Assembly (NCBI GenBank): GCA_016779565.1
Contig: JADHNJ010000011.1
Location: 1-61,449 of the forward strand
Length of the DNA: 61,449 bases
Source of the DNA: Pseudomonadales bacterium
Lineage (GTDB): Bacteria > Pseudomonadota > Gammaproteobacteria > Pseudomonadales > Azotimanducaceae
Reading direction: 5' to 3'
In this document: positions 1 through 61,449 of the stretch, in pieces
Numbering within the stretch: position 1 is the stretch's first letter
Layout of the letters: each line of letters starts with the position of its first letter
Notes under the pieces: model-generated
The model's input: the letters and a program-made list of their open reading frames with translations, nothing else
Database searches by the model: none
What the model was told of the DNA's origin: nothing
Program-made: the position numbers and the translations under genes

Positions 1-2995
<2,995 letters not shown>

Positions 2996-3000
2996 CAACT

Positions 3001-3309
3001 ATGGGTGCTTTAACCAAGGCAGAGATGGCCGAGCAATTGTTTGAAGAGCTGGGTCTTAATAAACGAGAAGCCAAAGAGATTGTCGAAGCCTTTTTTGAAG
3101 AAATTCGGATGTCACTTGAATCCAACGAGCAAGTCAAGATATCGGGATTTGGTAACTTTGATCTACGCGATAAAAGTTCCCGACCCGGCCGAAACCCGAA
3201 AACAGGGGAAGACATTCCCATTTCAGCCCGACGGGTAGTCACTTTTAAGCCTGGGCAAAAATTAAAGGCGCGAGTAGAAACCTATGCAGGACCAGACAGC
3301 GACTTCTGA
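3001..3309 (+). CDS. ihfA: Integration host factor subunit alpha
   Basis: Small DNA-bending nucleoid protein (102 aa) of the HU/IHF family, forming a heterodimer with Ihf[18 protein letters not shown] is the N-terminal dimerisation helix region. [25 protein letters not shown] is the conserved core leading into the beta-arm, with the intercalating Pro in [12 protein letters not shown]. Its position directly behind pheT and before a MerR-type gene matches many Gammaproteobacteria. In E. coli this operon is attenuation- and IHF-controlled upstream of pheS, which lies outside the window. Confidence 0.96.
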
Positions 3310-3637
3310 TCTTCCGGTCATCCCTGGTAAACGGTATTTCACGATCGGTGAAGTGAGCACGTTATGCTCGGTCAAGCCTCATGTTTTGCGCTATTGGGAG
3401 CAGGAATTTCCTCAGCTATCCCCGGTGAAGCGTCGAGGAAATCGTCGGTATTATCAGCGCCAAGATGTTTTGATGATTCGCCAAATTCGGGCGCTCCTCT
3501 ATGACCAAGGGTTCACCATCACCGGTGCTCGCCAGCGGCTCTCGGGAGAGGCACAAAAAGAAGACAAGACCCAAGCCAAGCAGTTGATCAAACAAACTAT
3601 CGCAGAGCTCGAAGAGCTCCTGGCAGTGATCAAATAA
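3284..3637 (+). CDS. MerR family transcriptional regulator (ihfA-linked type)
   Basis: A 117-aa DNA-binding protein whose start lies inside the end of ihfA (26-base overlap). The MerR winged-helix domain spans about residues 16-85: [23 protein letters not shown], then the wing [13 protein letters not shown] and the second helix pair [21 protein letters not shown] Lys/Glu-rich coiled helix ([19 protein letters not shown]) ends the protein. There is no extended effector domain or Cys cluster, so metal sensing is not suggested. This short MerR is commonly found between ihfA and tRNA-Pro in pseudomonads and relatives; its targets are generally unknown. Confidence 0.9.
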
Positions 3638-3704
3638 TAAATACAAAGCCCTGCAGTGAAGGGCAACAACCCCTTTAAAATTAGATTCGCGTTAGCGAAG
3701 CTGG

Positions 3705-3710
3705 TAGAAT
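3705..3710 (+). promoter_or_regulatory. Possible -10 element for tRNA-Pro
   Basis: TAGAAT matches five of six bases of the sigma70 -10 consensus and lies 10 bases before the first tRNA nucleotide, a suitable distance for a short leader. No convincing -35 hexamer is seen 16-18 bases upstream, so the call is weak. The tRNA could instead be read through from ihfA-merR. Confidence 0.3.
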
Positions 3711-3720
3711 CCACGCCGTT

Positions 3721-3797
3721 CGGGGCGTAGCGCAGTCTGGTAGCGCACCACACTGGGGGTGTGGTGGTCGTAGGTTCAAATCCTGCCGTCCCGACCA
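3721..3797 (+). tRNA. tRNA-Pro (anticodon GGG)
   Basis: A 77-nt cloverleaf with encoded CCA end. The acceptor stem CGGGGCG pairs with CGTCCCG (one G-U), followed by discriminator A and CCA. The anticodon stem CCACA/TGTGG encloses the loop CTGGGGG, giving anticodon GGG. The T-arm contains GGTTCAAATCC and the D-arm contains AGCGCAGTCTGGTAGCGC. The first pair C1-G72 is a proline identity feature in bacteria. It stands alone after the pheST-ihfA-merR group. Confidence 0.95.
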
Positions 3798-4210
3798 ATT
3801 TAAAGCCCTATATTATCCAAAACTCCTGTTTTGAGCCCTTTAATCTGCCTTTAGCGGTTTTAATCGCCATTCCAATTCATGCACATTCGACGAAATCGAC
3901 GGTACTTATAGTTCGTATGCCTTTCCGCCTTTAAGATTTCTAAGCGTAATCTTATCGGTAAGTTGACGGCGGTTGCAGTCAGACCCTCAAAGGCCGTGGC
4001 AGGAAGCTTTAGGGGTGCACCTAGTCGGTTGTAGCAGGATAGCCGGATCTCCCGTGAAAGCAGTTGTTGTCTGCTGAGTACAAAAAGGTCAGTTTTGCTC
4101 GAGCATCTCGGCAAATGGCTCCTCATGCTAATGCAAATGTTAAGCAATTTTCCGGAGACCGATTCAGCCTGTTAAGATTCTTGCATCTATCGTTTGAATA
4201 GGAGCGGGAC
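3798..4210. other. Intergenic stretch after tRNA-Pro, no gene recognised
   Basis: About 410 bases between tRNA-Pro and the SDR gene. A short perfect inverted repeat CAAAAC-tcct-GTTTTG at 3818-3833 could fold as a small hairpin, but it is AT-rich and has no T-run after it. A 95-codon minus-strand frame here has an unconvincing composition. A ribosome-binding site (TAGGAGCGGG) for the next gene lies at about 4199-4208. Confidence 0.5.
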
Positions 4211-4978
4211 ATGGATTTAGGGTTAAAGGGGGCGAAAGCGGTTGTATCGGGTGGCAGTCAAGGGATTGGCCTTGCGGTTGCACAAGCATTAGTCGTAGAA
4301 GGGGCTGAAGTACAGATTGCTGCGCGTAGTAAACAGGCGCTCGATGCTGCGGTGGAGGCGCTCAGTGAATACGGCTCAGCCAGTGGTTACGTTTGTGATG
4401 TTTCTGATTACGATGCGACTGTGGCTTGGATGAAAAGCGCTGCCGACAGCATGGGGGGCTTAGATGTGGTCGTGCACAACGCGACGGCAAGTGGCCAAGC
4501 TGACGGTGGTCCGGATTCATGGCGTCGGAATTTTGAAGTTGATGTCATGGGCATGGTTGGGATGAGTGAAGGTGCATTGCCGTTTCTTGAGCTGTCTGAT
4601 CGTGCGGCAATGGTGCAGATCGCTTCTATCACGGGTATAGAACATCATGATGTCCCTATCAGTCCGAGCTATGGGGCGATGAAGGCGGCTTCTATTCGGC
4701 ATATGGCCCAACGGGCTTTGCAATGGGGCGAAAAGGGGATCCGAGCGAATACAGTCGCCCCCGGACCGATCTATATAGAAGGTGGTGCCTGGAATAATAT
4801 CAAAGACAATATGACGGCTTTGTACGAACGCGATCGTGACTGGCACCCGACGAAGCGAATGGGTACTGCAGAGGAGGTCGCGCGGGTGGTTGCATTTTTA
4901 GCCAGCCCGGCAGCCAGTTGGGTTAATGGAACCACGGTGCGGGTTGACGGTGCTTTTTGTCGGGGGGTCGATTTTTAA
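4211..4978 (+). CDS. SDR family NAD(P)-dependent oxidoreductase
   Basis: Classical short-chain dehydrogenase/reductase (255 aa, cytoplasmic). The Rossmann nucleotide-binding motif SGGSQGIGLAVA (about residues 13-24) and the catalytic residues Ser in IASITG and Tyr/Lys in SYGAMKAA (YxxxK) are present. The conserved NNAG motif appears as HNATA. The C terminus has VAPGPIYIEGG and the usual VAFLASPAASWVNGTTVRVDG strand. The start ATG follows GGAGCGGGAC. It stands alone with no clear partner, and substrate is not predictable. A beta-ketoacyl-ACP reductase-like or hydroxy-acid dehydrogenase role are both possible. Confidence 0.85.
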   Translation: MDLGLKGAKAVVSGGSQGIGLAVAQALVVEGAEVQIAARSKQALDAAVEALSEYGSASGYVCDVSDYDATVAWMKSAADSMGGLDVVVHNATASGQADGGPDSWRRNFEVDVMGMVGMSEGALPFLELSDRAAMVQIASITGIEHHDVPISPSYGAMKAASIRHMAQRALQWGEKGIRANTVAPGPIYIEGGAWNNIKDNMTALYERDRDWHPTKRMGTAEEVARVVAFLASPAASWVNGTTVRVDGAFCRGVDF

Positions 4979-5047
4979 ATCGGAGATCGTGTTCTACTGC
5001 CGGTACACTGCTTGGCAGTTTCCAAGATAATACTCATCGCCCTCAAG

Positions 5048-5251
5048 TTAAGCTTGCGGATTGAAAGCGTGGCCCTTGTTTAGACAGGCCAAAACGGCCT
5101 TAGGCTCGATGGGAGGCGCAATAGTTTGATGGATCCTGCGCTGTGCACTGTCTGCAGCGTGCATTGCGTCATAGATCCTGGCAAGGACAAGCCTCTGATC
5201 GTTTACCAGAGGGGATAAGTTCTTCAACAGCGTCAGATATCGCCGCCACAT
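5048..5251 (-). CDS. Possible small hypothetical protein (67 aa)
   Basis: Open frame of 67 codons on the minus strand, 29 bases downstream of the exonuclease-like gene and in the same direction, so it could be co-transcribed. The predicted product is mainly helical (RLVLARIYDAMHAADSAQRR) with no motif I recognise and no clear Shine-Dalgarno sequence before its ATG. It may be chance; apart from this frame, the 4979-5280 interval contains nothing I recognise. Confidence 0.25.
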   Translation of the reverse strand: MWRRYLTLLKNLSPLVNDQRLVLARIYDAMHAADSAQRRIHQTIAPPIEPKAVLACLNKGHAFNPQA

Positions 5252-5280
5252 TCACTTAAAAAGGTTGGTAGGCCACATAA

Positions 5281-6042
5281 TCACTGCTTAGGTTTTTGCG
5301 GGGTCAGCAGCGTCTGATACAGTTTGAGATTCTGCTGAGCGCCGGTGAGCCCGGTATGGAGGTATGGATCGCTGGTCTCTGGGACGATGCCCAGCTGCTG
5401 AGATAAGCGTGCGCCTGTTAAATCCCGAAAATTTTTACCCCAGGCCATTGAGGGCAAGTCCAGTACAAAGTAATGAAACATCTCCCGCCAGCTTCGCTCC
5501 TGAGAACGAAAAAGTTGATCAATGAACGCGATGTCGAACCAAGCATTGTAGCCAACCATTAAAAGCCCTCGTCCGTTGGTGGCTTGCTGGGTAAATTCAA
5601 GCAGCTCAGCTACCGCCTCTTGTTCGCTGATGAAGCCTCGATCCTGCCAAAGTGCTTCCGAAAAACCATTGACGCTAGCAGCACCGGCTTCGATTCTTTC
5701 TGGATGCGCTGGCATGATGCGAAGAAATCGCTCATCGATGGGGTTGCCAGCAAGATCCGCGATGATGATGCCGATATCAATCATCTCGTGATGGCCCGGT
5801 ATAAGGCCTGTGGTTTCGACATCGACAAAAGCCAATAACCAATCTTTGCCTGTGATCTCGGGCGGGAGCTTGTCCGAAGGCTGACTGAATGCAGGCATTG
5901 TTGTAATGGTGAGTGCCAACAACAGACCAAGGATTAAAGCGGCCTCAGTGAGGATGACAAATTGATGACGCTCCGAGTTGCAAAATCTAAGAACTTTGAC
6001 AACTTGATCGGTTTTCAGCGTGACGCCTTGATTAGAGTCCAT
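5281..6042 (-). CDS. DEDDh 3'-5' exonuclease-like protein with N-terminal membrane anchor, degenerate Exo III motif
   Basis: RNase T/DnaQ-type exonuclease fold (253 aa from the ATG at 6042, chosen because GGAG lies 8 bases upstream; a GTG nine bases earlier overlaps that site). Residues about 28-48 are strongly hydrophobic (ILTEAALILGLLLALTITT), followed by PAFSQ, suggesting a signal peptide or membrane anchor and an extracytoplasmic domain. Exo I is FVDVETTG (D74, E76) and Exo II is NAWFD. The Exo III segment HTGLTGAQ has Gly where the family's fifth residue after His is the metal-binding Asp. Loss of this residue and the location are odd for a nuclease. It may be inactive or act on something other than cytoplasmic DNA. 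Confidence 0.7.
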   Translation of the reverse strand: MDSNQGVTLKTDQVVKVLRFCNSERHQFVILTEAALILGLLLALTITTMPAFSQPSDKLPPEITGKDWLLAFVDVETTGLIPGHHEMIDIGIIIADLAGNPIDERFLRIMPAHPERIEAGAASVNGFSEALWQDRGFISEQEAVAELLEFTQQATNGRGLLMVGYNAWFDIAFIDQLFRSQERSWREMFHYFVLDLPSMAWGKNFRDLTGARLSQQLGIVPETSDPYLHTGLTGAQQNLKLYQTLLTPQKPKQ

Positions 6043-6380
6043 GTTAACCACTCCGGCAGATGCAATGGTCTTTCAGCATACCGAAAATTCTGGACAGATG
6101 GTGATGCGATAACGAAAGCGCCAGCGCGCAAGACCAGTAGACATCGTATTACCTTGAAAAAGGCTTGAATTGATTTGCGTCAAACAGCTGTTCATCAAGC
6201 AGCTATTCGATGATTTTCCGCGGACGAGCGGGTTGCTATCGGTAGGTTTCTGGTAACCAGCGGACACATCGCGCTCAGGGCTGCCTTGTTCGGCTTGCAG
6301 CTAACTGTTATCCAGTCTGTTGGCCGCTGTGATACCCTTTCGATCTCAATTCGAAAAGCGACCATGCGCACGAGGTTTGT
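6043..6380. other. Divergent intergenic region, nothing specific recognised
   Basis: About 340 bases between the minus-strand exonuclease-like gene and the plus-strand acyl-CoA dehydrogenase gene; it should hold both promoters. No consensus promoter pair, RNA gene or convincing small ORF was recognised. A GAGG ribosome-binding site for the dehydrogenase precedes its ATG by a few bases. Confidence 0.4.
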
Positions 6381-7583
6381 ATGACAGTGACACCCGAAGC
6401 CTTAGCCGATCTAGAAAGCCGTCTAAGCCGATTCATGGATAACCACATCTACCCCAACGAGCAAAACTACCATGACCAACTAAATGGGCTAGCGGATCGA
6501 TTTTCAACGGTTCCATTAATGGAAGAGCTTAAGGCATTGGCCAAGTCGGAGGGTCTTTGGAACCTTTGGATGCCGGCAGATCATGGCGGGCTGACCAATG
6601 AGCAATATGCGCCGTTGGCAGAAATCATGGGGCGCGTGCTGTGGTCTCCTGAAGTGTTTAATTGTAATGCCCCCGACACGGGCAACATGGAAGTATTTCT
6701 AAAATATGGTACCGAGGCGCAAAAGGCGCAATGGCTAACGCCGTTATTAGAGGGTGAGATTCGTTCGTCGTACGCCATGACCGAACCTGACATTGCCTCA
6801 AGTGATGCGACGAACGTTAGGACTCGTATCGAGCGCGATGGCGAGGATTATGTCATCAATGGTCGCAAGTGGTTCATCACCAATGCGCCTTATGAGCGCA
6901 CTAAAATTTTGATCGTGATGGGAAAGTCCGACCCAAATAACCCTAACAGGCACTTACAACAAAGCCAAATACTGGTGCCCAAAGATACCCCGGGACTTAC
7001 CGTGATTCGGCCACTGACCACGCTTGGTTACGATGATGCGCCCCTTGGGCATGCAGAGTTGGTGTTTGAGAATGTGCGGGTGCCCAAGGAAAACATGCTG
7101 CTAGGCGAGGGTCGAGGATTTGAAATCTCTCAGGGGCGGTTGGGGCCCGGACGGATCCACCATTGTATGCGTCTGATCGGTTGTGCTCAGCGCGCGTTGG
7201 AACTTGCAGCAAAACGATCGACAGCTCGAGAAACTTTTGGACGAAAACTTGCCGATCACCAGTCCGTGTTAGAGGATTTGGCAAAGTCTTTTAGTGAGAT
7301 CGAGCAAGCACGGCTTTTGACCTTAAAGACTGCCAGGCGGGTCGACGAGCTTGGTGCCAAAGACGCTCGAGATTATATTGCGGCAGCCAAAATTACTGTG
7401 CCGCTGATGGCGCAAACAGTGATAGACCGATGTATGCAAATTCACGGCGCCGGGGGTTTAACGGCAGATTACCCCATGGCAGAAGCTTTCAACTATGCCA
7501 GATGGTGTCGTCAAGCCGACGGTCCTGATCAAGTGCATATGATGGCCTTGGGCAAGCAGGTGATTAAGCGGTTCGGGTCTTAA
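6381..7583 (+). CDS. Acyl-CoA dehydrogenase family protein
   Basis: Flavoprotein (400 aa) of the acyl-CoA dehydrogenase superfamily, normally oxidising an acyl-CoA to the 2-enoyl-CoA in the cytoplasm. The N-terminal helical domain covers about residues 1-130. The middle beta domain has the FAD/substrate signature YAMTEPDIASSDATNV (about 133-148) and WFITNAPY. The C-terminal helical domain contains the RETFGRKLADHQSV FAD contact and IHGAGGLTADYPMAEAFNYAR. The sequence resembles the ACAD10/ACAD11-like subgroup more than short-chain enzymes, but this is an impression. It is a single gene and could feed from acyl-CoAs produced by the ligase or enoyl-CoA hydratase found elsewhere in the window. 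Confidence 0.9.
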   Translation: MTVTPEALADLESRLSRFMDNHIYPNEQNYHDQLNGLADRFSTVPLMEELKALAKSEGLWNLWMPADHGGLTNEQYAPLAEIMGRVLWSPEVFNCNAPDTGNMEVFLKYGTEAQKAQWLTPLLEGEIRSSYAMTEPDIASSDATNVRTRIERDGEDYVINGRKWFITNAPYERTKILIVMGKSDPNNPNRHLQQSQILVPKDTPGLTVIRPLTTLGYDDAPLGHAELVFENVRVPKENMLLGEGRGFEISQGRLGPGRIHHCMRLIGCAQRALELAAKRSTARETFGRKLADHQSVLEDLAKSFSEIEQARLLTLKTARRVDELGAKDARDYIAAAKITVPLMAQTVIDRCMQIHGAGGLTADYPMAEAFNYARWCRQADGPDQVHMMALGKQVIKRFGS

Positions 7584-7795
7584 ATGTCTATAGGAGACCC
7601 TCGGTCGTTAGGGCTTTCAACCGAGCCCTAGTGATGCGTTGAATGTGATGCGGGATAATCGCCCATGAATGAGCTAAACCTCGAAGCTCGATCGAAGCCA
7701 ACTTTCTGGGACTCTGCGGGTTTTATGGGTTTTGGGTCAGGTCTGTTGATACACACATTAATACGACTTAGGACGGGAAAAATACCGAAGCAACT

Positions 7796-8779
7796 ATGAG
7801 TAAAACTATCGGGACACTGCTGATTCTGTTAGTAGCTACGTTAATTTTTTTGGCTTATCAGGGAGATCTCCCAGCAGATGTCGTGGACGCAAAGTATACG
7901 AGCCCAGCCTCACAGTTTTTGAAAACGTCGAATGGTGCGCGTGTGCATTTTCGGGACGAGGGCGCTTCGGATGGCCTACCCATTATTTTGGTTCATGGCA
8001 GCATGTCGTCGCTACACACATGGACGCCCTGGGTTGCCGAACTTGGCGCAGATTATCGAGTGATTAGCTTAGATTTACCTGCGCACGGACTCACAGGTGC
8101 TGTTCCAGATGATGATTATTCAGCAGAGGCTCAGCAGCGCACAGTGGAGGCTGTGGTCAAACACCTAGCCCTTGAGGAATTTGTCATAGGGGGCAGTTCT
8201 ATGGGTGGGGGGGTTGCCTGGCGATATGCGTTGCGCCATCCCCAGACTGTGTTAGGGCTGATTCTGGTCAGTGCTTCTGGTCCGAGAGATTGGTTCGATT
8301 CAGAGTCAAAATCTACCCCAGATCAAGGAGCGCCGTTGGTTTTTAAATTATTAGGACAAGACTGGTTTCGGGCGGTCGCGGCAAGAATTGATCCCTATCT
8401 GTTAGCGGTGCAAGGTGCAAAATCGGCCTATAACAACTCACCTGTAGTAACCGACGCCTTGATCATGCGGTATTACGAACTGGCTTTGAGGTCAGGTACC
8501 CGAGACGCGATTCTTAGCCGCTTTGACAGTCCTAGACAAAGATCTACGCCTGAGCCGCTGACTGACCTCAAGATGCCCACGCTCATCCTTTGGGGCGAGA
8601 AGGATTCTGTGATACCGGCGAGCTACGCAGCGCGATTTACTGAAGTCCTAGCAGACAGTGAAGCGGTCGTTTATCCAGGTGTTGGACATGTACCAATGGA
8701 AGAGATTCCCAAAAAATCTGCGCAGGATGTCAGACGGTTTTTGTCCTCAAAGATTAATAGGGCTAAATCTACACTTTGA
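7796..8779 (+). CDS. Membrane-anchored or secreted alpha/beta hydrolase
   Basis: Alpha/beta-hydrolase-fold protein (327 aa). Residues about 5-22 (IGTLLILLVATLIFLAYQ) form an uncleaved anchor or signal peptide. The oxyanion region is HGSMSS and LPAHGLTG follows. The nucleophile elbow is GGSSMGG with Ser135, the acid is probably Asp in LWGEKDSVIP and the base His in GVGHVPMEE. This arrangement fits esterases, lactonases and C-C hydrolases of the AB hydrolase 1 family; substrate cannot be told. It stands alone between the acyl-CoA dehydrogenase and the GH16 gene. Confidence 0.85.
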   Translation: MSKTIGTLLILLVATLIFLAYQGDLPADVVDAKYTSPASQFLKTSNGARVHFRDEGASDGLPIILVHGSMSSLHTWTPWVAELGADYRVISLDLPAHGLTGAVPDDDYSAEAQQRTVEAVVKHLALEEFVIGGSSMGGGVAWRYALRHPQTVLGLILVSASGPRDWFDSESKSTPDQGAPLVFKLLGQDWFRAVAARIDPYLLAVQGAKSAYNNSPVVTDALIMRYYELALRSGTRDAILSRFDSPRQRSTPEPLTDLKMPTLILWGEKDSVIPASYAARFTEVLADSEAVVYPGVGHVPMEEIPKKSAQDVRRFLSSKINRAKSTL

Positions 8780-9051
8780 CGGTGCTGCTAACTGAGGATT
8801 TTTCCAGCCCATGGCGCATCCAGTTCGGCAAATTACATTCAGTGATCGTGTAACGCCATGAAAAGAGGCATAAAGCGCCTCCAAAAAGTTCCAACGCAAA
8901 TAATTACCCCCTCATCGTATCGTCCAAGCTAGTTGAGGAACGGCGTGTCAGACTCGAAAGGTGGCAAAAGCGAGTTGCCGAAATGCCCCAGCGACCGTAT
9001 CTAAGGTGACGTTTAAAAACTCTAAAAACTGGTACCGAAAGTGGAACCACC

Positions 9052-11148
9052 ATGCTGAATCTCAATAGATTAAAACGGCGATTTCGACGCCCCCTAATGA
9101 ATCTGTGGCTGCTAGGAGGCTTAGCGTTGTCGTCGGCCTCGGCGGCTCAGACCTTCACCTTAGACATTGATGCCGATGGTCGCACGGATCCGCTCACCGA
9201 TGGTTTGCTCGTTTTACGTCAACTTTTTGGTTTTAGCGGAGATGCCTTAACGGAAGGGGCTGTCGGTGCGGCGGCCCTAAGAGACAATCCAGATGATATC
9301 CAGCAAATACTTGAGGCCAATGTCGCTCAGCTTGATATTGACGGGGACGGTCAGGCGGCTCCGTTGACCGATGGCTTACTCATATTGCGCTATCTCTTTG
9401 GTTTTTCAGGCGAGTCGCTGATCCAAAGTGCTGTCGGAGTTGGTGCCACTCGATCAGAGTCCGAACTTGTCATTGCCAGCCTTGAGGGGATCATCGATAC
9501 CGATGGTGATGGCACGGTCGATCGCGATGAAGATAGACCCCCTGTTTTGACCTTGACGGGCGATGCTTTGGTCACCGTGATCGTCAATGAAGTCTACCTA
9601 GACCCTGGGGCCGTCGCCCAGGACAGCGAGGATGGAGATCTAACTCGGTCGATCAAGGTCGTCGGCCTTGATGAGATTGATACAAGCGAGATTGGTACTT
9701 ATACCATTGTCTACTCAATCACTGACAGTGCCGGGAATGTTAAAGAGGTTGAACGAATCGTTGCAGTTAATCCCGATGTCGAGGTGCTTACGGTGTTAGC
9801 AGCGAAGGCAGTAGCAGCCGATCCAAAGGCATTATTGGGTGAAGACTTTAATATTATTGGTGCATTCGATGCGGCGATTAATTATAGCTCTTGCGAGAAT
9901 GATGGGGGCCAAGGTTGCCCCAGTATTACTTGGGAGACTGTCGTAGATGACGATCGCGGTGAAGTGTTACAAGTGACCCACGGCGCAGCAGGTGATCATG
10001 CAGGCCTATATTTAAAAACAGGACAAGGGTTAACCCTAGATTTAAGCCGGTTTACCCGCGGCAAGATTCTGTTTGACGTCAAGGTCATCTCCGGAGACCC
10101 GAAGATGACCATGAAAATTGATTGTGTATTTTCTTGTACTTCAAATGACTACGCCTTAGCTGATGCCTCCCCAGGTGTATGGGTGACCTATGAAGTGGAT
10201 GTCGATGCTCTCGTGACCAAAGGGCTGGAGTTGAGGGCCATTGATACCGGTTTGGTGATCTGGGCAACTCAGCACAAAAATACGGTGTTTCAAATAGATC
10301 AGGTGCGTTGGCAGGCCAACCCCGATGGCCCTGGCGATGGTCTGGTAGTCATCAATCCGCCGGGTTTTGATTGGAAGCTACCAGAGGCCGAAGCCGGTTA
10401 CCAAGCGCCAACGGACTATGATGGTTATCGCCTTTATTGGAAGGATGACTTCTCTGACGTCAGCATTAACACTGATAATTGGAACTTCGAGGTCAATGGA
10501 AACGGGGGCGGTAACAACGAGTTGCAATTTTATCGAGCAGAAAACGCTTACGTGCGAGAAGGATTATTGGTTATCGAGGCTAGAGAGGAAGCGTTCGCGG
10601 GTAAGCGCTACACGTCCGCGCGGCTGACAACCCAAGACAAAATCGAATTCCAGTATGGGCGAATCGATATTCGAGCGTTGCTTCCTACCGGGCAAGGGCT
10701 TTGGCCCGCGCTTTGGATGCTAGGGGCGAATTTCCCGGAAGTTGGATGGCCGCGCAGTGGCGAGATCGACATCATGGAATTGCTGGGGCAGCGCGATAAC
10801 AATGCCTTTGGCACGGTCCATTGGAGTAACGACGGCAACAAAGCACAATATCCCAATGGGCCCTCAGGTGTCACGCTGCAAGGAGATGAAACCTTCCATA
10901 ATCAGTTTCATGTGTTCAGTTTAATTTGGCAGGAGACCGAACTTGAATGGTTGATTGATGGCGTGTCCTTTTTGAAATTCAGTATTACCGATGCATCCGG
11001 CCTAGATGCCTTTAGGAAAGCCTTTTTCTTGATCTTTAATGTCGCGGTTGGGGGCAATCTCCCTGGTCCGCCAAATAATTCGACGGCCTTTCCGCAGTAT
11101 ATGCACGTCGACTATGTTCGGGTGTATCAGGTGGCTGGACCAGAATAA
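9052..11148 (+). CDS. Secreted GH16 family glycoside hydrolase (laminarinase-like) with dockerin-like repeats
   Basis: Multidomain secreted enzyme (698 aa). It has a signal peptide with basic start (NRLKRRFRR) and cleavage near SSASAAQ. Next are two dockerin-like calcium repeats (LDIDADGRTDPLTDGLLVLR and LDIDGDGQAAPLTDGLLILR, about residues 36-130), a third EF-hand-like loop DTDGDGTVDRDED, and a bacterial Ig-like DUF5011 domain (about 165-240, ending SITDSAGN). A Cys-containing beta-sandwich that may bind carbohydrate (about 260-420) comes next. The C-terminal GH16 domain (about 450-695) has the catalytic motif EIDIME with Glu571, Asp573 and Glu576, and WPALWML. It probably cleaves beta-1,3-glucans such as laminarin; the exact specificity is inferred. 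Confidence 0.88.
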   Translation: MLNLNRLKRRFRRPLMNLWLLGGLALSSASAAQTFTLDIDADGRTDPLTDGLLVLRQLFGFSGDALTEGAVGAAALRDNPDDIQQILEANVAQLDIDGDGQAAPLTDGLLILRYLFGFSGESLIQSAVGVGATRSESELVIASLEGIIDTDGDGTVDRDEDRPPVLTLTGDALVTVIVNEVYLDPGAVAQDSEDGDLTRSIKVVGLDEIDTSEIGTYTIVYSITDSAGNVKEVERIVAVNPDVEVLTVLAAKAVAADPKALLGEDFNIIGAFDAAINYSSCENDGGQGCPSITWETVVDDDRGEVLQVTHGAAGDHAGLYLKTGQGLTLDLSRFTRGKILFDVKVISGDPKMTMKIDCVFSCTSNDYALADASPGVWVTYEVDVDALVTKGLELRAIDTGLVIWATQHKNTVFQIDQVRWQANPDGPGDGLVVINPPGFDWKLPEAEAGYQAPTDYDGYRLYWKDDFSDVSINTDNWNFEVNGNGGGNNELQFYRAENAYVREGLLVIEAREEAFAGKRYTSARLTTQDKIEFQYGRIDIRALLPTGQGLWPALWMLGANFPEVGWPRSGEIDIMELLGQRDNNAFGTVHWSNDGNKAQYPNGPSGVTLQGDETFHNQFHVFSLIWQETELEWLIDGVSFLKFSITDASGLDAFRKAFFLIFNVAVGGNLPGPPNNSTAFPQYMHVDYVRVYQVAGPE

Positions 11149-11149
11149 C

Positions 11150-11168
11150 AAGCTTCGTTTTGAAGCTT
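11150..11168 (+). terminator. Possible weak terminator hairpin after the GH16 gene
   Basis: Perfect 7-bp inverted repeat AAGCTTC-gtttt-GAAGCTT one base after the GH16 stop codon. Only a short pyrimidine stretch follows, not a proper T-run, so termination efficiency is doubtful. Confidence 0.3.
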
Positions 11169-11388
11169 CTTGAACCCATGCCTCTAATCGCGGGCATGAG
11201 AAGCCTAGCGGCGCTTGTCCAACAGCGTCGTCGAGCGCCGCTAATCCGGAGCAGTGGCAAATTTTGATGTGTGGGCTCCCTGGATGGAGGTGTCCAAGGG
11301 TCTGCCTTTGGCCATTGGTATCAAGGGGTTTGCGTCGCCCAGGTAATTGGCCTATTTTGTGGTGACCAAAAGCATTGGAGCGATGATC

Positions 11389-12651
11389 ATGAGTAGTCCA
11401 GCCTCGGATATGGATCTTGCCAGTATTGATGTCAGTGACCCACAACTATACTTAAATGACACTTGGCAACCGTATTTTGCAAAACTAAGGGCGGAAGCCC
11501 CAGTGCATTTTCAGCCCGAGAGCCCAACTGGGCCGTACTGGTCAGTCAGTTCGCATGGGTTGATCAAAGCTGTTGACACTAATCATCAGGCTTTTTCATC
11601 GGCGGACGGCATCGCCATTGCAGAAGCGCCTTCCAAAGATGAGCTCAAAGACACAGATGTCGTCATTGAGAACTTTATTGCAATGGATCCACCCGATCAC
11701 GACCGTCAGCGAGCCACCGTAGCGCCCTCGGTTGCTCCGAGCAATTTAGCTAATTTCGAACCGCTCATCAGGGAACGGGTCGTGGATATCTTGAGTGGTC
11801 TGCCGATCGGAGAGACCTTCAATTGGGTTGATCGGGTATCGGTTGAGTTAACGGCTCGCATGCTAGCGACCTTGTTCGACTTTCCTTATGAGGATCGACG
11901 AAAACTGATTTATTGGTCTGATATTACGACGGACACGCCAGAGCTTACCGGAGGAGAAATTCCTGACCCAGAACAGCGCAAGGCTGATCTGATGGAGTGT
12001 GCGACAACGTTCATGGGTTTATGGCAAGACCGAGTCTCGGCGCCGCCTAAATTTGATTTGATTTCTATGATGGCTCACGGCAAAGATACCCAAAATATGA
12101 CCGAAAACCCGATGTTGTTTTTAGGCAATATTTTGCTTCTGATCGTTGGCGGTAACGACACCACGCGCAATAGCATCTCTGGAGGGGTGTTAGCACTGAA
12201 TCAATTTCCGGATCAATATCAAAAGCTAATGGCGACGCCCACGCTGATTCCTAATATGGTGTCCGAGATGATTCGCTGGCAAACGCCAGTGATCCATATG
12301 CGTCGAAGAGCTATGGAGGATATTCAACTCGGCAAAGAATTGATTAAAGCAGGTGACAAGGTAGTGATGTGGTATTTATCTGGGAATCGTGATGAATCGG
12401 TGTTTCCCGATGCAGATAAATTAATCATTGACCGCGCCAATGCTCGCGCTCATGTGGCCTTTGGTTTTGGGGTTCATCGATGTATGGGCAATCGCTTGGC
12501 TGAAATGCAGCTTCGAGTATTGTGGGAAGAAATTTGTCGGCGATTCGAGCGAGTTGAAGTCGTCGGTCCAGTTGGCAGAAACCCAAACAACTTTATTCGG
12601 GGCATTCATGACCTGCCTGTCCGTCTGCATCCCAAACCGGGGTATCGGTAG
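11389..12651 (+). CDS. Cytochrome P450, CYP153-like alkane/fatty acid hydroxylase
   Basis: Soluble class I P450 (420 aa from the ATG at 11389, which has GGAG 8 bases upstream). Canonical parts are the C-helix HDRQR region, the I-helix GGNDTTRNS with the acid-alcohol pair, the ExxR helix SEMIRWQTP and the heme loop FGFGVHRCMGNRLAEMQ. The strings TPVIHMRRRA, VVMWYLSGNRDE and GNRLAEMQLRVLWEEI are characteristic of CYP153, which hydroxylates terminal carbons of alkanes and fatty acids using a ferredoxin and its reductase. Neither redox partner gene is adjacent, unlike many CYP153 operons. It lies alone, convergent with the peptidase gene. Confidence 0.85.
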   Translation: MSSPASDMDLASIDVSDPQLYLNDTWQPYFAKLRAEAPVHFQPESPTGPYWSVSSHGLIKAVDTNHQAFSSADGIAIAEAPSKDELKDTDVVIENFIAMDPPDHDRQRATVAPSVAPSNLANFEPLIRERVVDILSGLPIGETFNWVDRVSVELTARMLATLFDFPYEDRRKLIYWSDITTDTPELTGGEIPDPEQRKADLMECATTFMGLWQDRVSAPPKFDLISMMAHGKDTQNMTENPMLFLGNILLLIVGGNDTTRNSISGGVLALNQFPDQYQKLMATPTLIPNMVSEMIRWQTPVIHMRRRAMEDIQLGKELIKAGDKVVMWYLSGNRDESVFPDADKLIIDRANARAHVAFGFGVHRCMGNRLAEMQLRVLWEEICRRFERVEVVGPVGRNPNNFIRGIHDLPVRLHPKPGYR

Positions 12652-12681
12652 GCGTTTCTGCGCGCTATTGGAGCGCTCAGT

Positions 12682-14940
12682 CTATCGGCTATTTTTCGTA
12701 TTTACTGTTGATGCTGTGGGCACCAGCCGGTCTAGAATAAACGCGTATTCCATCGCCGTTTCCTGGTAGCGCTCATAGCGGCCCGAGGGACCACTGTGGC
12801 CAGCGGTCATATCGATCGTGAGGATCAAATCATTGCCGTCGGTTTTAAGTCGTCGTAAGCGAGACACCCACTTAACCGGTTCAAAATATTGTACTTGGGA
12901 ATCAAACAGACCGGTTGTCACCATCATGTGTGGGTAAGCTTGTGCTTTGACCTGATCGTAGGGGGAGTAAGACAGCATGTAGTCGTACTCATCGGGCTGC
13001 CTTGGGTCACCCCATTCTCGGTATTCAGAAGTCGTTAGAGGAATGCTCTCGTCCAGCATGGTGGTGATGACATCCACAAAAGGCACTCGAGCAATGATGC
13101 CGCGGAATATTTCCGGTGCCTCGTTTGCGATGACGCCCATCAGCAAGCCCCCGGCAGAACCACCGGCGGCGAAAATATTTTGTGGGTCCGCTAACCCAGC
13201 CGCAACAAGATGCTGAGCACCATCAATAAAGTCATTAAAGGTGTTGCGTTTGTGAAACAGGCGGCCTGCCTCATACCAAGCGCGCCCCAACTCCTGCCCA
13301 CCGCGGACATGAATGATGGCAAAAACAAATCCACGATCGAGCAGCGAGATGATTGAGCTTCTAAAGTAAGGTTTTGTTGAATAGCCGTATGCACCATAGG
13401 CGTAAAGATAGGCGGGTCTTGGCACATTAGCGCTGCGATCGGGACGATAAACGAGTGAAATAGGCACTTCGGCGCCATCGCGAGCGGTAAAAGTGATAGA
13501 CATGGACTCATAATTATTTGCGTCAAACCCGCCACCAACGCGCGCTCGTTTTAAGGTTGTCGTTTGTCCGGTCGTCGGATTGAAGGACAGGGTACTCGTC
13601 GGGGTTTTAAGACTGCTTAACCCATAACGAACGCTCATGGCTTGCGGGTCAGGGTTAGCCTCGAGGTTAAGCGTCGCAGGTTGGTCGAGAACAGGCACTG
13701 ACTGCCGATAAGTGCCGTCCAGTCCATAAACTCTAAGACTAGGCCGACCGAAGCGGATTTCTTTGGTAACGATAAACCCTTCAAAGACCTCAAAGTCTTC
13801 GAGATAGACACCGGGTTCAGGGTTGATGACTGGCTGCCATCGCGTGATATCGCTCGCCTCTTGCAGGTTGGCGCGCATCAATCGATAGTTTGGCGCGTGG
13901 TGATTGCTTAAGAAGTAAAGTTGATCGCCAAGATGCCGTACTCGATACTCGTGCTCGTCCTGCCGTTTAAGAAAAGGGATAGGGGCCGCCGTGGGCGTCT
14001 CGGTGGGGATGTACCGAATCTCGCTGCTATCGGTGCTGTAGGCGTAGATGAGGATGAAGGCTTTGCTTCGGCTGGTTTCAAGCCAGAGGCTAAACGTCTT
14101 GTCCGGTTCTCGATAGACCAAGGTGTCTTGCGCTTGTGGCGTGCCGAGGGTGTGGCGGTAGACGGCGCTTTCGAGCAAGGTTTCTGGATCCTTTTTAATA
14201 TAAAACACCGAGCGGCCGTCGGCGCTCCAGGCAATGGAGGGCGCAGCACCCTCCAAGGTATCGGCGAAATGTCGGCCGTCTCTAAGGGTTTTAAATTTGA
14301 TGGTGTAGATTCGCCGGCTGACGGTGTCCTCTGCATAAGCAATCAAGTTATCATTTGGTCCAATTACCCAATTGGCAACAGCGTAGTAATCATGAGGTTC
14401 GGCCAGCTGGTTAACATCTAGTACCGTCTCTCGGACCTCGGGGGACTCCGGGGAAAAACGCTTATAGATTGGGTGTTCAAGACCTGGCTCATAAGCTTGG
14501 TAATAGAAAAAATTCCCGAGTTGTACCGGCACAGTGTCGTCTTTGGCAGGCAAACGGGCGGTAATTTCCTCAAACAGTTGGGCCTGCAAGGGCTGGCTCG
14601 GCGCCATTATCGCTTCTGCAAAGTCATTTTCCGCTGCTAACAGCGACAGTACCTGGGGGTTGCGTCGGGTGTCGTCGCGAATCCAATAATATTCATCAGT
14701 CCGAGGACTACCGGTAGGGCCAACGGTATAGGGCTGTTGCTTGGCGGTAGGAGGCGTGGCAATGGGCTGTTCGGGAGAAGCAGTCTCATTGCAGCCACTG
14801 ATAAAAAGTATTATCGACACACAAACTACCGCCTGTATCAACGCGGGCAACGCCTTAGTCAACCTATGAACAGGTGTTGTATCGGCATGGAAGGGGGTCA
14901 TAAAGACACGGGTAGTTAGGGGTTTCGTTAGCTGGTTCAC
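12682..14940 (-). CDS. Oligopeptidase B-like S9A serine peptidase, predicted lipoprotein
   Basis: Prolyl-oligopeptidase family (752 aa). The N-terminal seven-bladed propeller (about residues 80-470) is followed by an alpha/beta-hydrolase domain with nucleophile in GGSAGGLLMG and catalytic His in AGHSGPSGRY. PYLYAYGAYGYS is conserved in oligopeptidase B. Known PtrB enzymes are mostly cytosolic and about 690 aa. Here an extra N terminus contains the hydrophobic stretch VVCVSIILFISGC, a lipobox with Cys50, suggesting a lipid-anchored periplasmic or outer-membrane enzyme. The GTG at 14940 was kept; an internal ATG at 14901 (Cys37) would preserve the lipobox. Likely role: trimming small peptides after basic residues. 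Confidence 0.88.
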   Translation of the reverse strand: MNQLTKPLTTRVFMTPFHADTTPVHRLTKALPALIQAVVCVSIILFISGCNETASPEQPIATPPTAKQQPYTVGPTGSPRTDEYYWIRDDTRRNPQVLSLLAAENDFAEAIMAPSQPLQAQLFEEITARLPAKDDTVPVQLGNFFYYQAYEPGLEHPIYKRFSPESPEVRETVLDVNQLAEPHDYYAVANWVIGPNDNLIAYAEDTVSRRIYTIKFKTLRDGRHFADTLEGAAPSIAWSADGRSVFYIKKDPETLLESAVYRHTLGTPQAQDTLVYREPDKTFSLWLETSRSKAFILIYAYSTDSSEIRYIPTETPTAAPIPFLKRQDEHEYRVRHLGDQLYFLSNHHAPNYRLMRANLQEASDITRWQPVINPEPGVYLEDFEVFEGFIVTKEIRFGRPSLRVYGLDGTYRQSVPVLDQPATLNLEANPDPQAMSVRYGLSSLKTPTSTLSFNPTTGQTTTLKRARVGGGFDANNYESMSITFTARDGAEVPISLVYRPDRSANVPRPAYLYAYGAYGYSTKPYFRSSIISLLDRGFVFAIIHVRGGQELGRAWYEAGRLFHKRNTFNDFIDGAQHLVAAGLADPQNIFAAGGSAGGLLMGVIANEAPEIFRGIIARVPFVDVITTMLDESIPLTTSEYREWGDPRQPDEYDYMLSYSPYDQVKAQAYPHMMVTTGLFDSQVQYFEPVKWVSRLRRLKTDGNDLILTIDMTAGHSGPSGRYERYQETAMEYAFILDRLVPTASTVNTKNSR

Positions 14941-15031
14941 AGGCCCTTCATGACGGCTAATTCGATGTCGTTAGAATCTTTTTTATTAAATTGTATGTCA
15001 TTGGTCGGTGTCGCTGGTCAGTGCCATTGGG

Positions 15032-15154
15032 ATGCAGTCGAACCCCGGGTGGGCGGCTTCTGGAGTCGTAGCTTCCGGTTGGGTGAAGGATAGCGCAAAG
15101 GGTGAATTGGATGATAGTGCCCTCAAAATCTATAAAGAACTGTCGCGGAATTAG
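15032..15154 (+). CDS. Possible 40-aa small protein upstream of the DUF1538 operon
   Basis: Short open frame in the 290-base interval before the DUF1538 gene, starting with ATG and ending TAG. The C-terminal part has a protein-like, charged helical composition (WVKDSAKGELDDSALKIYKE). There is no convincing Shine-Dalgarno sequence before the ATG, and an in-frame GTG lies a little upstream. I do not recognise the family. Without a comparative search it may be coincidental. Confidence 0.22.
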   Translation: MQSNPGWAASGVVASGWVKDSAKGELDDSALKIYKELSRN

Positions 15155-15230
15155 CGATTTGGTGAAAAATCGGTTAGCGTGGAAAAACCCAAATTGAACG
15201 AATTCAGAACTATGGGAGAAAAATAAGCCT

Positions 15231-16970
15231 ATGCGATATTCAGATTATCTGAATGCTGTATCTTTTAAGCATAAAACCATCAGCTATAACATACTGGCCC
15301 CTGCGGTTGATCCGAATTCACAGGGCAGGCCGGCCAAGCTTGATATCTCGCTGAAGCAATCCTTGGCGCTGATCGGGCCTTACTGTTTTTCTCGGATCAT
15401 GGAACAAGTCAAAGCGGTTGTGCCCCTTGCAGCGTACCTAATCTTGTTTCAGACGCTAATCCTACGACATCCCATTGATTCGGCATTGATGTTAGGGGGT
15501 GGCTTGGCCGCGGTCATCATCGGATTGGCCATCTTCATGGAAGGATTAAATACAGGATTGATGCCCTTTGGGACCATTATTGGCGATAACCTCCCGAAGA
15601 AAGCTGCGATGTCAGTGGTCCTGATTATTATTGGTATTTTAGGTGTGGGTGTAACCTTTGCAGAGCCCGCCATCGGCGCGCTGCAGGCATTCGGGTCCTC
15701 GGTTGATGTCGCTAAAGCCCCTTATCTTTTTGAGCTGCTCAATAATTGGACGCTGCCGCTGGTACTTATGGTTGGGGCAGGGGTTGGACTGGCTGCGATA
15801 TTAGGCACGGTTCGGTTTGTGCGCGGTTGGTCTTTAAAGCCTATGATCTATTGCGCGCTGGTGCCCGTGATGCTGCTAACAGGCTACGCCTGGCTAGATC
15901 CTAACCTGCGATCCATATTAGGGCTCGCTTGGGACTGCGGTGCTGTTACGACCGGTCCCGTGACAGTGCCATTGGTGTTGTCATTGGGAATCGGCATTGC
16001 CAACGCTGCTGGCAAGGGTGAGTCGTCCTTGTCTGGATTTGGGGTCGTCACGTTAGCGTCGCTATTTCCGATACTTGCGGTCTTGATTCTTGCCATATTC
16101 TTATCATTTACCATCACGCCCGACGAAATCATCGAAGCGGCGTCTCTTGCTCAATCGGCAGTGATGTCAGAGCCTTCTGTTTGGGATCAAACGCCATTGG
16201 TCGAAATTGTCTCGGGAGTTCGGGCAATATTGCCGCTGGTGGTGTTCTTGATGTTCGTTCTGTTTGTGGTGTTGCGGTCAAAGTTGCCCAACCGCCTGGT
16301 AACAATTTATGGCCTAACCCTAAGCATTGTCGGTATGTGTGTGTTCAATGTTGGACTCACTTACGGGCTAGGGGCGATAGGCGCCCAGACTGGCGGCGTT
16401 TTGCCAGCAGCTTTCATGGAACTTCCTGTAAGTCAGTTTTCACCGATTTTTCCAGAGCTCGTTGGCATTGTGATCGTTATCGGATTTGCTTTTTTGATGG
16501 GTTTTGGTGCTACCTTGGCAGAACCGGCTCTGAACGCGCTTGGATTGACGGTGCAGAATCTGACCAACGGAGCCTTTAAGAAATCGATGTTGATGTACAG
16601 CGTTGCCACCGGGGTCGCTGTTGGCATAGCGCTTGGCATTGCTAAGTTGGTACTGGGTTTTGATCTGGCAACGGTGCTTATCCCACTGTATCTGTTGGGT
16701 GTGGTGCTGACGATATTCTCAACTGAAGAGTTCGTAAATGTCGCCTGGGATAGCGCGGGTGTGACCACAGGGCCGGTGACCGTGCCTTTAGTACTGGCCA
16801 TGGGGCTTGGACTCGGATCAGCGGTCTCGGCAGTGGAAGGCTTTGGCATTTTATCCCTTGCGAGCATCTGCCCGATCCTGGCGGTACTGACGATGGGATT
16901 GGTTATACAGTATGTCAATAAACACAAAAACCGCGAAGACGAAACCACTGGTTCGGAGGTGTTCATATGA
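15231..16970 (+). CDS. DUF1538 family polytopic membrane protein (putative transporter)
   Basis: Integral inner-membrane protein (579 aa), function not established. After a hydrophilic N terminus of about 55 residues there are roughly 12-14 hydrophobic segments arranged as an internal duplication. Diagnostic repeats are AWDCGAVTTGPVTVPLVLSL (about residue 235) and AWDSAGVTTGPVTVPLVLAM (about 503), and MPFGTIIGDNLP/VTFAEPAIGALQAFG mirrors FGATLAEPALNALG. Repeated TTGPVT motifs in re-entrant-like loops suggest a pore or substrate-binding site of a two-fold pseudosymmetric transporter. Its TGA overlaps the ATG of the first PII-like gene (ATGA). Co-transcription with two PII-like genes suggests regulation by nucleotide- or metabolite-sensing proteins. 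The start has GGGAG 12 bases upstream, rather distant. Confidence 0.82.
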   Translation: MRYSDYLNAVSFKHKTISYNILAPAVDPNSQGRPAKLDISLKQSLALIGPYCFSRIMEQVKAVVPLAAYLILFQTLILRHPIDSALMLGGGLAAVIIGLAIFMEGLNTGLMPFGTIIGDNLPKKAAMSVVLIIIGILGVGVTFAEPAIGALQAFGSSVDVAKAPYLFELLNNWTLPLVLMVGAGVGLAAILGTVRFVRGWSLKPMIYCALVPVMLLTGYAWLDPNLRSILGLAWDCGAVTTGPVTVPLVLSLGIGIANAAGKGESSLSGFGVVTLASLFPILAVLILAIFLSFTITPDEIIEAASLAQSAVMSEPSVWDQTPLVEIVSGVRAILPLVVFLMFVLFVVLRSKLPNRLVTIYGLTLSIVGMCVFNVGLTYGLGAIGAQTGGVLPAAFMELPVSQFSPIFPELVGIVIVIGFAFLMGFGATLAEPALNALGLTVQNLTNGAFKKSMLMYSVATGVAVGIALGIAKLVLGFDLATVLIPLYLLGVVLTIFSTEEFVNVAWDSAGVTTGPVTVPLVLAMGLGLGSAVSAVEGFGILSLASICPILAVLTMGLVIQYVNKHKNREDETTGSEVFI

Positions 16971-17329
16971 AAGAAAGAAGTATCACATACTTATCAGATG
17001 CCCACATGATTACCTGTGTGCTCCAGAAAGATTTAGCGGAGGCGGTGTTATCAGCGGCTAAAAGTTTAGGCGCCCAAGGTTCAACCATCAGTTATGCCAG
17101 GGGCACAGGTGTGCGTGAACGTATGGGACTTTTGGGCGTGACCATCGACGAGCAAAAAGAGGTGATTCGAATCATCGTTTCCGAAGAACAAGCCAACCTG
17201 GTCTTCGAGGCGATGTTTTTGGCAGGTAAATTAGACTCTCCTGGGATGGGCATCATGTACATGACGAAGCTGGATCGACTGGCGACCTATGTGCCAGATG
17301 CCATTTTACAATCAGCCGATCAGTCTTAG
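16967..17329 (+). CDS. PII-like signalling protein (first of two)
   Basis: PII/GlnB-fold-like protein (120 aa). ITCVLQKDLAEAVLSAAKSL corresponds to beta1-alpha1 of PII, and STISYARGTGVRERMGLLG to beta2 and a shortened T-loop. EVIRIIVSEEQANLVFEAMF corresponds to beta3-alpha2, and AGKLDSPGMGIMYMTKLDR to the B-loop and beta4. The T-loop lacks the uridylylated Tyr of GlnB. It overlaps the end of the DUF1538 gene by 4 bases, so it is translationally coupled and probably binds or gates that membrane protein, as GlnK does AmtB. Which effector (ATP/ADP, cAMP, bicarbonate, another ligand) is bound cannot be read. Confidence 0.75.
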   Translation: MKERSITYLSDAHMITCVLQKDLAEAVLSAAKSLGAQGSTISYARGTGVRERMGLLGVTIDEQKEVIRIIVSEEQANLVFEAMFLAGKLDSPGMGIMYMTKLDRLATYVPDAILQSADQS

Positions 17330-17337
17330 GAGCGATT

Positions 17338-17628
17338 ATGCAAGTTGAAATTGGCGCGCTAGTGCACAAGGACTGTGGTCACCAAGTTCTGGAAGTCTTA
17401 CAAGGCATTGAGGGGGTTGCAGCAACGTATATAGAGGCGGGTAGGTCCAACGATTTGTTCGACGACCGTCAATTTGGTGAATTCGGTGAGGCTTCGATTA
17501 TTACCGTGATTGCCGACGAAGCCCATAAAGAGGCGGTTTTCGATCAGCTACATCGAGCTTGTGGTCTTGAAAAAAGCGCTAGAGGGCTGATCTATATGAC
17601 GGAGCCAGTGCTGCGTTGCAGCCTCTAA
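17338..17628 (+). CDS. PII-like signalling protein (second of two, shorter)
   Basis: A second, diverged PII-like protein of 96 aa, 8 bases after the first, with GGAG before its ATG. QVEIGALVHKDCGHQVLEVL fits beta1-alpha1. YIEAGRSNDLFDDRQFGEFG is an acidic short T-loop region, ASIITVIADEAHKEAVFDQL fits beta3-alpha2, and CGLEKSARGLIYMTEPV fits the B-loop and beta4. The shared ending GLIYMTEPV / GIMYMTKLD supports homology to its neighbour. Two non-identical PII-like partners for one membrane protein imply a heterotrimer or two separate inputs; this is inference. No further gene follows in the operon. Confidence 0.7.
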   Translation: MQVEIGALVHKDCGHQVLEVLQGIEGVAATYIEAGRSNDLFDDRQFGEFGEASIITVIADEAHKEAVFDQLHRACGLEKSARGLIYMTEPVLRCSL

Positions 17629-18067
17629 ACGGTAATTAAAATTTAGAATAAAAGCTTGCCCCAGTGCGCCCAAATCGGATGGAGCGGTATCTGATATTAG
17701 GAGGTTAGGCTGACGGGTTTTTGCGAGTGGTGTCTAATGGGCGCTGTCATGGCAGAGTTTAGGTGCCTCGTAGAAAGTAGTTCTTCTCGTCGATGTCGAC
17801 CCCCTCTATAAGCAAGAGCCCATGGGTCTTGGTTTTGTCCGCGCCGACGCCCTGCGAAATAGGCTGGGTCTCTGCCTAGAGTAAGGCCAGCGGTTAGTGT
17901 CGGATCATTGCCGCTATGCTTCGCCATTCAACCATTGCTTGAGGTCAAGACGCTATGCCAGTCTTCGAGACGCATCGGCAGTAGGGTTAAAGTTTCAGGT
18001 ATAGGCAGGGGCTTATCGTCACTGCTCGCGATGGCGCATTGGGCTTCGCAGAGACAACCCGCCTACG
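17629..18067. other. Intergenic stretch between convergent operons, no gene recognised
   Basis: About 440 bases between the end of the PII-like operon and the convergent end of the molybdenum hydroxylase gene. A 76-codon minus-strand frame exists but has a proline/arginine-rich composition unlike a real gene. No intrinsic terminator with a T-run was seen. Confidence 0.4.
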
Positions 18068-20281
18068 CTACGCTTTGAGTGTAAAACCATGGCGATCCAA
18101 AGGGAATTGACGAACTCTTCGACCGGTTGCGTTAAATAAAGCATTGGCAACCGCTGGCGCGATCGGCGTGGTGGCTTGTTCGCCAACGCCGGTTGGCGCT
18201 GCATCGCTTTGAATAATATGAACCTCAACTTCAGGCATTTGATGAAACCGTAACGGTCTATAGTCATGGAAGTTGCTTTGCTGAACCTGCCCGTCGACCA
18301 TATCAATAGCGCCATAGGCAACCGCATTGAGCCCGAGCATCACACCGCCTTGAATCTGAGCCTCGATCCCCAATGGATTAACAGCGAACCCGCAATCGAC
18401 GACGCACACAACCTTGTCCACGGTGAAGGTTCCGTCACCCGACACCGAGACCTCTACCGCTTGAGCAATGGGTGAAATTGAATATATTCGGGCGGCAACA
18501 CCGCGACCCCGTCCCGCAGAAAGCGGCGCGTCCCAATTGGCTTCGATGCGCAAACGCGCCAAAACTGCCGACATGCGATCGTGGTCACGAGCGAGATGTT
18601 GTCGCAGCGAAAGCGGGTCTTTTTTGCCGTGAAAAGCGAGCTCATCTAAAAAGCACTCGTAGGCAATGCCCGTGTGGGTATGGCCCACGGCGCGCCATTC
18701 ATGGGGGTGAACGCCGACTTTTGGTGGGTTGTGGCTTTCCACACGGTGATTCGGTATTTGGTAGGACGTGCCGTAAGGGAACACGCCAAAAGGGTTTTGC
18801 AGGCAGCCATCAACAGAATAGATATCGATGCCATTCACCATGTAAGCGGGGTCATGTTTGGTGTTTTGCATAATAGATTGGCCAACGGCAGTTTGATGCC
18901 AAGCCTCAGGATACCCTTGGTCATCAAGGCTGCCTCTCATACGATGCACGAACAACGGCCTGTAGTGCCCGCCTCGAATATCCTCTTCCCGTGACCAGAT
19001 AATTTGTACCGGGACTGTCTCACCCTTTGCCGCTTCGACGGCATCGGTGATGAAATCCGCAGTTTTGCTTGCTCGGCGGCCGAAAGTACCGCCCATAAGC
19101 GTTCGGTGGATGGTGACCTGTTCTTCCTTAAAGCCAAGCAGCCGGGCCACTAAGGTGCGATCATTACTTTGGTATTGAGTGCCCACCCAGATTTCGCAGT
19201 GGTCGGCATTAACTTGAGCGGTACAGTTCATCGGCTCCATAGTTGCATGGGCGAGGTAAGGCATCTCATAAACCGATTCAAAGACCGTTTCAGCTGCCGC
19301 TGTGACCTCTAGCGCATTGCCAATATCCTCAGCCAGCATACCGGGGCTGTTACTGAGCGCTCGATAATCATCTAAAAAACGCTCCGTCGACAAGACACCA
19401 AGCCCACCGTCATCCCAGGTGACTTGGATCGTTTTGGCAGCCTTTTGTGCGGTCCAGTAGTCTCGTGCAAGCACCACGACACCAGCGGCAATGGCTTTTG
19501 CCTTGATAACCCCCGGCATTGAGAGTGCTTGGTCAGCATTGAAGCGGACGACCTTGCTGCCATAGACAGGTGGTCTTACCACGGACCCATAAATCATGTT
19601 TGGTCTTTTTACATCGATGCCGAATATGGCCTCTCCGGTGACCTTTTCAGCGCCCTCAAGCCGTTTTTGTGATTGGCCAAGGATTTTGAAATCCTTGGCA
19701 GCTTTTAATGTGACGGTCTCCGGCGCTTGCAATCGATGATCTCTGATGACCGGTAACAAATCACCGTAGTTCACTCGACGGCCGTCCGGGTGTACGACTT
19801 GCCCAGGCCGAGTTGTCAGAGACGTGGCCGGGGTTTGCCAAAACAGACTTGCGGCTTGCAAAAGCAGGGCTTGGGTTTTAGCTCCCGCTGTTCGCATCGG
19901 GATAAAAGCCCCTGCGGTTGAAACACTTCCAGCAGTGAGATACTCGCCAAAGATAGGGCTGTAATAGCGGGGTTCCGTAGGGGCGGCCTCCCACCTCAGC
20001 AGCTGCCAGTCAATATCGAGTTCCTCAGCGACCATCATAGCCATACTGGTATAAACCCCATTTCCAAACTCCGCGTGGTTCATCAAAAGGGTAACTGTGT
20101 TGTCACTATCGATCCGGATAAAAGCATCTGCCATGAGCGACGTCAGGCTGTCTTGGTATGCTGCTGGCTTATTGGCAGCTTGCACCGGAATTTGGAACCC
20201 AACCAAGAGGCTTCCCGAAGCCAATAGGGTTGATCGTTTTAGAAATCGACGTCGGCTGTTATCCGTGACCGAATTTGCCAT
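18068..20281 (-). CDS. Molybdopterin-dependent hydroxylase large subunit, isoquinoline 1-oxidoreductase beta-like (IorB type)
   Basis: Xanthine-dehydrogenase-family molybdenum subunit (737 aa from the ATG at 20281, one base after the small-subunit stop and preceded by GAGG). A twin-arginine signal SRRRFLKRS followed by a hydrophobic stretch ending near VQAAN indicates folded export by Tat. The Mo-cofactor motif GGTFGRRA and the catalytic base Glu in GVGEQATTPIAPAVANA are visible, as are LAHATMEPMNCTA and FQIPVQ. It pairs with the [2Fe-2S] subunit upstream; there is no FAD subunit, so electrons probably pass to a cytochrome or quinone. It likely hydroxylates an N-heterocycle or aldehyde. It is divergent to the P450 operon. 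Confidence 0.87.
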   Translation of the reverse strand: MANSVTDNSRRRFLKRSTLLASGSLLVGFQIPVQAANKPAAYQDSLTSLMADAFIRIDSDNTVTLLMNHAEFGNGVYTSMAMMVAEELDIDWQLLRWEAAPTEPRYYSPIFGEYLTAGSVSTAGAFIPMRTAGAKTQALLLQAASLFWQTPATSLTTRPGQVVHPDGRRVNYGDLLPVIRDHRLQAPETVTLKAAKDFKILGQSQKRLEGAEKVTGEAIFGIDVKRPNMIYGSVVRPPVYGSKVVRFNADQALSMPGVIKAKAIAAGVVVLARDYWTAQKAAKTIQVTWDDGGLGVLSTERFLDDYRALSNSPGMLAEDIGNALEVTAAAETVFESVYEMPYLAHATMEPMNCTAQVNADHCEIWVGTQYQSNDRTLVARLLGFKEEQVTIHRTLMGGTFGRRASKTADFITDAVEAAKGETVPVQIIWSREEDIRGGHYRPLFVHRMRGSLDDQGYPEAWHQTAVGQSIMQNTKHDPAYMVNGIDIYSVDGCLQNPFGVFPYGTSYQIPNHRVESHNPPKVGVHPHEWRAVGHTHTGIAYECFLDELAFHGKKDPLSLRQHLARDHDRMSAVLARLRIEANWDAPLSAGRGRGVAARIYSISPIAQAVEVSVSGDGTFTVDKVVCVVDCGFAVNPLGIEAQIQGGVMLGLNAVAYGAIDMVDGQVQQSNFHDYRPLRFHQMPEVEVHIIQSDAAPTGVGEQATTPIAPAVANALFNATGRRVRQFPLDRHGFTLKA

Positions 20282-20282
20282 G

Positions 20283-20765
20283 TCATATGCCTCGCTGTTG
20301 TTTAGCAGCGCGATGAATCGCCGCCCGAATTTTCTGATAGGTGCCGCAGCGACAGACATGTCCTGCCATCGCGCTATCGATATCTGCATCGGTGGGAGCC
20401 GGATTTGAATCGAGTAATGCTACGGCGGCCATGATTTGGCCAGACTGGCAATAACCGCACTGAGCGACGTCCTCTGCAAGCCAGGCGGCTTGAGCCGGGT
20501 GGTAGTCAGTCGCCTCGGCGCCAGGCGCGTTCGTAGCTAAATCCTCGATAGTTCTAACCTTCTGATTGCCGATTGCAGCAATTGGAATTGCGCAGGATCG
20601 AGTTGCCTTGCCATCGACATGGACGGTGCACGCGCCGCACAGACTGACGCCGCAGCCGTACTTGGTGCCGGTTAAATGCAAGTGGTCGCGCAGTATCCAG
20701 AGTAGCGGCGTATCTGGGCTGGCATCCACCTCATGAGATTGGCCGTTAACGTGAATCTTAAGCAT
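20283..20765 (-). CDS. [2Fe-2S] subunit of molybdenum hydroxylase (IorA/CoxS type)
   Basis: Small electron-transfer subunit (160 aa). The N-terminal plant-type ferredoxin cluster ligands are in [15 protein letters not shown] (Cys40-48 region) with a fourth Cys in RSCAIP. The C-terminal helical cluster ligands are in [10 protein letters not shown] and [13 protein letters not shown]. This is the standard arrangement for xanthine-dehydrogenase-family small subunits. It is the first gene of a two-gene operon with the large subunit (1-base spacing). It has no signal peptide of its own and would be exported as a complex with the Tat-signal-bearing large subunit. Confidence 0.93.
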
Positions 20766-21007
20766 AGTCTTCCCCGAGTCTGGGTATTTATCGTGCTAGA
20801 AAACAGTAGCAGGCGGCGTTATAGTCGGGCAAGTCCCTAGCAGCATTTCTAATTCAACTGAATCGCTGGGGAGATGCGTTGATATCGAGTGAGAAGCGCT
20901 CTGGGCAGTGCTTGGGACTCGGGGCTTTTGCTTAGATCGCGCAGGATGTTGTATCGCAATAGCTCAGCTTCAGATCTTGTTCCCTGAAAAAGCTAATTGG
21001 AGGTAGC

Positions 21008-22354
21008 GTGGACCAGACCGCGAAAAAACTGATCAAAGGCGCCCAAATCATTGTGGGTTCTGGGGCGCCGCCAATGCGCGGTGATGTCCTGATCGCGGGA
21101 AATCGAATTTTGGCAGTCGGCGATCCGGATCCTGCGGCCACGATGGGCGCAGAAATTATTGATGCTGACGGTAAATTTTTGACGCCAGGACTGATCGACA
21201 GTCACTGTCATATTAGTTTTGATGAACCCCAGACCAACGACGAGTTATTTTTCCATCGACGTTATGGGCTAGCGGCCTTGGTAGCCAGCGTTAATGCCCA
21301 GAAGGTGCTTCGGGCTGGGTTTACTGCATTTTTCGATGCGGACTGTATTTTCGACGTTGGCGTAGATTTAAGAGATGCCATCGAAGCTGGCGTCATGGTT
21401 GGTCCGCGCATGACAACTGGTGGCAATGTCCTGATCAATTGCGTTGGAGGAACGGCGAGTCGACTGTTACCGGATTCTGGTCGTCGTGGGTATGGCATGA
21501 TTGTGCACACTCGAGATGAGATCACAACGGAGATTCACCGGCAGATCAAAGCAGGTGTTGACTGGATAAAAGTCCACGTCAGCGGTTTGCCCGTCAGACC
21601 GGGGCGAACGCAAGGCGAGATCCAGACCTGGTCCCTCGATGAGCTTAAACTTGTCTGCGACACTGCGCATCAACTCGGAATCCCAGTAGTCGGCCATTGT
21701 CGCAATGCCAGTAGCGTCCGCGATGCCGCCTTGGCTGGGTTCGATATGATTCTCCATGCCACCTATATGGACGATGAGGCGTTAGCCGCGGTAGTGGCGA
21801 ATCAAGTGCCCCTTGTGCCTACCTTTACTTTTCAAGCCAATCTTGCTGATTATGGCAGCGCCATAGGAGCAGATCCTTATTTGCAGGCGGTGTTTAAAGA
21901 AGAAATCACAGCCAGCGCGGATCACCTGCGCCAAGCGCATCTGGCAGGCGTCCCAATTTTAACAGGTAGTGAAAGCGGCTTCTCTTTAACGCCCTATGGT
22001 GATTGGCATTATCGAGAGCTGAAGCTGCTGCAAACCTATCTGGGACTCTCGCCTTTAGAGGCAATCCGAGCGGCGACTGAACTCGGGGCCATCGCTCTAC
22101 GACAAGAGGGTGAGCTGGGCTGCATTCAAGCAGGGTACTTAGCGGATCTTTTGATTCTCGCGGATGATCCCTTGTTGGACCTAGATCAATTCGGCCGCCC
22201 AGGGTTCATAGAAACCGTGATAAAAGGTGGACAGGTTGTCGACAGGTCGACGCCTTTACCAGATGCATGGCAAATACCCGGTTGGCGGATGAGCGCATTT
22301 TCAGACGAAGTGCTAACCCGCAAGCGGGCCGAATCGCATTTGGGGTCGCTATGA
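21008..22354 (+). CDS. Amidohydrolase family protein (imidazolonepropionase/prolidase-like)
   Basis: TIM-barrel metal-dependent hydrolase (448 aa) starting at GTG after TTGGAGGTAGC. Metal motifs: HCH in LIDSHCHISFD (about residue 65), a probable carbamylated Lys in DWIKVHVSG, His in VVGHCRN, and His in MILHATYMDDE. The C-terminal strand normally carrying Asp (GSDSG) reads ILTGSESGFSL, with Glu instead of Asp. It belongs to the group acting on cyclic amides, lactams and dipeptides. It is first gene of a six-gene operon and overlaps the first P450 (ATGA). Its role is probably ring opening or de-amidation of the P450 substrate or product (inference). Confidence 0.87.
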   Translation: MDQTAKKLIKGAQIIVGSGAPPMRGDVLIAGNRILAVGDPDPAATMGAEIIDADGKFLTPGLIDSHCHISFDEPQTNDELFFHRRYGLAALVASVNAQKVLRAGFTAFFDADCIFDVGVDLRDAIEAGVMVGPRMTTGGNVLINCVGGTASRLLPDSGRRGYGMIVHTRDEITTEIHRQIKAGVDWIKVHVSGLPVRPGRTQGEIQTWSLDELKLVCDTAHQLGIPVVGHCRNASSVRDAALAGFDMILHATYMDDEALAAVVANQVPLVPTFTFQANLADYGSAIGADPYLQAVFKEEITASADHLRQAHLAGVPILTGSESGFSLTPYGDWHYRELKLLQTYLGLSPLEAIRAATELGAIALRQEGELGCIQAGYLADLLILADDPLLDLDQFGRPGFIETVIKGGQVVDRSTPLPDAWQIPGWRMSAFSDEVLTRKRAESHLGSL

Positions 22355-23574
22355 GCGTGCTACGGATTGCAGACTATGCCGGCTGTGAGGCCGCCTTAAA
22401 AAATCCGCACCTACGTCAATCGCTTTATGATGCCGGCAGTCTTTTGATGGAGGATGTTTTAGTCAATCTCCATGGTGACGCGCACCGTGCGAGGCGACAG
22501 GTGGAGGGTCAGCTGTTTCGCCGGAGTTTTTTTCGAGATATCGAATCGAATGTCTTACCGAAGACATTACAAGCGGTTTTAGACACCGTGGACAATTCAG
22601 GAGCGATTGACCTCAAATGGCTCAGCTATCGCCTGATGTTGCACTTGTCACTCATCTTTGCGGGTATCGACCGGGTTAATGGGACTGAAACCGAGTCGGA
22701 GCATTTGACGGCGCTGTTAGCGCGATTGGGTCAGGCCGCGACGCTCGGACAGTACCAGGGCAGTGATAAGGCGCAGCTAGAGCAGGATATTCGAGCGGCG
22801 ATTGAGGAATTTGACCTAGCCTATTATCAACCTTCAAAGCGTCGGCGCACCGAAGCCATGACCCGAGACGGCCATGGCACAGATGAAAGTCAAGCAGGCA
22901 ATGAAGATATTCTGGCGCTACTGCTCGCCAACCAATCCTCTCTGGGACTATCAGATGCCGCAATGCTGCGCGAGGTTGGTTTTTTCTATCTCGCCAGTGC
23001 GCACACTTCGGTACATTCCATTACCCACGGGATCCATGAAATATTCGACTTTGTTCGCGCACAAGGCCTTACCGCTGAGGCGCTTTTGAACAACCCTTTA
23101 CTCTTACAGCGCTGCGCGCACGAAAGTTTGCGGCTGCACCCATCGAGTCCCGAGGCCTGGCGGCGGGCAGAGTGCGCGACGAGCCTGCCAGACGGTCGAA
23201 AATTAGCCAAGGGCGATGAGGTTGTCATCGACTTGCAATCTGCCAATCGAGATAGGGCAGTATTTGGTGAAGATGCAAATGCATTTGATCCAAACCGTGA
23301 TCGCAAAGCTGGTATTAACCCTTGGGGACTTTCTCTTGGAAGTGGCATGCATGTGTGTATCGGTCTAAATTTGGTCGCTGGCACAGTGCCGAGAGACCCA
23401 AGTACAGGTGACTTGTCAGGGCATCAATGGGGTAGTCTGACCGTGATTTACCGGCTGCTTTTGGCTGCAGGCATCGCCCGGGATCCAAGCCAATTACCCC
23501 AGAAAGACCCCGCATCCGCTCGGGACACATGGTTACGCTATCCGGTTGTGTTCCATGAAACGAGCAACGCCTGA
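22351..23574 (+). CDS. Non-canonical cytochrome P450-like protein, N-terminally short (first of tandem pair)
   Basis: P450-fold protein of 407 aa starting inside the amidohydrolase stop codon. The C-helix motif NLHGDAHRARRQ appears already at about residue 45, so roughly 50 N-terminal residues usual in bacterial P450s are absent. The I-helix reads FYLASAHTSVHS, with His where the catalytic acid (AGxE/DT) normally sits. The ExxR motif is HESLRLHPSS and the heme ligand lies in LSLGSGMHVCIGLNL. The C terminus (HQWGSLTVIYRLLLAAG to DTWLRYPV) is unlike standard P450 ends but matches the next gene. Heme binding is likely; classic O2 activation is uncertain. Confidence 0.75.
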   Translation: MSVLRIADYAGCEAALKNPHLRQSLYDAGSLLMEDVLVNLHGDAHRARRQVEGQLFRRSFFRDIESNVLPKTLQAVLDTVDNSGAIDLKWLSYRLMLHLSLIFAGIDRVNGTETESEHLTALLARLGQAATLGQYQGSDKAQLEQDIRAAIEEFDLAYYQPSKRRRTEAMTRDGHGTDESQAGNEDILALLLANQSSLGLSDAAMLREVGFFYLASAHTSVHSITHGIHEIFDFVRAQGLTAEALLNNPLLLQRCAHESLRLHPSSPEAWRRAECATSLPDGRKLAKGDEVVIDLQSANRDRAVFGEDANAFDPNRDRKAGINPWGLSLGSGMHVCIGLNLVAGTVPRDPSTGDLSGHQWGSLTVIYRLLLAAGIARDPSQLPQKDPASARDTWLRYPVVFHETSNA

Positions 23575-23576
23575 AT

Positions 23577-24740
23577 ATGCGGATTCAGGGAGCTTATGCC
23601 CAGGCGTACCAGGTATTGCTCGATCGCCGTCTTAAGCAAGGTCTTTACCAGGACTGTCCTGATCTGATGGCCGGTGTTGTGCTTAATCTAGAGGGTGAGG
23701 CGCATCTTATGCGTCGGAAACTGATGGCGCCTGTTTTTTCGGCTAAACAATTTAGAACCCTTGAGGCTTGGTTGGATGCGTTCATTGTTCAACCCGGTGC
23801 AGAGGCGATGCGCGCTGTCGGTAGCGGCGATCTGGTCGCCTTCGCTGAGGAGGTTTCTCTGGTCATGGCTTTGAGGCTTCTGGGCTTATCCTGTGATCCC
23901 CAGCGTTATAGTCAATTGCTGAATCTGGTCCGAACCTTCGGAGAGGGGGCGACGAGCGCCCATAGTCTAGAACAAAAGCTGGCATTAAATGATCGGGTTG
24001 TGAACAGTCTGAAGGTTTTTGACAAAGAGTTTCTCACGCCTGAGAGAACCAACCGCAGAGAAGGGTCAATGGCGCCCATGGACAATCTCTTAACCTTACT
24101 CTTCAGGGCTGAGAAAGAGGGTGTCTTGACCTCGGATCAACTCTTAAGAGATGCCGCCTTCTTCCTCCAAGCTTCAGTTTTCAGTACCACCAATGCCGTG
24201 GTCAATGCATTTCATGAGAGTATGAAAAAACAACGCTTGCTCGTTGAAGACATCTGCTCTGAGCCGCACTTACTCAGGTTACAGCGCTGGGTGCATGAGG
24301 CGCTCAGGCTGCATCCGGCGAGTTCGGTGATGCGACGGAAACGCGCCTTAGGTCTCGATGTCACAGAGCCCGAAAGTGATGAGGTGTTAGAGGTCAGCGT
24401 CCTTGAAGCGAATCGAGATCCCCTCGTGTTTGGTTCTGATGCCGAAGGGTTTGATCCGAGCCGGCGCGTTTCCGGACAGCGACCTTTTGTCGGATTGAGC
24501 TTTGGTGCGGGTCATCATAGTTGTCCGGGTCGCATCATGGTTGCCGGTTCAGTGTTGACTGAGGATCGCTCGGGACGCGGTGATCAGGTTGGCTTAATTA
24601 CTCGGGTTATTGCCGCACTTGCGAGGCGCGGCCTTCATCAAAATGAGGCCGAACCACCAACCCGCAAGCAGAACACGACCCGAGAAATCTGGGCAAGCTA
24701 TCCGCTAATTGCTAAAGCACAGGAGCAGGCAAATGTATAA
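23577..24740 (+). CDS. Non-canonical cytochrome P450-like protein, N-terminally short (second of tandem pair)
   Basis: A 387-aa P450 homologous to its upstream neighbour, separated by 2 bases. It also begins just before the C-helix (NLEGEAHLMRRKLMAPVFS at about residue 38), lacking the normal N-terminal strands. The I-helix is FFLQASVFSTTNAVV, without the acidic residue of the acid-alcohol pair. HEALRLHPASS is the ExxR helix and LSFGAGHHSCPGR the canonical heme loop with the Cys thiolate. The ending TREIWASYPL parallels the neighbour's DTWLRYPV. The coupled pair could form a heterodimer or perform successive steps. No ferredoxin gene is nearby. Confidence 0.78.
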   Translation: MRIQGAYAQAYQVLLDRRLKQGLYQDCPDLMAGVVLNLEGEAHLMRRKLMAPVFSAKQFRTLEAWLDAFIVQPGAEAMRAVGSGDLVAFAEEVSLVMALRLLGLSCDPQRYSQLLNLVRTFGEGATSAHSLEQKLALNDRVVNSLKVFDKEFLTPERTNRREGSMAPMDNLLTLLFRAEKEGVLTSDQLLRDAAFFLQASVFSTTNAVVNAFHESMKKQRLLVEDICSEPHLLRLQRWVHEALRLHPASSVMRRKRALGLDVTEPESDEVLEVSVLEANRDPLVFGSDAEGFDPSRRVSGQRPFVGLSFGAGHHSCPGRIMVAGSVLTEDRSGRGDQVGLITRVIAALARRGLHQNEAEPPTRKQNTTREIWASYPLIAKAQEQANV

Positions 24741-25473
24741 ACGAGCAATCGTTACTGGTGGTGGTCACGGCATTGGTGAGGAAATAGTGGCAGCGTTAGT
24801 TGAGCGTGACTATGAAGTTGGCGTTTTGGACGTGGATACTAAGGCCGCAGCGCGGGTTGCAGGCCGTTATGATCTCGCGGTACCACTCTCAGCAGACGTT
24901 GGCAATTACGCCGAGGTGGCATCGGCTTTTGATCAGTTCGGTGGGCTAGATTTACTCATTAATAATGCTGGGATTGTTCGCTTCGGGGGGTTGCTTGATC
25001 AATCTGAGGAGGAGATGTGTGATGTGATTCGGATTAATCTGCTGGGCTCCGTCTTCTGCGCCCAGCAGGCGGCCCGAAAAATGGCGGAGCAAGGATCTGG
25101 CGTGGTCATCAATATGAGCTCGATTAATGCCGCCCACCCAGCACCGAATGTGGGCCTTTATGCGGCCGCTAAAGCAGCAATTGCGAGTATGACCCAATTG
25201 CAAGCGATCGAGTGGGGGCCGCTCGGAATCCGGGTAAATGCGATCGCGCCAGGGTTTATCGATGCGGGTATGTCTGCGCCGATATTTCAAAACGAAGCCA
25301 TCCGTGCCAAACGCAGTTCTGGAGTGCCGCTGAGACGATTGGGCAGCGCTGAGGATGTGATCAATGCGATTTTATTTTTAGCCTCCAGTGAAGCGGAATA
25401 TGTTCATGGCCATGAGCTCGTGGTTGACGGTGGTGTGATCAATAGTGTGCTTGCGCATCTGCCAAGGGATTAA
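24733..25473 (+). CDS. SDR family NAD(P)-dependent oxidoreductase (P450 operon)
   Basis: Short-chain dehydrogenase (246 aa from the ATG at 24733, which follows AGGAG at 24721 and overlaps the preceding P450 end by 8 bases). The cofactor motif is TGGGHGIG, with acidic DVDT after beta2 suggesting NAD preference. NNAG, the catalytic Ser in MSSINA and Tyr/Lys in YAAAKAA are present. The C-terminal VVDGGVINS is typical. It probably oxidises an alcohol produced in the same operon, or reduces the corresponding ketone. Substrate is unknown. Confidence 0.88.
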   Translation: MYKRAIVTGGGHGIGEEIVAALVERDYEVGVLDVDTKAAARVAGRYDLAVPLSADVGNYAEVASAFDQFGGLDLLINNAGIVRFGGLLDQSEEEMCDVIRINLLGSVFCAQQAARKMAEQGSGVVINMSSINAAHPAPNVGLYAAAKAAIASMTQLQAIEWGPLGIRVNAIAPGFIDAGMSAPIFQNEAIRAKRSSGVPLRRLGSAEDVINAILFLASSEAEYVHGHELVVDGGVINSVLAHLPRD

Positions 25474-25476
25474 ATT

Positions 25477-26163
25477 GTGCGTCAGTTAATTCTTTCTAGC
25501 GGCATCTTCCATGAGTTTCATGAGACCAGTGCTGAACTTATGCAGATTGCTGAGACATTGGGAATTGCCAGCGAGGTAGTCAATCACCCGGAAGTCGCTT
25601 TTGAGCGATTGCTATCGGGTACGATCGATGTGTTTACAGTGAATGGGTTGCATTGGCCCATGCAAGGCGAGAAGTACGATCCTTTCCGCTCGGAGTGGCG
25701 CTATCAAATGTCTGATCTTGGTGAGTCGGCGTTGACGGCGTTTGAAAAAAGCGGTGGGCGTTTGCTTGGTGTTCATACGGCGAGTATATGTTTCACAGAC
25801 TCAAGCTGTTGGTCGCGGTTGATGGGTGGGGCTTGGCATTGGGGCCAGTCTTTTCATCCTGAACCGCAAGCGCTAGAGGTCCTGCCAACACTAACAGGCA
25901 GGGAGATGAATCTGTCTGACTTCAGGGTTGTCGATGAGCTCTACAGTGCACTGTCAATCCATCAAGATACGGAAGTGTTAATGGTGGGGTCTGACGGGCT
26001 AAGCACGCAGCCACTTGTTTGGCGACGGCAGGATGGTGAGTTTCGTAGCGCCTATTGTGCACTCGGGCATGATACGCGAGCGATGAAAACCGAGGGTCTT
26101 AGATTGGTCTTACGAAGGTTGTTGATGTGGCTCCTTGAGGGTGGGCGTGATGAAAACCATTGA
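25477..26163 (+). CDS. ThuA-like domain protein (class I glutamine amidotransferase fold)
   Basis: A 228-aa ThuA family protein starting with GTG 3 bases after the SDR stop. Family landmarks are the N-terminal strand LILSSGIFHEFHETSAEL, GGRLLGVHTASICFTD...WSRLMGGAW in the middle and PLVWRRQDGEFRSAYCALGH near the end. ThuA proteins have the amidotransferase fold but lack its Cys-His-Glu triad; those known act with dehydrogenases in 3-keto-sugar metabolism. Here it sits between two SDR genes and overlaps the second by 14 bases, so a partner-dehydrogenase role is plausible. The association with P450s is unusual to me. Confidence 0.75.
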   Translation: MRQLILSSGIFHEFHETSAELMQIAETLGIASEVVNHPEVAFERLLSGTIDVFTVNGLHWPMQGEKYDPFRSEWRYQMSDLGESALTAFEKSGGRLLGVHTASICFTDSSCWSRLMGGAWHWGQSFHPEPQALEVLPTLTGREMNLSDFRVVDELYSALSIHQDTEVLMVGSDGLSTQPLVWRRQDGEFRSAYCALGHDTRAMKTEGLRLVLRRLLMWLLEGGRDENH

Positions 26164-26908
26164 AGGCGGGTATTTGGTAACTGGAGGCGGTTCAGGTATT
26201 GGCGAGGCCACAGCTGAGATGCTTGTGAATCGTGGCCGAAAGGTCACGATCTGCGGTCGTCGCGGTGACAACATCGATGCAGTTGTTCGACGGTTAGGTG
26301 GTGCTTGTCATGGCGTTAAGGCCGACGTCACCTCCCCAGCTGACCGGGCTCGGTTGGTCAAAGAAGCGATTCAGCATGGCAATGGTCTAAGGGGCCTGAT
26401 TAACAATGCAGGCAATATGTACCGATCCAGAGTTGCAGATTACGACAGCGATCAATTGCTTGATATTTTTAATCAGAACGTGGTCTCGGGCATGATGCTG
26501 GCGCAAGAAACGTTAGCGGCACTCAAAGCCTCAGAAGGCAGTATTGTCTTTCTTGGGTCTATTCATACTCAGCGCGCATTCCCGGGCGCTTCGCCCTATG
26601 CAGCCTCAAAAGCTGCCTTGCAGGCAGTGACCCAGGTTATGGCAGCTGAATTGGGGCCAGAGGGCATTCGAGTAAATTGTGTGTTGCCAGGCGCGGTGCC
26701 AACAGACATTAATGTAAGAGCTGGGTTGGGTAGTCAAGACGATCAGGCCAAAAGGATGAAAGCGCTTGAGCCCTTGCATGCTTTAGGCAGAATCGGTAGC
26801 GCTGAAGAAGTTGCCGAGGCGATAGGCTATTTATTGGATGCCAGTTGGACGACCGGCGCGTTGCTTACAGTTGATGGCGGTTTAAGTCTTGGTATGACGC
26901 ACCTTTAA
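26150..26908 (+). CDS. SDR family oxidoreductase (last gene of P450 operon)
   Basis: Classical SDR (252 aa from the ATG at 26150, preceded by GAGGGTGGGC and overlapping the ThuA-like gene). TGGGSGIG is the dinucleotide motif. CGRRGD after beta2, with Arg residues, suggests NADPH preference, in contrast to the first SDR of the operon. NNAGN, Ser in FLGSIHT and YAASKAA complete the active site. The end VDGGLSLGM is normal. The pair of SDRs with opposite apparent cofactor preference could epimerise or sequentially oxidise and reduce a common intermediate (inference). Confidence 0.87.
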   Translation: MKTIEGGYLVTGGGSGIGEATAEMLVNRGRKVTICGRRGDNIDAVVRRLGGACHGVKADVTSPADRARLVKEAIQHGNGLRGLINNAGNMYRSRVADYDSDQLLDIFNQNVVSGMMLAQETLAALKASEGSIVFLGSIHTQRAFPGASPYAASKAALQAVTQVMAAELGPEGIRVNCVLPGAVPTDINVRAGLGSQDDQAKRMKALEPLHALGRIGSAEEVAEAIGYLLDASWTTGALLTVDGGLSLGMTHL

Positions 26909-27054
26909 TATGGAAAGCGCTTTAATCGTCTGGCAGGAATATTCGTACGGGCCGCAGGTCGGCAAGCCCGGGCCTGTCAGATACTGCGGGTTGATAGCTT
27001 TTTGGTCGTACCCTGGATAGACATTCGCACAAGAGGCCTAAGGAGACAGACAAC

Positions 27055-28077
27055 GTGAAGGCACAATCGCACCTGGCGGCGGCAACGAGTATTGATATCC
27101 ATGCCCATGCTGTTTTAGCAGAATCTATGCATCAAGCAGGTCATTACGGCCCAGAGCTAGGTGATCAGACATCTGATGCCCCGTGGTTTAGAGTCGGGGA
27201 TTATCGACTAGAAGGGGTTCGCTATGCCGGGGGACCGTTTATGGACCTTGATCTCAGACTTGCAGCTATGGATGCCGCCGGCCTCGACTTTCAAGTACTG
27301 TCTCCTAATCCCTTGACCTATTTTCACTTTATTGAAAAAGAACTCGCAGACAAATTCTGTCATGCCCATAATCAGGCGCTGGCAGCTCTGGTTGGTAAAG
27401 CACCAGAACGAGTCGCTGCTTTTGCGACCTTACCGATGCAAGATGTTGAAGCCGCCATTCGAGCATTGATTTTTGCGGTTGAAGAGTTGGGGTTTCTGGG
27501 CGCATACATTGGCACAGACATTGGTAGACCTCTCAATGATCCAGCTTTGGATCCGTTTTATGAGGCCTGCGTTGATCTCAATGTGCCGTTGATGATGCAT
27601 CCCGCGCCGGCGGGTATCGATGGTCCCCCAGGAGATCCAAATCTTTTGCAGTATGACCTAGATTTGCTAACCGGCTTTGCCGCACAAGAAACTATCGCGG
27701 TAGCAACGCTGATCTATGGAGGCGTGTTATTGCGCCATCCGACATTAGATATTTGTTTATCGCATGCTGGGGGTGGGGTCGGTGCGCTGATCGGACGACT
27801 AAATCGCGCCTGTGTGAAACGATCTTGGGTACCCGATGCGCTGCGACACGAAGGCGCATTTGAGGAATCGTTGCAGTCTCTTTGGTTTGATACACATGTG
27901 CATGATGATCGTGTTTTGTCACTGTTTAGGTCGCTGGTCGGAGATAGTCGACTGGTGCTAGGAACCAATTTTTCAGGTTGGGATCAGCATGAACTCAAGA
28001 TTGAGCCTGGTCTTATGCGCTGCTTTACGGACAATGCCAGGCGGCTCTTGCGCGCTGATGCGGGTTCGGTTTCATAA
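27055..28077 (+). CDS. Amidohydrolase-2 family protein (ACMSD/decarboxylase-like)
   Basis: Metal-dependent TIM-barrel hydrolase or decarboxylase of the ACMSD group (340 aa), GTG start preceded by AAGGAGACAGACAAC. Metal ligands: HAH in SIDIHAHAV near the N terminus, His in PLMMHPAPA (about residue 182) and His in LSHAGGG (about 236). The last conserved Asp (normally GSDYP or GTDxP) reads LGTNFSGWD, with Asn at that position. Such enzymes decarboxylate or hydrolyse aromatic or keto acids. It lies 146 bases behind the P450 operon, same strand, and may be co-regulated. Confidence 0.86.
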   Translation: MKAQSHLAAATSIDIHAHAVLAESMHQAGHYGPELGDQTSDAPWFRVGDYRLEGVRYAGGPFMDLDLRLAAMDAAGLDFQVLSPNPLTYFHFIEKELADKFCHAHNQALAALVGKAPERVAAFATLPMQDVEAAIRALIFAVEELGFLGAYIGTDIGRPLNDPALDPFYEACVDLNVPLMMHPAPAGIDGPPGDPNLLQYDLDLLTGFAAQETIAVATLIYGGVLLRHPTLDICLSHAGGGVGALIGRLNRACVKRSWVPDALRHEGAFEESLQSLWFDTHVHDDRVLSLFRSLVGDSRLVLGTNFSGWDQHELKIEPGLMRCFTDNARRLLRADAGSVS

Positions 28078-28100
28078 GGCATCGCATCATGGGATGATGG

Positions 28101-28140
28101 CTTAGCTAAGCTAAGCTAAGCTAGGTTAGGTTAGGCTATG
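28101..28140. repeat. Pentanucleotide tandem repeat (CTAAG/TTAGG-type)
   Basis: Eight consecutive pentamers read CTTAG, CTAAG x3, CTAGG, TTAGG x2, CTATG. The array is a degenerate 5-bp microsatellite between the amidohydrolase gene and the PQQ alcohol dehydrogenase gene. It is 84 bases before the latter's ATG, so length variation there could alter promoter spacing or leader structure; this is only a possibility. The GCTAAGCTAAGC segment is also partly self-complementary. Confidence 0.8.
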
Positions 28141-28223
28141 CGAAGACTCACTGTGCCCGCCCTTGCTTCGCTTGGCGCTGTCGGAGTCCGCCTTATTGAC
28201 ATCAAAGCTAGGATAAATCGCCC

Positions 28224-30359
28224 ATGTTGACCACTGAGACGAAGAGGGCAGGCGCCGCAGCGAGCGCTTTGCTAGGAATGGGGTTGTGTTTTTTTAGTTT
28301 CAGTCCAATGGCCGACTGGCCGTTGCACGGCGGTGATCGGTTTGAGCAACGTCAGTCACCCCTGAATCAGATTGATTTAGAAACCGTCAGCGATTTAGGG
28401 TTGGCATGGTCTTTCGACACTGGTACACGTCGAGGCTTGGAAGCGTCTCCGATTGTGATCGACGGGGTGATGTATACCACGGGCGCTTGGAGTCAGGTTT
28501 TTGCCCTAGATGCGGCAACCGGTACCCTGCTCTGGTCTTTTGATCCAGCGGTGCCCAAGGCATGGGGTGCAAACGCTTGCTGCGATGTAGTCAACCGAGG
28601 GGTCGCCGTATTGGCAGACCGTCTGTTTGTGGGCACGCTTGATGGCAGGTTAATTGCGCTGGATCGGCATTCTGGCGAGGTTCTATGGTCGCAGCTAACC
28701 ATTGATCCCGAGAAGCCATATACCATCACCGGTGCGCCGAGATTAGCGGGCAATCAAGTCGTGATCGGCAACGGCGGCGCGGAATATGGTGTCCGAGGTT
28801 ATATATCCGCCTTCGATCCGCAAACAGGCGAAATGAATTGGCGGTTTTATACGGTGCCCAGTGATGATGAACAATCGATGGCCCCTGAACTTGCATGGAT
28901 CAAGGAGACCTGGCGAGGTACGGACTTTGCGGAGGTCGGTGGCGGGGGTACCGTTTGGGATTCGATGGTTTATGACCCCGAGACAGACCTTCTTTATATC
29001 GGCGTTGGCAACGGATCACCTTGGAACCGCACGATTCGCAGTCCAGGGGGCGGCGATAACTTATTTCTATCATCAATTGTTGCCCTAGAGGCTCGCACTG
29101 GTCGGTATCGCTGGCATTACCAAACGACCCCTGCCGATAATTGGGATTACACCGCGACTCAACATTTAATGTTGGCTACCCTGGAAATAGACGGGCAGCC
29201 GCGACAAGTGATTATGCAAGCCCCTAAGAATGGCTTTTTCTATGTCTTAGACCGCATATCTGGCGAGCTTTTGTCGGCCGAACCCTATGTTGATGTGAAC
29301 TGGGCCAGCCATGTCGATCTGGCGACCGGCCGTCCAGTTGAAACCGACGTTGCTGATTATCAGTTCAAGGAACAAATTGTGCGGCCAGCACCCTTTGGGG
29401 CTCATAACTGGCAACCGATGGCATTTAATCAAGCGGCAGGGTTAGTTTATATCCCGGCAATGCGTAACCTCTCTGTCTACAATCATCCAAAAACCTATGA
29501 GCACGTGCCAGGACCGCATTGGAATACCGGCCAAGATGACGAAGCTGCTGCAGAAAACCCGCTCGCGAGCCTTGATCCTAATTATCTAGCGCCCGTTCTT
29601 AAGCACTTGATGCGGGGCGAGCTTATAGCTTGGGATCCCGTAGCAGGCAGGCCGGCATGGACGGTAGCTCTGCCAACAATGTGGAACGGCGGTGTGCTAA
29701 CGACGGAATCTGGACTTGTTTTTCAAGGCGATGGGTCGGGCAAATTTTCTGCCTACAACGCGCTTACCGGCGCGCGAGTCTGGGCATTTGAATCGGGTCA
29801 GGGCATCATTGCGCCGCCGATCAGTTATGAAGTAGACGGCGAACAATACATAAGTTTAATGGCGGGTTGGGGCGGCGCGGTCGGTTTGGTGCTTGCGCAA
29901 CCGGCGGTGCGTTCTGGCGCTCCTGGAAAGGTGCTGACTTTTAAAATTGGTGGACAGGCAACGTTACCGTCGATACCTGAACCGACCCTGGTCATTGATC
30001 CACCACCAGACCTTGCCAGCGAAGCGGACATCACTGCTGGGCTGGCTTTGTATAATCAGCACTGCCTACGCTGTCATGGACTTGGCGCTGTGAGTCAGGG
30101 TTTGGTGCCAGATCTCCGGGCGATGTCTTCTACCACGCACGATATATTTGACGCTATTGTCAGCGAGGGTGTGTTAGCGCCGGCGGGCATGATCGGTTTT
30201 AAGGAAGTGCTCTCAACTGATGAGGTAGAGCAAATCAGGGGTTATCTCATCCGAACCGCGCATGATCAAAAAGATTTAGAAGCTGAATCAGCGACTTGGC
30301 AGCGTCTACGTAACTGGTGCTTGGATCAGCTGGGGTGGCTGGCCAGTGCGCTGTTGTAG
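28224..30359 (+). CDS. PQQ-dependent quinohemoprotein alcohol dehydrogenase
   Basis: Periplasmic soluble type II quinohemoprotein (711 aa) oxidising alcohols to aldehydes or acids. After a signal peptide (about 30 residues) an eight-bladed propeller runs to about residue 590. It carries the vicinal disulfide NACCDVV over PQQ, the Glu-containing GGGTVWDSM, and catalytic Asp in PADNWDYTATQHLML. The residue two after that Asp is Thr, not the Asp of lanthanide enzymes, suggesting Ca2+ dependence. The C-terminal cytochrome c domain has CLRCH and a likely Met ligand in AGMIGF. PQQ synthesis genes are not in the window. It may oxidise alcohols formed by the P450s; substrate unknown. Confidence 0.92.
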   Translation: MLTTETKRAGAAASALLGMGLCFFSFSPMADWPLHGGDRFEQRQSPLNQIDLETVSDLGLAWSFDTGTRRGLEASPIVIDGVMYTTGAWSQVFALDAATGTLLWSFDPAVPKAWGANACCDVVNRGVAVLADRLFVGTLDGRLIALDRHSGEVLWSQLTIDPEKPYTITGAPRLAGNQVVIGNGGAEYGVRGYISAFDPQTGEMNWRFYTVPSDDEQSMAPELAWIKETWRGTDFAEVGGGGTVWDSMVYDPETDLLYIGVGNGSPWNRTIRSPGGGDNLFLSSIVALEARTGRYRWHYQTTPADNWDYTATQHLMLATLEIDGQPRQVIMQAPKNGFFYVLDRISGELLSAEPYVDVNWASHVDLATGRPVETDVADYQFKEQIVRPAPFGAHNWQPMAFNQAAGLVYIPAMRNLSVYNHPKTYEHVPGPHWNTGQDDEAAAENPLASLDPNYLAPVLKHLMRGELIAWDPVAGRPAWTVALPTMWNGGVLTTESGLVFQGDGSGKFSAYNALTGARVWAFESGQGIIAPPISYEVDGEQYISLMAGWGGAVGLVLAQPAVRSGAPGKVLTFKIGGQATLPSIPEPTLVIDPPPDLASEADITAGLALYNQHCLRCHGLGAVSQGLVPDLRAMSSTTHDIFDAIVSEGVLAPAGMIGFKEVLSTDEVEQIRGYLIRTAHDQKDLEAESATWQRLRNWCLDQLGWLASALL

Positions 30360-30444
30360 AGATAAACAAGCGTTGGGCTGCGCTTATTTGAAAGGCCTTT
30401 CCTGTCGTGCTAAAAGTCAGGAGAAGTTTTAGAGAACCAAGCTT

Positions 30445-32013
30445 ATGTATCCTGGCGCCTACGCTGATCAATATCCCAATCGTCCGGCTGTCATTATGGC
30501 AGCAACTGGTGAAACCAAGACATATGCACAACTAGAGGCACGTGCAAATCAGTTGGCGCATGCACTGCGTGATGCCGGCTTGAATCGGCTGGATCACTAT
30601 GCCATTTTCATGGAAAACAATTTTGACTATATCGAAAGCTGTGCTGCCGGCGAACGTGCGGGTCTTTATTACACCTGCATAAACTCTTTTCTGACGGCGG
30701 ATGAACTGGCTTATATCCTCAATAATTCTTGTTCTACGGTCGTTATCACTTCTCGTTTAAAACTACCGATCGTCGAAGCGGCATTGCAGCATTGTCCGAA
30801 GGTCGAGCAGGTTTGGGTAGTCGGACATAGAGATACCGGAGAAACACGGATTCAGCAGGCTCGGTTGCTGGACTTTGAGGGTGTTTTAGGTCGCTTTCCA
30901 TCTTCGTCGATTGCTGATGAATCTTTGGGTACCTCGATGCTCTACTCGTCAGGGACCACCGGCAGACCCAAAGGGATTATCAGACCGCTGCCGGAGCAAC
31001 CCCCGGGTGAGCCACTACCTTTGTATCAATTTCTTTCGTCCCTTTGGATGTACCGTGAAGAGATGATTTATCTGTCCCCGGCCCCCTTGTATCACTCAGC
31101 ACCGCAGGCCGCAGTCAATCTGACGCTACGTATTGGGGGAACGGTGATCGTTATGGAAAAATTTGACCCGGCGTCTTATCTAAAACACATCGAGCAGTAT
31201 CAGGTCAGTCATTCCCAATTGGTTCCGACGATGTTCAGTCGAATGCTCAAGCTCGATGAATCGGTTCGTACCAGTTTTGATTTATCCTCTCTTGAGGTTG
31301 CGATTCACGCAGCAGCGCCGTGTCCGAAGATGGTTAAGGAGCAGATGATTGCTTGGTGGGGCCCTATCATTCATGAGTATTATGGCGCCACCGAAGGGCT
31401 TGGTTTTGCCGCTTGCAATACCGCAGAGTGGCTCGCCCATCCTGGTACAGTCGGTAAAGTTGTGCTCGGGGATCTCGTGGTGCTCGATGATGAAGGCAAT
31501 CCTGTGCCAACGGGTGAGTCGGGTACTCTTTGGTTTAAAACGGCGACGGAATTTTCCTATCACGATGATGTTGAAAAAACAGCTGAATCTAAGTCCCCCG
31601 ATGGATCGATGACAACGGTTGGAGACGTCGGTTATGTAGACGAGGATGGGTTTTTGTATTTAACCGATCGGGCGACGTTTATGATCATTTCCGGCGGCGT
31701 GAATATCTATCCCCAAGAGTGTGAAGATCTCTTGATTAGTCATCCACGGGTAGCCGATGCCGCTGTATTTGGGGTTCCTAACGAGGATTTAGGTGAGGAA
31801 GTTAAGGCCGTTGTTCAACTCAATGAAGGCGAGGTCGGAGATGGTGCCATGACAGAGGCATTGCTAGCCTATCTGGCTGAACACCTGGCACGCCAGAAAA
31901 TACCTCGGTCGATTGATTACGAGGCAAGTTTGCCGCGGTTGCCGACAGGTAAGCTTTATAAGCGTTTGCTGAGAGATCGTTACTGGGGCGAAGGCAGATC
32001 AAAAATAGTGTGA
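30445..32013 (+). CDS. AMP-forming acyl-CoA synthetase / ligase
   Basis: Adenylate-forming enzyme (522 aa) activating a carboxylic acid to its CoA thioester via acyl-AMP. The P-loop-like A3 motif is YSSGTTGRPKGI (about residues 169-180), A5 is YYGATEGLG, A7/A8 are GDVGYVDEDGFLYLTDR and MIISGGVNIYPQECED, and the A10 catalytic Lys lies in LPRLPTGKLYKR. It follows the alcohol dehydrogenase by 85 bases, consistent with a sequence alcohol, aldehyde, acid and acyl-CoA. The substrate class (fatty, bile-acid side chain, aromatic) cannot be assigned by eye. Confidence 0.92.
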   Translation: MYPGAYADQYPNRPAVIMAATGETKTYAQLEARANQLAHALRDAGLNRLDHYAIFMENNFDYIESCAAGERAGLYYTCINSFLTADELAYILNNSCSTVVITSRLKLPIVEAALQHCPKVEQVWVVGHRDTGETRIQQARLLDFEGVLGRFPSSSIADESLGTSMLYSSGTTGRPKGIIRPLPEQPPGEPLPLYQFLSSLWMYREEMIYLSPAPLYHSAPQAAVNLTLRIGGTVIVMEKFDPASYLKHIEQYQVSHSQLVPTMFSRMLKLDESVRTSFDLSSLEVAIHAAAPCPKMVKEQMIAWWGPIIHEYYGATEGLGFAACNTAEWLAHPGTVGKVVLGDLVVLDDEGNPVPTGESGTLWFKTATEFSYHDDVEKTAESKSPDGSMTTVGDVGYVDEDGFLYLTDRATFMIISGGVNIYPQECEDLLISHPRVADAAVFGVPNEDLGEEVKAVVQLNEGEVGDGAMTEALLAYLAEHLARQKIPRSIDYEASLPRLPTGKLYKRLLRDRYWGEGRSKIV

Positions 32014-32090
32014 CGGTAGTTGGCGACATGCTAGCAGTGGGCGCAGAAAAGCAAAAATGAAAGTTGAATCAAAGCTAAAGCGAGGAAAGT

Positions 32091-33836
32091 ATGTTTGATA
32101 CGGTGATTCGAGGGGTTCAAATAGTTGATGGAACTGGGCAGGCGCCTTATGCAGGCGATATCGCTATCAAAGATGGTGAAATTCAGGCGGTAGGCCAAGT
32201 TGATGGTCGAGGACGAGAAGAAATTTCGGCCAATGGCGCCTTCGCGACACCAGGCTGGATAGATGTTCATACCCATTATGACGGTCAGGTCAGTTGGGAT
32301 GACACATTGGATCCTTCATTCAGCCACGGGGTGACGAGCGTTGTGATGGGTAATTGTGGTGTAGGGTTTGCGCCTGCACCGCCGGGTGGGGAGCAGCGTT
32401 TGATCGAATTGATGGAGGGGGTAGAAGACATTCCCGGCACTGCCCTGTACGAGGGCATAGAGTGGGGACGCTGGGAAACATTCCCAGAGTATTTAGATTA
32501 TTTAGCAGGCCGCCAGTACAGTTTGGATATAGGGACGCAAGTGCCCCATAGCGCGCTTCGAAATTATGTTATGGGCGATAGAGCACTTCGTCATGAAGAT
32601 GCGACGGCAGAAGATTTAACTGCCATGGCAAGCATTGTTGAGCAGGCTGTTAGAGCGGGTGCGCTTGGTTTTTCAACCTCTAGAACCGTTGGACATCGCA
32701 GCGTTTTAGGTGAAACGATCCCGGGCACGTTCGCCGAACGAGCGGAACTCATGGCCATGGCAGCTGCCATGGAAGCTGCTGGTCGAGGCGTTTTTCAAGC
32801 GGTTCCCGCCGGTGTCGTTGGCGACCTGGCTGGCCCCGAACCGCAAACCTCTGAGCAAGAGGTGGCGCTGTTTATAGAAATTGCCGAAGCAACCGGTTGC
32901 CCTGTGACCTTTACGCTTGCCCAGAATTTTAGCCGTCCCGATCAATGGCAGGCCTGTCTGGATTTGGTCGCCGATGCCTGTACTCGCGGGCACCGGATTA
33001 TGCCGCAAATCGCCACTCGGCCAATTGGTTTTGTTACCAGTTTGCGCTCCTATCATATGTTCCAACGACGAAAAAGTTACCTTGCGCTATCGCATCTTCC
33101 GATAGATCAATTACTCGAACAGATGAGACGGCCTGAAATAAAGGCTCAGATACTCAGCGATGAGGATGTAAAACCGGATCTCCCTGGTTCTATGGAGAAC
33201 ATCTACGGTCTGCTCGGTATGGCAGCTGCCAGTATGTTTCCGCTATCGGTTCCAATGAACTATGAGCCAGAGGCGAGCGGTAACTTGGGCGCCTTGGCGG
33301 CTCAAGCAGGTCAACCTATCGACAGTTTCATGTACGACTTTTTGGTCGCTAACGAGGGCCGAAACTTTGCGATTTCTCTGGGGGCAAATTTTGTCGAGGG
33401 CAACTTTGAGGTGATTCGACAAATGATCGAGCATCCCAATACCACCATTGGCTTGTCTGATGCTGGAGCTCACGTCAATCTTATTTTTGATGCGGTTGGG
33501 CCCACTTATCAGTTGATGCATTGGGTGCGAGACAGAACCCGGGGCCCGAGATTCCCGATCGAAACGATCGTGCATAAACAGACCGCACGCAATGCCGACC
33601 TGTTTGGGCTGCATGATCGTGGACGCATTTTGCCGGGCCAGCGGGCGGATCTTAATCTAATTGACCTGCCGCGTTTAGGGTTGGGGGAGTTAGAGGTTGC
33701 CCATGATCTCCCAGCTGGTGGAGGCCGCATCTTACAATCGGCGACGGGTTATCTAAACACTTTTGTCGCAGGGATTAAGACGAGAGAGCGCGATCAAGAC
33801 ACTGGTGCAAGGCCGGGACGCTTGATCAGGGGCTAA
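32091..33836 (+). CDS. N-acyl-D-amino-acid deacylase family amidohydrolase
   Basis: Amidohydrolase-3/D-aminoacylase-type enzyme (581 aa), GAGG before the ATG. Metal and active-site motifs: IDVHTHYDGQVSWD (HxH), the family-specific Cys in VVMGNCGVGFAP, and Asp in GLSDAGAHVNL. The C-terminal beta-sandwich ends with GRILPGQRADLNLIDL. It is longer than classical D-aminoacylases (about 480-500 aa) and similar to many annotated amidohydrolases in steroid- or xenobiotic-degrading bacteria. It is the final gene of the catabolic island on this strand, 77 bases after the ligase. Amide or carbamate cleavage is likely but the substrate is unknown. Confidence 0.87.
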   Translation: MFDTVIRGVQIVDGTGQAPYAGDIAIKDGEIQAVGQVDGRGREEISANGAFATPGWIDVHTHYDGQVSWDDTLDPSFSHGVTSVVMGNCGVGFAPAPPGGEQRLIELMEGVEDIPGTALYEGIEWGRWETFPEYLDYLAGRQYSLDIGTQVPHSALRNYVMGDRALRHEDATAEDLTAMASIVEQAVRAGALGFSTSRTVGHRSVLGETIPGTFAERAELMAMAAAMEAAGRGVFQAVPAGVVGDLAGPEPQTSEQEVALFIEIAEATGCPVTFTLAQNFSRPDQWQACLDLVADACTRGHRIMPQIATRPIGFVTSLRSYHMFQRRKSYLALSHLPIDQLLEQMRRPEIKAQILSDEDVKPDLPGSMENIYGLLGMAAASMFPLSVPMNYEPEASGNLGALAAQAGQPIDSFMYDFLVANEGRNFAISLGANFVEGNFEVIRQMIEHPNTTIGLSDAGAHVNLIFDAVGPTYQLMHWVRDRTRGPRFPIETIVHKQTARNADLFGLHDRGRILPGQRADLNLIDLPRLGLGELEVAHDLPAGGGRILQSATGYLNTFVAGIKTRERDQDTGARPGRLIRG

Positions 33837-34377
33837 TGAAGAGCAACAGCCACTAGCGCTCGCAACACCTTGGGACGTTCCAGCGCCGGAGATCTGGCCA
33901 TGTCAGGACCACTGTTGTCGAACCCTGTGATTTGCTTCGGGAGCGATAGTTTTGGGGGATGGAATAGCTTAACGCCCAGGTCGGGCACGATTACCACTGA
34001 TCCAAGGGTGACGTCGGTTGGTTAATGTGATTCATTGGCAGTTGGTTTCAGACGATCGCATGGCTGTACCTTGGGGTGGGTAGTCGGCCGGAATGATTCC
34101 AGAACAATGCCTAATTGTGGTGCTGTTCCAGTATCTGGTAATCGTCCGGTTCAGCCTCAATTTTGGCCGATACTCGATGAGGTAGTAGGACAACGCCCGT
34201 GAATGCTGAGTGGGTTGGGGCTACTGCTTGGATCAGAATTGGCGACGTAAGCGCCTTGGAGCGGCGTAGAATATAGCGAATTCAGTTTGTAACAAAACGA
34301 GCGAGTCTCATCGATCAAAGATCACGCTATTCGTTAGGCGGCAGCAAGGCTTTCGGTGTTTCAAGCTCGCCTCGGGC
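33837..34377. other. Intergenic stretch, no gene recognised
   Basis: About 540 bases between convergent genes (D-aminoacylase-like and SDR). I found no ORF with protein-like composition, no RNA gene and no clear terminator. It could contain decayed coding sequence that cannot be recognised by eye. Confidence 0.4.
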
Positions 34378-35238
34378 TCAATCGAGCCACTGATATAACT
34401 TTGGATCGGGGTTTCGGCCTTGGATAATGTCCTCTGCCCGAGTCTGAATTCGGTCGTTAAAGTGCTCGTGGGTTTGGATATAGAGTTGTTGATCACGAAT
34501 ACCGTTGAAAACAATATTAGCAACCTGACCCGGCAGCATGCCTTTTGCCATCACCGCATCAAACTGAGCCCGCATAGCGAGTTGGGCATCGGTCGGTGCG
34601 GGGTTGTCCTCATTGATGAGATGCTGAGGCCGATTGCGGGCGCTTGAACCAATATTGGTGTTAATAATCCCAGGGCAAAGCACTGAACAACCCAGCTTTG
34701 AGCCGGCCAGGAGAAGGTCTCGATGTAGGTGTTCAGTCAAAGCGACGACACCATGTTTTGTCACCGAGTAAGGGGCATTGGTGACGCCTCCTATTAAACC
34801 TGCGACTGAAGCCGTATTAACGATATGCCCGGGCGTATTTTGTTCTAACATAACGGGGAGAAATAGTCGTTGACCATGCACCACGCTCATTAGATTAACG
34901 CCAATGACCCAATCCCAGTCTTTTTCAGTTCCTGTCCATGCTCCGCCTGCGCCGCCGACCCCGGCATTGTTAAAGAGCAAATGAATCGCCCCAAACTCCG
35001 TCAACGCTCGATCTCTGAGCGCCTCGAGCGAGCTCGAGACGCTTACGTCGGTGATGTGACCCACGATTGGATTATTATAATTCGTCCGAAAAGCATCGAC
35101 GGTTACTTGTAGCGCCTCTCCTTCTATATCCGCCAATATCACTTTCATACCCTCTTGCAGGCACTTTTCAGCGAGTCCCTTGCCAATGCCGCTAGCGCCG
35201 CCGGTGATTACAGCCACCTGATCTTGAAAATAGTCCAT
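34378..35238 (-). CDS. SDR family NAD(P)-dependent oxidoreductase
   Basis: Short-chain dehydrogenase (286 aa) with AAGGAG 8 bases before ATG. TGGASGIGKGLAEK is the cofactor motif, with LADIEGE after beta2 suggesting NAD(H). NNAGVGG, the catalytic Ser in NTASVAG and YSVTKHGVVALTEHL complete the site. The extended C-terminal part (about 60 residues after CPGIINTNI, with FNGIRDQQLYIQTHEHF) resembles SDRs often found near P450 and fatty-acyl degradation genes. It is divergent to the canonical P450 gene at 35.7 kb, so a shared regulatory region is likely. Substrate unknown. Confidence 0.88.
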   Translation of the reverse strand: MDYFQDQVAVITGGASGIGKGLAEKCLQEGMKVILADIEGEALQVTVDAFRTNYNNPIVGHITDVSVSSSLEALRDRALTEFGAIHLLFNNAGVGGAGGAWTGTEKDWDWVIGVNLMSVVHGQRLFLPVMLEQNTPGHIVNTASVAGLIGGVTNAPYSVTKHGVVALTEHLHRDLLLAGSKLGCSVLCPGIINTNIGSSARNRPQHLINEDNPAPTDAQLAMRAQFDAVMAKGMLPGQVANIVFNGIRDQQLYIQTHEHFNDRIQTRAEDIIQGRNPDPKLYQWLD

Positions 35239-35726
35239 CGATTGAGCTCCTTAGGCACTAACAGAGTTGGGTGTCATGGCTGCCGCTCAGAGTGGCAGGC
35301 AGGCCCGATGACTATAACCTGCGCACGTCCATGGGGCTAGGGAGCGGGTTTCGCGATCGGTGCCAACTCAGCGACAGCGATCGGCAGAGGGCGTTGGCGA
35401 GCATTAATTTTTGGCGGAGAAACGCTCTGATCGTGCCAAGGCAACGCACGCCAATGCTATTCACATCCAAGCAACTCCCCTGCGGCAACCTGAGGCTAGT
35501 AAGGCCGGGCTTCAGCTGCCAGCGGCCTACTATTCTGAGTTTGAAATCTGCTTCTCAAGCTCGGTCAATAAGTTTACTCATTTGCGAGATGACATCCCTG
35601 AAAGCCGTGTGCTGTAGGAGATCTCGACAACCCGATAAAACAGTCAGCCGTGCTTGGAATTGAAATCAAAAACCGCTACCTTAACGGCTAACGGTAATTG
35701 CTAGTTTGTTAGGAAAGGAAGGCCTT
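35239..35726. other. Divergent regulatory interval between SDR and P450 genes
   Basis: About 490 bases with no convincing gene. Near the P450 end there is a possible promoter: TTGGAA at 35654-35659 and TACCTT at 35677-35682 (17-base spacer), a poor match to consensus. It is followed by a direct repeat TAACGGC-TAACGGT at 35682-35695 that might be an operator. The P450 has a strong purine-rich ribosome site AGGAAAGGAAGG at 35711-35722. A 130-codon plus-strand frame here has unnatural composition. Confidence 0.35.
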
Positions 35727-37013
35727 ATGAGTCAGAACGCGCCCGACGTGTTGACAGCTGTTGAAACATGTCCCTTACATGAGCTCAATCCCATGCATCC
35801 GGAGTTGCTCAAGCAGCCCTGGGGCTTAAATAGACGCTTGCGAAATGATGCTCCAATCTTTCAGGATCCAGGGTCCGGAATTTTCTTTGTTTCTCGTTAC
35901 GAAGATGTAGTTAAAATGGCGATGGATCCAGCGACATTCTCCAGCAAAATGTTGGCTCCGACGCGAGCAATGTCTGCATCTGAAGACCCTGAGCTCAAGG
36001 CGATATTAGCTAAGGGCTACCCCCAGGTCGCAACTATGCTGACCCAAGATCCGCCGCTACAACGTCGTTATCGAAAATTTGTTGACGGTGCCTTCTCGCC
36101 GGCGAGTTTGAGAGCCCTTGAACCCTTTATCGAATCTACTGCGAACGCGTTGATTGATGATTTTATAGTGGCTGGTCGCTGTGAGTTTTTATCAGCGTTT
36201 GGCGTGCCGTTGCCGCTTCGGGTCATTGTGTCTCAGTTAGGTGCGCCGATGGAGGATCTCGCGCTTTTTAGGAAGTGGACGGAAGCTTTCATAGGCAATC
36301 TAAGTCAGCAATTAGATGCTGAGGGCATTAGAGCGGCAGCGCGAGATATGGTGGAATTCCAGCACTATTTTGCGGATCGAATAGCAGAGCGCCGCGCCGA
36401 GCCCCAAGACGACATCCTATCTAAGATAGTCAATGCCAGCTTTGACGGTGAGCAGCCGCTCAGTATCGAAGAGTGTTTGTCTATGATCAGTCAGATACTA
36501 GTCGCAGGTAACGAGACGACGTCGGCCTCGATCACCGAAGGCATTATGCTTTTAATCGAAAACCCGGATCAATATGCACTGTTAAAGGCTGACCCATCGC
36601 CAGATATGATCTCGAATTTTGTAGAGGAAGTATTGAGAATTTCAAGCCCCTCTTCAAACATGTTCCGCCGTGTTGTTAAAGATGTTGAATGGCACGGTGT
36701 TACGATCCCGAAAGACTCGATTTTATTTGCGCGCTTTGCCTCTGCAAATCAGGATGAGCGGCGATTCCCAGATCCTGAGCGATTTGATATCACCCGCCCT
36801 AATCTGAAAGAACAAATTGCTTTCGGCAAAGGCGTTCATCATTGTCTAGGGGCCGCTCTGTCTCGTCGAGAGATGAATATTGGTTTTAAGGTGGTTTTTG
36901 ATCGATTGGAAAATTTCCGTTTATCCAGTGATGCCGACCGACCAGAGTTTGCGGCCAACGCTTTGTTGCACGGGCTCAGTGGGCTTGAAATCGAATTTGA
37001 TGCAATTAGTTAA
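35727..37013 (+). CDS. Cytochrome P450 (canonical, soluble class I)
   Basis: Bacterial P450 (428 aa from the ATG at 35727; an upstream in-frame TTG is part of the ribosome-binding region). All hallmarks are present: an N-terminal region PMHPELLKQPWGLNRRLR, C-helix PPLQRRYRKFV, I-helix VAGNETTSASI with acid-alcohol pair, ExxR in EEVLRISSP, and heme loop AFGKGVHHCLGAALSRRE. It resembles steroid/terpenoid-hydroxylating CYPs found in Proteobacteria, but the family number is not assigned. It overlaps the secreted NTF2-like gene by 14 bases. Redox partners are not adjacent. Confidence 0.93.
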   Translation: MSQNAPDVLTAVETCPLHELNPMHPELLKQPWGLNRRLRNDAPIFQDPGSGIFFVSRYEDVVKMAMDPATFSSKMLAPTRAMSASEDPELKAILAKGYPQVATMLTQDPPLQRRYRKFVDGAFSPASLRALEPFIESTANALIDDFIVAGRCEFLSAFGVPLPLRVIVSQLGAPMEDLALFRKWTEAFIGNLSQQLDAEGIRAAARDMVEFQHYFADRIAERRAEPQDDILSKIVNASFDGEQPLSIEECLSMISQILVAGNETTSASITEGIMLLIENPDQYALLKADPSPDMISNFVEEVLRISSPSSNMFRRVVKDVEWHGVTIPKDSILFARFASANQDERRFPDPERFDITRPNLKEQIAFGKGVHHCLGAALSRREMNIGFKVVFDRLENFRLSSDADRPEFAANALLHGLSGLEIEFDAIS

Positions 37014-37626
37014 TCGGTTGTCGGTGTTAGCTTGGCTAGCTGCGTTGCCGATAATAGGACTAACGGGTGAAATACAGGCAAACGAGGGGGAACAAGGCAT
37101 GTGTCAACAGAATGTCATTGAAGCGGTGGCAAGACAGGAAATAGAGTACCTGAGGCGAGCCTACGCTGTCGCGACGGATAAAATTGGTGAAGATACCTTG
37201 GCGGCAGTCGCTGAGGGCGAGGCCATTTACCAACAGATTTTTACCCCAGACGTGACCTTTGCAGTGACCGGTCCAGAAACACAGCCGCTGTCTGCTAATG
37301 GCCCGAAGGGGTGGGTTGAAGTGGTTCGTGGTGCATTGGGGCCAATAGGAGCAACACAGCATCTGATCGGCAGTCAAATCGTCACCTTTGAGTCGCTAGA
37401 ATGGAACGACCAGTGCGAAATCACTTCGGGGACGGCCAAAATGCAGAGCTATGTACAAGCATGGCACGACCAAACGCCAAAAGAAGTTTGGTTATTTATC
37501 GGTACCTACTTTGACGATGTCGTTTATCGGCAAGGACAGGGTTGGCAAATCGAGCACATGGAACTTCGGCGAGTCACTGGAGAATTACGCCCCTCTGGTG
37601 CCGCGGTCGCCGCCACGCCGTTGTAG
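37000..37626 (+). CDS. Exported NTF2-like (SnoaL-type) fold protein of unknown function
   Basis: A 208-aa protein whose ATG lies in the end of the P450 gene. A short signal peptide (LSVLAWLAALPIIGLTGEIQANEG) precedes the mature domain. QNVIEAVARQEIEYLRRAYAVATDKIGE...IYQQIFTPDVTFAVTG is the alpha-helical start and cone strand of an NTF2-like domain. GTAKMQSYVQAWH and LFIGTYFDDVVYRQGQGWQIEHMELRRV are the typical beta-sheet ending of SnoaL-like/NTF2 folds. Being periplasmic it cannot meet the cytoplasmic P450 directly, unless the signal is uncleaved. It may be a ketosteroid-isomerase-like or binding protein; function not predicted. Confidence 0.7.
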   Translation: MQLVNRLSVLAWLAALPIIGLTGEIQANEGEQGMCQQNVIEAVARQEIEYLRRAYAVATDKIGEDTLAAVAEGEAIYQQIFTPDVTFAVTGPETQPLSANGPKGWVEVVRGALGPIGATQHLIGSQIVTFESLEWNDQCEITSGTAKMQSYVQAWHDQTPKEVWLFIGTYFDDVVYRQGQGWQIEHMELRRVTGELRPSGAAVAATPL

Positions 37627-37713
37627 TCTCTAATAATCAGCACCCTAGGAACTTGTTATCCGTCAAAGCATAAGGGTTTGACCAAAACAGGAGCGTTTAG
37701 GCGCGGCCGGATG

Positions 37714-38556
37714 CTAATTCTCAACGTCAAGAGCTTCAAAGTTTGGGGCACGTCTTTCGACAAAAGAGGCGACACCTTCTTTAAAGTCAGGTCGACCAAG
37801 GCTGTCATCCATCCATTTTGAAGATTCAATCATGGCGTCGCCCAGTTCGCGGTTTAAGTGCTTGTAAACTTGGCGTTTCATCATCATCAACGAGCTGGGA
37901 GCAGAAGTTTCTTGCAGGCTTTGTAGATAGGCCGCAGCGGTCTGAACGCTATCGCCGTTGTCACACAGTCTATTAGCCCAGCCCATCCGATAAGCCTCCT
38001 CGCCCTCAATTTTGCGAGAGCTCCAGAAGATATCCAACGCGTTGGCCGGGCCTACAAGCCTCGGTAGCATCCAACTGGTGCCGTGCTCTGCGATGAGTCC
38101 TCTAGGGCCAAAAGAGGACACGATTTTCGCGCTGCGCTCCATAAAGCGCATGTCGCAAAAGGTTGCAAAACTAAATCCTAAGCCAGCACATGGGCCGTTA
38201 ACGGCCGCAATCAGGGGCTTCCTGAGCCCCAAAAAATAGGTAGGAGAACCCAAATAGTTCGGATCATTGTCTGGATTTCCAGGGTCGGCTTGTAAATGAC
38301 TGAATCGCTCGGTTAGGGTTTTACCTGCATCACTCATAGCGCCGAGTGCGTTCATATCGACTCCCGCACAAAAACCTCGACCGGCGCCGGTTAGAATGGT
38401 CCCGATGACGGTGGTCATCTTTTCTGATTGCCCGAGCGCATGACGAATTTCCGCCTGGGTGAGATCGGTAAGGGCATTTAACTGTTCAGGGCGATCGATT
38501 GTGATGGTAGCAACCGCGCCCTCGACCTCGTAAATGATTTCTTGATATTTCTGCAT
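37714..38556 (-). CDS. Enoyl-CoA hydratase/isomerase family protein
   Basis: Crotonase-fold enzyme (280 aa), AGGAG before ATG. The oxyanion-hole motifs are GAGRGFCAGVDMNAL (about residues 58-72) and AVNGPCAGLGFSFATFCDMR (about 118-137). A Glu in RGLIAEHGTSWMLPRLVG occupies the region of the second catalytic Glu of hydratases. The substrate is an unsaturated acyl-CoA; hydration or isomerisation are both possible. It stands alone on the minus strand but fits the CoA-ester metabolism suggested by the ligase and acyl-CoA dehydrogenase genes of the window. Confidence 0.92.
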   Translation of the reverse strand: MQKYQEIIYEVEGAVATITIDRPEQLNALTDLTQAEIRHALGQSEKMTTVIGTILTGAGRGFCAGVDMNALGAMSDAGKTLTERFSHLQADPGNPDNDPNYLGSPTYFLGLRKPLIAAVNGPCAGLGFSFATFCDMRFMERSAKIVSSFGPRGLIAEHGTSWMLPRLVGPANALDIFWSSRKIEGEEAYRMGWANRLCDNGDSVQTAAAYLQSLQETSAPSSLMMMKRQVYKHLNRELGDAMIESSKWMDDSLGRPDFKEGVASFVERRAPNFEALDVEN

Positions 38557-38632
38557 GGATAGCTCCTACGTGGTGGTTAGACGGATACGACTGGGCGCTT
38601 GCGAAAGATAGGGTCTGAGCAAGTCGCTATCA

Positions 38633-39103
38633 TTACGAATCATGATTTTTATCCCTATCTGAATCTGAATCAGAGTCTGAATCTATATCTGAATTCGGAT
38701 CAGGACTAGGATTTTGCCGCTGGCGCCAGATTTTGTACTTCTCAATTTCGGTTTGTATTTGACTTAGGACAAAGGTAATCACAGTCACATCGTCAAGATA
38801 GCCGAGACCGAGTATAAAATCAGGAATGCTGTCTAAGGGCATCAAGAAATACAAAATAGCCGCTGTCACCATCACCGACGTCTTAAGGTCTATGCCTTTA
38901 TAGGTACCTCGGGCTACATCCTGGGCAAAATCAATTAAGACGATGAGATCGCTCTTAATGGTGTCTAATTCACGCCGTCTGGATCGGCCCGCTTTCCCTC
39001 GAGCCTCACTCAACTTTTTGATGAGCACTCTAGGTTGTCCAATAAGGCGTTCTGCTCGCGCTGACAACTTTTTAATGCGTAATTTGGCTTTCGGATTTGC
39101 CAT
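38633..39103 (-). CDS. YkvA/DUF1232 family membrane protein with Asp-Ser repeat tail
   Basis: A 156-aa protein with GGGAG before its ATG. A Lys/Arg-rich helical N terminus (about 50 residues) is followed by the DUF1232 core, including VMVTAAILYFLMPLDSIPDFILGLGYLDD, one hydrophobic segment with the signature PLDxIPDFxxxxGYLDD. The C terminus (about residues 133-156) is low complexity, with repeated Asp-Ser pairs, caused by a hexanucleotide repeat in the DNA. The function of the family is unknown. Confidence 0.85.
   Translation of the reverse strand: MANPKAKLRIKKLSARAERLIGQPRVLIKKLSEARGKAGRSRRRELDTIKSDLIVLIDFAQDVARGTYKGIDLKTSVMVTAAILYFLMPLDSIPDFILGLGYLDDVTVITFVLSQIQTEIEKYKIWRQRQNPSPDPNSDIDSDSDSDSDRDKNHDS
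38657..38704. repeat. Hexanucleotide repeat in the 3' end of the YkvA-like gene
   Basis: Eight in-register hexamers (ATCTGA x2, ATCAGA, GTCTGA, ATCTAT, ATCTGA, ATTCGG, ATCAGG on the plus strand) encode the Asp-Ser tail on the minus strand. In-frame expansion or contraction would change the tail length without frameshifting. Confidence 0.75.
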
Positions 39104-39442
39104 ATAACTCCCAATTATCGGTGCCGCTAGGCCGCGCTATAACCCTTTGTACTAACCTCAGCTTTTATCGGCTGGCTTATGTTGAAGTCTGCGCACCTCG
39201 GTAGCGGATTGATCGAATCAATGGCAGTTTGGTTTGCCCATTTGGCGCTCAGATTGCTCGTGCCTAAAACCCCAATGATCTAACAAACGTCGCTCTAACG
39301 TTACGCTGGTTTGATAACGAGTGAAAGGTTTAGCCGATCATATGAACCCTGCATGGCATTAGAAACTACCATGCGGCAAACGGCGGGCCTTTGGAAAGGA
39401 TGACACGCGAGGCATGACGGGAACGATTGGGTTCGTGATAGC
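39104..39442. other. Divergent intergenic region, nothing specific recognised
   Basis: About 340 bases between the YkvA-like gene and the ABC-F gene, which point away from each other. It should contain both promoters, but no good consensus pair, RNA gene or small ORF was recognised. Confidence 0.35.
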
Positions 39443-41365
39443 ATGCCGGGCATGAATGCAGCCATTACTTTGCAAAATATTTCGATTGCCTTTGGCCATG
39501 AACCTGTGCTGCGAGGTGCCAATATTGTCATAGAACGGGGGGCTCGATGTTGTATTACGGGTTATAACGGTAGTGGTAAGTCGACCTTGCTAGGTTTAAT
39601 CGCGGGGAGACTTAACCCCGATGAGGGCGTGGTCAAGGTTGCGGCAGGCTTGTCATTGGGGCTGTTGGATCAAAACGCAGTTTTCCCTGAGGAAGCAAGC
39701 GTATTTGATGTGGTGGCTGGCGGCTTGGGCGAGATTGGGCTCGTCCTAGGTGAATATTCGTCAGGTCTAGCCAAAGGTTTGAACGAGAAGGCGCTTTTGC
39801 CACTGCGGCAACGCTTAGATGATGCTGAGGCCTGGGAGCTAGAACCTAAAGTACGTGCTCTATTGCAACAGCTCATGCTGTCTCCAGATCAACGGATGGG
39901 CGGGCTTTCAGGAGGTTGGCTAAAACGCGTCGCGGTGGCCCGCAGTTTAGCCGCTGGTCCTGATATTTGGTTGCTAGATGAACCAACTAATCATTTAGAT
40001 ATTCCAACGATTGATTGGCTGACCGAGGCGATAACACGTTTTGCAGGAACGGTCGTTTTTATTTCCCATGACCGTAGACTGATGCAGCAGGTCGCCGATC
40101 AAGTAATCGACATAGACCGAGGGCAGGTTAAAGCTTTCCGATGTGGTTATGACGAATTTGTAGCGCGGCGAGAAGCTGATCAAAAAAATCAACTCGAAGC
40201 CGAAAAACAATTCGATGCAAAACTTGCCGAAGAAGAAATATGGATTCGTCAAGGTATAAAAGCTCGGCGAACCAGAAATGAGGGCCGGGTTAGGGCCCTT
40301 GAAGCATTGCGAAAAACTCGAGCCGAGCGGTTGACGAGGGGTAGCCTGACGCTAGAAGTTGATGCCGGTCATCGCTCGGGTAAAGTCGTTTGTGAGTTCA
40401 CCGATGTTGACTTCGGCCATAACCACGAACGGTTGGTCCAGGGTTTTTCTTGGGTCGTGCAGCGGGGTGACCGAATAGGATTGGTTGGTCCAAACGGTGT
40501 CGGTAAATCAACGTTGATTAAGCTGATGCTGGGTCAGCTAACGCCGGATCGTGGTTCGATTAAGCAGGGGACAAAGCTTGATGTGGCCTACTTTGATCAG
40601 GGTCGAGCGGTACTTCAGCCAGAGATGAGCGTTGTTGAGTATATTGGTAAAGGTCGAGATTTTATTGAGATCAATGGTCGGTCGGTGCATGTGGTCTCTT
40701 ACCTCAAGCGATTCATGTTTGACTCGGTAGAATCGCGAGGAAAAATTAAAACGCTTTCTGGGGGCCAGCAAAATCGATTGCTGCTGGCAAAGCTGTTTAC
40801 CCAGCCAGCGAATTTTCTGGTGCTTGATGAACCAACCAATGACCTCGATGTAGAAACACTTGAGTTGCTCGAAGAGTTGTTAATGGAGTACGAAGGAACG
40901 GTTATGCTGGTGAGTCATGACAGAGCGTTTCTCGATCAAGTCGTCACGTCGCTGCTGGTTTTCAAGGGCGAGGGTAAGATCGAGGAGCATGTTGGTGGCT
41001 TCTCGGATTGGATCGATAGAGGGGGCGCTTTGTTGCCGAATCAGCATGCTGTATCAGATATAAAAACCGAGCAAGCTGCTGCACCATCCGATAATGCTCA
41101 GGGTGAGCAGGGACGACGCGAGCTTCGAGCCGAGCAACGACGGCTGAAACGAGAAGTCGCTCGCCTCGAAAAAGCGCTCGAGGCGTCTGAAGCGGAGCTG
41201 AGGGCCCGTATGACAGCGCTCTCTGACCCCAATTTCTTTCAACAATCCGAAGCAGATCAAAAGTTAAGCTATGAGCGGGTGGCTGATTTGGAAAAAGCTG
41301 TCAGCACTTTGTTCGATCAATGGGCAGAGGCTGAGGCTGCCGCTGATGCGATCAAGATCGGCTAA
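39443..41365 (+). CDS. uup: ABC-F family ATPase, Uup-like
   Basis: Cytosolic ribosome- or DNA-associated ABC-F protein (640 aa; E. coli Uup about 635), not a transporter. Two ABC domains: Walker A GYNGSGKST (about residue 37) and GPNGVGKST (about 350), signatures LSGGWLKR and LSGGQQNR, and Walker B LLDEPTNHLD and LVLDEPTNDLD. The inter-domain linker is charged (RREADQKNQLEAEKQFDAK, then KARRTRNEGRVRALEALRK). The C-terminal coiled coil (about 560-635, REL...KREVARLEKALEASEAEL) is the Uup type. An alternative ATG lies 9 bases downstream (MNAAITLQNIS), and I cannot choose firmly. It overlaps convergently with the DoxX gene. Confidence 0.92.
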   Translation: MPGMNAAITLQNISIAFGHEPVLRGANIVIERGARCCITGYNGSGKSTLLGLIAGRLNPDEGVVKVAAGLSLGLLDQNAVFPEEASVFDVVAGGLGEIGLVLGEYSSGLAKGLNEKALLPLRQRLDDAEAWELEPKVRALLQQLMLSPDQRMGGLSGGWLKRVAVARSLAAGPDIWLLDEPTNHLDIPTIDWLTEAITRFAGTVVFISHDRRLMQQVADQVIDIDRGQVKAFRCGYDEFVARREADQKNQLEAEKQFDAKLAEEEIWIRQGIKARRTRNEGRVRALEALRKTRAERLTRGSLTLEVDAGHRSGKVVCEFTDVDFGHNHERLVQGFSWVVQRGDRIGLVGPNGVGKSTLIKLMLGQLTPDRGSIKQGTKLDVAYFDQGRAVLQPEMSVVEYIGKGRDFIEINGRSVHVVSYLKRFMFDSVESRGKIKTLSGGQQNRLLLAKLFTQPANFLVLDEPTNDLDVETLELLEELLMEYEGTVMLVSHDRAFLDQVVTSLLVFKGEGKIEEHVGGFSDWIDRGGALLPNQHAVSDIKTEQAAAPSDNAQGEQGRRELRAEQRRLKREVARLEKALEASEAELRARMTALSDPNFFQQSEADQKLSYERVADLEKAVSTLFDQWAEAEAAADAIKIG

Positions 41366-41750
41366 GTCGCCATTGATTAACAGCATCCGTGCTAGCTAAG
41401 ACAAGAAGGCCCGCGAAGATCGCTAGGTTTTTCACAAAATTTTGCGTCTCGTGGCCAGCATCTACCCCTGGATAACTGTTCCAGAAGTCGTGCATCCCGA
41501 CATTGATTAAAATGGTCAAGCCTGCAAGCACGAGTGCGACAAGTTTTATTCGAATACCGGCAATGAGGAGTAACCCGCCACCGACTTGTAAAATAATGGT
41601 CACCGGCAGCAAAAGCCAAACCATCGGTACCTCGTGCAGCGTCATGTAATTCGCTGTATCGGTATAACCCGGGATCTTCGTGAGGCCCGGAATCAGAAAG
41701 TAAAGGCCTAATAAGCATCTGCCCAGAGTGAGGCTGAGTCGTTCGATCAT
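41352..41750 (-). CDS. DoxX family membrane protein
   Basis: Small four-helix inner-membrane protein (132 aa from the ATG at 41750, with GGAG 9 bases upstream; a TTG five codons earlier is in frame). Hydrophobic segments are RCLLGLYFLIPGLTKI, VWLLLPVTIILQVGGGLLLI, LVALVLAGLTILINVGMHDF and FVKNLAIFAGLLVLAS. The motif GLYFLIPGLTK and HDFWNSYP are typical of DoxX. Proposed roles in the family include quinone or thiol redox reactions; none is specific here. Its 3' end overlaps the uup 3' end by 14 bases. Confidence 0.87.
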   Translation of the reverse strand: MIERLSLTLGRCLLGLYFLIPGLTKIPGYTDTANYMTLHEVPMVWLLLPVTIILQVGGGLLLIAGIRIKLVALVLAGLTILINVGMHDFWNSYPGVDAGHETQNFVKNLAIFAGLLVLASTDAVNQWRLSRS

Positions 41751-41834
41751 GGGTAAGCGCTCCAAAAAGACAACTTCATATTAACGGGGTATTGGATTTA
41801 GAACCACAGGATCCATAGCTCTAATATCAGGGCG

Positions 41835-42884
41835 TCACAGCGCCGCTCGCCAGGGCGACAAATCCCAGCTGGGCCAGCGCGCTTGAGTCAAGGCCAGAGT
41901 TCTCTCGGTCCAATAGGCTGAGCCCGGCTCTGGGATTCCTAGGCATGCGAGTTGAGTGGGACTGGCGGCGCTGAAAATTTTTTCCCAGGGCCTCTCTGGC
42001 CGGGATTGCCAAGTATGAAAACCAATCAAGTCGTTGCCGGCGGCTTTGTAACCGACAGTCATAGTAAATCGGCGACCGGCAGTCCGCGTGAGATTGGTCC
42101 CTCTGTGAAAGGTATCGATGCTGTGAGCGACCAGCGTGCCCGCCGGGCCAGCCGCCGATTGCTCAACGGCCTTGAGAGCGGTCTGATCTGCTTCGCTCGC
42201 CGTCACAGCGCCTTTCGATAAGATTTGGTCGCTGTGAGGCTTGGTCACGTAATGCAGGGCGCCGAGATCATCGGTGACGTCGCTAATGTAGACAATGAAG
42301 TCAACGGATCGCTGCTCGGGGCAATCAGCTGGCACGGTTAATGTATGGTTGCCGAAGTCGCAATGATGGGCCTGGTCGTAATCGGCTTCTCCCGTAAATT
42401 TAGCCCAGGTATGAGACTGATAAAGATGTACTGAGTCGACGCCCAATAGGGCGCTGGCGAACTCAATCAGAGCCGGATGCAACGACAGCAAATTCATCTC
42501 GGTGCTGGCGTCGTAGGGAAGTGAGTCGATGTTTTGGAATTGCTTATGGTGAATTTTGCCAACTGATCCGAGGGGTTTTTTGTCGAGTTCGTAGGCAGCC
42601 TCTGGATCCGGTGCGAGATGACCGTAAAGGTTTTCGAAATCTTTAAAAATCGGCTCAAGTTCTGCGGCAGAAAAAAACTTTGGGATAATCGTAAAACCTT
42701 CTTGCCGCCACTGTTGAATATGATCTGTCCGATGTCTTGATTGCATGGCTTGCTCTGACAAAAGTTGCAGTAGCGATTCTAGCGTCGGCTCGGACTCGTC
42801 GTCTACCGCTTCAGCGCCAATGACCCATAGACGTAGTTGAAATGTTGCAAAGCATGAATAGTCCATGTTTTTTAAGTGGTGCAT
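41835..42884 (-). CDS. Phytanoyl-CoA dioxygenase (PhyH) family protein
   Basis: Non-heme Fe(II)/2-oxoglutarate-type oxygenase (349 aa). The double-stranded beta-helix ligands are His and Asp in AHHCDFGNHTL (about residues 177-187) and the distal His in SIDTFHRGTNLTR, with 2-oxoglutarate-binding Arg in RRFTMTVGY. WRQEGFTIIPKFFSAAELE is the usual PhyH beginning, so the first 50 residues are an extension or the real start is internal (for example the Met before QSRHRTD). It probably hydroxylates a small hydrophobic or acyl substrate. It is divergent to the GPH transporter gene, so a shared regulatory region is possible. Confidence 0.85.
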   Translation of the reverse strand: MHHLKNMDYSCFATFQLRLWVIGAEAVDDESEPTLESLLQLLSEQAMQSRHRTDHIQQWRQEGFTIIPKFFSAAELEPIFKDFENLYGHLAPDPEAAYELDKKPLGSVGKIHHKQFQNIDSLPYDASTEMNLLSLHPALIEFASALLGVDSVHLYQSHTWAKFTGEADYDQAHHCDFGNHTLTVPADCPEQRSVDFIVYISDVTDDLGALHYVTKPHSDQILSKGAVTASEADQTALKAVEQSAAGPAGTLVAHSIDTFHRGTNLTRTAGRRFTMTVGYKAAGNDLIGFHTWQSRPERPWEKIFSAASPTQLACLGIPEPGSAYWTERTLALTQARWPSWDLSPWRAAL

Positions 42885-43058
42885 GGGTTGGCAGGACTCC
42901 CTAAATCACATTCAATGGTTGCACCAGCAGTACAGGATGCGGTTATATGCGTGCAAGGGTCGCGCTCCTCAGCCAGTGAATGCTGGGCGTAGGATGGCGA
43001 AAGAGCGGGGGGAGACGCCAGGCTCAAGGAGCTTGATAGCTGTTAGCAAAGAGGTTTT

Positions 43059-44498
43059 ATGTCTACACAGATTTTAGAAAAAAATCCGACCTTTTGGTTC
43101 TATGGATCGGCTTCAATCGCCTACGGGATCAAAAACAATGCCTTTAGCTATCTGCTGCTCATTTATGCAAACCAAGTGCTTGGCTTGCCTGGATATCTCG
43201 CTTCACTGGCTCTAGCCATTGCAATGCTTTGGGATGCGGTATCGGATCTGTTGCTTGGACATTGGTCTGATAAAACCACTAGTCGGCTTGGTCGCCGTCA
43301 TCCTTTCATGTACTCAGCTTTTTTCCTCTTGCCGGTGACGTTTTACGCGTTGTTTAACCCGGTTGTCGCGTTAGATGACAGCAATACGTTCTGGTACGTC
43401 CTGACCATGGCGTTACTCATTCGAACAGGTACAACGTTATTTGAAGTGCCATCGACAGCGCTTTTGCCCGATCTGGAAACGGACTATGACCGACGAAATA
43501 AGTGGTTGGCGCTTAGGCATTTCTTTGGATGGACTGGTGGCAACGGTATCCATATGATTAATTTTATGTTCTGGGTTGGCGCTTACGGCGTCGCCTCCCA
43601 GGCTGGATACAGCATCTATGGTATCGTCGGTGCATTGGTGATCGCTGCGGCGATTATGGTCTCCTCGCTAGGCACTCAGCGGGTGGCGGCATCCCTGCCA
43701 AAACCGGTGGAACCGTTTCGATTTCTTGCGATCAAGCGAGAGATCCAGCAGATATTTCAATCCGTCAAAAATAAAAACTTCGCGGCTTTGTTTTTCTATG
43801 GTTTAACGGTCGGGATCGCCGGCGGTTTGGGTACAGCACTTTATTTGTATAACACGACCTATTTTTTTGGTTTTTCAGGTGCCCAGATCAGCGTGACAGC
43901 GATTGGTGTTTTAGCCTCGCCGGTGATTGCCTATTGGGCGGCGCCTTATCTGGGTGGCGTCTTCGGTAAAAAGGGCGCCGCAATCATCGCGATCTTAGTG
44001 AATATTGCCCTTTACCCAATACCCTACATTCTGCTGTTGACTGGCTGGTGGCCGGAATTGGGGTCTTGGTTGTCGCTCTATATTTATAGCGGCTTTATCG
44101 TCATGGAAGTGATCTGTGGGATTATTGGGGGGGTTTTATTAGACTCCATGATGGCTGATGTGGTGGAAGACAGTGAGCTAAAGACCCAGCGTCGATCAGA
44201 AGGTCTGTTTTATGCCGCAAGAGGGTTTGCTGCTAAAGCAATTTCTGCAGGTGGTATTGTCGGTGCAGGGTCTATCGTGTCTTTGGTGGGGCTAGATGGT
44301 GTTACCTCTGTCGAGGCTGTGACTTATGAGATTCGCCTCGACTTGGCGACTTTATTTTTGCCGATTTACTGTGGGTTGTATCTCGTCGGCCTAGCAATAG
44401 TGTCGCGCTACCGGATTACGCGCGATGATCATAATGCGCACCTTCAGGCACTGGGTGCCCGACGCAGTGCCGACGCTTCGGCATCAAGCGCCGGTTAA
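43059..44498 (+). CDS. GPH-type MFS transporter (MelB-like family)
   Basis: Polytopic inner-membrane symporter of the glycoside-pentoside-hexuronide:cation group (MFS_2, 479 aa, 12 predicted helices), GAGG before ATG. LWDAVSDLLLGHWSDKTTSRLGRRHPFM contains the conserved Asp-rich helix and loop 2-3 motif with (D)xxxGxxSDxTxxRxGRR. FEVPSTALLPDLETDYDRRNKWLALR is typical of the central loop. Family members use Na+ or H+ and carry sugars or other small polar compounds. Many marine-bacterial homologues are of unknown substrate. It is followed by the tandem 150-bp repeat. Confidence 0.88.
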   Translation: MSTQILEKNPTFWFYGSASIAYGIKNNAFSYLLLIYANQVLGLPGYLASLALAIAMLWDAVSDLLLGHWSDKTTSRLGRRHPFMYSAFFLLPVTFYALFNPVVALDDSNTFWYVLTMALLIRTGTTLFEVPSTALLPDLETDYDRRNKWLALRHFFGWTGGNGIHMINFMFWVGAYGVASQAGYSIYGIVGALVIAAAIMVSSLGTQRVAASLPKPVEPFRFLAIKREIQQIFQSVKNKNFAALFFYGLTVGIAGGLGTALYLYNTTYFFGFSGAQISVTAIGVLASPVIAYWAAPYLGGVFGKKGAAIIAILVNIALYPIPYILLLTGWWPELGSWLSLYIYSGFIVMEVICGIIGGVLLDSMMADVVEDSELKTQRRSEGLFYAARGFAAKAISAGGIVGAGSIVSLVGLDGVTSVEAVTYEIRLDLATLFLPIYCGLYLVGLAIVSRYRITRDDHNAHLQALGARRSADASASSAG

Positions 44499-44642
44499 GA
44501 GGTCGACTGACTCAGATTGATCTTAATGGGTTGCTAGGAACCCAGAAGATTACGAAAGGCACTTACGAAAGGTATTTAGGAAGGACATTCATGAAGGGCC
44601 TTAGGGCTTGCTTTGAGACTATGTCGAAGACTGCGAGCCTCT
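44497..44642. repeat. Imperfect tandem direct repeat, copy 1
   Basis: First of two adjacent copies of about 150 bases. Both begin AAGA..TCGACTGxCTCAGATTGA, continue TCTTAATGGGTTGCTA, GAAGATTACGAAAGGCA and end with GACTATGT...CTGCGAGCCTC. It starts in the last bases of the transporter gene, so the unit includes its stop region. Confidence 0.8.
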
Positions 44643-44802
44643 AAGAATTCGACTGGCTCAGATTGATCTTAATGGGTTGCTACAAACACTGAAGATTACG
44701 AAAGGCATTTATGAAAAGACATTTATGAAAGGCATTTATGAAAGGCATTTAGAAGGGCATTAGAGCTTGCAGCGAGACTATGTTGGAGGCTGCGAGCCTC
44801 GA
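44643..44802. repeat. Imperfect tandem direct repeat, copy 2, with internal 13-bp subrepeats
   Basis: Second copy of the 150-base unit, 13 bases longer. Inside it four near-identical 13-mers (GAAAGGCATTTAT, GAAAAGACATTTAT, GAAAGGCATTTAT, GAAAGGCATTTAG) lie in a row, where copy 1 has a more diverged version. No protein-like ORF spans either copy. The end CTGCGAGCCTCGAGG can pair locally with GGAGGCTGCGAG. The role is unknown: duplicated terminator or regulatory region, or a remnant. Confidence 0.8.
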
Positions 44803-44858
44803 GGACGACGCTGCCAATGCAAGGTGACCCATATTGAATACAGCAAGAGCGAGAACGG

Positions 44859-46061
44859 ATGATATTGCAAGACATTGATGCAGCGATGCAGCGATATATT
44901 GATGAGTCGATTCTTCCAGGGATCAGTTTTATGGTGCTAAAGGGCACGGATGTCCTTTATGAGCGTCACCTAGGATTCGCTGATATCGAATCAAAAAAAC
45001 CTTTAACTGCGGATGCTATTTTTCGCATTGCCTCGAATACAAAAATCATTACCTCAGTGGTACTGATGATGTTGTACGAGGACGGCTCCTTCGAACTTGA
45101 TGATTCAATTGAGAATTATCTTCCCGAAATGGGCAACATGATGGTGCTCAAGCCAAATGCTGTTTCCATCGAGGATGTTGAGCCTGCAGTCTCATCTATA
45201 ACCATCCGGCAATTGCTCAGCCATAGTGCTGGATTGTCATACGGCTTTGTCGAGCCCGAATCCATTATCGATCAAGCGTACAATGCGGCTGGCTTAGGTG
45301 GCCTTTCGCGAGCCGACCTTGTTCTGTCTGAATATGTAAAGCGTGTTGCCGAGCTACCCTTGGCATTCCAACCAGGAACTAACTGGCGATATAGTGTTGC
45401 CACGGATATTTGCGGCAGATTGATTGAAGTGCTGACCGGTCAGACTTTAGATCAAGTCGTATCCGAACGACTGCTTGATCCTTTAGGTATGACTGACTCA
45501 GGTTTTTATGTACCAGCAGAAAAAATCGACCGATTGAGTACGCTTTACCTACCGCTCGAGCCTTTTCAGCCGATGTCAGGCGGTTTGCAGGCTATGCCTT
45601 CCGGCAATGATTTTTCTGGATCAACCCGCCCCAAAATGTTGAGCGGTGGCGGCGGTATGGTGTCCACCTTGCACGACTACGCCAAATTTATTCAGATGAT
45701 TGTGAATGATGGTCAGTGGCAGGGGCAATCGTATCTTAAGCCAGAGACCTTAAAGCTGATGCGGAATAATCAGTTGGGGGAGGGTATTGCTGTGAACTTC
45801 CCGTTTTGGGCCATGCCAGGCACAGTATTTGGTTTGGGGTTCGCCCTAAAGCAGGTGCCCGATGCTGAGGAGTCTGAGCTTGCCGTCGGCGAATACCATT
45901 GGGGCGGTCTGTTTGGTACTCATAGCTGGATGGCGCCATCGGCAGGGGTCGCGGCATTGTGCTTTACCCAACGATTGCCTGGGTTTTGGCATCCCTTTAG
46001 CCATGAATTTAAACAGTTGGTTTACCAGGCAGCAGAATCTGGTTTTAAGGTACAGAACTAG
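44859..46061 (+). CDS. Serine beta-lactamase-fold hydrolase (class C / esterase EstB-like)
   Basis: Penicillin-binding-like serine hydrolase (400 aa) without an obvious signal peptide, hence probably cytoplasmic. The catalytic SxxK is SNTK in RIASNTKIITSVV (about residue 59), the second motif Tyr is in NWRYSVATDICGRL (about 180) and the third motif corresponds to HWGG in EYHWGGLFGTHSWM. The family includes esterases, D-aminopeptidases and lactamases. Cytosolic location and neighbourhood with a carboxylesterase favour an esterase role. Its promoter region would be in the tandem-repeat interval upstream. Confidence 0.88.
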   Translation: MILQDIDAAMQRYIDESILPGISFMVLKGTDVLYERHLGFADIESKKPLTADAIFRIASNTKIITSVVLMMLYEDGSFELDDSIENYLPEMGNMMVLKPNAVSIEDVEPAVSSITIRQLLSHSAGLSYGFVEPESIIDQAYNAAGLGGLSRADLVLSEYVKRVAELPLAFQPGTNWRYSVATDICGRLIEVLTGQTLDQVVSERLLDPLGMTDSGFYVPAEKIDRLSTLYLPLEPFQPMSGGLQAMPSGNDFSGSTRPKMLSGGGGMVSTLHDYAKFIQMIVNDGQWQGQSYLKPETLKLMRNNQLGEGIAVNFPFWAMPGTVFGLGFALKQVPDAEESELAVGEYHWGGLFGTHSWMAPSAGVAALCFTQRLPGFWHPFSHEFKQLVYQAAESGFKVQN

Positions 46062-46213
46062 GCGTGCGGCGACTTCGGCACCGTAGTGGACATTCGATTG
46101 AGGATGGGCGCTGCAATTAATCTCTTGTTGGGATCCTGAGATTGCCGCCATAGATGCCCAATGATGAATGTTGACGCTTAAATTCAAGCCTTGAACTGGC
46201 AAAAGGGGCTAGT

Positions 46214-47770
46214 ATGGCAACAACTATCGTCAAAACAGCTGTTGGTGAGTTTGAAGGTTACTTTTCAGATCAAACCAAGAGCATAGGCATTTTTAAGGGT
46301 ATTCCCTACGCCGAGCCACCCGAAGGTGAACGTCGATTTAGGCCGCCGGTACCGAAAGCGCCTTTGAAAGCACGGTACCTTGCCCAGCAACCAGGATCCC
46401 CATGTTGGCAACCTCAAGGTAAAAACGCCTTTGTTTGGTCTTTAGGGGATTTTCCGCGAAGCGAAGACTGTTTGTATCTCAATATCTGGACGCCGGGCGT
46501 CTCTGAAGCTGCATGGTCCGATTTACCGGTCATGGTTTGGTTTCATGGCGGTAGTCATACTCAAAGTTGGGCACACCACCCGCTGTTTGATGGCGAAAAA
46601 TTTGCTCGTCAAGGTATTGTGGTTGTGACTGTGAATTATCGTTTGGGCCCATGGGGTTTTCTCGCCCTGCCTATGTTATCTGCGGAATCTCCGCATCAGG
46701 CTTCGGGTAATTATGGGTTACTCGATAAAATTTTAGCGCTGCATTGGGTGCAGCAACACATCATGGCGTTCGGCGGTGACCCAAATCGGGTAACGGTGTT
46801 TGGTCAATCCGCTGGTGCCCAAAGCATTTGTGCTCTGATGGCATCGCCACTTGCCGAAGGCCTATTTCATCAAGCGATCGGTCAGTCGGCGAGTTGTTTG
46901 CAAGGGTTTGAACAAGATCCAAACGGCTATGAAACCGGGGCTCGCTTATTGGCAGAAATTGGTGGACCCAAGTCCGTCGAGGCATTGCGCGAAGTGCCCA
47001 ACTCGGTGCTACTGTCGGCAGTAGAAAAAAGCGGTTGGGCAGCGCGCAGCCGCATCACGATCGATGGTTGGGTGCTTCCTGAGCCGCCCTTGGCTCGATT
47101 TCAATCGGGATTAGCAATCAGTGTGCCTTTGCTTGTGGGTTCTCTGGCGAACGAAGGATTGCATTTAATACCCCTTAGGGATGATACCGATGAAAAGACC
47201 TTCAACGACTTTCTTGCTCATAATTTTAAATCTCAACCCGACGTCGCTGCGAACATAAAGGCGGCCTATCAGGAAGAAATCAAGCAAGGCTATCCAGTGG
47301 CGCGACATGCCATCGAAACCGATCGCTTCATGGCCTTTGGCATGCGTCACTGGGCTGCTCTAAATGCAAGGAGCGGCGCGAAGAGCTTTGTTTACTTTAT
47401 GCAGCATGTCCCGCCCGCTTGTCGGATTTACCAACCAGACTCGCCTCAGCTATCTCTACCGGAAGGCCCGCGGAGCGCGGGTGCGTATCACTCTGGCGAA
47501 CTTGCGTACGTCTTCGATAATCAGGATCTAACGGGCTGCGGGTGGGAGCCAGATGATCGAGCGCTGGCTAGGGAAGTCAACGCGCTATGGGCCGGGTTCG
47601 TAAAATATGGTCAACCTGGGAGTGACGATACCCTGCTTTGGCCCCCATGGTCAGAAGCAGGCGAGGTCATGGTGTTGGACTGCCCGCTAACATTGTCCGT
47701 GGATGTCAAAGGTCGTAAGCTCGCCGCACTAGCGGTAGGTCTTGGCGTATCGCTCGACCCCAGCCCTTAA
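46214..47770 (+). CDS. Carboxylesterase type B family protein
   Basis: Alpha/beta-hydrolase of the cholinesterase/type B group (518 aa), no clear signal peptide. KGIPYAEPPEGERRFRPP is the N-terminal hallmark, SEDCLYLNIWTPG follows, and the nucleophile elbow is FGQSAGAQSI (about residue 199). An oxyanion hole motif is WFHGGSH. The acid and base residues lie in the C-terminal half (His in AYHSGELAYVF). It hydrolyses carboxylic esters; substrate not predictable. It follows the beta-lactamase-fold gene by 152 bases and overlaps the aminotransferase gene convergently by 4 bases. Confidence 0.9.
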   Translation: MATTIVKTAVGEFEGYFSDQTKSIGIFKGIPYAEPPEGERRFRPPVPKAPLKARYLAQQPGSPCWQPQGKNAFVWSLGDFPRSEDCLYLNIWTPGVSEAAWSDLPVMVWFHGGSHTQSWAHHPLFDGEKFARQGIVVVTVNYRLGPWGFLALPMLSAESPHQASGNYGLLDKILALHWVQQHIMAFGGDPNRVTVFGQSAGAQSICALMASPLAEGLFHQAIGQSASCLQGFEQDPNGYETGARLLAEIGGPKSVEALREVPNSVLLSAVEKSGWAARSRITIDGWVLPEPPLARFQSGLAISVPLLVGSLANEGLHLIPLRDDTDEKTFNDFLAHNFKSQPDVAANIKAAYQEEIKQGYPVARHAIETDRFMAFGMRHWAALNARSGAKSFVYFMQHVPPACRIYQPDSPQLSLPEGPRSAGAYHSGELAYVFDNQDLTGCGWEPDDRALAREVNALWAGFVKYGQPGSDDTLLWPPWSEAGEVMVLDCPLTLSVDVKGRKLAALAVGLGVSLDPSP

Positions 47771-49137
47771 GCGCCCAGCTTAAACGCTGAGGCGGTTGCA
47801 TCGAGGGCTTGCCAAAGGCCTTTGATTAATTGATCGATCTCTGAGGGTTGAATAATTAAAGGCGGTGAAAGGATGATGCTGTCACCCACTTGTCTCACCA
47901 TGAAACCATGGCCTATGGCAAAATTTCGACAATACACGGCTGCTGCTGCATCCGGGGCGATGCGTTCGTTAGTGCCCTGGCTCCTTACCAATTCGAGGGC
48001 ACCCAGCATACCTTGGGATCTGACTTCGCCAATGATCGGATGGGCCGAGAGCTTTTGCAGCGCTTCTGCCCAGTAGGGCGCGATATGATCGTATACCTCG
48101 TCGAGTAGATTCGAGGATTGATAAATCTCGAGCGTTGCAAGTCCTGCCGCACAAGCGACAGGATGCCCTGAATAGGTAAAACCATGGGCAAATTCTCCGC
48201 CCCCGGCCGTCAACACGTCGGCAATCTTATTGCTGACCGCAGCGCCGCCCAGCGGTTGATAGCCGTTAGTAACCGCTTTTGCAAAAGTTATGAGGTCAGG
48301 CTCAAAACCAAAGGTCTGACAACCCCACCATTGTCCAGTTCGGCCAAAACCGCAGATGACTTCATCGCTGATGATCAAAACGTTTCTTGATCGGCAAATG
48401 TCTGCAATCAATGGCCAGTAATTCGCCGGTGGGATAATGACGCCGCCAGCACCTTGGATTGGTTCAGCGATAAATGCAGCCACCTGATCGGCGCCAAGGG
48501 CATCGATCTTGTCTGCCAGTGATTGGGCCGCCATTTGGCCCACTTGCTCTGGTGTGTGCGCGTTAAGTTGCGCAAAGGTATAAGGTTGGTCGACATGATG
48601 GACGTAAGGTAGGCCTTGCATTTGCTCGTGCATGCCCTTCATACCGCCCAAGCTCGCGCCTGCAATGGTGCTGCCATGGTAACCGTTGGTACGAGCAATA
48701 ATTAATTTCTTTTCAGGCTGGTCGATAAGGTCAAAATAGCGATGTACCAATCGTATATTGGTGTCGTTGGCCTCGGAGCCGGAATTGGTAAAAAAAACGT
48801 GCTCAAAACCGTCTGGCAGGGCGCTACAAAGTTGGTCTGCGAGCCGCAGGGTAACGTCAGTCGTGCAATTGAAAAAGCTATTGTAAAACGGAAGCCGTTC
48901 TAATTGGGCGGTGATGGCGGTTTTTATGCTAGCTTGGCTATAACCCAAATTAGTGCACCATAGCCCAGACATACCATCGAGTAGGCGATTACCCTGATGA
49001 TCGATAATAAAAATACCTTCGCCTCCGACATAGGTCCGGCCACCGGTTTGTTTATATTCGGCAAAGTCAGTAAAGGGATGTAAAAAACGGCCGGATTCCA
49101 ACGTGTTTTGGGCGTTCGCAGGATGGGGGGTATTCAA
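47767..49137 (-). CDS. Class III omega-aminotransferase (putrescine/spermidine-pyruvate aminotransferase-like)
   Basis: PLP-dependent transaminase (456 aa) with a TTG start strongly supported by GAGGAG 8 bases upstream. LLDGMSGLWCTNLGYSQASI is the family N terminus. FTNSGSEANDTNIRL binds PLP phosphate, ISDEVICGFGRTG provides the Asp, and FAKAVTNGYQPLGGAAV contains the Schiff-base Lys. It resembles Pseudomonas SpuC, which transfers the amino group of putrescine to pyruvate. The nearby glutamine-synthetase-like, oxidase and agmatinase genes support polyamine use, though beta-alanine or other omega-amine substrates are possible. It is divergent to the next amidohydrolase gene. Confidence 0.9.
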   Translation of the reverse strand: MNTPHPANAQNTLESGRFLHPFTDFAEYKQTGGRTYVGGEGIFIIDHQGNRLLDGMSGLWCTNLGYSQASIKTAITAQLERLPFYNSFFNCTTDVTLRLADQLCSALPDGFEHVFFTNSGSEANDTNIRLVHRYFDLIDQPEKKLIIARTNGYHGSTIAGASLGGMKGMHEQMQGLPYVHHVDQPYTFAQLNAHTPEQVGQMAAQSLADKIDALGADQVAAFIAEPIQGAGGVIIPPANYWPLIADICRSRNVLIISDEVICGFGRTGQWWGCQTFGFEPDLITFAKAVTNGYQPLGGAAVSNKIADVLTAGGGEFAHGFTYSGHPVACAAGLATLEIYQSSNLLDEVYDHIAPYWAEALQKLSAHPIIGEVRSQGMLGALELVRSQGTNERIAPDAAAAVYCRNFAIGHGFMVRQVGDSIILSPPLIIQPSEIDQLIKGLWQALDATASAFKLGA

Positions 49138-49277
49138 GTGGCAACTCCTCTAGTAATCCGGTCCATCAGTTTATTGCAAGATCCTGGCGCTGGAACCAAA
49201 TTCGCAAGAACCCAGTCGGTAGGAGTGCCACATTAGCGCTCTCGCCGAAACCGGGTCAAGGGTCTAGTATTTTAGTC

Positions 49278-49305
49278 TTGACACAAGCATTGGCAGCGTC
49301 ATAAT
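49278..49305 (+). promoter_or_regulatory. Good sigma70-type promoter
   Basis: TTGACA at 49278-49283 is a perfect -35 box. CATAAT at 49300-49305 matches five of six -10 bases, with a 16-base spacer. It points toward the small ORF at 49328 and the lipoprotein amidohydrolase at 49414. The strongest consensus match I noticed in the window. Confidence 0.55.
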
Positions 49306-49327
49306 TTGAGGATTAAAGGACTATCTC

Positions 49328-49396
49328 ATGAAATCGTCGCGCCGAGTGTTAACTTGGCCTGAAAAAGCGTCAACATTACCAGGGGGGGAGCGCTAA
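49328..49396 (+). CDS. Possible 22-aa leader peptide ORF
   Basis: ATG at 49328 follows AAAGGA at about 8 bases and encodes MKSSRRVLTWPEKASTLPGG and two more residues before TAA. It lies between a good promoter and the amidohydrolase ATG at 49414, so it would be translated first on the mRNA. The next gene lacks a strong ribosome site of its own, which makes coupling conceivable. No family is recognised and it could be accidental. Confidence 0.3.
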   Translation: MKSSRRVLTWPEKASTLPGGER

Positions 49397-49413
49397 ACCT
49401 GCTCTAAGCTTCC

Positions 49414-51093
49414 ATGGTGCCTCAGTTCAAAAACTTCGCGTTTTGCTGTGTCTGTTTCTTGCTTGTAGGGTGTGAGCAGCCGCAGCCTGCCGATCTTATC
49501 CTCGTAAATGCCAGCATTTATACCGTTGATGATCAAAACCCGTGGGCGGAGGCTTTAGCAATTCGTGCTGGAGACATTGTTGGCGTAGGCACGAATGCCG
49601 ATGTTCTAGCCAAGTTTGAAGGCCCTCAAAGAGACTTAGACGGGAAAATGGTGCTACCCGGATTTCATGACAGTCATAGTCATCTGATCTACGGCGGCTT
49701 GCAAATGTCGCAATGTGACCTCTCAGAACTGGGTAGTCCGGCTGCGATCTTGGCGGCGATTGAGGTCTGTGATCAAAGTTTGGATCCTTCGGATTGGTTG
49801 GTCGGTGGTGGTTGGGATCTATCACTATTTGTCGACGCAAATCCCTCTAAAACCTTATTAGACCAAGTAAACCCCGATCGACGAACTTTTCTAAGAGCGG
49901 CTGACGGCCACTCGGCATGGGTGTCCTCTGCGGCGCTGCGTTATGCCGGTATAGAAAGTGAGACCCCCGATCCAGCAGATGGGATCATAGAGCGCGATTC
50001 AGGATCTCAGCCGTCAGGGGTTCTGCGAGAATCCGCGATGCTATTGGTTGAGAACGTGCTGCCCGCGATCGACGCGACAGTGCGAGAAAGCGCTGCACGA
50101 CAAGCGATTGCGCTAGCGCATCAAAATGGCATCACTTCGGTGATTGATGCTGCGGCCACGACCGCTGATGCTGAGACCTATGAGGCGCTCGCGGCAAGCG
50201 ATGTCTTGAATATGCGTGTGGTGCTGGCGATGTCTGTCATTGCCCCATTTTTTGATCCTGCACCCGTCGAAAGCATCGAACCCGAGCACCGGCAAACTCA
50301 AAAGTTAGTTAGAAGACAATCGGCGAAGATTTTTGTTGACGGCGTGCTTGAAGGCGAAACAGCAGCTCTAATTGCACCCTACTTCAGTGACAAGGGTGGC
50401 CACGGGATGTTAATAACGCCTGCCGAGGAGTTGCAATCAAAAGTCATCAGACTCGACGCCATGGGCGTCCAATTGATGTTTCATGCCATTGGTGACTTCG
50501 GCGTGCGAGTAGCGCTGGACGCCATTGAAGCTGCTCAAACGTCTAATGGAGATCAAGATCTGCGACATCATATTTCGCACCTACAACTGATTGACCCTGT
50601 GGACCGTCCACGTTTTAAGGCCCTCAATGTAGCGGCTAATGTTCAGGCGCTTTGGGCATTACCCGATAGCTATATCATGGATGTAAATCTCCCAGCAGTC
50701 GGTCCTGACCGGGTGCAAGCTATGTATCCGATCGGCTCTTTAGATGCAGTAGAGACTGCGATCGTCGGTGGCAGTGATTGGCCTGTATCGTCGATGAATC
50801 CGCTACTTGCCATCGAAACCGCGCTGACTCGGCAAGACCCAACGGGCGTGATTGCTGGAGTCCTTAATGAGCAGGAAACGGTCTCTTTGGCCACGATGAT
50901 TGCCGCTTATACGAAAAATGGCGCCCACCTAATGCATCAGGAGCAACTCACCGGACAATTGCAAGTCGGTAAACGCGCCGATCTGGTGGTGCTCTCTGAT
51001 AATTTGTTTACCCTTGCGCCACACGAAATCAGCGAGGTGTCGGTGGTAGCCACCTATTTTGAGGGCCGTCAAGTTTTCCCCTATGAATCATGA
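49414..51093 (+). CDS. YtcJ-like amidohydrolase-3 family lipoprotein
   Basis: Metal-dependent amidohydrolase (559 aa) with an N-terminal lipoprotein signal (CCVCFLLVGC, lipobox with Cys20), so exported and lipid-anchored. LPGFHDSHSHLIYGG holds the HxH metal ligands. LMFHAIGDFGVRVALDAIE and HHISHLQLID hold the other His ligands, and VGGSDWPVSSMNPL the catalytic Asp. YtcJ-like enzymes are widespread but mostly uncharacterised. The sequence looks complete and active. Downstream is an unknown membrane protein (27 bases) and a polyamine gene group, so it may release amines from extracellular amides (speculative). Confidence 0.87.
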   Translation: MVPQFKNFAFCCVCFLLVGCEQPQPADLILVNASIYTVDDQNPWAEALAIRAGDIVGVGTNADVLAKFEGPQRDLDGKMVLPGFHDSHSHLIYGGLQMSQCDLSELGSPAAILAAIEVCDQSLDPSDWLVGGGWDLSLFVDANPSKTLLDQVNPDRRTFLRAADGHSAWVSSAALRYAGIESETPDPADGIIERDSGSQPSGVLRESAMLLVENVLPAIDATVRESAARQAIALAHQNGITSVIDAAATTADAETYEALAASDVLNMRVVLAMSVIAPFFDPAPVESIEPEHRQTQKLVRRQSAKIFVDGVLEGETAALIAPYFSDKGGHGMLITPAEELQSKVIRLDAMGVQLMFHAIGDFGVRVALDAIEAAQTSNGDQDLRHHISHLQLIDPVDRPRFKALNVAANVQALWALPDSYIMDVNLPAVGPDRVQAMYPIGSLDAVETAIVGGSDWPVSSMNPLLAIETALTRQDPTGVIAGVLNEQETVSLATMIAAYTKNGAHLMHQEQLTGQLQVGKRADLVVLSDNLFTLAPHEISEVSVVATYFEGRQVFPYES

Positions 51094-51132
51094 CAGCAAG
51101 CAACAGATTCCAGTTACCGATTGGGAGGTTGT

Positions 51133-51984
51133 GTGTTAATCGCACTTACCCGTTGGCCGCATTGGTTTAATACTTTTAAGTTAACAGTTTATTTACTGCT
51201 CACTGCGAATATCGGATTCTTTTTTATAGAAGAGCTCGAGGGTGCGAGGGATTTGTTGCAAAGCACCTTTGATCTCGCACTCTTACTTGAACTTTTTCCA
51301 GCAACCATCGATACCGCCGCTTGGGTGTTGCTTTTGCTCATGTTTGAGCTTGAAACCTATCAGTTAGATGATGCTGCTCTGACGCCCAAGGTCGAAAAAT
51401 TGCTAATGCTGATACGGATCATCTGTGTCAGTTTTATCGTCACTGCATTCGTGGGTTATCTACTCACTTTGTTGACACTTTTCGAGGCTGAATCGATAGC
51501 GATCGGACAATTGTGCGAGATGAGTGCTTCGGGCTATTCGCAGATGGTCGACCAAGATGCATTTATGTCGTTGACGGCACAAGACTGTCAATCTCTGATG
51601 ACCAGCGCCTCTGGTCCCTTGATAGCGCATGATGAACTCCGCTGGTTTGCCCTTATGAAAGATTTTGAGGCAGTTCAATGGCTTGCTTGGGTTGATGTGG
51701 GTAATGCAGCGGTCTGGATTTTAGTGGTGGCGCTTTTAGAACTCGACTTGCAGCTCTCGGGTAGTCCTTATGACTCGGAGCAATGGCGCGCAATCTCGAG
51801 AGTGTTCAAAGTGTTAGCCTATACAGCGCTCGTCCTATTTGCAGTCTATTGGGGGTTTGCAGGATCGTTTTTAGATTTTGAAGACGCTTTTTTATGGATT
51901 GTGGCATTTGTATTTATTGAACGAAATGTAGTGATTTGGGATAAAGAACGAGAGAAGACGCAGTCTTCGGGAGTGATAGAGTGA
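51133..51984 (+). CDS. Hypothetical polytopic membrane protein coupled to glutamine synthetase-like gene
   Basis: Unrecognised membrane protein of about 283 residues. GTG at 51133 was chosen, GGGAGG lying 4-5 bases upstream; a TTG at 51121 inside that site is less likely. Around six hydrophobic segments are visible: VYLLLTANIGFFFI, AAWVLLLLMFEL, IICVSFIVTAFVGYLLTLL, AVWILVVALLEL, YTALVLFAVYWGF and AFLWIVAFVFIERN. The loop between the third and fourth is hydrophilic, about 75 residues, with two Cys (LCEMSA and DCQSLM). Its TGA overlaps the GTG of the next gene (GTGA), a strong coupling sign. It could be a transport or sensing partner for the amine pathway. Confidence 0.75.
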   Translation: MLIALTRWPHWFNTFKLTVYLLLTANIGFFFIEELEGARDLLQSTFDLALLLELFPATIDTAAWVLLLLMFELETYQLDDAALTPKVEKLLMLIRIICVSFIVTAFVGYLLTLLTLFEAESIAIGQLCEMSASGYSQMVDQDAFMSLTAQDCQSLMTSASGPLIAHDELRWFALMKDFEAVQWLAWVDVGNAAVWILVVALLELDLQLSGSPYDSEQWRAISRVFKVLAYTALVLFAVYWGFAGSFLDFEDAFLWIVAFVFIERNVVIWDKEREKTQSSGVIE

Positions 51985-53303
51985 CAATACCAAAAGGGCT
52001 AGCCGATCGCATAGACCTGTTAATTACCGACGCTAATGGCGTACCCAGAGGCAAGACGATTGATAGCGTCGCGATTCAAGCGGGGGGAAACTTACCCAGA
52101 ATGGCGGAGGCAGTGCTGTTTCAATGCATACATGGAACTTACGCTGAAGAAACCATGGATGCCTTTAATCCAAAAGATGAAGACCTGATTTTGTCTCCCG
52201 ATTGGTCTACCTATCGAAGGACGCCCTGGAAAGAGGATTCCGTGGGTCAAGTCATTTGCGAAGCCTTGGATAAAGAGGGAGAGCCGCTACCTTATGATTG
52301 CCGCAATGTACTAAAGCAAGTCCTGGCGCGTTACGAAGCGAAGGGTTTGGTGCCGATTGTAGCGCCCGAAATTGAGTTTTATTTGATGAGCGCGCCAAAG
52401 CGGGGCGATCAGGAACTCGAGCCGGGAGCTGGGTTTGATGGTCGGGATGAATTCGGCGGCGAGGCCTTTAGTTTTGACGCCCTAGACCGTTATGGTCCCT
52501 TTGTCAGCTACGTCCAGGAAATGAGTGCTGCCGCTGATTTAGCGCTTGCCGCTGTGGTGCATGAGGTCGGCGCGGGTCAAATTGAGCTGAACGTGCGACA
52601 TGGTCCCGCGTTATCGATCGCTGATCAGATGGTTTTGCTGAAACGATTGGTTAAAGGTTGTGCGCTGGAACATGGTTATCTGGCCAGTTTTATGTCCAAA
52701 CCCTCAGCAGATTTACCCGGATCAGGCTTACATTTGCACTGCAGCTTGGAGAACCAATCCGGGGAAAACCTGTTCTCGCTGGTCGACGAAAAAGCGCCGC
52801 CTGCTTTGAGACAATTTATTGCAGGCCTCCAGACCTACCTACCAGAAGTCTTTGCGCTATTGGCGCCGAATATCAACAGTTACAAGCGTTTCGCTGGCGA
52901 TCTATCGATGCCAATTAACCTTGAATGGGGTTACGACAATCGCACAACCGGATTAAGAGTCCCTTATGGACCCTCTGAGGAAGGGCGGGTTGAGACTCGA
53001 GTCATTGGTGCCGATGCCAATCCATATCTGTTGATTGCTGCCATTCTGGCGGCGGGGCTGCTTGGCATCGAGGAGGCTCTGGACCCAACTGTGGCGAGTG
53101 AGGAAGACTGTTGGGAGGTGACCACAAACTTGCCCGATAACTTAGATCACGCCTTATCAAATCTTGCTGAGAGTAAAAAAATGGCGGAGCTTTTGGGACG
53201 TGAGTTTCTCGATGTGTTTGCGTCTATTAAGCGTAGCGAACTGCAAGATTATAATGTTCGCATTTCGTCTTGGGAGGTGAGCTACCTCGGAAGCATGTTG
53301 TAG
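51981..53303 (+). CDS. Glutamine synthetase family protein, gamma-glutamylpolyamine synthetase-like
   Basis: ATP-dependent ligase of the GlnA/PuuA superfamily (440 aa), GTG start overlapping the preceding stop. The N-terminal beta-grasp part contains LLITDANGVPRGKTI. Catalytic domain motifs: VAPEIEFYLM (metal Glu), VGAGQIELNVRHG (Glu), PGSGLHLHCSLEN (the nucleotide/His region) and YKRFAGDLSMPINLEWGYDNR. ETRVIGADANPYL is the C-terminal signature. It is shorter than housekeeping GlnA and lacks the adenylylation Tyr region, as in PuuA/SpuI enzymes, which glutamylate putrescine or spermidine. The following FAD oxidase and agmatinase agree with this. Confidence 0.88.
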   Translation: MTIPKGLADRIDLLITDANGVPRGKTIDSVAIQAGGNLPRMAEAVLFQCIHGTYAEETMDAFNPKDEDLILSPDWSTYRRTPWKEDSVGQVICEALDKEGEPLPYDCRNVLKQVLARYEAKGLVPIVAPEIEFYLMSAPKRGDQELEPGAGFDGRDEFGGEAFSFDALDRYGPFVSYVQEMSAAADLALAAVVHEVGAGQIELNVRHGPALSIADQMVLLKRLVKGCALEHGYLASFMSKPSADLPGSGLHLHCSLENQSGENLFSLVDEKAPPALRQFIAGLQTYLPEVFALLAPNINSYKRFAGDLSMPINLEWGYDNRTTGLRVPYGPSEEGRVETRVIGADANPYLLIAAILAAGLLGIEEALDPTVASEEDCWEVTTNLPDNLDHALSNLAESKKMAELLGREFLDVFASIKRSELQDYNVRISSWEVSYLGSML

Positions 53304-53323
53304 ATGGCAAGGACACAGAGACC

Positions 53324-54637
53324 ATGAATCTTGAGCGTCGGGCGGGCGGCCGCCCTGATATTGGTTTCGAAGCCTCCTTGTATTTTGCTACACGTCATCA
53401 CGGTGAGCATCGCCCGACCCTAGCAGCAGATTTAGATTGCGATGTTTGCATCGTCGGCGGGGGTTATACCGGGTTATCGGCTGCTTTAACCCTGGCCGAG
53501 GCGGGTATGCGAGTGGTTCTCTTAGAGCAATATCGCGTAGGCGCTGGTGCCTCCGGTCGAAATGGTGGCGTGCTAGGGATTGGTCAGCGTCAGGATCAGG
53601 AGGCCCTTGAAGCAACGCTCGGCGACGAGTGGGCTGGCGCATTGTGGCGCATGTCTTTAGCGGCCAATGATCTTGTCAGGCGCCGAATTAAAGATTATGG
53701 CATTGAGTGTAACTTACAAGATGGCGAGCTTACGGTGGCCCATCGTGAGCGCTATCAAGCTGAACTTTGGGCCCACGCGGCGCACCTCAAATCCCATTAC
53801 GGCTATCAAGACTGCCATCCGTTAACTGCGGCAGAAGTTGCTAATGAGCTCGGCAGTGAGGCTTATTTTGGTGGGTATTTAGATACCCGTGCCGGGCATA
53901 TTCACCCTTTGAATCTCGCCGATGGCTTAGCCAAGGCAGCAATTTCTGAGGGCGCAGACATCTTTGAAATGACGTCTGTCACGGGTTTTAATACTTCTGC
54001 AAAAGACCATGTTGTCGTTGAGACGGCAACCCATACGGTGACTGCTGGGAAAGTGGTGGTTGCCTGCAACGGCTATTTAAACGGTTTACTGCCGGCTGCA
54101 GATATTTTTCAAATGCCGATTAATAATTTCATGGTGGCGACGGAACCCTTAGGTGAATCTGCAGCAAAATCTTTGATTCAACACAACTATGCGGTCGTTG
54201 ATACACGATTTGTGGTGAATTACTTTCATCTCTCCAGTGATTTTCGGATGATTTTTGGTGGCGGTGAAAATTACACGCGCTTTTTCCCAAAAGACATTCG
54301 TAAAGTCGTCAGTAATCGGTTGATCGATATTTATCCTCAGTTAAAGGGCGTCGAATTGCCCTACGCATGGGGTGGCACGCTGTCGGTCACAATGAATCGG
54401 ATGCCAAAATTTGGTCGAGTCGGCGAGAACCTATATTATGGGCAAGGGTACTCAGGCCATGGCATTGCGATGGCAAATATGGGCGGACACCTGATTGCTG
54501 AAGCCATCAAAGGCGATGCCGATGGGTTTGATTTATTGGCAAATTTAAAACACCACGCGTTTCCAGGTGGTAGATTGCTGCGGTGGCCGGGGCTCGTGGC
54601 GGGCATGCTGTTTTACGCCGCGCTTGACCGCATTTAA
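53324..54637 (+). CDS. FAD-dependent amine oxidoreductase, gamma-glutamylputrescine oxidase-like
   Basis: D-amino-acid-oxidase-fold flavoprotein (437 aa) starting 20 bases after the ligase stop. The Rossmann FAD motif is DVCIVGGGYTGLSAALTLAE (about residues 37-56), followed by LLEQYRVGAGASGRNGGVLG. The C-terminal FAD contact is YGQGYSGHGIAMANMGGHLI. It matches PuuB/PauB enzymes that oxidise gamma-glutamylputrescine to the aminoaldehyde, H2O2 and ammonia. The proposed order is ligase then oxidase, with an aldehyde dehydrogenase and amidase still needed; neither is in the window, so the pathway must be completed elsewhere. Confidence 0.9.
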   Translation: MNLERRAGGRPDIGFEASLYFATRHHGEHRPTLAADLDCDVCIVGGGYTGLSAALTLAEAGMRVVLLEQYRVGAGASGRNGGVLGIGQRQDQEALEATLGDEWAGALWRMSLAANDLVRRRIKDYGIECNLQDGELTVAHRERYQAELWAHAAHLKSHYGYQDCHPLTAAEVANELGSEAYFGGYLDTRAGHIHPLNLADGLAKAAISEGADIFEMTSVTGFNTSAKDHVVVETATHTVTAGKVVVACNGYLNGLLPAADIFQMPINNFMVATEPLGESAAKSLIQHNYAVVDTRFVVNYFHLSSDFRMIFGGGENYTRFFPKDIRKVVSNRLIDIYPQLKGVELPYAWGGTLSVTMNRMPKFGRVGENLYYGQGYSGHGIAMANMGGHLIAEAIKGDADGFDLLANLKHHAFPGGRLLRWPGLVAGMLFYAALDRI

Positions 54638-54676
54638 AACTCAGTCAGGCTGACTAAACCTCAATAGGAAAACCTT

Positions 54677-55636
54677 ATGATTGATCGTGTAGCCCGAAAC
54701 CACCCTCGATTAGATTTAATGCGGCCCAGCAGTACGTCACAAACGTTCAGCGGGCAACTATCGTTTCTTCGGCGCAAATACACCCAAGACATACAGGGCG
54801 CAGATTTGGTGGTGTCTGGGCTGCCGTTTGATCTGGCCACAACCTTCAGGCCGGGCGCGCGGTTTGGCCCTCAGGCCATACGGGCTGCTAGCGTTCAACT
54901 TGCTGAAATCGCAAGTCATGCCTTTCCTTTTAATGACAACCCCTTTGATTATCTAGCGGTCGCTGACTATGGCGACGTCGAATTTGTCTCAGGTTATCCT
55001 GATCAAGCCGTTGCCGTCATCGAGGCCCATGCGGATAAATTACTGGCTGAGGATGTCACGATGCTGACGTTTGGCGGCGACCATTTTGTGAGTTACCCCT
55101 TGCTTAAAGCTCATGCTAAAAAGTACGGACCTTTGTCACTCATTCATTTTGATGCTCATGTCGATACCTGGGAAGACGACGGCCAACGATTGGATCATGG
55201 CTCGATGTTTTTAAGAGCTTTACGGGAAGGTCTGATCGACCCCAATACCTCTGTTCAAATAGGTATCCGAAGTTTCAGCGAAGATGACTACGGATTTACC
55301 GTGATGTCCAGTCCTTGGGTTGCTGAAAATGGCGTGCGAGCGACTGTTCTAGAAATCCAGAAAGTGGTCGGTAGAAGAAAAGCTTACCTTACCTTTGATA
55401 TCGACTGCCTCGACCCTGCCTTTGCGCCGGGAACGGGCACACCCGTCGCAGGTGGACTGTCTACCCTGGATGCCTTGACGATACTCCGAGGCTTAGGGCA
55501 AATCGATATAGTTGGAATGGATGTTGTAGAGGTTGCCCCTGCTTACGATCACAGTGAAATCACTGCGATCGCGGCAGCAACTTTAGCGCACGATTTCATT
55601 TGTCTGAAAGCCTGGCAAAAGAAACGATTGAAGTAA
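54677..55636 (+). CDS. speB: Agmatinase (ureohydrolase family)
   Basis: Binuclear Mn2+ ureohydrolase (319 aa) cleaving agmatine to putrescine and urea. Metal-binding motifs GGDHFVSYP (His), IHFDAHVDTW (DAHxD) and FDIDCLDPAFAPGTGTPVAGG (DxD) are all intact. FRPGARFGPQAIR is the substrate-lid region typical of agmatinases. It lies 39 bases behind the oxidase on the same strand, so it supplies putrescine to the gamma-glutamylation route; guanidinobutyrase or a related substrate cannot be excluded without comparison. Confidence 0.88.
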   Translation: MIDRVARNHPRLDLMRPSSTSQTFSGQLSFLRRKYTQDIQGADLVVSGLPFDLATTFRPGARFGPQAIRAASVQLAEIASHAFPFNDNPFDYLAVADYGDVEFVSGYPDQAVAVIEAHADKLLAEDVTMLTFGGDHFVSYPLLKAHAKKYGPLSLIHFDAHVDTWEDDGQRLDHGSMFLRALREGLIDPNTSVQIGIRSFSEDDYGFTVMSSPWVAENGVRATVLEIQKVVGRRKAYLTFDIDCLDPAFAPGTGTPVAGGLSTLDALTILRGLGQIDIVGMDVVEVAPAYDHSEITAIAAATLAHDFICLKAWQKKRLK

Positions 55637-55863
55637 CCGCCGTAGTCGGAGCCTTGAGGGCTTGACTTGATAATTCTTGAAGGCTCGGTCCGCACCACCA
55701 CATAAGCGGCTTAGTAGACACTGAGTTTTGTCGGGATGGGTTGCCGGGCTGGCAACGGCAGGCTCGGGACTAAGGCGCACTAGCTATGACCCTTTTTTGG
55801 CATGGCGCTAGGCTCTAGATCAAGGGCTTGTGCCCATAAAGTCTGCTCTAGGGCGAAACTTAC

Positions 55864-56592
55864 TCATGATCTTCTGGATGAGTCAGTCGGCTCTGCGTTG
55901 ACGCCTGGCCCGCGAATCCCTCGGATAACCCCGTAAACGAACGGCGTATCGACGAGTGCGATGACAAGCTTTAACAGATAGCCGAGCACCATGAGCTGCA
56001 ACAAGGTCGCAATAGGTACCGTCCCTAAAAAAGCCAAACTATAAAAAATGACGGTATCAACTCCTTGGCTCAGCAATGTAGAACCATTGTTGCGCAACCA
56101 AAGGTGGCGACCACCAGTGGCTGCTTTAATGCGATGAAAGACCCAGACGTCAAGGGACTGACTGACGAGATAACTTACCAGGGAGGCGAGCGTTACTCTC
56201 CCGGCAAAACTCATGACAGAGTCAAAGGCGACTTGGTTATTGTAGAAACTGCTAGGTGCCCAATGAACGCCGAGTTGAGTGGTCAACAAGACTAGGGGGT
56301 AACACAGGGCAGTGCCGAGCACAGCGCGTTGCGCAGCCGCTCGGCCCTCTAACTCTGAAATGACATCGGTGATTAAGAAGGTGCTACTGTAGATCAAAAT
56401 ACTTACCGTGATGGCATATTCGCCAAGGCCCGGTATTGCAATCGTACCCAGTTTTTCGGCGATAAAGATTGAGGTGACCACGCTGCCAGCGAGCAAAGGT
56501 CCGAGGATTTGATTGCCGAACCATCGGGCACACATGCATGCCAAAGCGGTTGCAGAAATTGTGAGCAGTAGTGCGATAAATAAATAGGTCAT
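55864..56592 (-). CDS. VUT family (YhhQ-like) putative queuosine precursor transporter
   Basis: Inner-membrane protein (242 aa) of the COG1738/YhhQ family, with about six hydrophobic helices. Conserved strings include FLITDVISELEGRAAAQRAVLG (the TDVxxExxG signature), ASLVSYLVSQSLDVWVFHRIK and GVDTVIFYSLAFLG. E. coli YhhQ imports preQ0/preQ1 bases for queuosine. Here the gene is 34 bases downstream of a phosphoribosyltransferase gene in the same direction, suggesting co-transcription. This hints that the imported molecule may be a free base to be phosphoribosylated. No preQ1 riboswitch was noticed. Confidence 0.85.
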   Translation of the reverse strand: MTYLFIALLLTISATALACMCARWFGNQILGPLLAGSVVTSIFIAEKLGTIAIPGLGEYAITVSILIYSSTFLITDVISELEGRAAAQRAVLGTALCYPLVLLTTQLGVHWAPSSFYNNQVAFDSVMSFAGRVTLASLVSYLVSQSLDVWVFHRIKAATGGRHLWLRNNGSTLLSQGVDTVIFYSLAFLGTVPIATLLQLMVLGYLLKLVIALVDTPFVYGVIRGIRGPGVNAEPTDSSRRS

Positions 56593-56626
56593 GGGTGCAT
56601 GTTGAATTTACGCGATTTGAGGGTTT

Positions 56627-57241
56627 TTATGACGACTCATAGTAAAAACTGCTCGGAAGCGCTAGCGCATTTTGCTCAGTGATAGTCAGAAAAGCCGGTT
56701 TATGGGTTTTGAGTTCAGCAAGGGACAAATCCTGAAGTTCGTAGGGTAATGTTACCCAGCTGCTGATGGTTTTGCCGACATAATCTGGCGGTGCAACGCT
56801 TGCACTCGACGATTGCCGCTGAAATAAGCATGCGGTTTTGATTTCTTGGGGCAGATTTCGCTTTAAACGCATGGTTAGTTTTTCGAGGACAGCCGCAAGG
56901 GTTCGTCCCGAACCAAAAACATCATCGACCAGCAATAATCGGTCTTCACGATTGAGAGTATCGAGTAGATATTGGGTGCCATGGACTGATATGGGCTTAT
57001 TTGGCGTCTTAAGTGCTGCTTCATAATCTCGACGGCCGTTGTAAGACGTCCGCAGCGCAATATGGTTGGTTGTGATGTTTAGCGTCTGTAAGCATTCCTG
57101 CAAATAAATGCCGACGGTACTGCCGCCTCGCCAGAGTCCGACGATGAAGGTCGGCCGAAAGCCTGAGTTAAAAATCTTCACACCCAGCTCAAAGCTGTCT
57201 TCAATGACTTGCTGTTCTTCAACAAAGATTTTTGAGGTCAT
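56627..57241 (-). CDS. Phosphoribosyltransferase family protein (COG2236-like), copy A
   Basis: Type I PRTase fold (204 aa). The PRPP-binding motif is LLLVDDVFGSGRTLAAV (about residues 100-116), and FIVGLWRGGSTVGIYLQECL is the N-terminal PPi-loop region. It is homologous to the neighbour (GFRPxFIVxxWRGG, HIALRT, VDDVF). The C-terminal part ISSWVTLPYELQDLSLAELKTHKP matches the hood of hypoxanthine/guanine-type PRTases of this group. It sits upstream of the VUT transporter in the same direction and 35 bases from the divergent copy B. Substrate base unknown; purine or 7-deazapurine are guesses. Confidence 0.82.
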   Translation of the reverse strand: MTSKIFVEEQQVIEDSFELGVKIFNSGFRPTFIVGLWRGGSTVGIYLQECLQTLNITTNHIALRTSYNGRRDYEAALKTPNKPISVHGTQYLLDTLNREDRLLLVDDVFGSGRTLAAVLEKLTMRLKRNLPQEIKTACLFQRQSSSASVAPPDYVGKTISSWVTLPYELQDLSLAELKTHKPAFLTITEQNALALPSSFYYESS

Positions 57242-57276
57242 GATAAGCTCGCCATGGTTGCGTTAGGATACTGTGC

Positions 57277-57846
57277 ATGTCGGAGAAGTGCTATCTCGAT
57301 GCCCAAGCCTTACTAGAAGATAGTTGGCGCTTAGGCGCAATGGTCGAAACCAGTGGGTTTAGACCAGACTTTATTGTGGCGATTTGGCGGGGCGGTGTAC
57401 CTGTAGGAATTGCGCTGCAAGAATTTCTAGCGTGTTTTGGGCACAAGCCCGATCATATAGCGATTAGAACCACCAGCTATGAAGGCATCGACCAGCAACA
57501 TTCGGCGGTTCGAGTCTATGGCCTGAATTACCTCATCAAGCATGTTAGTTTTGAGCAGTCGCTTTTGATCGTTGATGATGTTTTTGACACTGGACGGAGC
57601 ATCGAGGCGGTGATTAAAGGTGTTCAGCGCCAGGCGCGACGAAATATGCCGGCCGATATTCGGGTTGCGGTGCCTTACTATAAACCAAACCGTAACCAGA
57701 CGAATCGTGTCCCTGATTATTATGTGCATGAAACCGATCTATGGCTGAAATTTCCTCATTCGTTGGAGGGGCTGACCCCAGAGGAGATCGCCCGCCACCG
57801 CCCAAATCTCGCGCGGATTCTGGCAGGGGCGAAGGGGGAGTTGTGA
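57277..57846 (+). CDS. Phosphoribosyltransferase family protein (COG2236-like), copy B
   Basis: A second type I PRTase (189 aa) transcribed away from copy A. PRPP motif LLIVDDVFDTGRSIEAV, PPi loop FIVAIWRGGVPVGIALQEFL, and C-terminal DYYVHETDLWLKFPHS, which closely matches COG2236/Hpt-like proteins. TTAGGAT precedes the ATG. The proteins diverge strongly outside motifs, so they probably differ in base specificity or one is regulatory. Only 35 bases separate the two divergent starts, too little for two full independent promoters unless they overlap. It is followed by the carbonic-anhydrase-like gene. Confidence 0.85.
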   Translation: MSEKCYLDAQALLEDSWRLGAMVETSGFRPDFIVAIWRGGVPVGIALQEFLACFGHKPDHIAIRTTSYEGIDQQHSAVRVYGLNYLIKHVSFEQSLLIVDDVFDTGRSIEAVIKGVQRQARRNMPADIRVAVPYYKPNRNQTNRVPDYYVHETDLWLKFPHSLEGLTPEEIARHRPNLARILAGAKGEL

Positions 57847-57958
57847 GCGCTAATGTCAGTCGAGGCAGCTTATGCTTAACCAGGATTGCATTGCATGGCT
57901 TGGGCAGGCTACTCGTCATATCGAATAATCATCATGAATAACCAAAAGTGAGTGCTTT

Positions 57959-58465
57959 ATGAATGCAATTGGCGACCACGTTGTACTGGATAATCCTGGC
58001 TTCATCCATGAAACAGCGCGACTCCATGGCAAAGTATATGTTGGTCCAGAGGTGTCAGTTTGGACCTATGCTGTCACCAGAAGCGAGCAATTTGAAATTC
58101 GTATTGGGGCTCGGAGTAATATCCAAGATTTTGTGATGATCCACGAAGGGGTAGAGACAGGCACTCGGATTGGTGAGGATTGTTCAATTACGCATCACGT
58201 GACGTTGCACGGATGTGAAATAGGCGATGGGTGCCTAATTGGCATCCACGCGGTGGTGATGGATGGTGCGAAAATTGGGCGAGGTTCCATCGTTGCAGGG
58301 CAGGCGATTGTTCGTGAAAATGCTGTCTTCCCCGAAAATTCGGTGATCGCTGGCGTGCCGGCGAAATTGGTTGCAACCCGAGATCAGTATGACGCAAACG
58401 TCGCCAACGCGCGGTACTATCAGAAGCTGTCTTCACAATACAGCAAGGGACTCGACAGAGTTTAG
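57959..58465 (+). CDS. Gamma-carbonic anhydrase-like / hexapeptide-repeat protein
   Basis: Left-handed beta-helix protein (168 aa) built of hexapeptide repeats from about residue 15 to 130 (VYVGPEVSVWTYAV, IRIGARSNIQDFVMIHEG, IGDGCLIGIHAVV, IGRGSIVAGQAIV). His residues corresponding to the zinc ligands of Cam-type carbonic anhydrases appear in MIHEG, THHVTLHG and GIHAVV. AGVPAKLVATRD is the common C-terminal motif of YrdA/PaaY-like proteins. It may be a thioesterase (PaaY), carbonic anhydrase or acyltransferase; the family is secure, the activity is not. Confidence 0.85.
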   Translation: MNAIGDHVVLDNPGFIHETARLHGKVYVGPEVSVWTYAVTRSEQFEIRIGARSNIQDFVMIHEGVETGTRIGEDCSITHHVTLHGCEIGDGCLIGIHAVVMDGAKIGRGSIVAGQAIVRENAVFPENSVIAGVPAKLVATRDQYDANVANARYYQKLSSQYSKGLDRV

Positions 58466-59213
58466 GCTTGGCAAGTTCACATTGGCTCATAACAGTTGTT
58501 TCTTCACAACGAATGAATGAGCAAGGTGCGAGGGCGTAATTTCCAAGGACCTTGAGCGCGCTTTTATCTGTTGCAACGGCGATAGGCAGGTGTTCATTGG
58601 GCGCCGGTCTCTGGCCGAAATTGCGTATTTTGGTTGGCATTTGCCGAGGTTCAGCAAGCGTCTCATGACGCCCGGTTGGGAAACCTATAACCTTTGGCGC
58701 CCTGACGCCTGGGGCGAGTCTATGTTTTCTAACAAATAGAACGCCGCGAACGAAGGTTAAGATAAGTTACGGGTTCTCGTCCCCAGTGACGGCCTAGCGT
58801 TAATGCGCTTTTAAGGGTCGAGATATTTGGTCAGTTGCCGACCGATTGCCGGCGCTGCTCAGATAAGTTCATCAAGGGCAGGTTGCTGGCGGTTCGAGTT
58901 ACAGCTTAGTGGTGCGTGGTATCCCAAATATCTGATCGAGTGAGGGGCAGATCAATATTTGCCGCTTGCAGAGTCCCGCCCAAAAAAACTCAAGCAAATA
59001 ATCGACGCCTTGGTATAACCACCAGCGCGACCGAATAGCTCTGCTCGCCCTCTAGGTTTGGATCTTAACTAATTCTTTTACGGATTCATGGCGAGGTGGT
59101 GCCGATTTGACTCTAGTTCTAGGCCGCATTTTTTGTCTTTTGAGCGCCTGGGTGGGACCATCAGCAGATTCGGTTGTGGGGTATACTGCTGGCAAATTTA
59201 GCGTGAAAAGCTT
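58466..59213. other. Long intergenic stretch before manC, no gene recognised
   Basis: About 750 bases without a protein-like ORF, the largest empty interval here. A TTGACT at 59107-59112 resembles a -35 box but has no -10 partner. TATACT at 59182-59187, 27 bases before the manC ATG, is a reasonable -10 without a good -35. No rRNA, tRNA, JUMPStart element or riboswitch was recognised. It may be the boundary of an exopolysaccharide locus. Confidence 0.4.
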
Positions 59214-60629
59214 ATGGAAATTCAACCGGTTATCCTATGCGGCGGTGCTGGCTCTCGGCTTTGGCCACTTTCTAGGCGATCTCATCCTAAGCAATTGCTA
59301 TCGCTTCAGAATGACCGCAGTCTGCTGCAAAATACCTTGGCGCGGCTTCATGGGTTGCCTGCTTTAAGGTCTCCTATTGTTGTGTGCAATGAAGCGTATC
59401 GGTTTTTGGTGAGGCAACAACTGCGTGACATCGGTGTCGAAGACGTTTGTTTAATCCTTGAGCCGGAGGGTAAAAATACCGCACCGGCCATTGCCCTGGC
59501 GGCTCAGGCAGTCTCAGAATCGGCTGAGCCGCCATCATTGTTGGTACTCCCTTCAGATCATGTCATCGAAGATCAATCGGAATTTCATAACGCTGTTTTA
59601 AAAGCAGTGGACTTAGCGGCTATAGGTAACCTTGTGACCTTCGGGATCACAGCCGCTTCGCCGGAGACGGGATATGGATACATAGAGCGAGGCGGGGAGG
59701 TAGGCGGCGGTTATCGAATTAATCGGTTTGTTGAAAAACCCATTTTGAAAGACGCTGAAGCCTACTTGGCCTCAGGGCAGTACTTTTGGAACAGCGGCAT
59801 GTTTGTGTTCGATGCCAAGACTTACCTATCGAAGTTGGCAGTCCATGCACCTGCGATCGAGGCATGTACCAAAAACGCCTGGCGAGGGCGAGAAGTTGAT
59901 GAGGTCTTTGTGAGGCCCGATGCAAGTGCATTTTCTCCTTGTCCTAATGTGTCAATCGATTATGCCGTGATGGAAGTAGAGCCCAAAGCAGCAGTGGTTC
60001 CCTTGGACGCCGGTTGGAGTGACATTGGATCATGGCAGGCGCTGTGGACTATTGCTGAGAAAGATCGGCAAGGTAATGCGGTCCGTGGAGATGTGCTTAT
60101 TCAAGAATCCCAAGATTGTTATGCTTTTGCAGATAATCGACTAGTTACCCTGATTGGCCTTGAGGGAGTCGTTGTCGTTGAGACCGCAGACTCGGTATTG
60201 GTTGCGCAAGCCAGTGCAAGCCAACGGGTGAAAGATATTGTTGACCAGCTTGAGACGTCAGGGCGTGAAGAACACATCCAACATCGTCGTGTCTATCGGC
60301 CGTGGGGCTGGTACGAGAGTGTTGACCGTGGCCCTAAGCACCACACCAAACGGATCTTTGTTGCCCCTGGCGAGCGGTTGTCGCTGCAGCGGCACGAGCA
60401 TCGAGCAGAACATTGGGTGGTGGTTGCGGGCACTGCGCGCGTAACCTGTGAGTCTAAGGTGTTTGAATTGATTGAAAACGAATCGACTTTCATTCCCAAG
60501 GGCGCAAAACATCGGCTCGAAAATGTGGGCACTGATGCGCTCGAGATCGTCGAGGTGCAGTCTGGGGATTACCTAGGAGAGGATGACATCACTCGATTCG
60601 AAGATGCCTATGGTCGCTCGGAGTCCTAG
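59214..60629 (+). CDS. manC: Mannose-1-phosphate guanylyltransferase / mannose-6-phosphate isomerase
   Basis: Bifunctional type II PMI/GMP enzyme (471 aa; AlgA/ManC are about 480) making GDP-mannose for polysaccharides. The pyrophosphorylase motif is PVILCGGAGSRLWPLSRRSHPKQ (first 20 residues show the signature), with FVEKP and the FWNSGMF motif in the nucleotidyltransferase half. The C-terminal cupin isomerase domain contains RPWGWYESVD, PGERLSLQRHEHRAEHW (zinc His ligands) and FIPKGAKHRLEN. Its neighbour galU supplies UDP-glucose, suggesting a surface polysaccharide locus continuing to the right. Product branching cannot be determined. Confidence 0.94.
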   Translation: MEIQPVILCGGAGSRLWPLSRRSHPKQLLSLQNDRSLLQNTLARLHGLPALRSPIVVCNEAYRFLVRQQLRDIGVEDVCLILEPEGKNTAPAIALAAQAVSESAEPPSLLVLPSDHVIEDQSEFHNAVLKAVDLAAIGNLVTFGITAASPETGYGYIERGGEVGGGYRINRFVEKPILKDAEAYLASGQYFWNSGMFVFDAKTYLSKLAVHAPAIEACTKNAWRGREVDEVFVRPDASAFSPCPNVSIDYAVMEVEPKAAVVPLDAGWSDIGSWQALWTIAEKDRQGNAVRGDVLIQESQDCYAFADNRLVTLIGLEGVVVVETADSVLVAQASASQRVKDIVDQLETSGREEHIQHRRVYRPWGWYESVDRGPKHHTKRIFVAPGERLSLQRHEHRAEHWVVVAGTARVTCESKVFELIENESTFIPKGAKHRLENVGTDALEIVEVQSGDYLGEDDITRFEDAYGRSES

Positions 60630-61025
60630 TAGGTTCGAAGCGCCGATTTTGATTAGGCCCTGTCTTCTTGTGGTTGGCGCGGGTCAAAGCATTGGGGCTG
60701 AAATTCGTTTCTGGGATGTACCTGTCAATTCCCTGCCTATTGTAATGTTGATGATGGCCTCAAAAAGTCGTCGCAACGCTCATTGAATGTTTCAGAGCTT
60801 TTGAGGCACTTCGCCTGCGCCGGTAGCTTAAAATGTTGCTGAACGCTTTGCAGCGTCAGGTGCAGGGAAATTATTCAGGGTTTTATGCGTGGTATTTGCT
60901 GTGCTGAAGTGTCTTGTTGATGCGCTTAAAGGCAGGCAGATCAAAAATCGCAGAAAGTCGTATAATCTCCAGTATAAAAGTTTTTGCAGCCAACAAACGA
61001 TGTCAACCAATCAATGGAGCCTGTT
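60630..61025. other. Intergenic region between manC and galU with a widely spaced inverted repeat
   Basis: About 400 bases without a recognised gene. An inverted repeat GCCTCAAAA (60757-60765) pairs with TTTTGAGGC (60799-60807) across about 33 bases, too long a loop and no T-run for an intrinsic terminator but perhaps part of a regulatory structure. A candidate galU promoter follows. Confidence 0.4.
60961..60966 (+). promoter_or_regulatory. Candidate -10 box for galU
   Basis: Perfect TATAAT 60 bases before the galU start codon. The -35 region is weak (CAGATC/AGATCA at 16-18 bases), so it might depend on an activator or an extended -10; no TG is found at the extended position. Confidence 0.4.
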
Positions 61026-61449
61026 TTGATTCGAAAATGTTTATTCCCGGCGGCAGGATATGGCACTCGGTTTTTGCCTGCGACCAAAGCCATGCCTAAA
61101 GAAATGTTGCCTATCGTGAACAAGCCTCTCATCCAATATGGGGTCGAAGAAGCGGTCAGTGCCGGGCTCAGCCAAATAGGGTTTGTCACGGGTCGCGGCA
61201 AGCGCGCTTTGGAGGATCACTTCGACACCAATTTTGAGCTTGAACACCAGATCGCTGGAACCAATAAAGAGGCGCTGCTAGCAGACGTTCGGTCTTTGAT
61301 CGCGCAATGCAGCTTTTCTTATACACGTCAGGTCGAGATGAAGGGCTTGGGCCATGCGATTCTGACCGGTGAGCCCTTGGTTGGAGCGGAACCCTTCGCG
61401 GTCGTGCTTGCAGACGACTTTTGCGTTAACGAGGGCGATTCAGTGCTTG
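61026..61449 (+). CDS. galU: UTP-glucose-1-phosphate uridylyltransferase, N-terminal part (3' truncated by window edge)
   Basis: First 141 codons of a nucleotidyltransferase making UDP-glucose from UTP and glucose-1-phosphate. [20 protein letters not shown] and [20 protein letters not shown] are the UTP-binding signature of GalU. VVLADDF follows. The start is TTG at 61026, supported by GGAG 6 bases upstream and by the family N terminus beginning immediately after; no ATG is available in frame. A TATAAT box lies 60 bases upstream. The rest of the gene lies beyond the window. Confidence 0.93.

Follow-up and report, generated by a model that had tools for sequence, protein, structure and literature searches.

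In a 61,449-nucleotide stretch of DNA from a Pseudomonadales bacterium of the Azotimanducaceae (the whole stretch analysed, hereafter the window), we identified a gene set in the order AH1-P450A-P450B-SDR1-ThuA-SDR2-AH2. Together with a divergent Mo hydroxylase, we read this set as a catabolic operon of two oxidation units that acts on a single natural compound encountered by aquatic bacteria, a reading to which we assign a probability of roughly 55%. Many genomes keep these genes together, which places the arrangement far above chance, and AH1, AH2, ThuA, and the P450s form a co-occurring set.

Six of these genes occupy positions 21008-26908 and are coupled by overlaps or by gaps of 2-3 bases; the coordinates and junctions reported in a preliminary description of this DNA were all reproduced from the sequence. 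AH1 (21008..22354, on the + strand like the rest of the set), an amidohydrolase of the prolidase/imidazolonepropionase-like group (Pfam Amidohydro_1, E = 1.6e-28), shares a 4-base overlap (ATGA) with P450A (22351..23574, 407 aa), which is followed after 2 bases by its paralogue P450B (23577..24740, 387 aa); the two match Pfam p450 at 9.3e-14 and 7.2e-9. An 8-base overlap then leads into the short-chain dehydrogenase SDR1 (24733..25473), a 3-base gap separates SDR1 from the ThuA-like gene (25477..26163; Pfam ThuA, 1.7e-13), and a 14-base overlap joins the latter to the second short-chain dehydrogenase, SDR2 (26150..26908; adh_short_C2, 4.3e-56 and 1.2e-48 for the two SDRs). AH2 (27055..28077), an ACMSD-like amidohydrolase_2 by Pfam and by alignment to ACMSD, starts 146 bases downstream of SDR2 and is counted as the seventh member, in keeping with its co-occurrence across genomes. 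On the - strand, and divergent from the operon as had been described, lie the large subunit of the Mo hydroxylase (MoCoBD_1/MoCoBD_2; 18068..20389), which has a twin-arginine-like RRRFLK stretch close to a later possible start, and its [2Fe-2S] subunit (Fer2, Fer2_2; 20283..20765). The Mo hydroxylase adjoins the operon in several relatives too. Downstream, a PQQ-dependent alcohol dehydrogenase with a cytochrome c domain (28224..30359, + strand; TIGR03075, 596.8 bits) keeps its position in the nearest relative (L037/L054) and is a possible partner of the operon.

We surveyed 206 genomes of the window's family, searching P450-first. The P450 family is present in 30 of them, 24 of which have both A and B: 16 genomes carry a linked pair, eight carry two unlinked halves, and six have a single copy (four A, two B; five of these six are 94-100% complete). 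AH1 accompanies the P450s in 27/30 genomes compared with 10/176 of the others, and AH2 in 27/30 compared with 20/176, with p-values for these associations that ignore kinship; AH2 is also found in six genomes of the same genus that lack the P450s. The joint occurrence of ThuA with the P450s, which the preliminary description had put forward as a point to check, is seen in 20 of the 30 P450-bearing genomes against 9/176 others, ThuA being undetected in the remaining ten at the cut-off used. Homologues of the operon are scattered in part, namely in the split and single-P450 genomes and where AH1 (e.g. G017, G025), ThuA (e.g. G004, G007), or AH2 (e.g. G064, G629) lies away from the P450s; the displaced genes, however, stay in the same genome. 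A single-protein scan of genome contigs with P450A returned no match, and an AH1 alignment was used instead. In a 398-genome sample of the phylum the sole carrier was the window's own genome, other carriers being known outside that sample. A plasmid collection yielded tandem copies on Novosphingobium THN1 as well as one homologue each from Streptantibioticus and Paracoccus, all lacking annotation there.

The genomes with a broken-up P450 pair divide the operon in a consistent manner. One half is a P450A-SDR1-AH2 cassette and the other a cassette of Mo hydroxylase-AH1-P450B-(ThuA)-SDR2, and the halves are complementary in 8/8 such genomes, from two genera. This complementarity, along with the genome-level co-occurrence, supports the earlier proposal of one pathway. 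Within genus g24, the split genomes have a P450B whose sister group is the P450B of the linked pairs in G629/G630/G640, whereas their P450A clusters with that of the half-A cassettes in G004/G007. This discordance suggests joint movement of P450A and SDR1, although the tree is unrooted and the direction of movement is not shown.

We hypothesize that the two halves correspond to the two oxidation units. In the first, P450A would hydroxylate a carbon, the NAD-type SDR1 would turn the resulting alcohol into a ketone, and AH2 would work on the keto compound so formed. In the second (Mo hydroxylase, P450B, ThuA, the NADP-type SDR2, and AH1), a second position would be oxidised and the skeleton opened or trimmed through a hydrolase-like step. 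On this model P450A and P450B would not form one obligate complex; each would have its own target position or intermediate. The preliminary description had called the combination a pathway not known to its author, and our literature search likewise found no paper combining ThuA, cytochrome P450, amidohydrolase, and short-chain dehydrogenase; nor did a described operon of identical content turn up in the literature searched.

The P450s were rightly termed non-canonical, having a short N-terminus and an I helix without the acid. All 97 family members retain the haem-ligand Cys in a GxGxxxCxG-type loop, and Glu and Arg of the K-helix ExxR are likewise present in 97/97. The I-helix acid position holds Asp or Glu in none of the 97; it is occupied by His in 83, Gln in 8, Phe in 4, Gly in 1, and Lys in 1. 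In P450A these residues are His218 (codon 23002-23004) and Cys336 (codon 23356-23358), while P450B of the window has Phe202 (codon 24180-24182), where most P450Bs have His, and retains Cys316 (codon 24522-24524). An acid-alcohol pair in the I helix is usual in monooxygenases, though not universal. In its place, a His-Thr pair (A) or His-Ser pair (B), with water, could deliver the proton to haem-bound oxygen.

Both proteins start just before the B helix, P450A at the strand preceding it, so that the first strand directly precedes the B helix, unlike in ordinary P450s. Moreover, a median of 67 residues follows the Cys (range 26-76, 97 copies), whereas nine ordinary P450s encoded in the same genome have 51-64. 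The predicted structure of P450A, the one P450 modelled (pLDDT 89.7), matched solved P450s in Foldseek with TM about 0.7 and E down to 4.4e-15, and all 50 matches listed were P450s. Solved bacterial P450s (CalO2 3buj, AurH, P450 BioI, CYP109, and TxtE) have in common with the family the predicted fold, the haem Cys loop, and ExxR, with identity of at most 21% among the 50 matches listed. The copy in Streptantibioticus is 40.2% identical to P450A, and the family possibly falls under an existing CYP number. P450 StaP (CYP245A1), a biosynthetic enzyme for aromatic coupling, carries a His close to where the conserved acid normally sits; a His in the oxygen-activation region may be common to StaP and this family.

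In the P450 tree, 38 first copies and 38 second copies fall on opposite sides of one branch, and by this sequence evidence P450A and P450B are old paralogues. The window's P450B and three near relatives, in which Phe replaces the I-helix His, have a common long branch; with the His lost and evolution fast, P450B in this clade may have changed or lost its activity. Alternatively, just one P450 may be catalytic, with its sister (P450B in the window's clade) serving as a structural or activating partner in the manner of P450-like proteins that assist another enzyme. P450A itself gives a weak NCBIfam match to a P450-derived activator model (28.1 bits against 343). True P450-derived activators usually lack the Cys, however, and the haem Cys and ExxR persist even in the four divergent P450Bs. 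The presence of P450B without a linked P450A in other genomes also indicates that it is not simply a subunit, and we therefore consider a partner role unlikely.

The cofactor signatures of the SDRs, described earlier as acidic versus basic after beta-2, hold across relatives: Asp follows beta-2 in 56/64 members of the SDR1 cluster (which includes some other SDRs), consistent with an NAD-type enzyme, and the SDR2 cluster has Arg-Arg there in 41/41 and 40/41 at the two positions (GRR in the window), consistent with an NADP-type enzyme. The ThuA-like protein matches PF06283 at 51.7 bits (cut-off 33.4), and its model (pLDDT 94.1) finds ThuA-like 4e5v as the best fold match (E = 5.4e-10). Its fold is that of the ThuA family, within which it belongs to a subfamily of its own marked by an HTxxICF motif (H, T, I, C, and F invariant in 19/19 rows). 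Cys105 (codon 25789-25791), His12, His100, His127, Asp153, Glu154, and His198 are also invariant in all 19 rows.

The two amidohydrolases each depart from their solved relatives at a barrel residue. AH1 aligns with Cc2672 3mtw of the prolidase / arginine carboxypeptidase group (E = 8.3e-42) and retains HxH, Lys, His, and His, yet has Glu322 (codon 21971-21973) in place of the Asp; in its cluster Glu occupies this position in 76/77 and Asp in one. It reaches 205 bits against the NCBIfam Xaa-Pro dipeptidase equivalog, below the cut-off of 500. AH2 aligns with solved ACMSD 4igm (E = 2.4e-32), with metal-binding His positions in common and HxH, His, and His present in 44/44, but differs from ACMSD and the amidohydrolase_2 decarboxylases by Asn305 (codon 27967-27969) for the ACMSD Asp, again in 44/44. 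The barrel Asp has a functional role in prolidase / Xaa-Pro dipeptidase, as does the barrel-end Asp of ACMSD, and given the changes to Glu and Asn, activity is not transferable by superfamily name. This bears on the suggestion of the preliminary description that the operon degrades an amide- or lactam-containing compound. The closest solved relatives of AH1 are indeed carboxypeptidases, prolidases, and amide hydrolases, but superfamily names do not name substrates, and the suggestion, which rests on the name amidohydrolase, found no specific support; we regard it as improbable.

That the operon builds a secondary metabolite seems distinctly unlikely: no NRPS or PKS is found among the window proteins scanned (small precursor genes fell outside the scan), and its company in the window is catabolic, comprising acyl-CoA synthetase-, acyl-CoA dehydrogenase-, and enoyl-CoA hydratase-like proteins as well as the PQQ dehydrogenase. 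Relatives, moreover, have TonB receptors and Rieske oxygenases next to AH1. A biosynthetic role would draw on the closest Streptantibioticus homologue of P450A (L035), which lies among weak acyl-CoA-ligase-like/adenylating-enzyme-like matches, and on a weak match of P450B to the RiPP P450 model ApyO (43.6 bits, cut-off 525). In favour of catabolism, the loci of some relatives also encode ferredoxin, MFS, GntR/FCD regulator, and TonB receptor proteins, in line with uptake and degradation of a compound; ferredoxin lies near only 13/48 P450-bearing loci, and none was seen beside the window's operon.

Carriers include genomes of just 1.3-1.4 Mb (L104, L127, L133) and members of the Halieaceae/Luminiphilus, Novosphingobium, and Steroidobacter lineages, which have been either named for steroid degradation or predicted to perform it. 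Among named isolates are Novosphingobium sp. THN1, whose second P450 reads in two pieces, and Peristeroidobacter soli JW-3, in which both P450s are full length. Loci in Steroidobacter/Peristeroidobacter, and an overlap of carriers with predicted steroid degraders, which in the available portion of the source include OM60, SAR86, and Novosphingobium (PMC4810484), could mean that the operon is part of steroid breakdown. Likewise, 12 of 14 other AH1-bearing genomes encode FAD_binding_2 proteins beyond a presumed SdhA, and these could include KstD. In the window genome (81% complete), however, the sole strong FAD_binding_2 match is a 593-aa presumed SdhA, and a presumed SdhA is also the sole match at E <= 1e-30 in G152, which has the P450 pair (L109), and in G153, which does not (L118). 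Genes adjoining the operon included none recognised as belonging to steroid metabolism. A part in steroid breakdown appears rather improbable.

The same amidohydrolases also occur with other oxygenases. A Rieske oxygenase, an ordinary P450, or both accompany AH1 at 28 of the 32 AH1 loci that lack these P450s, and Rieske oxygenases are found at 23/32 such loci compared with 2/48 P450-bearing ones. In SAR86 and SAR92/Porticoccaceae genomes, modules of Rieske oxygenase and SnoaL adjoin AH1, and often AH2 and SDR1, along with glyoxalase I, cupin, and TonB receptor genes that likewise lie near some P450 loci. We tentatively suggest that the short-N-terminus P450 subfamily, with its His-Thr (A) or His-Ser (B) pair, stands in for the Rieske/SnoaL modules of SAR86 and SAR92, its paralogues oxidising two positions of an abundant aquatic metabolite. 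One pathway would then run with interchangeable oxygenases across major planktonic lineages.

P450 genes were 11 times more abundant in postulated K-strategist marine gammaproteobacteria than in r-strategists, according to the available text of PMC4391266, and in the accessible part of PMC8371827, on bloom-associated species, P450s are not tied to substrates beyond generic annotation. The operon provides a compact, genetically testable pathway with two P450s that have an odd oxygen-activation motif, present in many uncultured aquatic bacteria, and the P450 pair is a natural test of how strongly the conserved acid is required for P450 chemistry. More generally, the operon could reveal a widespread and so far unrecognised carbon source.

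The six genes named in the preliminary description are confirmed at 21008-26908, with overlaps exactly as stated there. They encode, from first to last, a prolidase-like amidohydrolase (AH1), two cytochrome P450s (P450A and P450B), a short-chain dehydrogenase (SDR1), a ThuA-like protein, and a second short-chain dehydrogenase (SDR2). The signatures bear out the different cofactor types of the dehydrogenases, NAD for SDR1 and NADP for SDR2, and the two-subunit molybdenum hydroxylase does lie upstream of AH1 in the opposite orientation. A seventh gene, for an ACMSD-like amidohydrolase (AH2), starts 146 bases past SDR2 and belongs to the set by its co-occurrence in other genomes. The window comes from a metagenome-assembled genome (MAG) of 2.4 Mb that is 81% complete. 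It also carries an ordinary P450 (11347-12651; a near full-length match to the model of the solanimycin P450 SolI at 431 bits, below the 850 cut-off), two further Amidohydro_3 proteins (32091-33836, also kept downstream of the nearest relative's operon, and 49414-51093), and a cluster of aminotransferase, glutamine-synthetase-like, FAD amine-oxidase-like, and arginase-family genes (47767-55636), which resembles an amine or polyamine breakdown group and was not found to belong with the P450 genes.

The set recurs well beyond the window. A search with P450B only, covering 146 genomes (the window's own and relatives), retrieved 17 strong-match regions, of which 12 have AH1 adjoining a P450 and four (L037-L040) the complete order AH1, P450A, P450B, SDR1, ThuA, SDR2, AH2; two of these four (L038 and L039) are very similar copies on separate contigs of one genome, G012. 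A plasmid of Novosphingobium sp. THN1 also carries the tandem P450s with the other five genes. When 206 genomes of the window's GTDB family were searched with a P450 profile, members of the P450 family (P450A, P450B, and their homologues) were found in 30 genomes from 8 of 37 genera. AH1 is present in 27 of these 30 genomes versus 10 of the 176 others, and AH2 in 27 versus 20; in G085, one of the three carriers lacking AH1, the gene is cut off by a contig end. AH2 is not exclusive to P450 carriers, since six genomes of the window's genus have it without P450s. Some carriers hold AH1 (G017, G025), ThuA (G004, G007, G025), or AH2 (G064, G629, G640) at another place in the genome. A 398-genome sample of the phylum contained no P450-family carrier besides the window's own genome.

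Scanning one genome per GTDB species with an AH1 profile yielded 219 loci, and the 80 best were analysed; the closest outside the window's genome is L054, from MAG MED698. The P450 family is present at 48 of the 80, with at least two matches at 38, and SDR2 accompanies 37 of these 48 versus 5 of the 32 without it, in counts for which absence near a contig end means little, as many contigs are short, and Fisher p-values ignore kinship. The association of the P450s with the ThuA-like gene, which the preliminary description had proposed to follow across genomes, holds at both scales: 20 of 30 P450-bearing genomes versus 9 of 176 others for the window's ThuA subfamily, and, with the same caveats on contig ends and kinship, 34 of 48 loci versus 2 of 32. 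Four of the 80 records (L078, L095, L101, L131) are titled Klebsiella pneumoniae MAGs, but their genes resemble those of uncultured aquatic gammaproteobacteria, and the records are apparently mislabelled.

Within the window's family the set divides into two halves. Of the 30 P450-bearing genomes, 16 have the two P450s linked, and eight from two genera (G029 and G627; G631, G632, G633, G635, G636, and G641) have them apart: P450A-SDR1-AH2 occupies one site and Mo hydroxylase-AH1-P450B-(ThuA)-SDR2 another. ThuA was seen at the P450B site in four of the eight (G029, G627, G631, G632), and the Mo hydroxylase of the split genomes belongs to a cluster (c8) other than the window's. Contig breakage does not suffice to explain the separation, because in G641 and G627 each half is over 6 kb away from the nearest contig end and P450B directly follows AH1. 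In the second of these genera, the P450B of the split genomes forms a sister group to that of the linked pairs in G629, G630, and G640, while their P450A falls with the half-A cassettes found in G004 and G007. Given these different groupings, P450A appears to have moved along with SDR1, in one direction or the other. A single P450 occurs in the remaining six genomes (P450A in G004, G007, G064, and G083; P450B in G025 and G605), so each can do without the other beside it and the two do not form an obligate complex.

Loci without the P450 family tend to carry another oxygenase. Among the best 80 of the 219 AH1 loci, a Rieske oxygenase is found at 2 of 48 P450-bearing loci versus 23 of 32 others. 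Ordinary P450s from a single cluster occur at none of the 48 and at 14 of the 32, and at least one of these two oxygenase types is present at 28 of the 32. Many Rieske loci, in SAR86 and Porticoccaceae/SAR92-type genomes, also encode a SnoaL-like protein, a cupin protein, a TonB receptor, and a glyoxalase I resembling the solved enzyme 6l0u (E 3e-69). Cupin, glyoxalase, and TonB genes also stand just downstream of the P450 operon and the MFS gene that goes with it in three Luminiphilus- or Halieaceae-named loci (L057, L063, L065). The simplest reading is that one core (AH1, often with AH2 and SDR1) is supplied by different oxygenases.

In a quick tree built from 95 members of the family plus two ordinary P450s, a single branch parts 38 first from 38 second tandem copies (SH-aLRT 97 and 81 on the respective sides), and the duplication is therefore old. 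The P450A side was again a single group in a second tree (58 rows, 99), whose midpoint root fell among fast P450Bs. The haem-ligand Cys and ExxR are present in each of the 97 full-length copies, and the I-helix acid position is never Asp or Glu (His 83, Gln 8, Phe 4, Gly 1, Lys 1). That position is Asp or Glu in nine of ten ordinary P450s of the same genome, the tenth giving no motif match. The next residue is Thr in 38/38 first copies and Ser in 38/38 second copies. These proteins begin just before the B helix; in 22 of 97 copies the open frame continues for no more than 10 codons ahead of the match start, and in 40 for no more than 20. In the P450A model (pLDDT 89.7) the first elements are a strand (residues 3-6) and a helix (9-17), and the predicted fold matches solved P450s (TM about 0.7). 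In the window's clade (window, L054, L069, L070), P450B has Phe for His on a long branch, and its chemistry may thus have drifted.

P450B of the nearest relative, L037, has an in-frame stop shortly before similarity ends (about 9058-9073), and P450 genes in two pieces (L057, 6858-8072; L122 and L197 [G636]; L034, 11995-13163) reflect either real decay or sequencing errors. L101 has a third, outlying member upstream of its operon (about 3281-4471), with Gly at the I-helix acid position. The Streptantibioticus plasmid pSCATT (L035) bears a lone P450A-like gene, 40% identical, amid genes weakly matching adenylating enzymes, possibly a biosynthetic member of the family.

AH1 retains its HxH, Lys, and His (76/77, one unreadable) and a further His, but 76/77 sequences have Glu at the position where its solved relatives carry Asp; in AH2 the metal-binding His residues are conserved, but Asn replaces the Asp of ACMSD in 44/44. 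On these substitutions, neither enzyme should take the name of its closest solved relative. Both Pfam and the fold place the ThuA-like protein in the ThuA family, with His12, His100, Cys105, His127, Asp153, Glu154, and His198 invariant in 19/19 rows.

In the open-licence literature we found no paper joining ThuA, P450, amidohydrolase, and SDR, none on SAR86 with P450 and amidohydrolase, and none in a broader search with marine terms; among the matches listed for ThuA-P450 gene clusters and for tandem P450s with a ThuA domain, no title concerned an operon of this kind, and listings on the I-helix motif and StaP gave no direct match. An operon of this content may possibly be described elsewhere.

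From gene content we infer that P450A would hydroxylate the substrate, NAD-type SDR1 would oxidise the product, and AH2 would act on the resulting keto compound, a chemically sensible unit whose three genes stay together. The second unit would consist of a Mo hydroxylase, P450B, ThuA, SDR2, and AH1. The amide- or lactam-containing substrate suggested in the preliminary description found no specific support, and the window's genome gives no support for steroid ring breakdown. Three observations favour a catabolic role: the acyl-CoA synthetase-like (30445-32013), acyl-CoA dehydrogenase-like (6381-7583), and enoyl-CoA hydratase-like (37714-38556) genes of the window, TonB receptors in relatives, and the presence of the operon in small genomes of aquatic bacteria.
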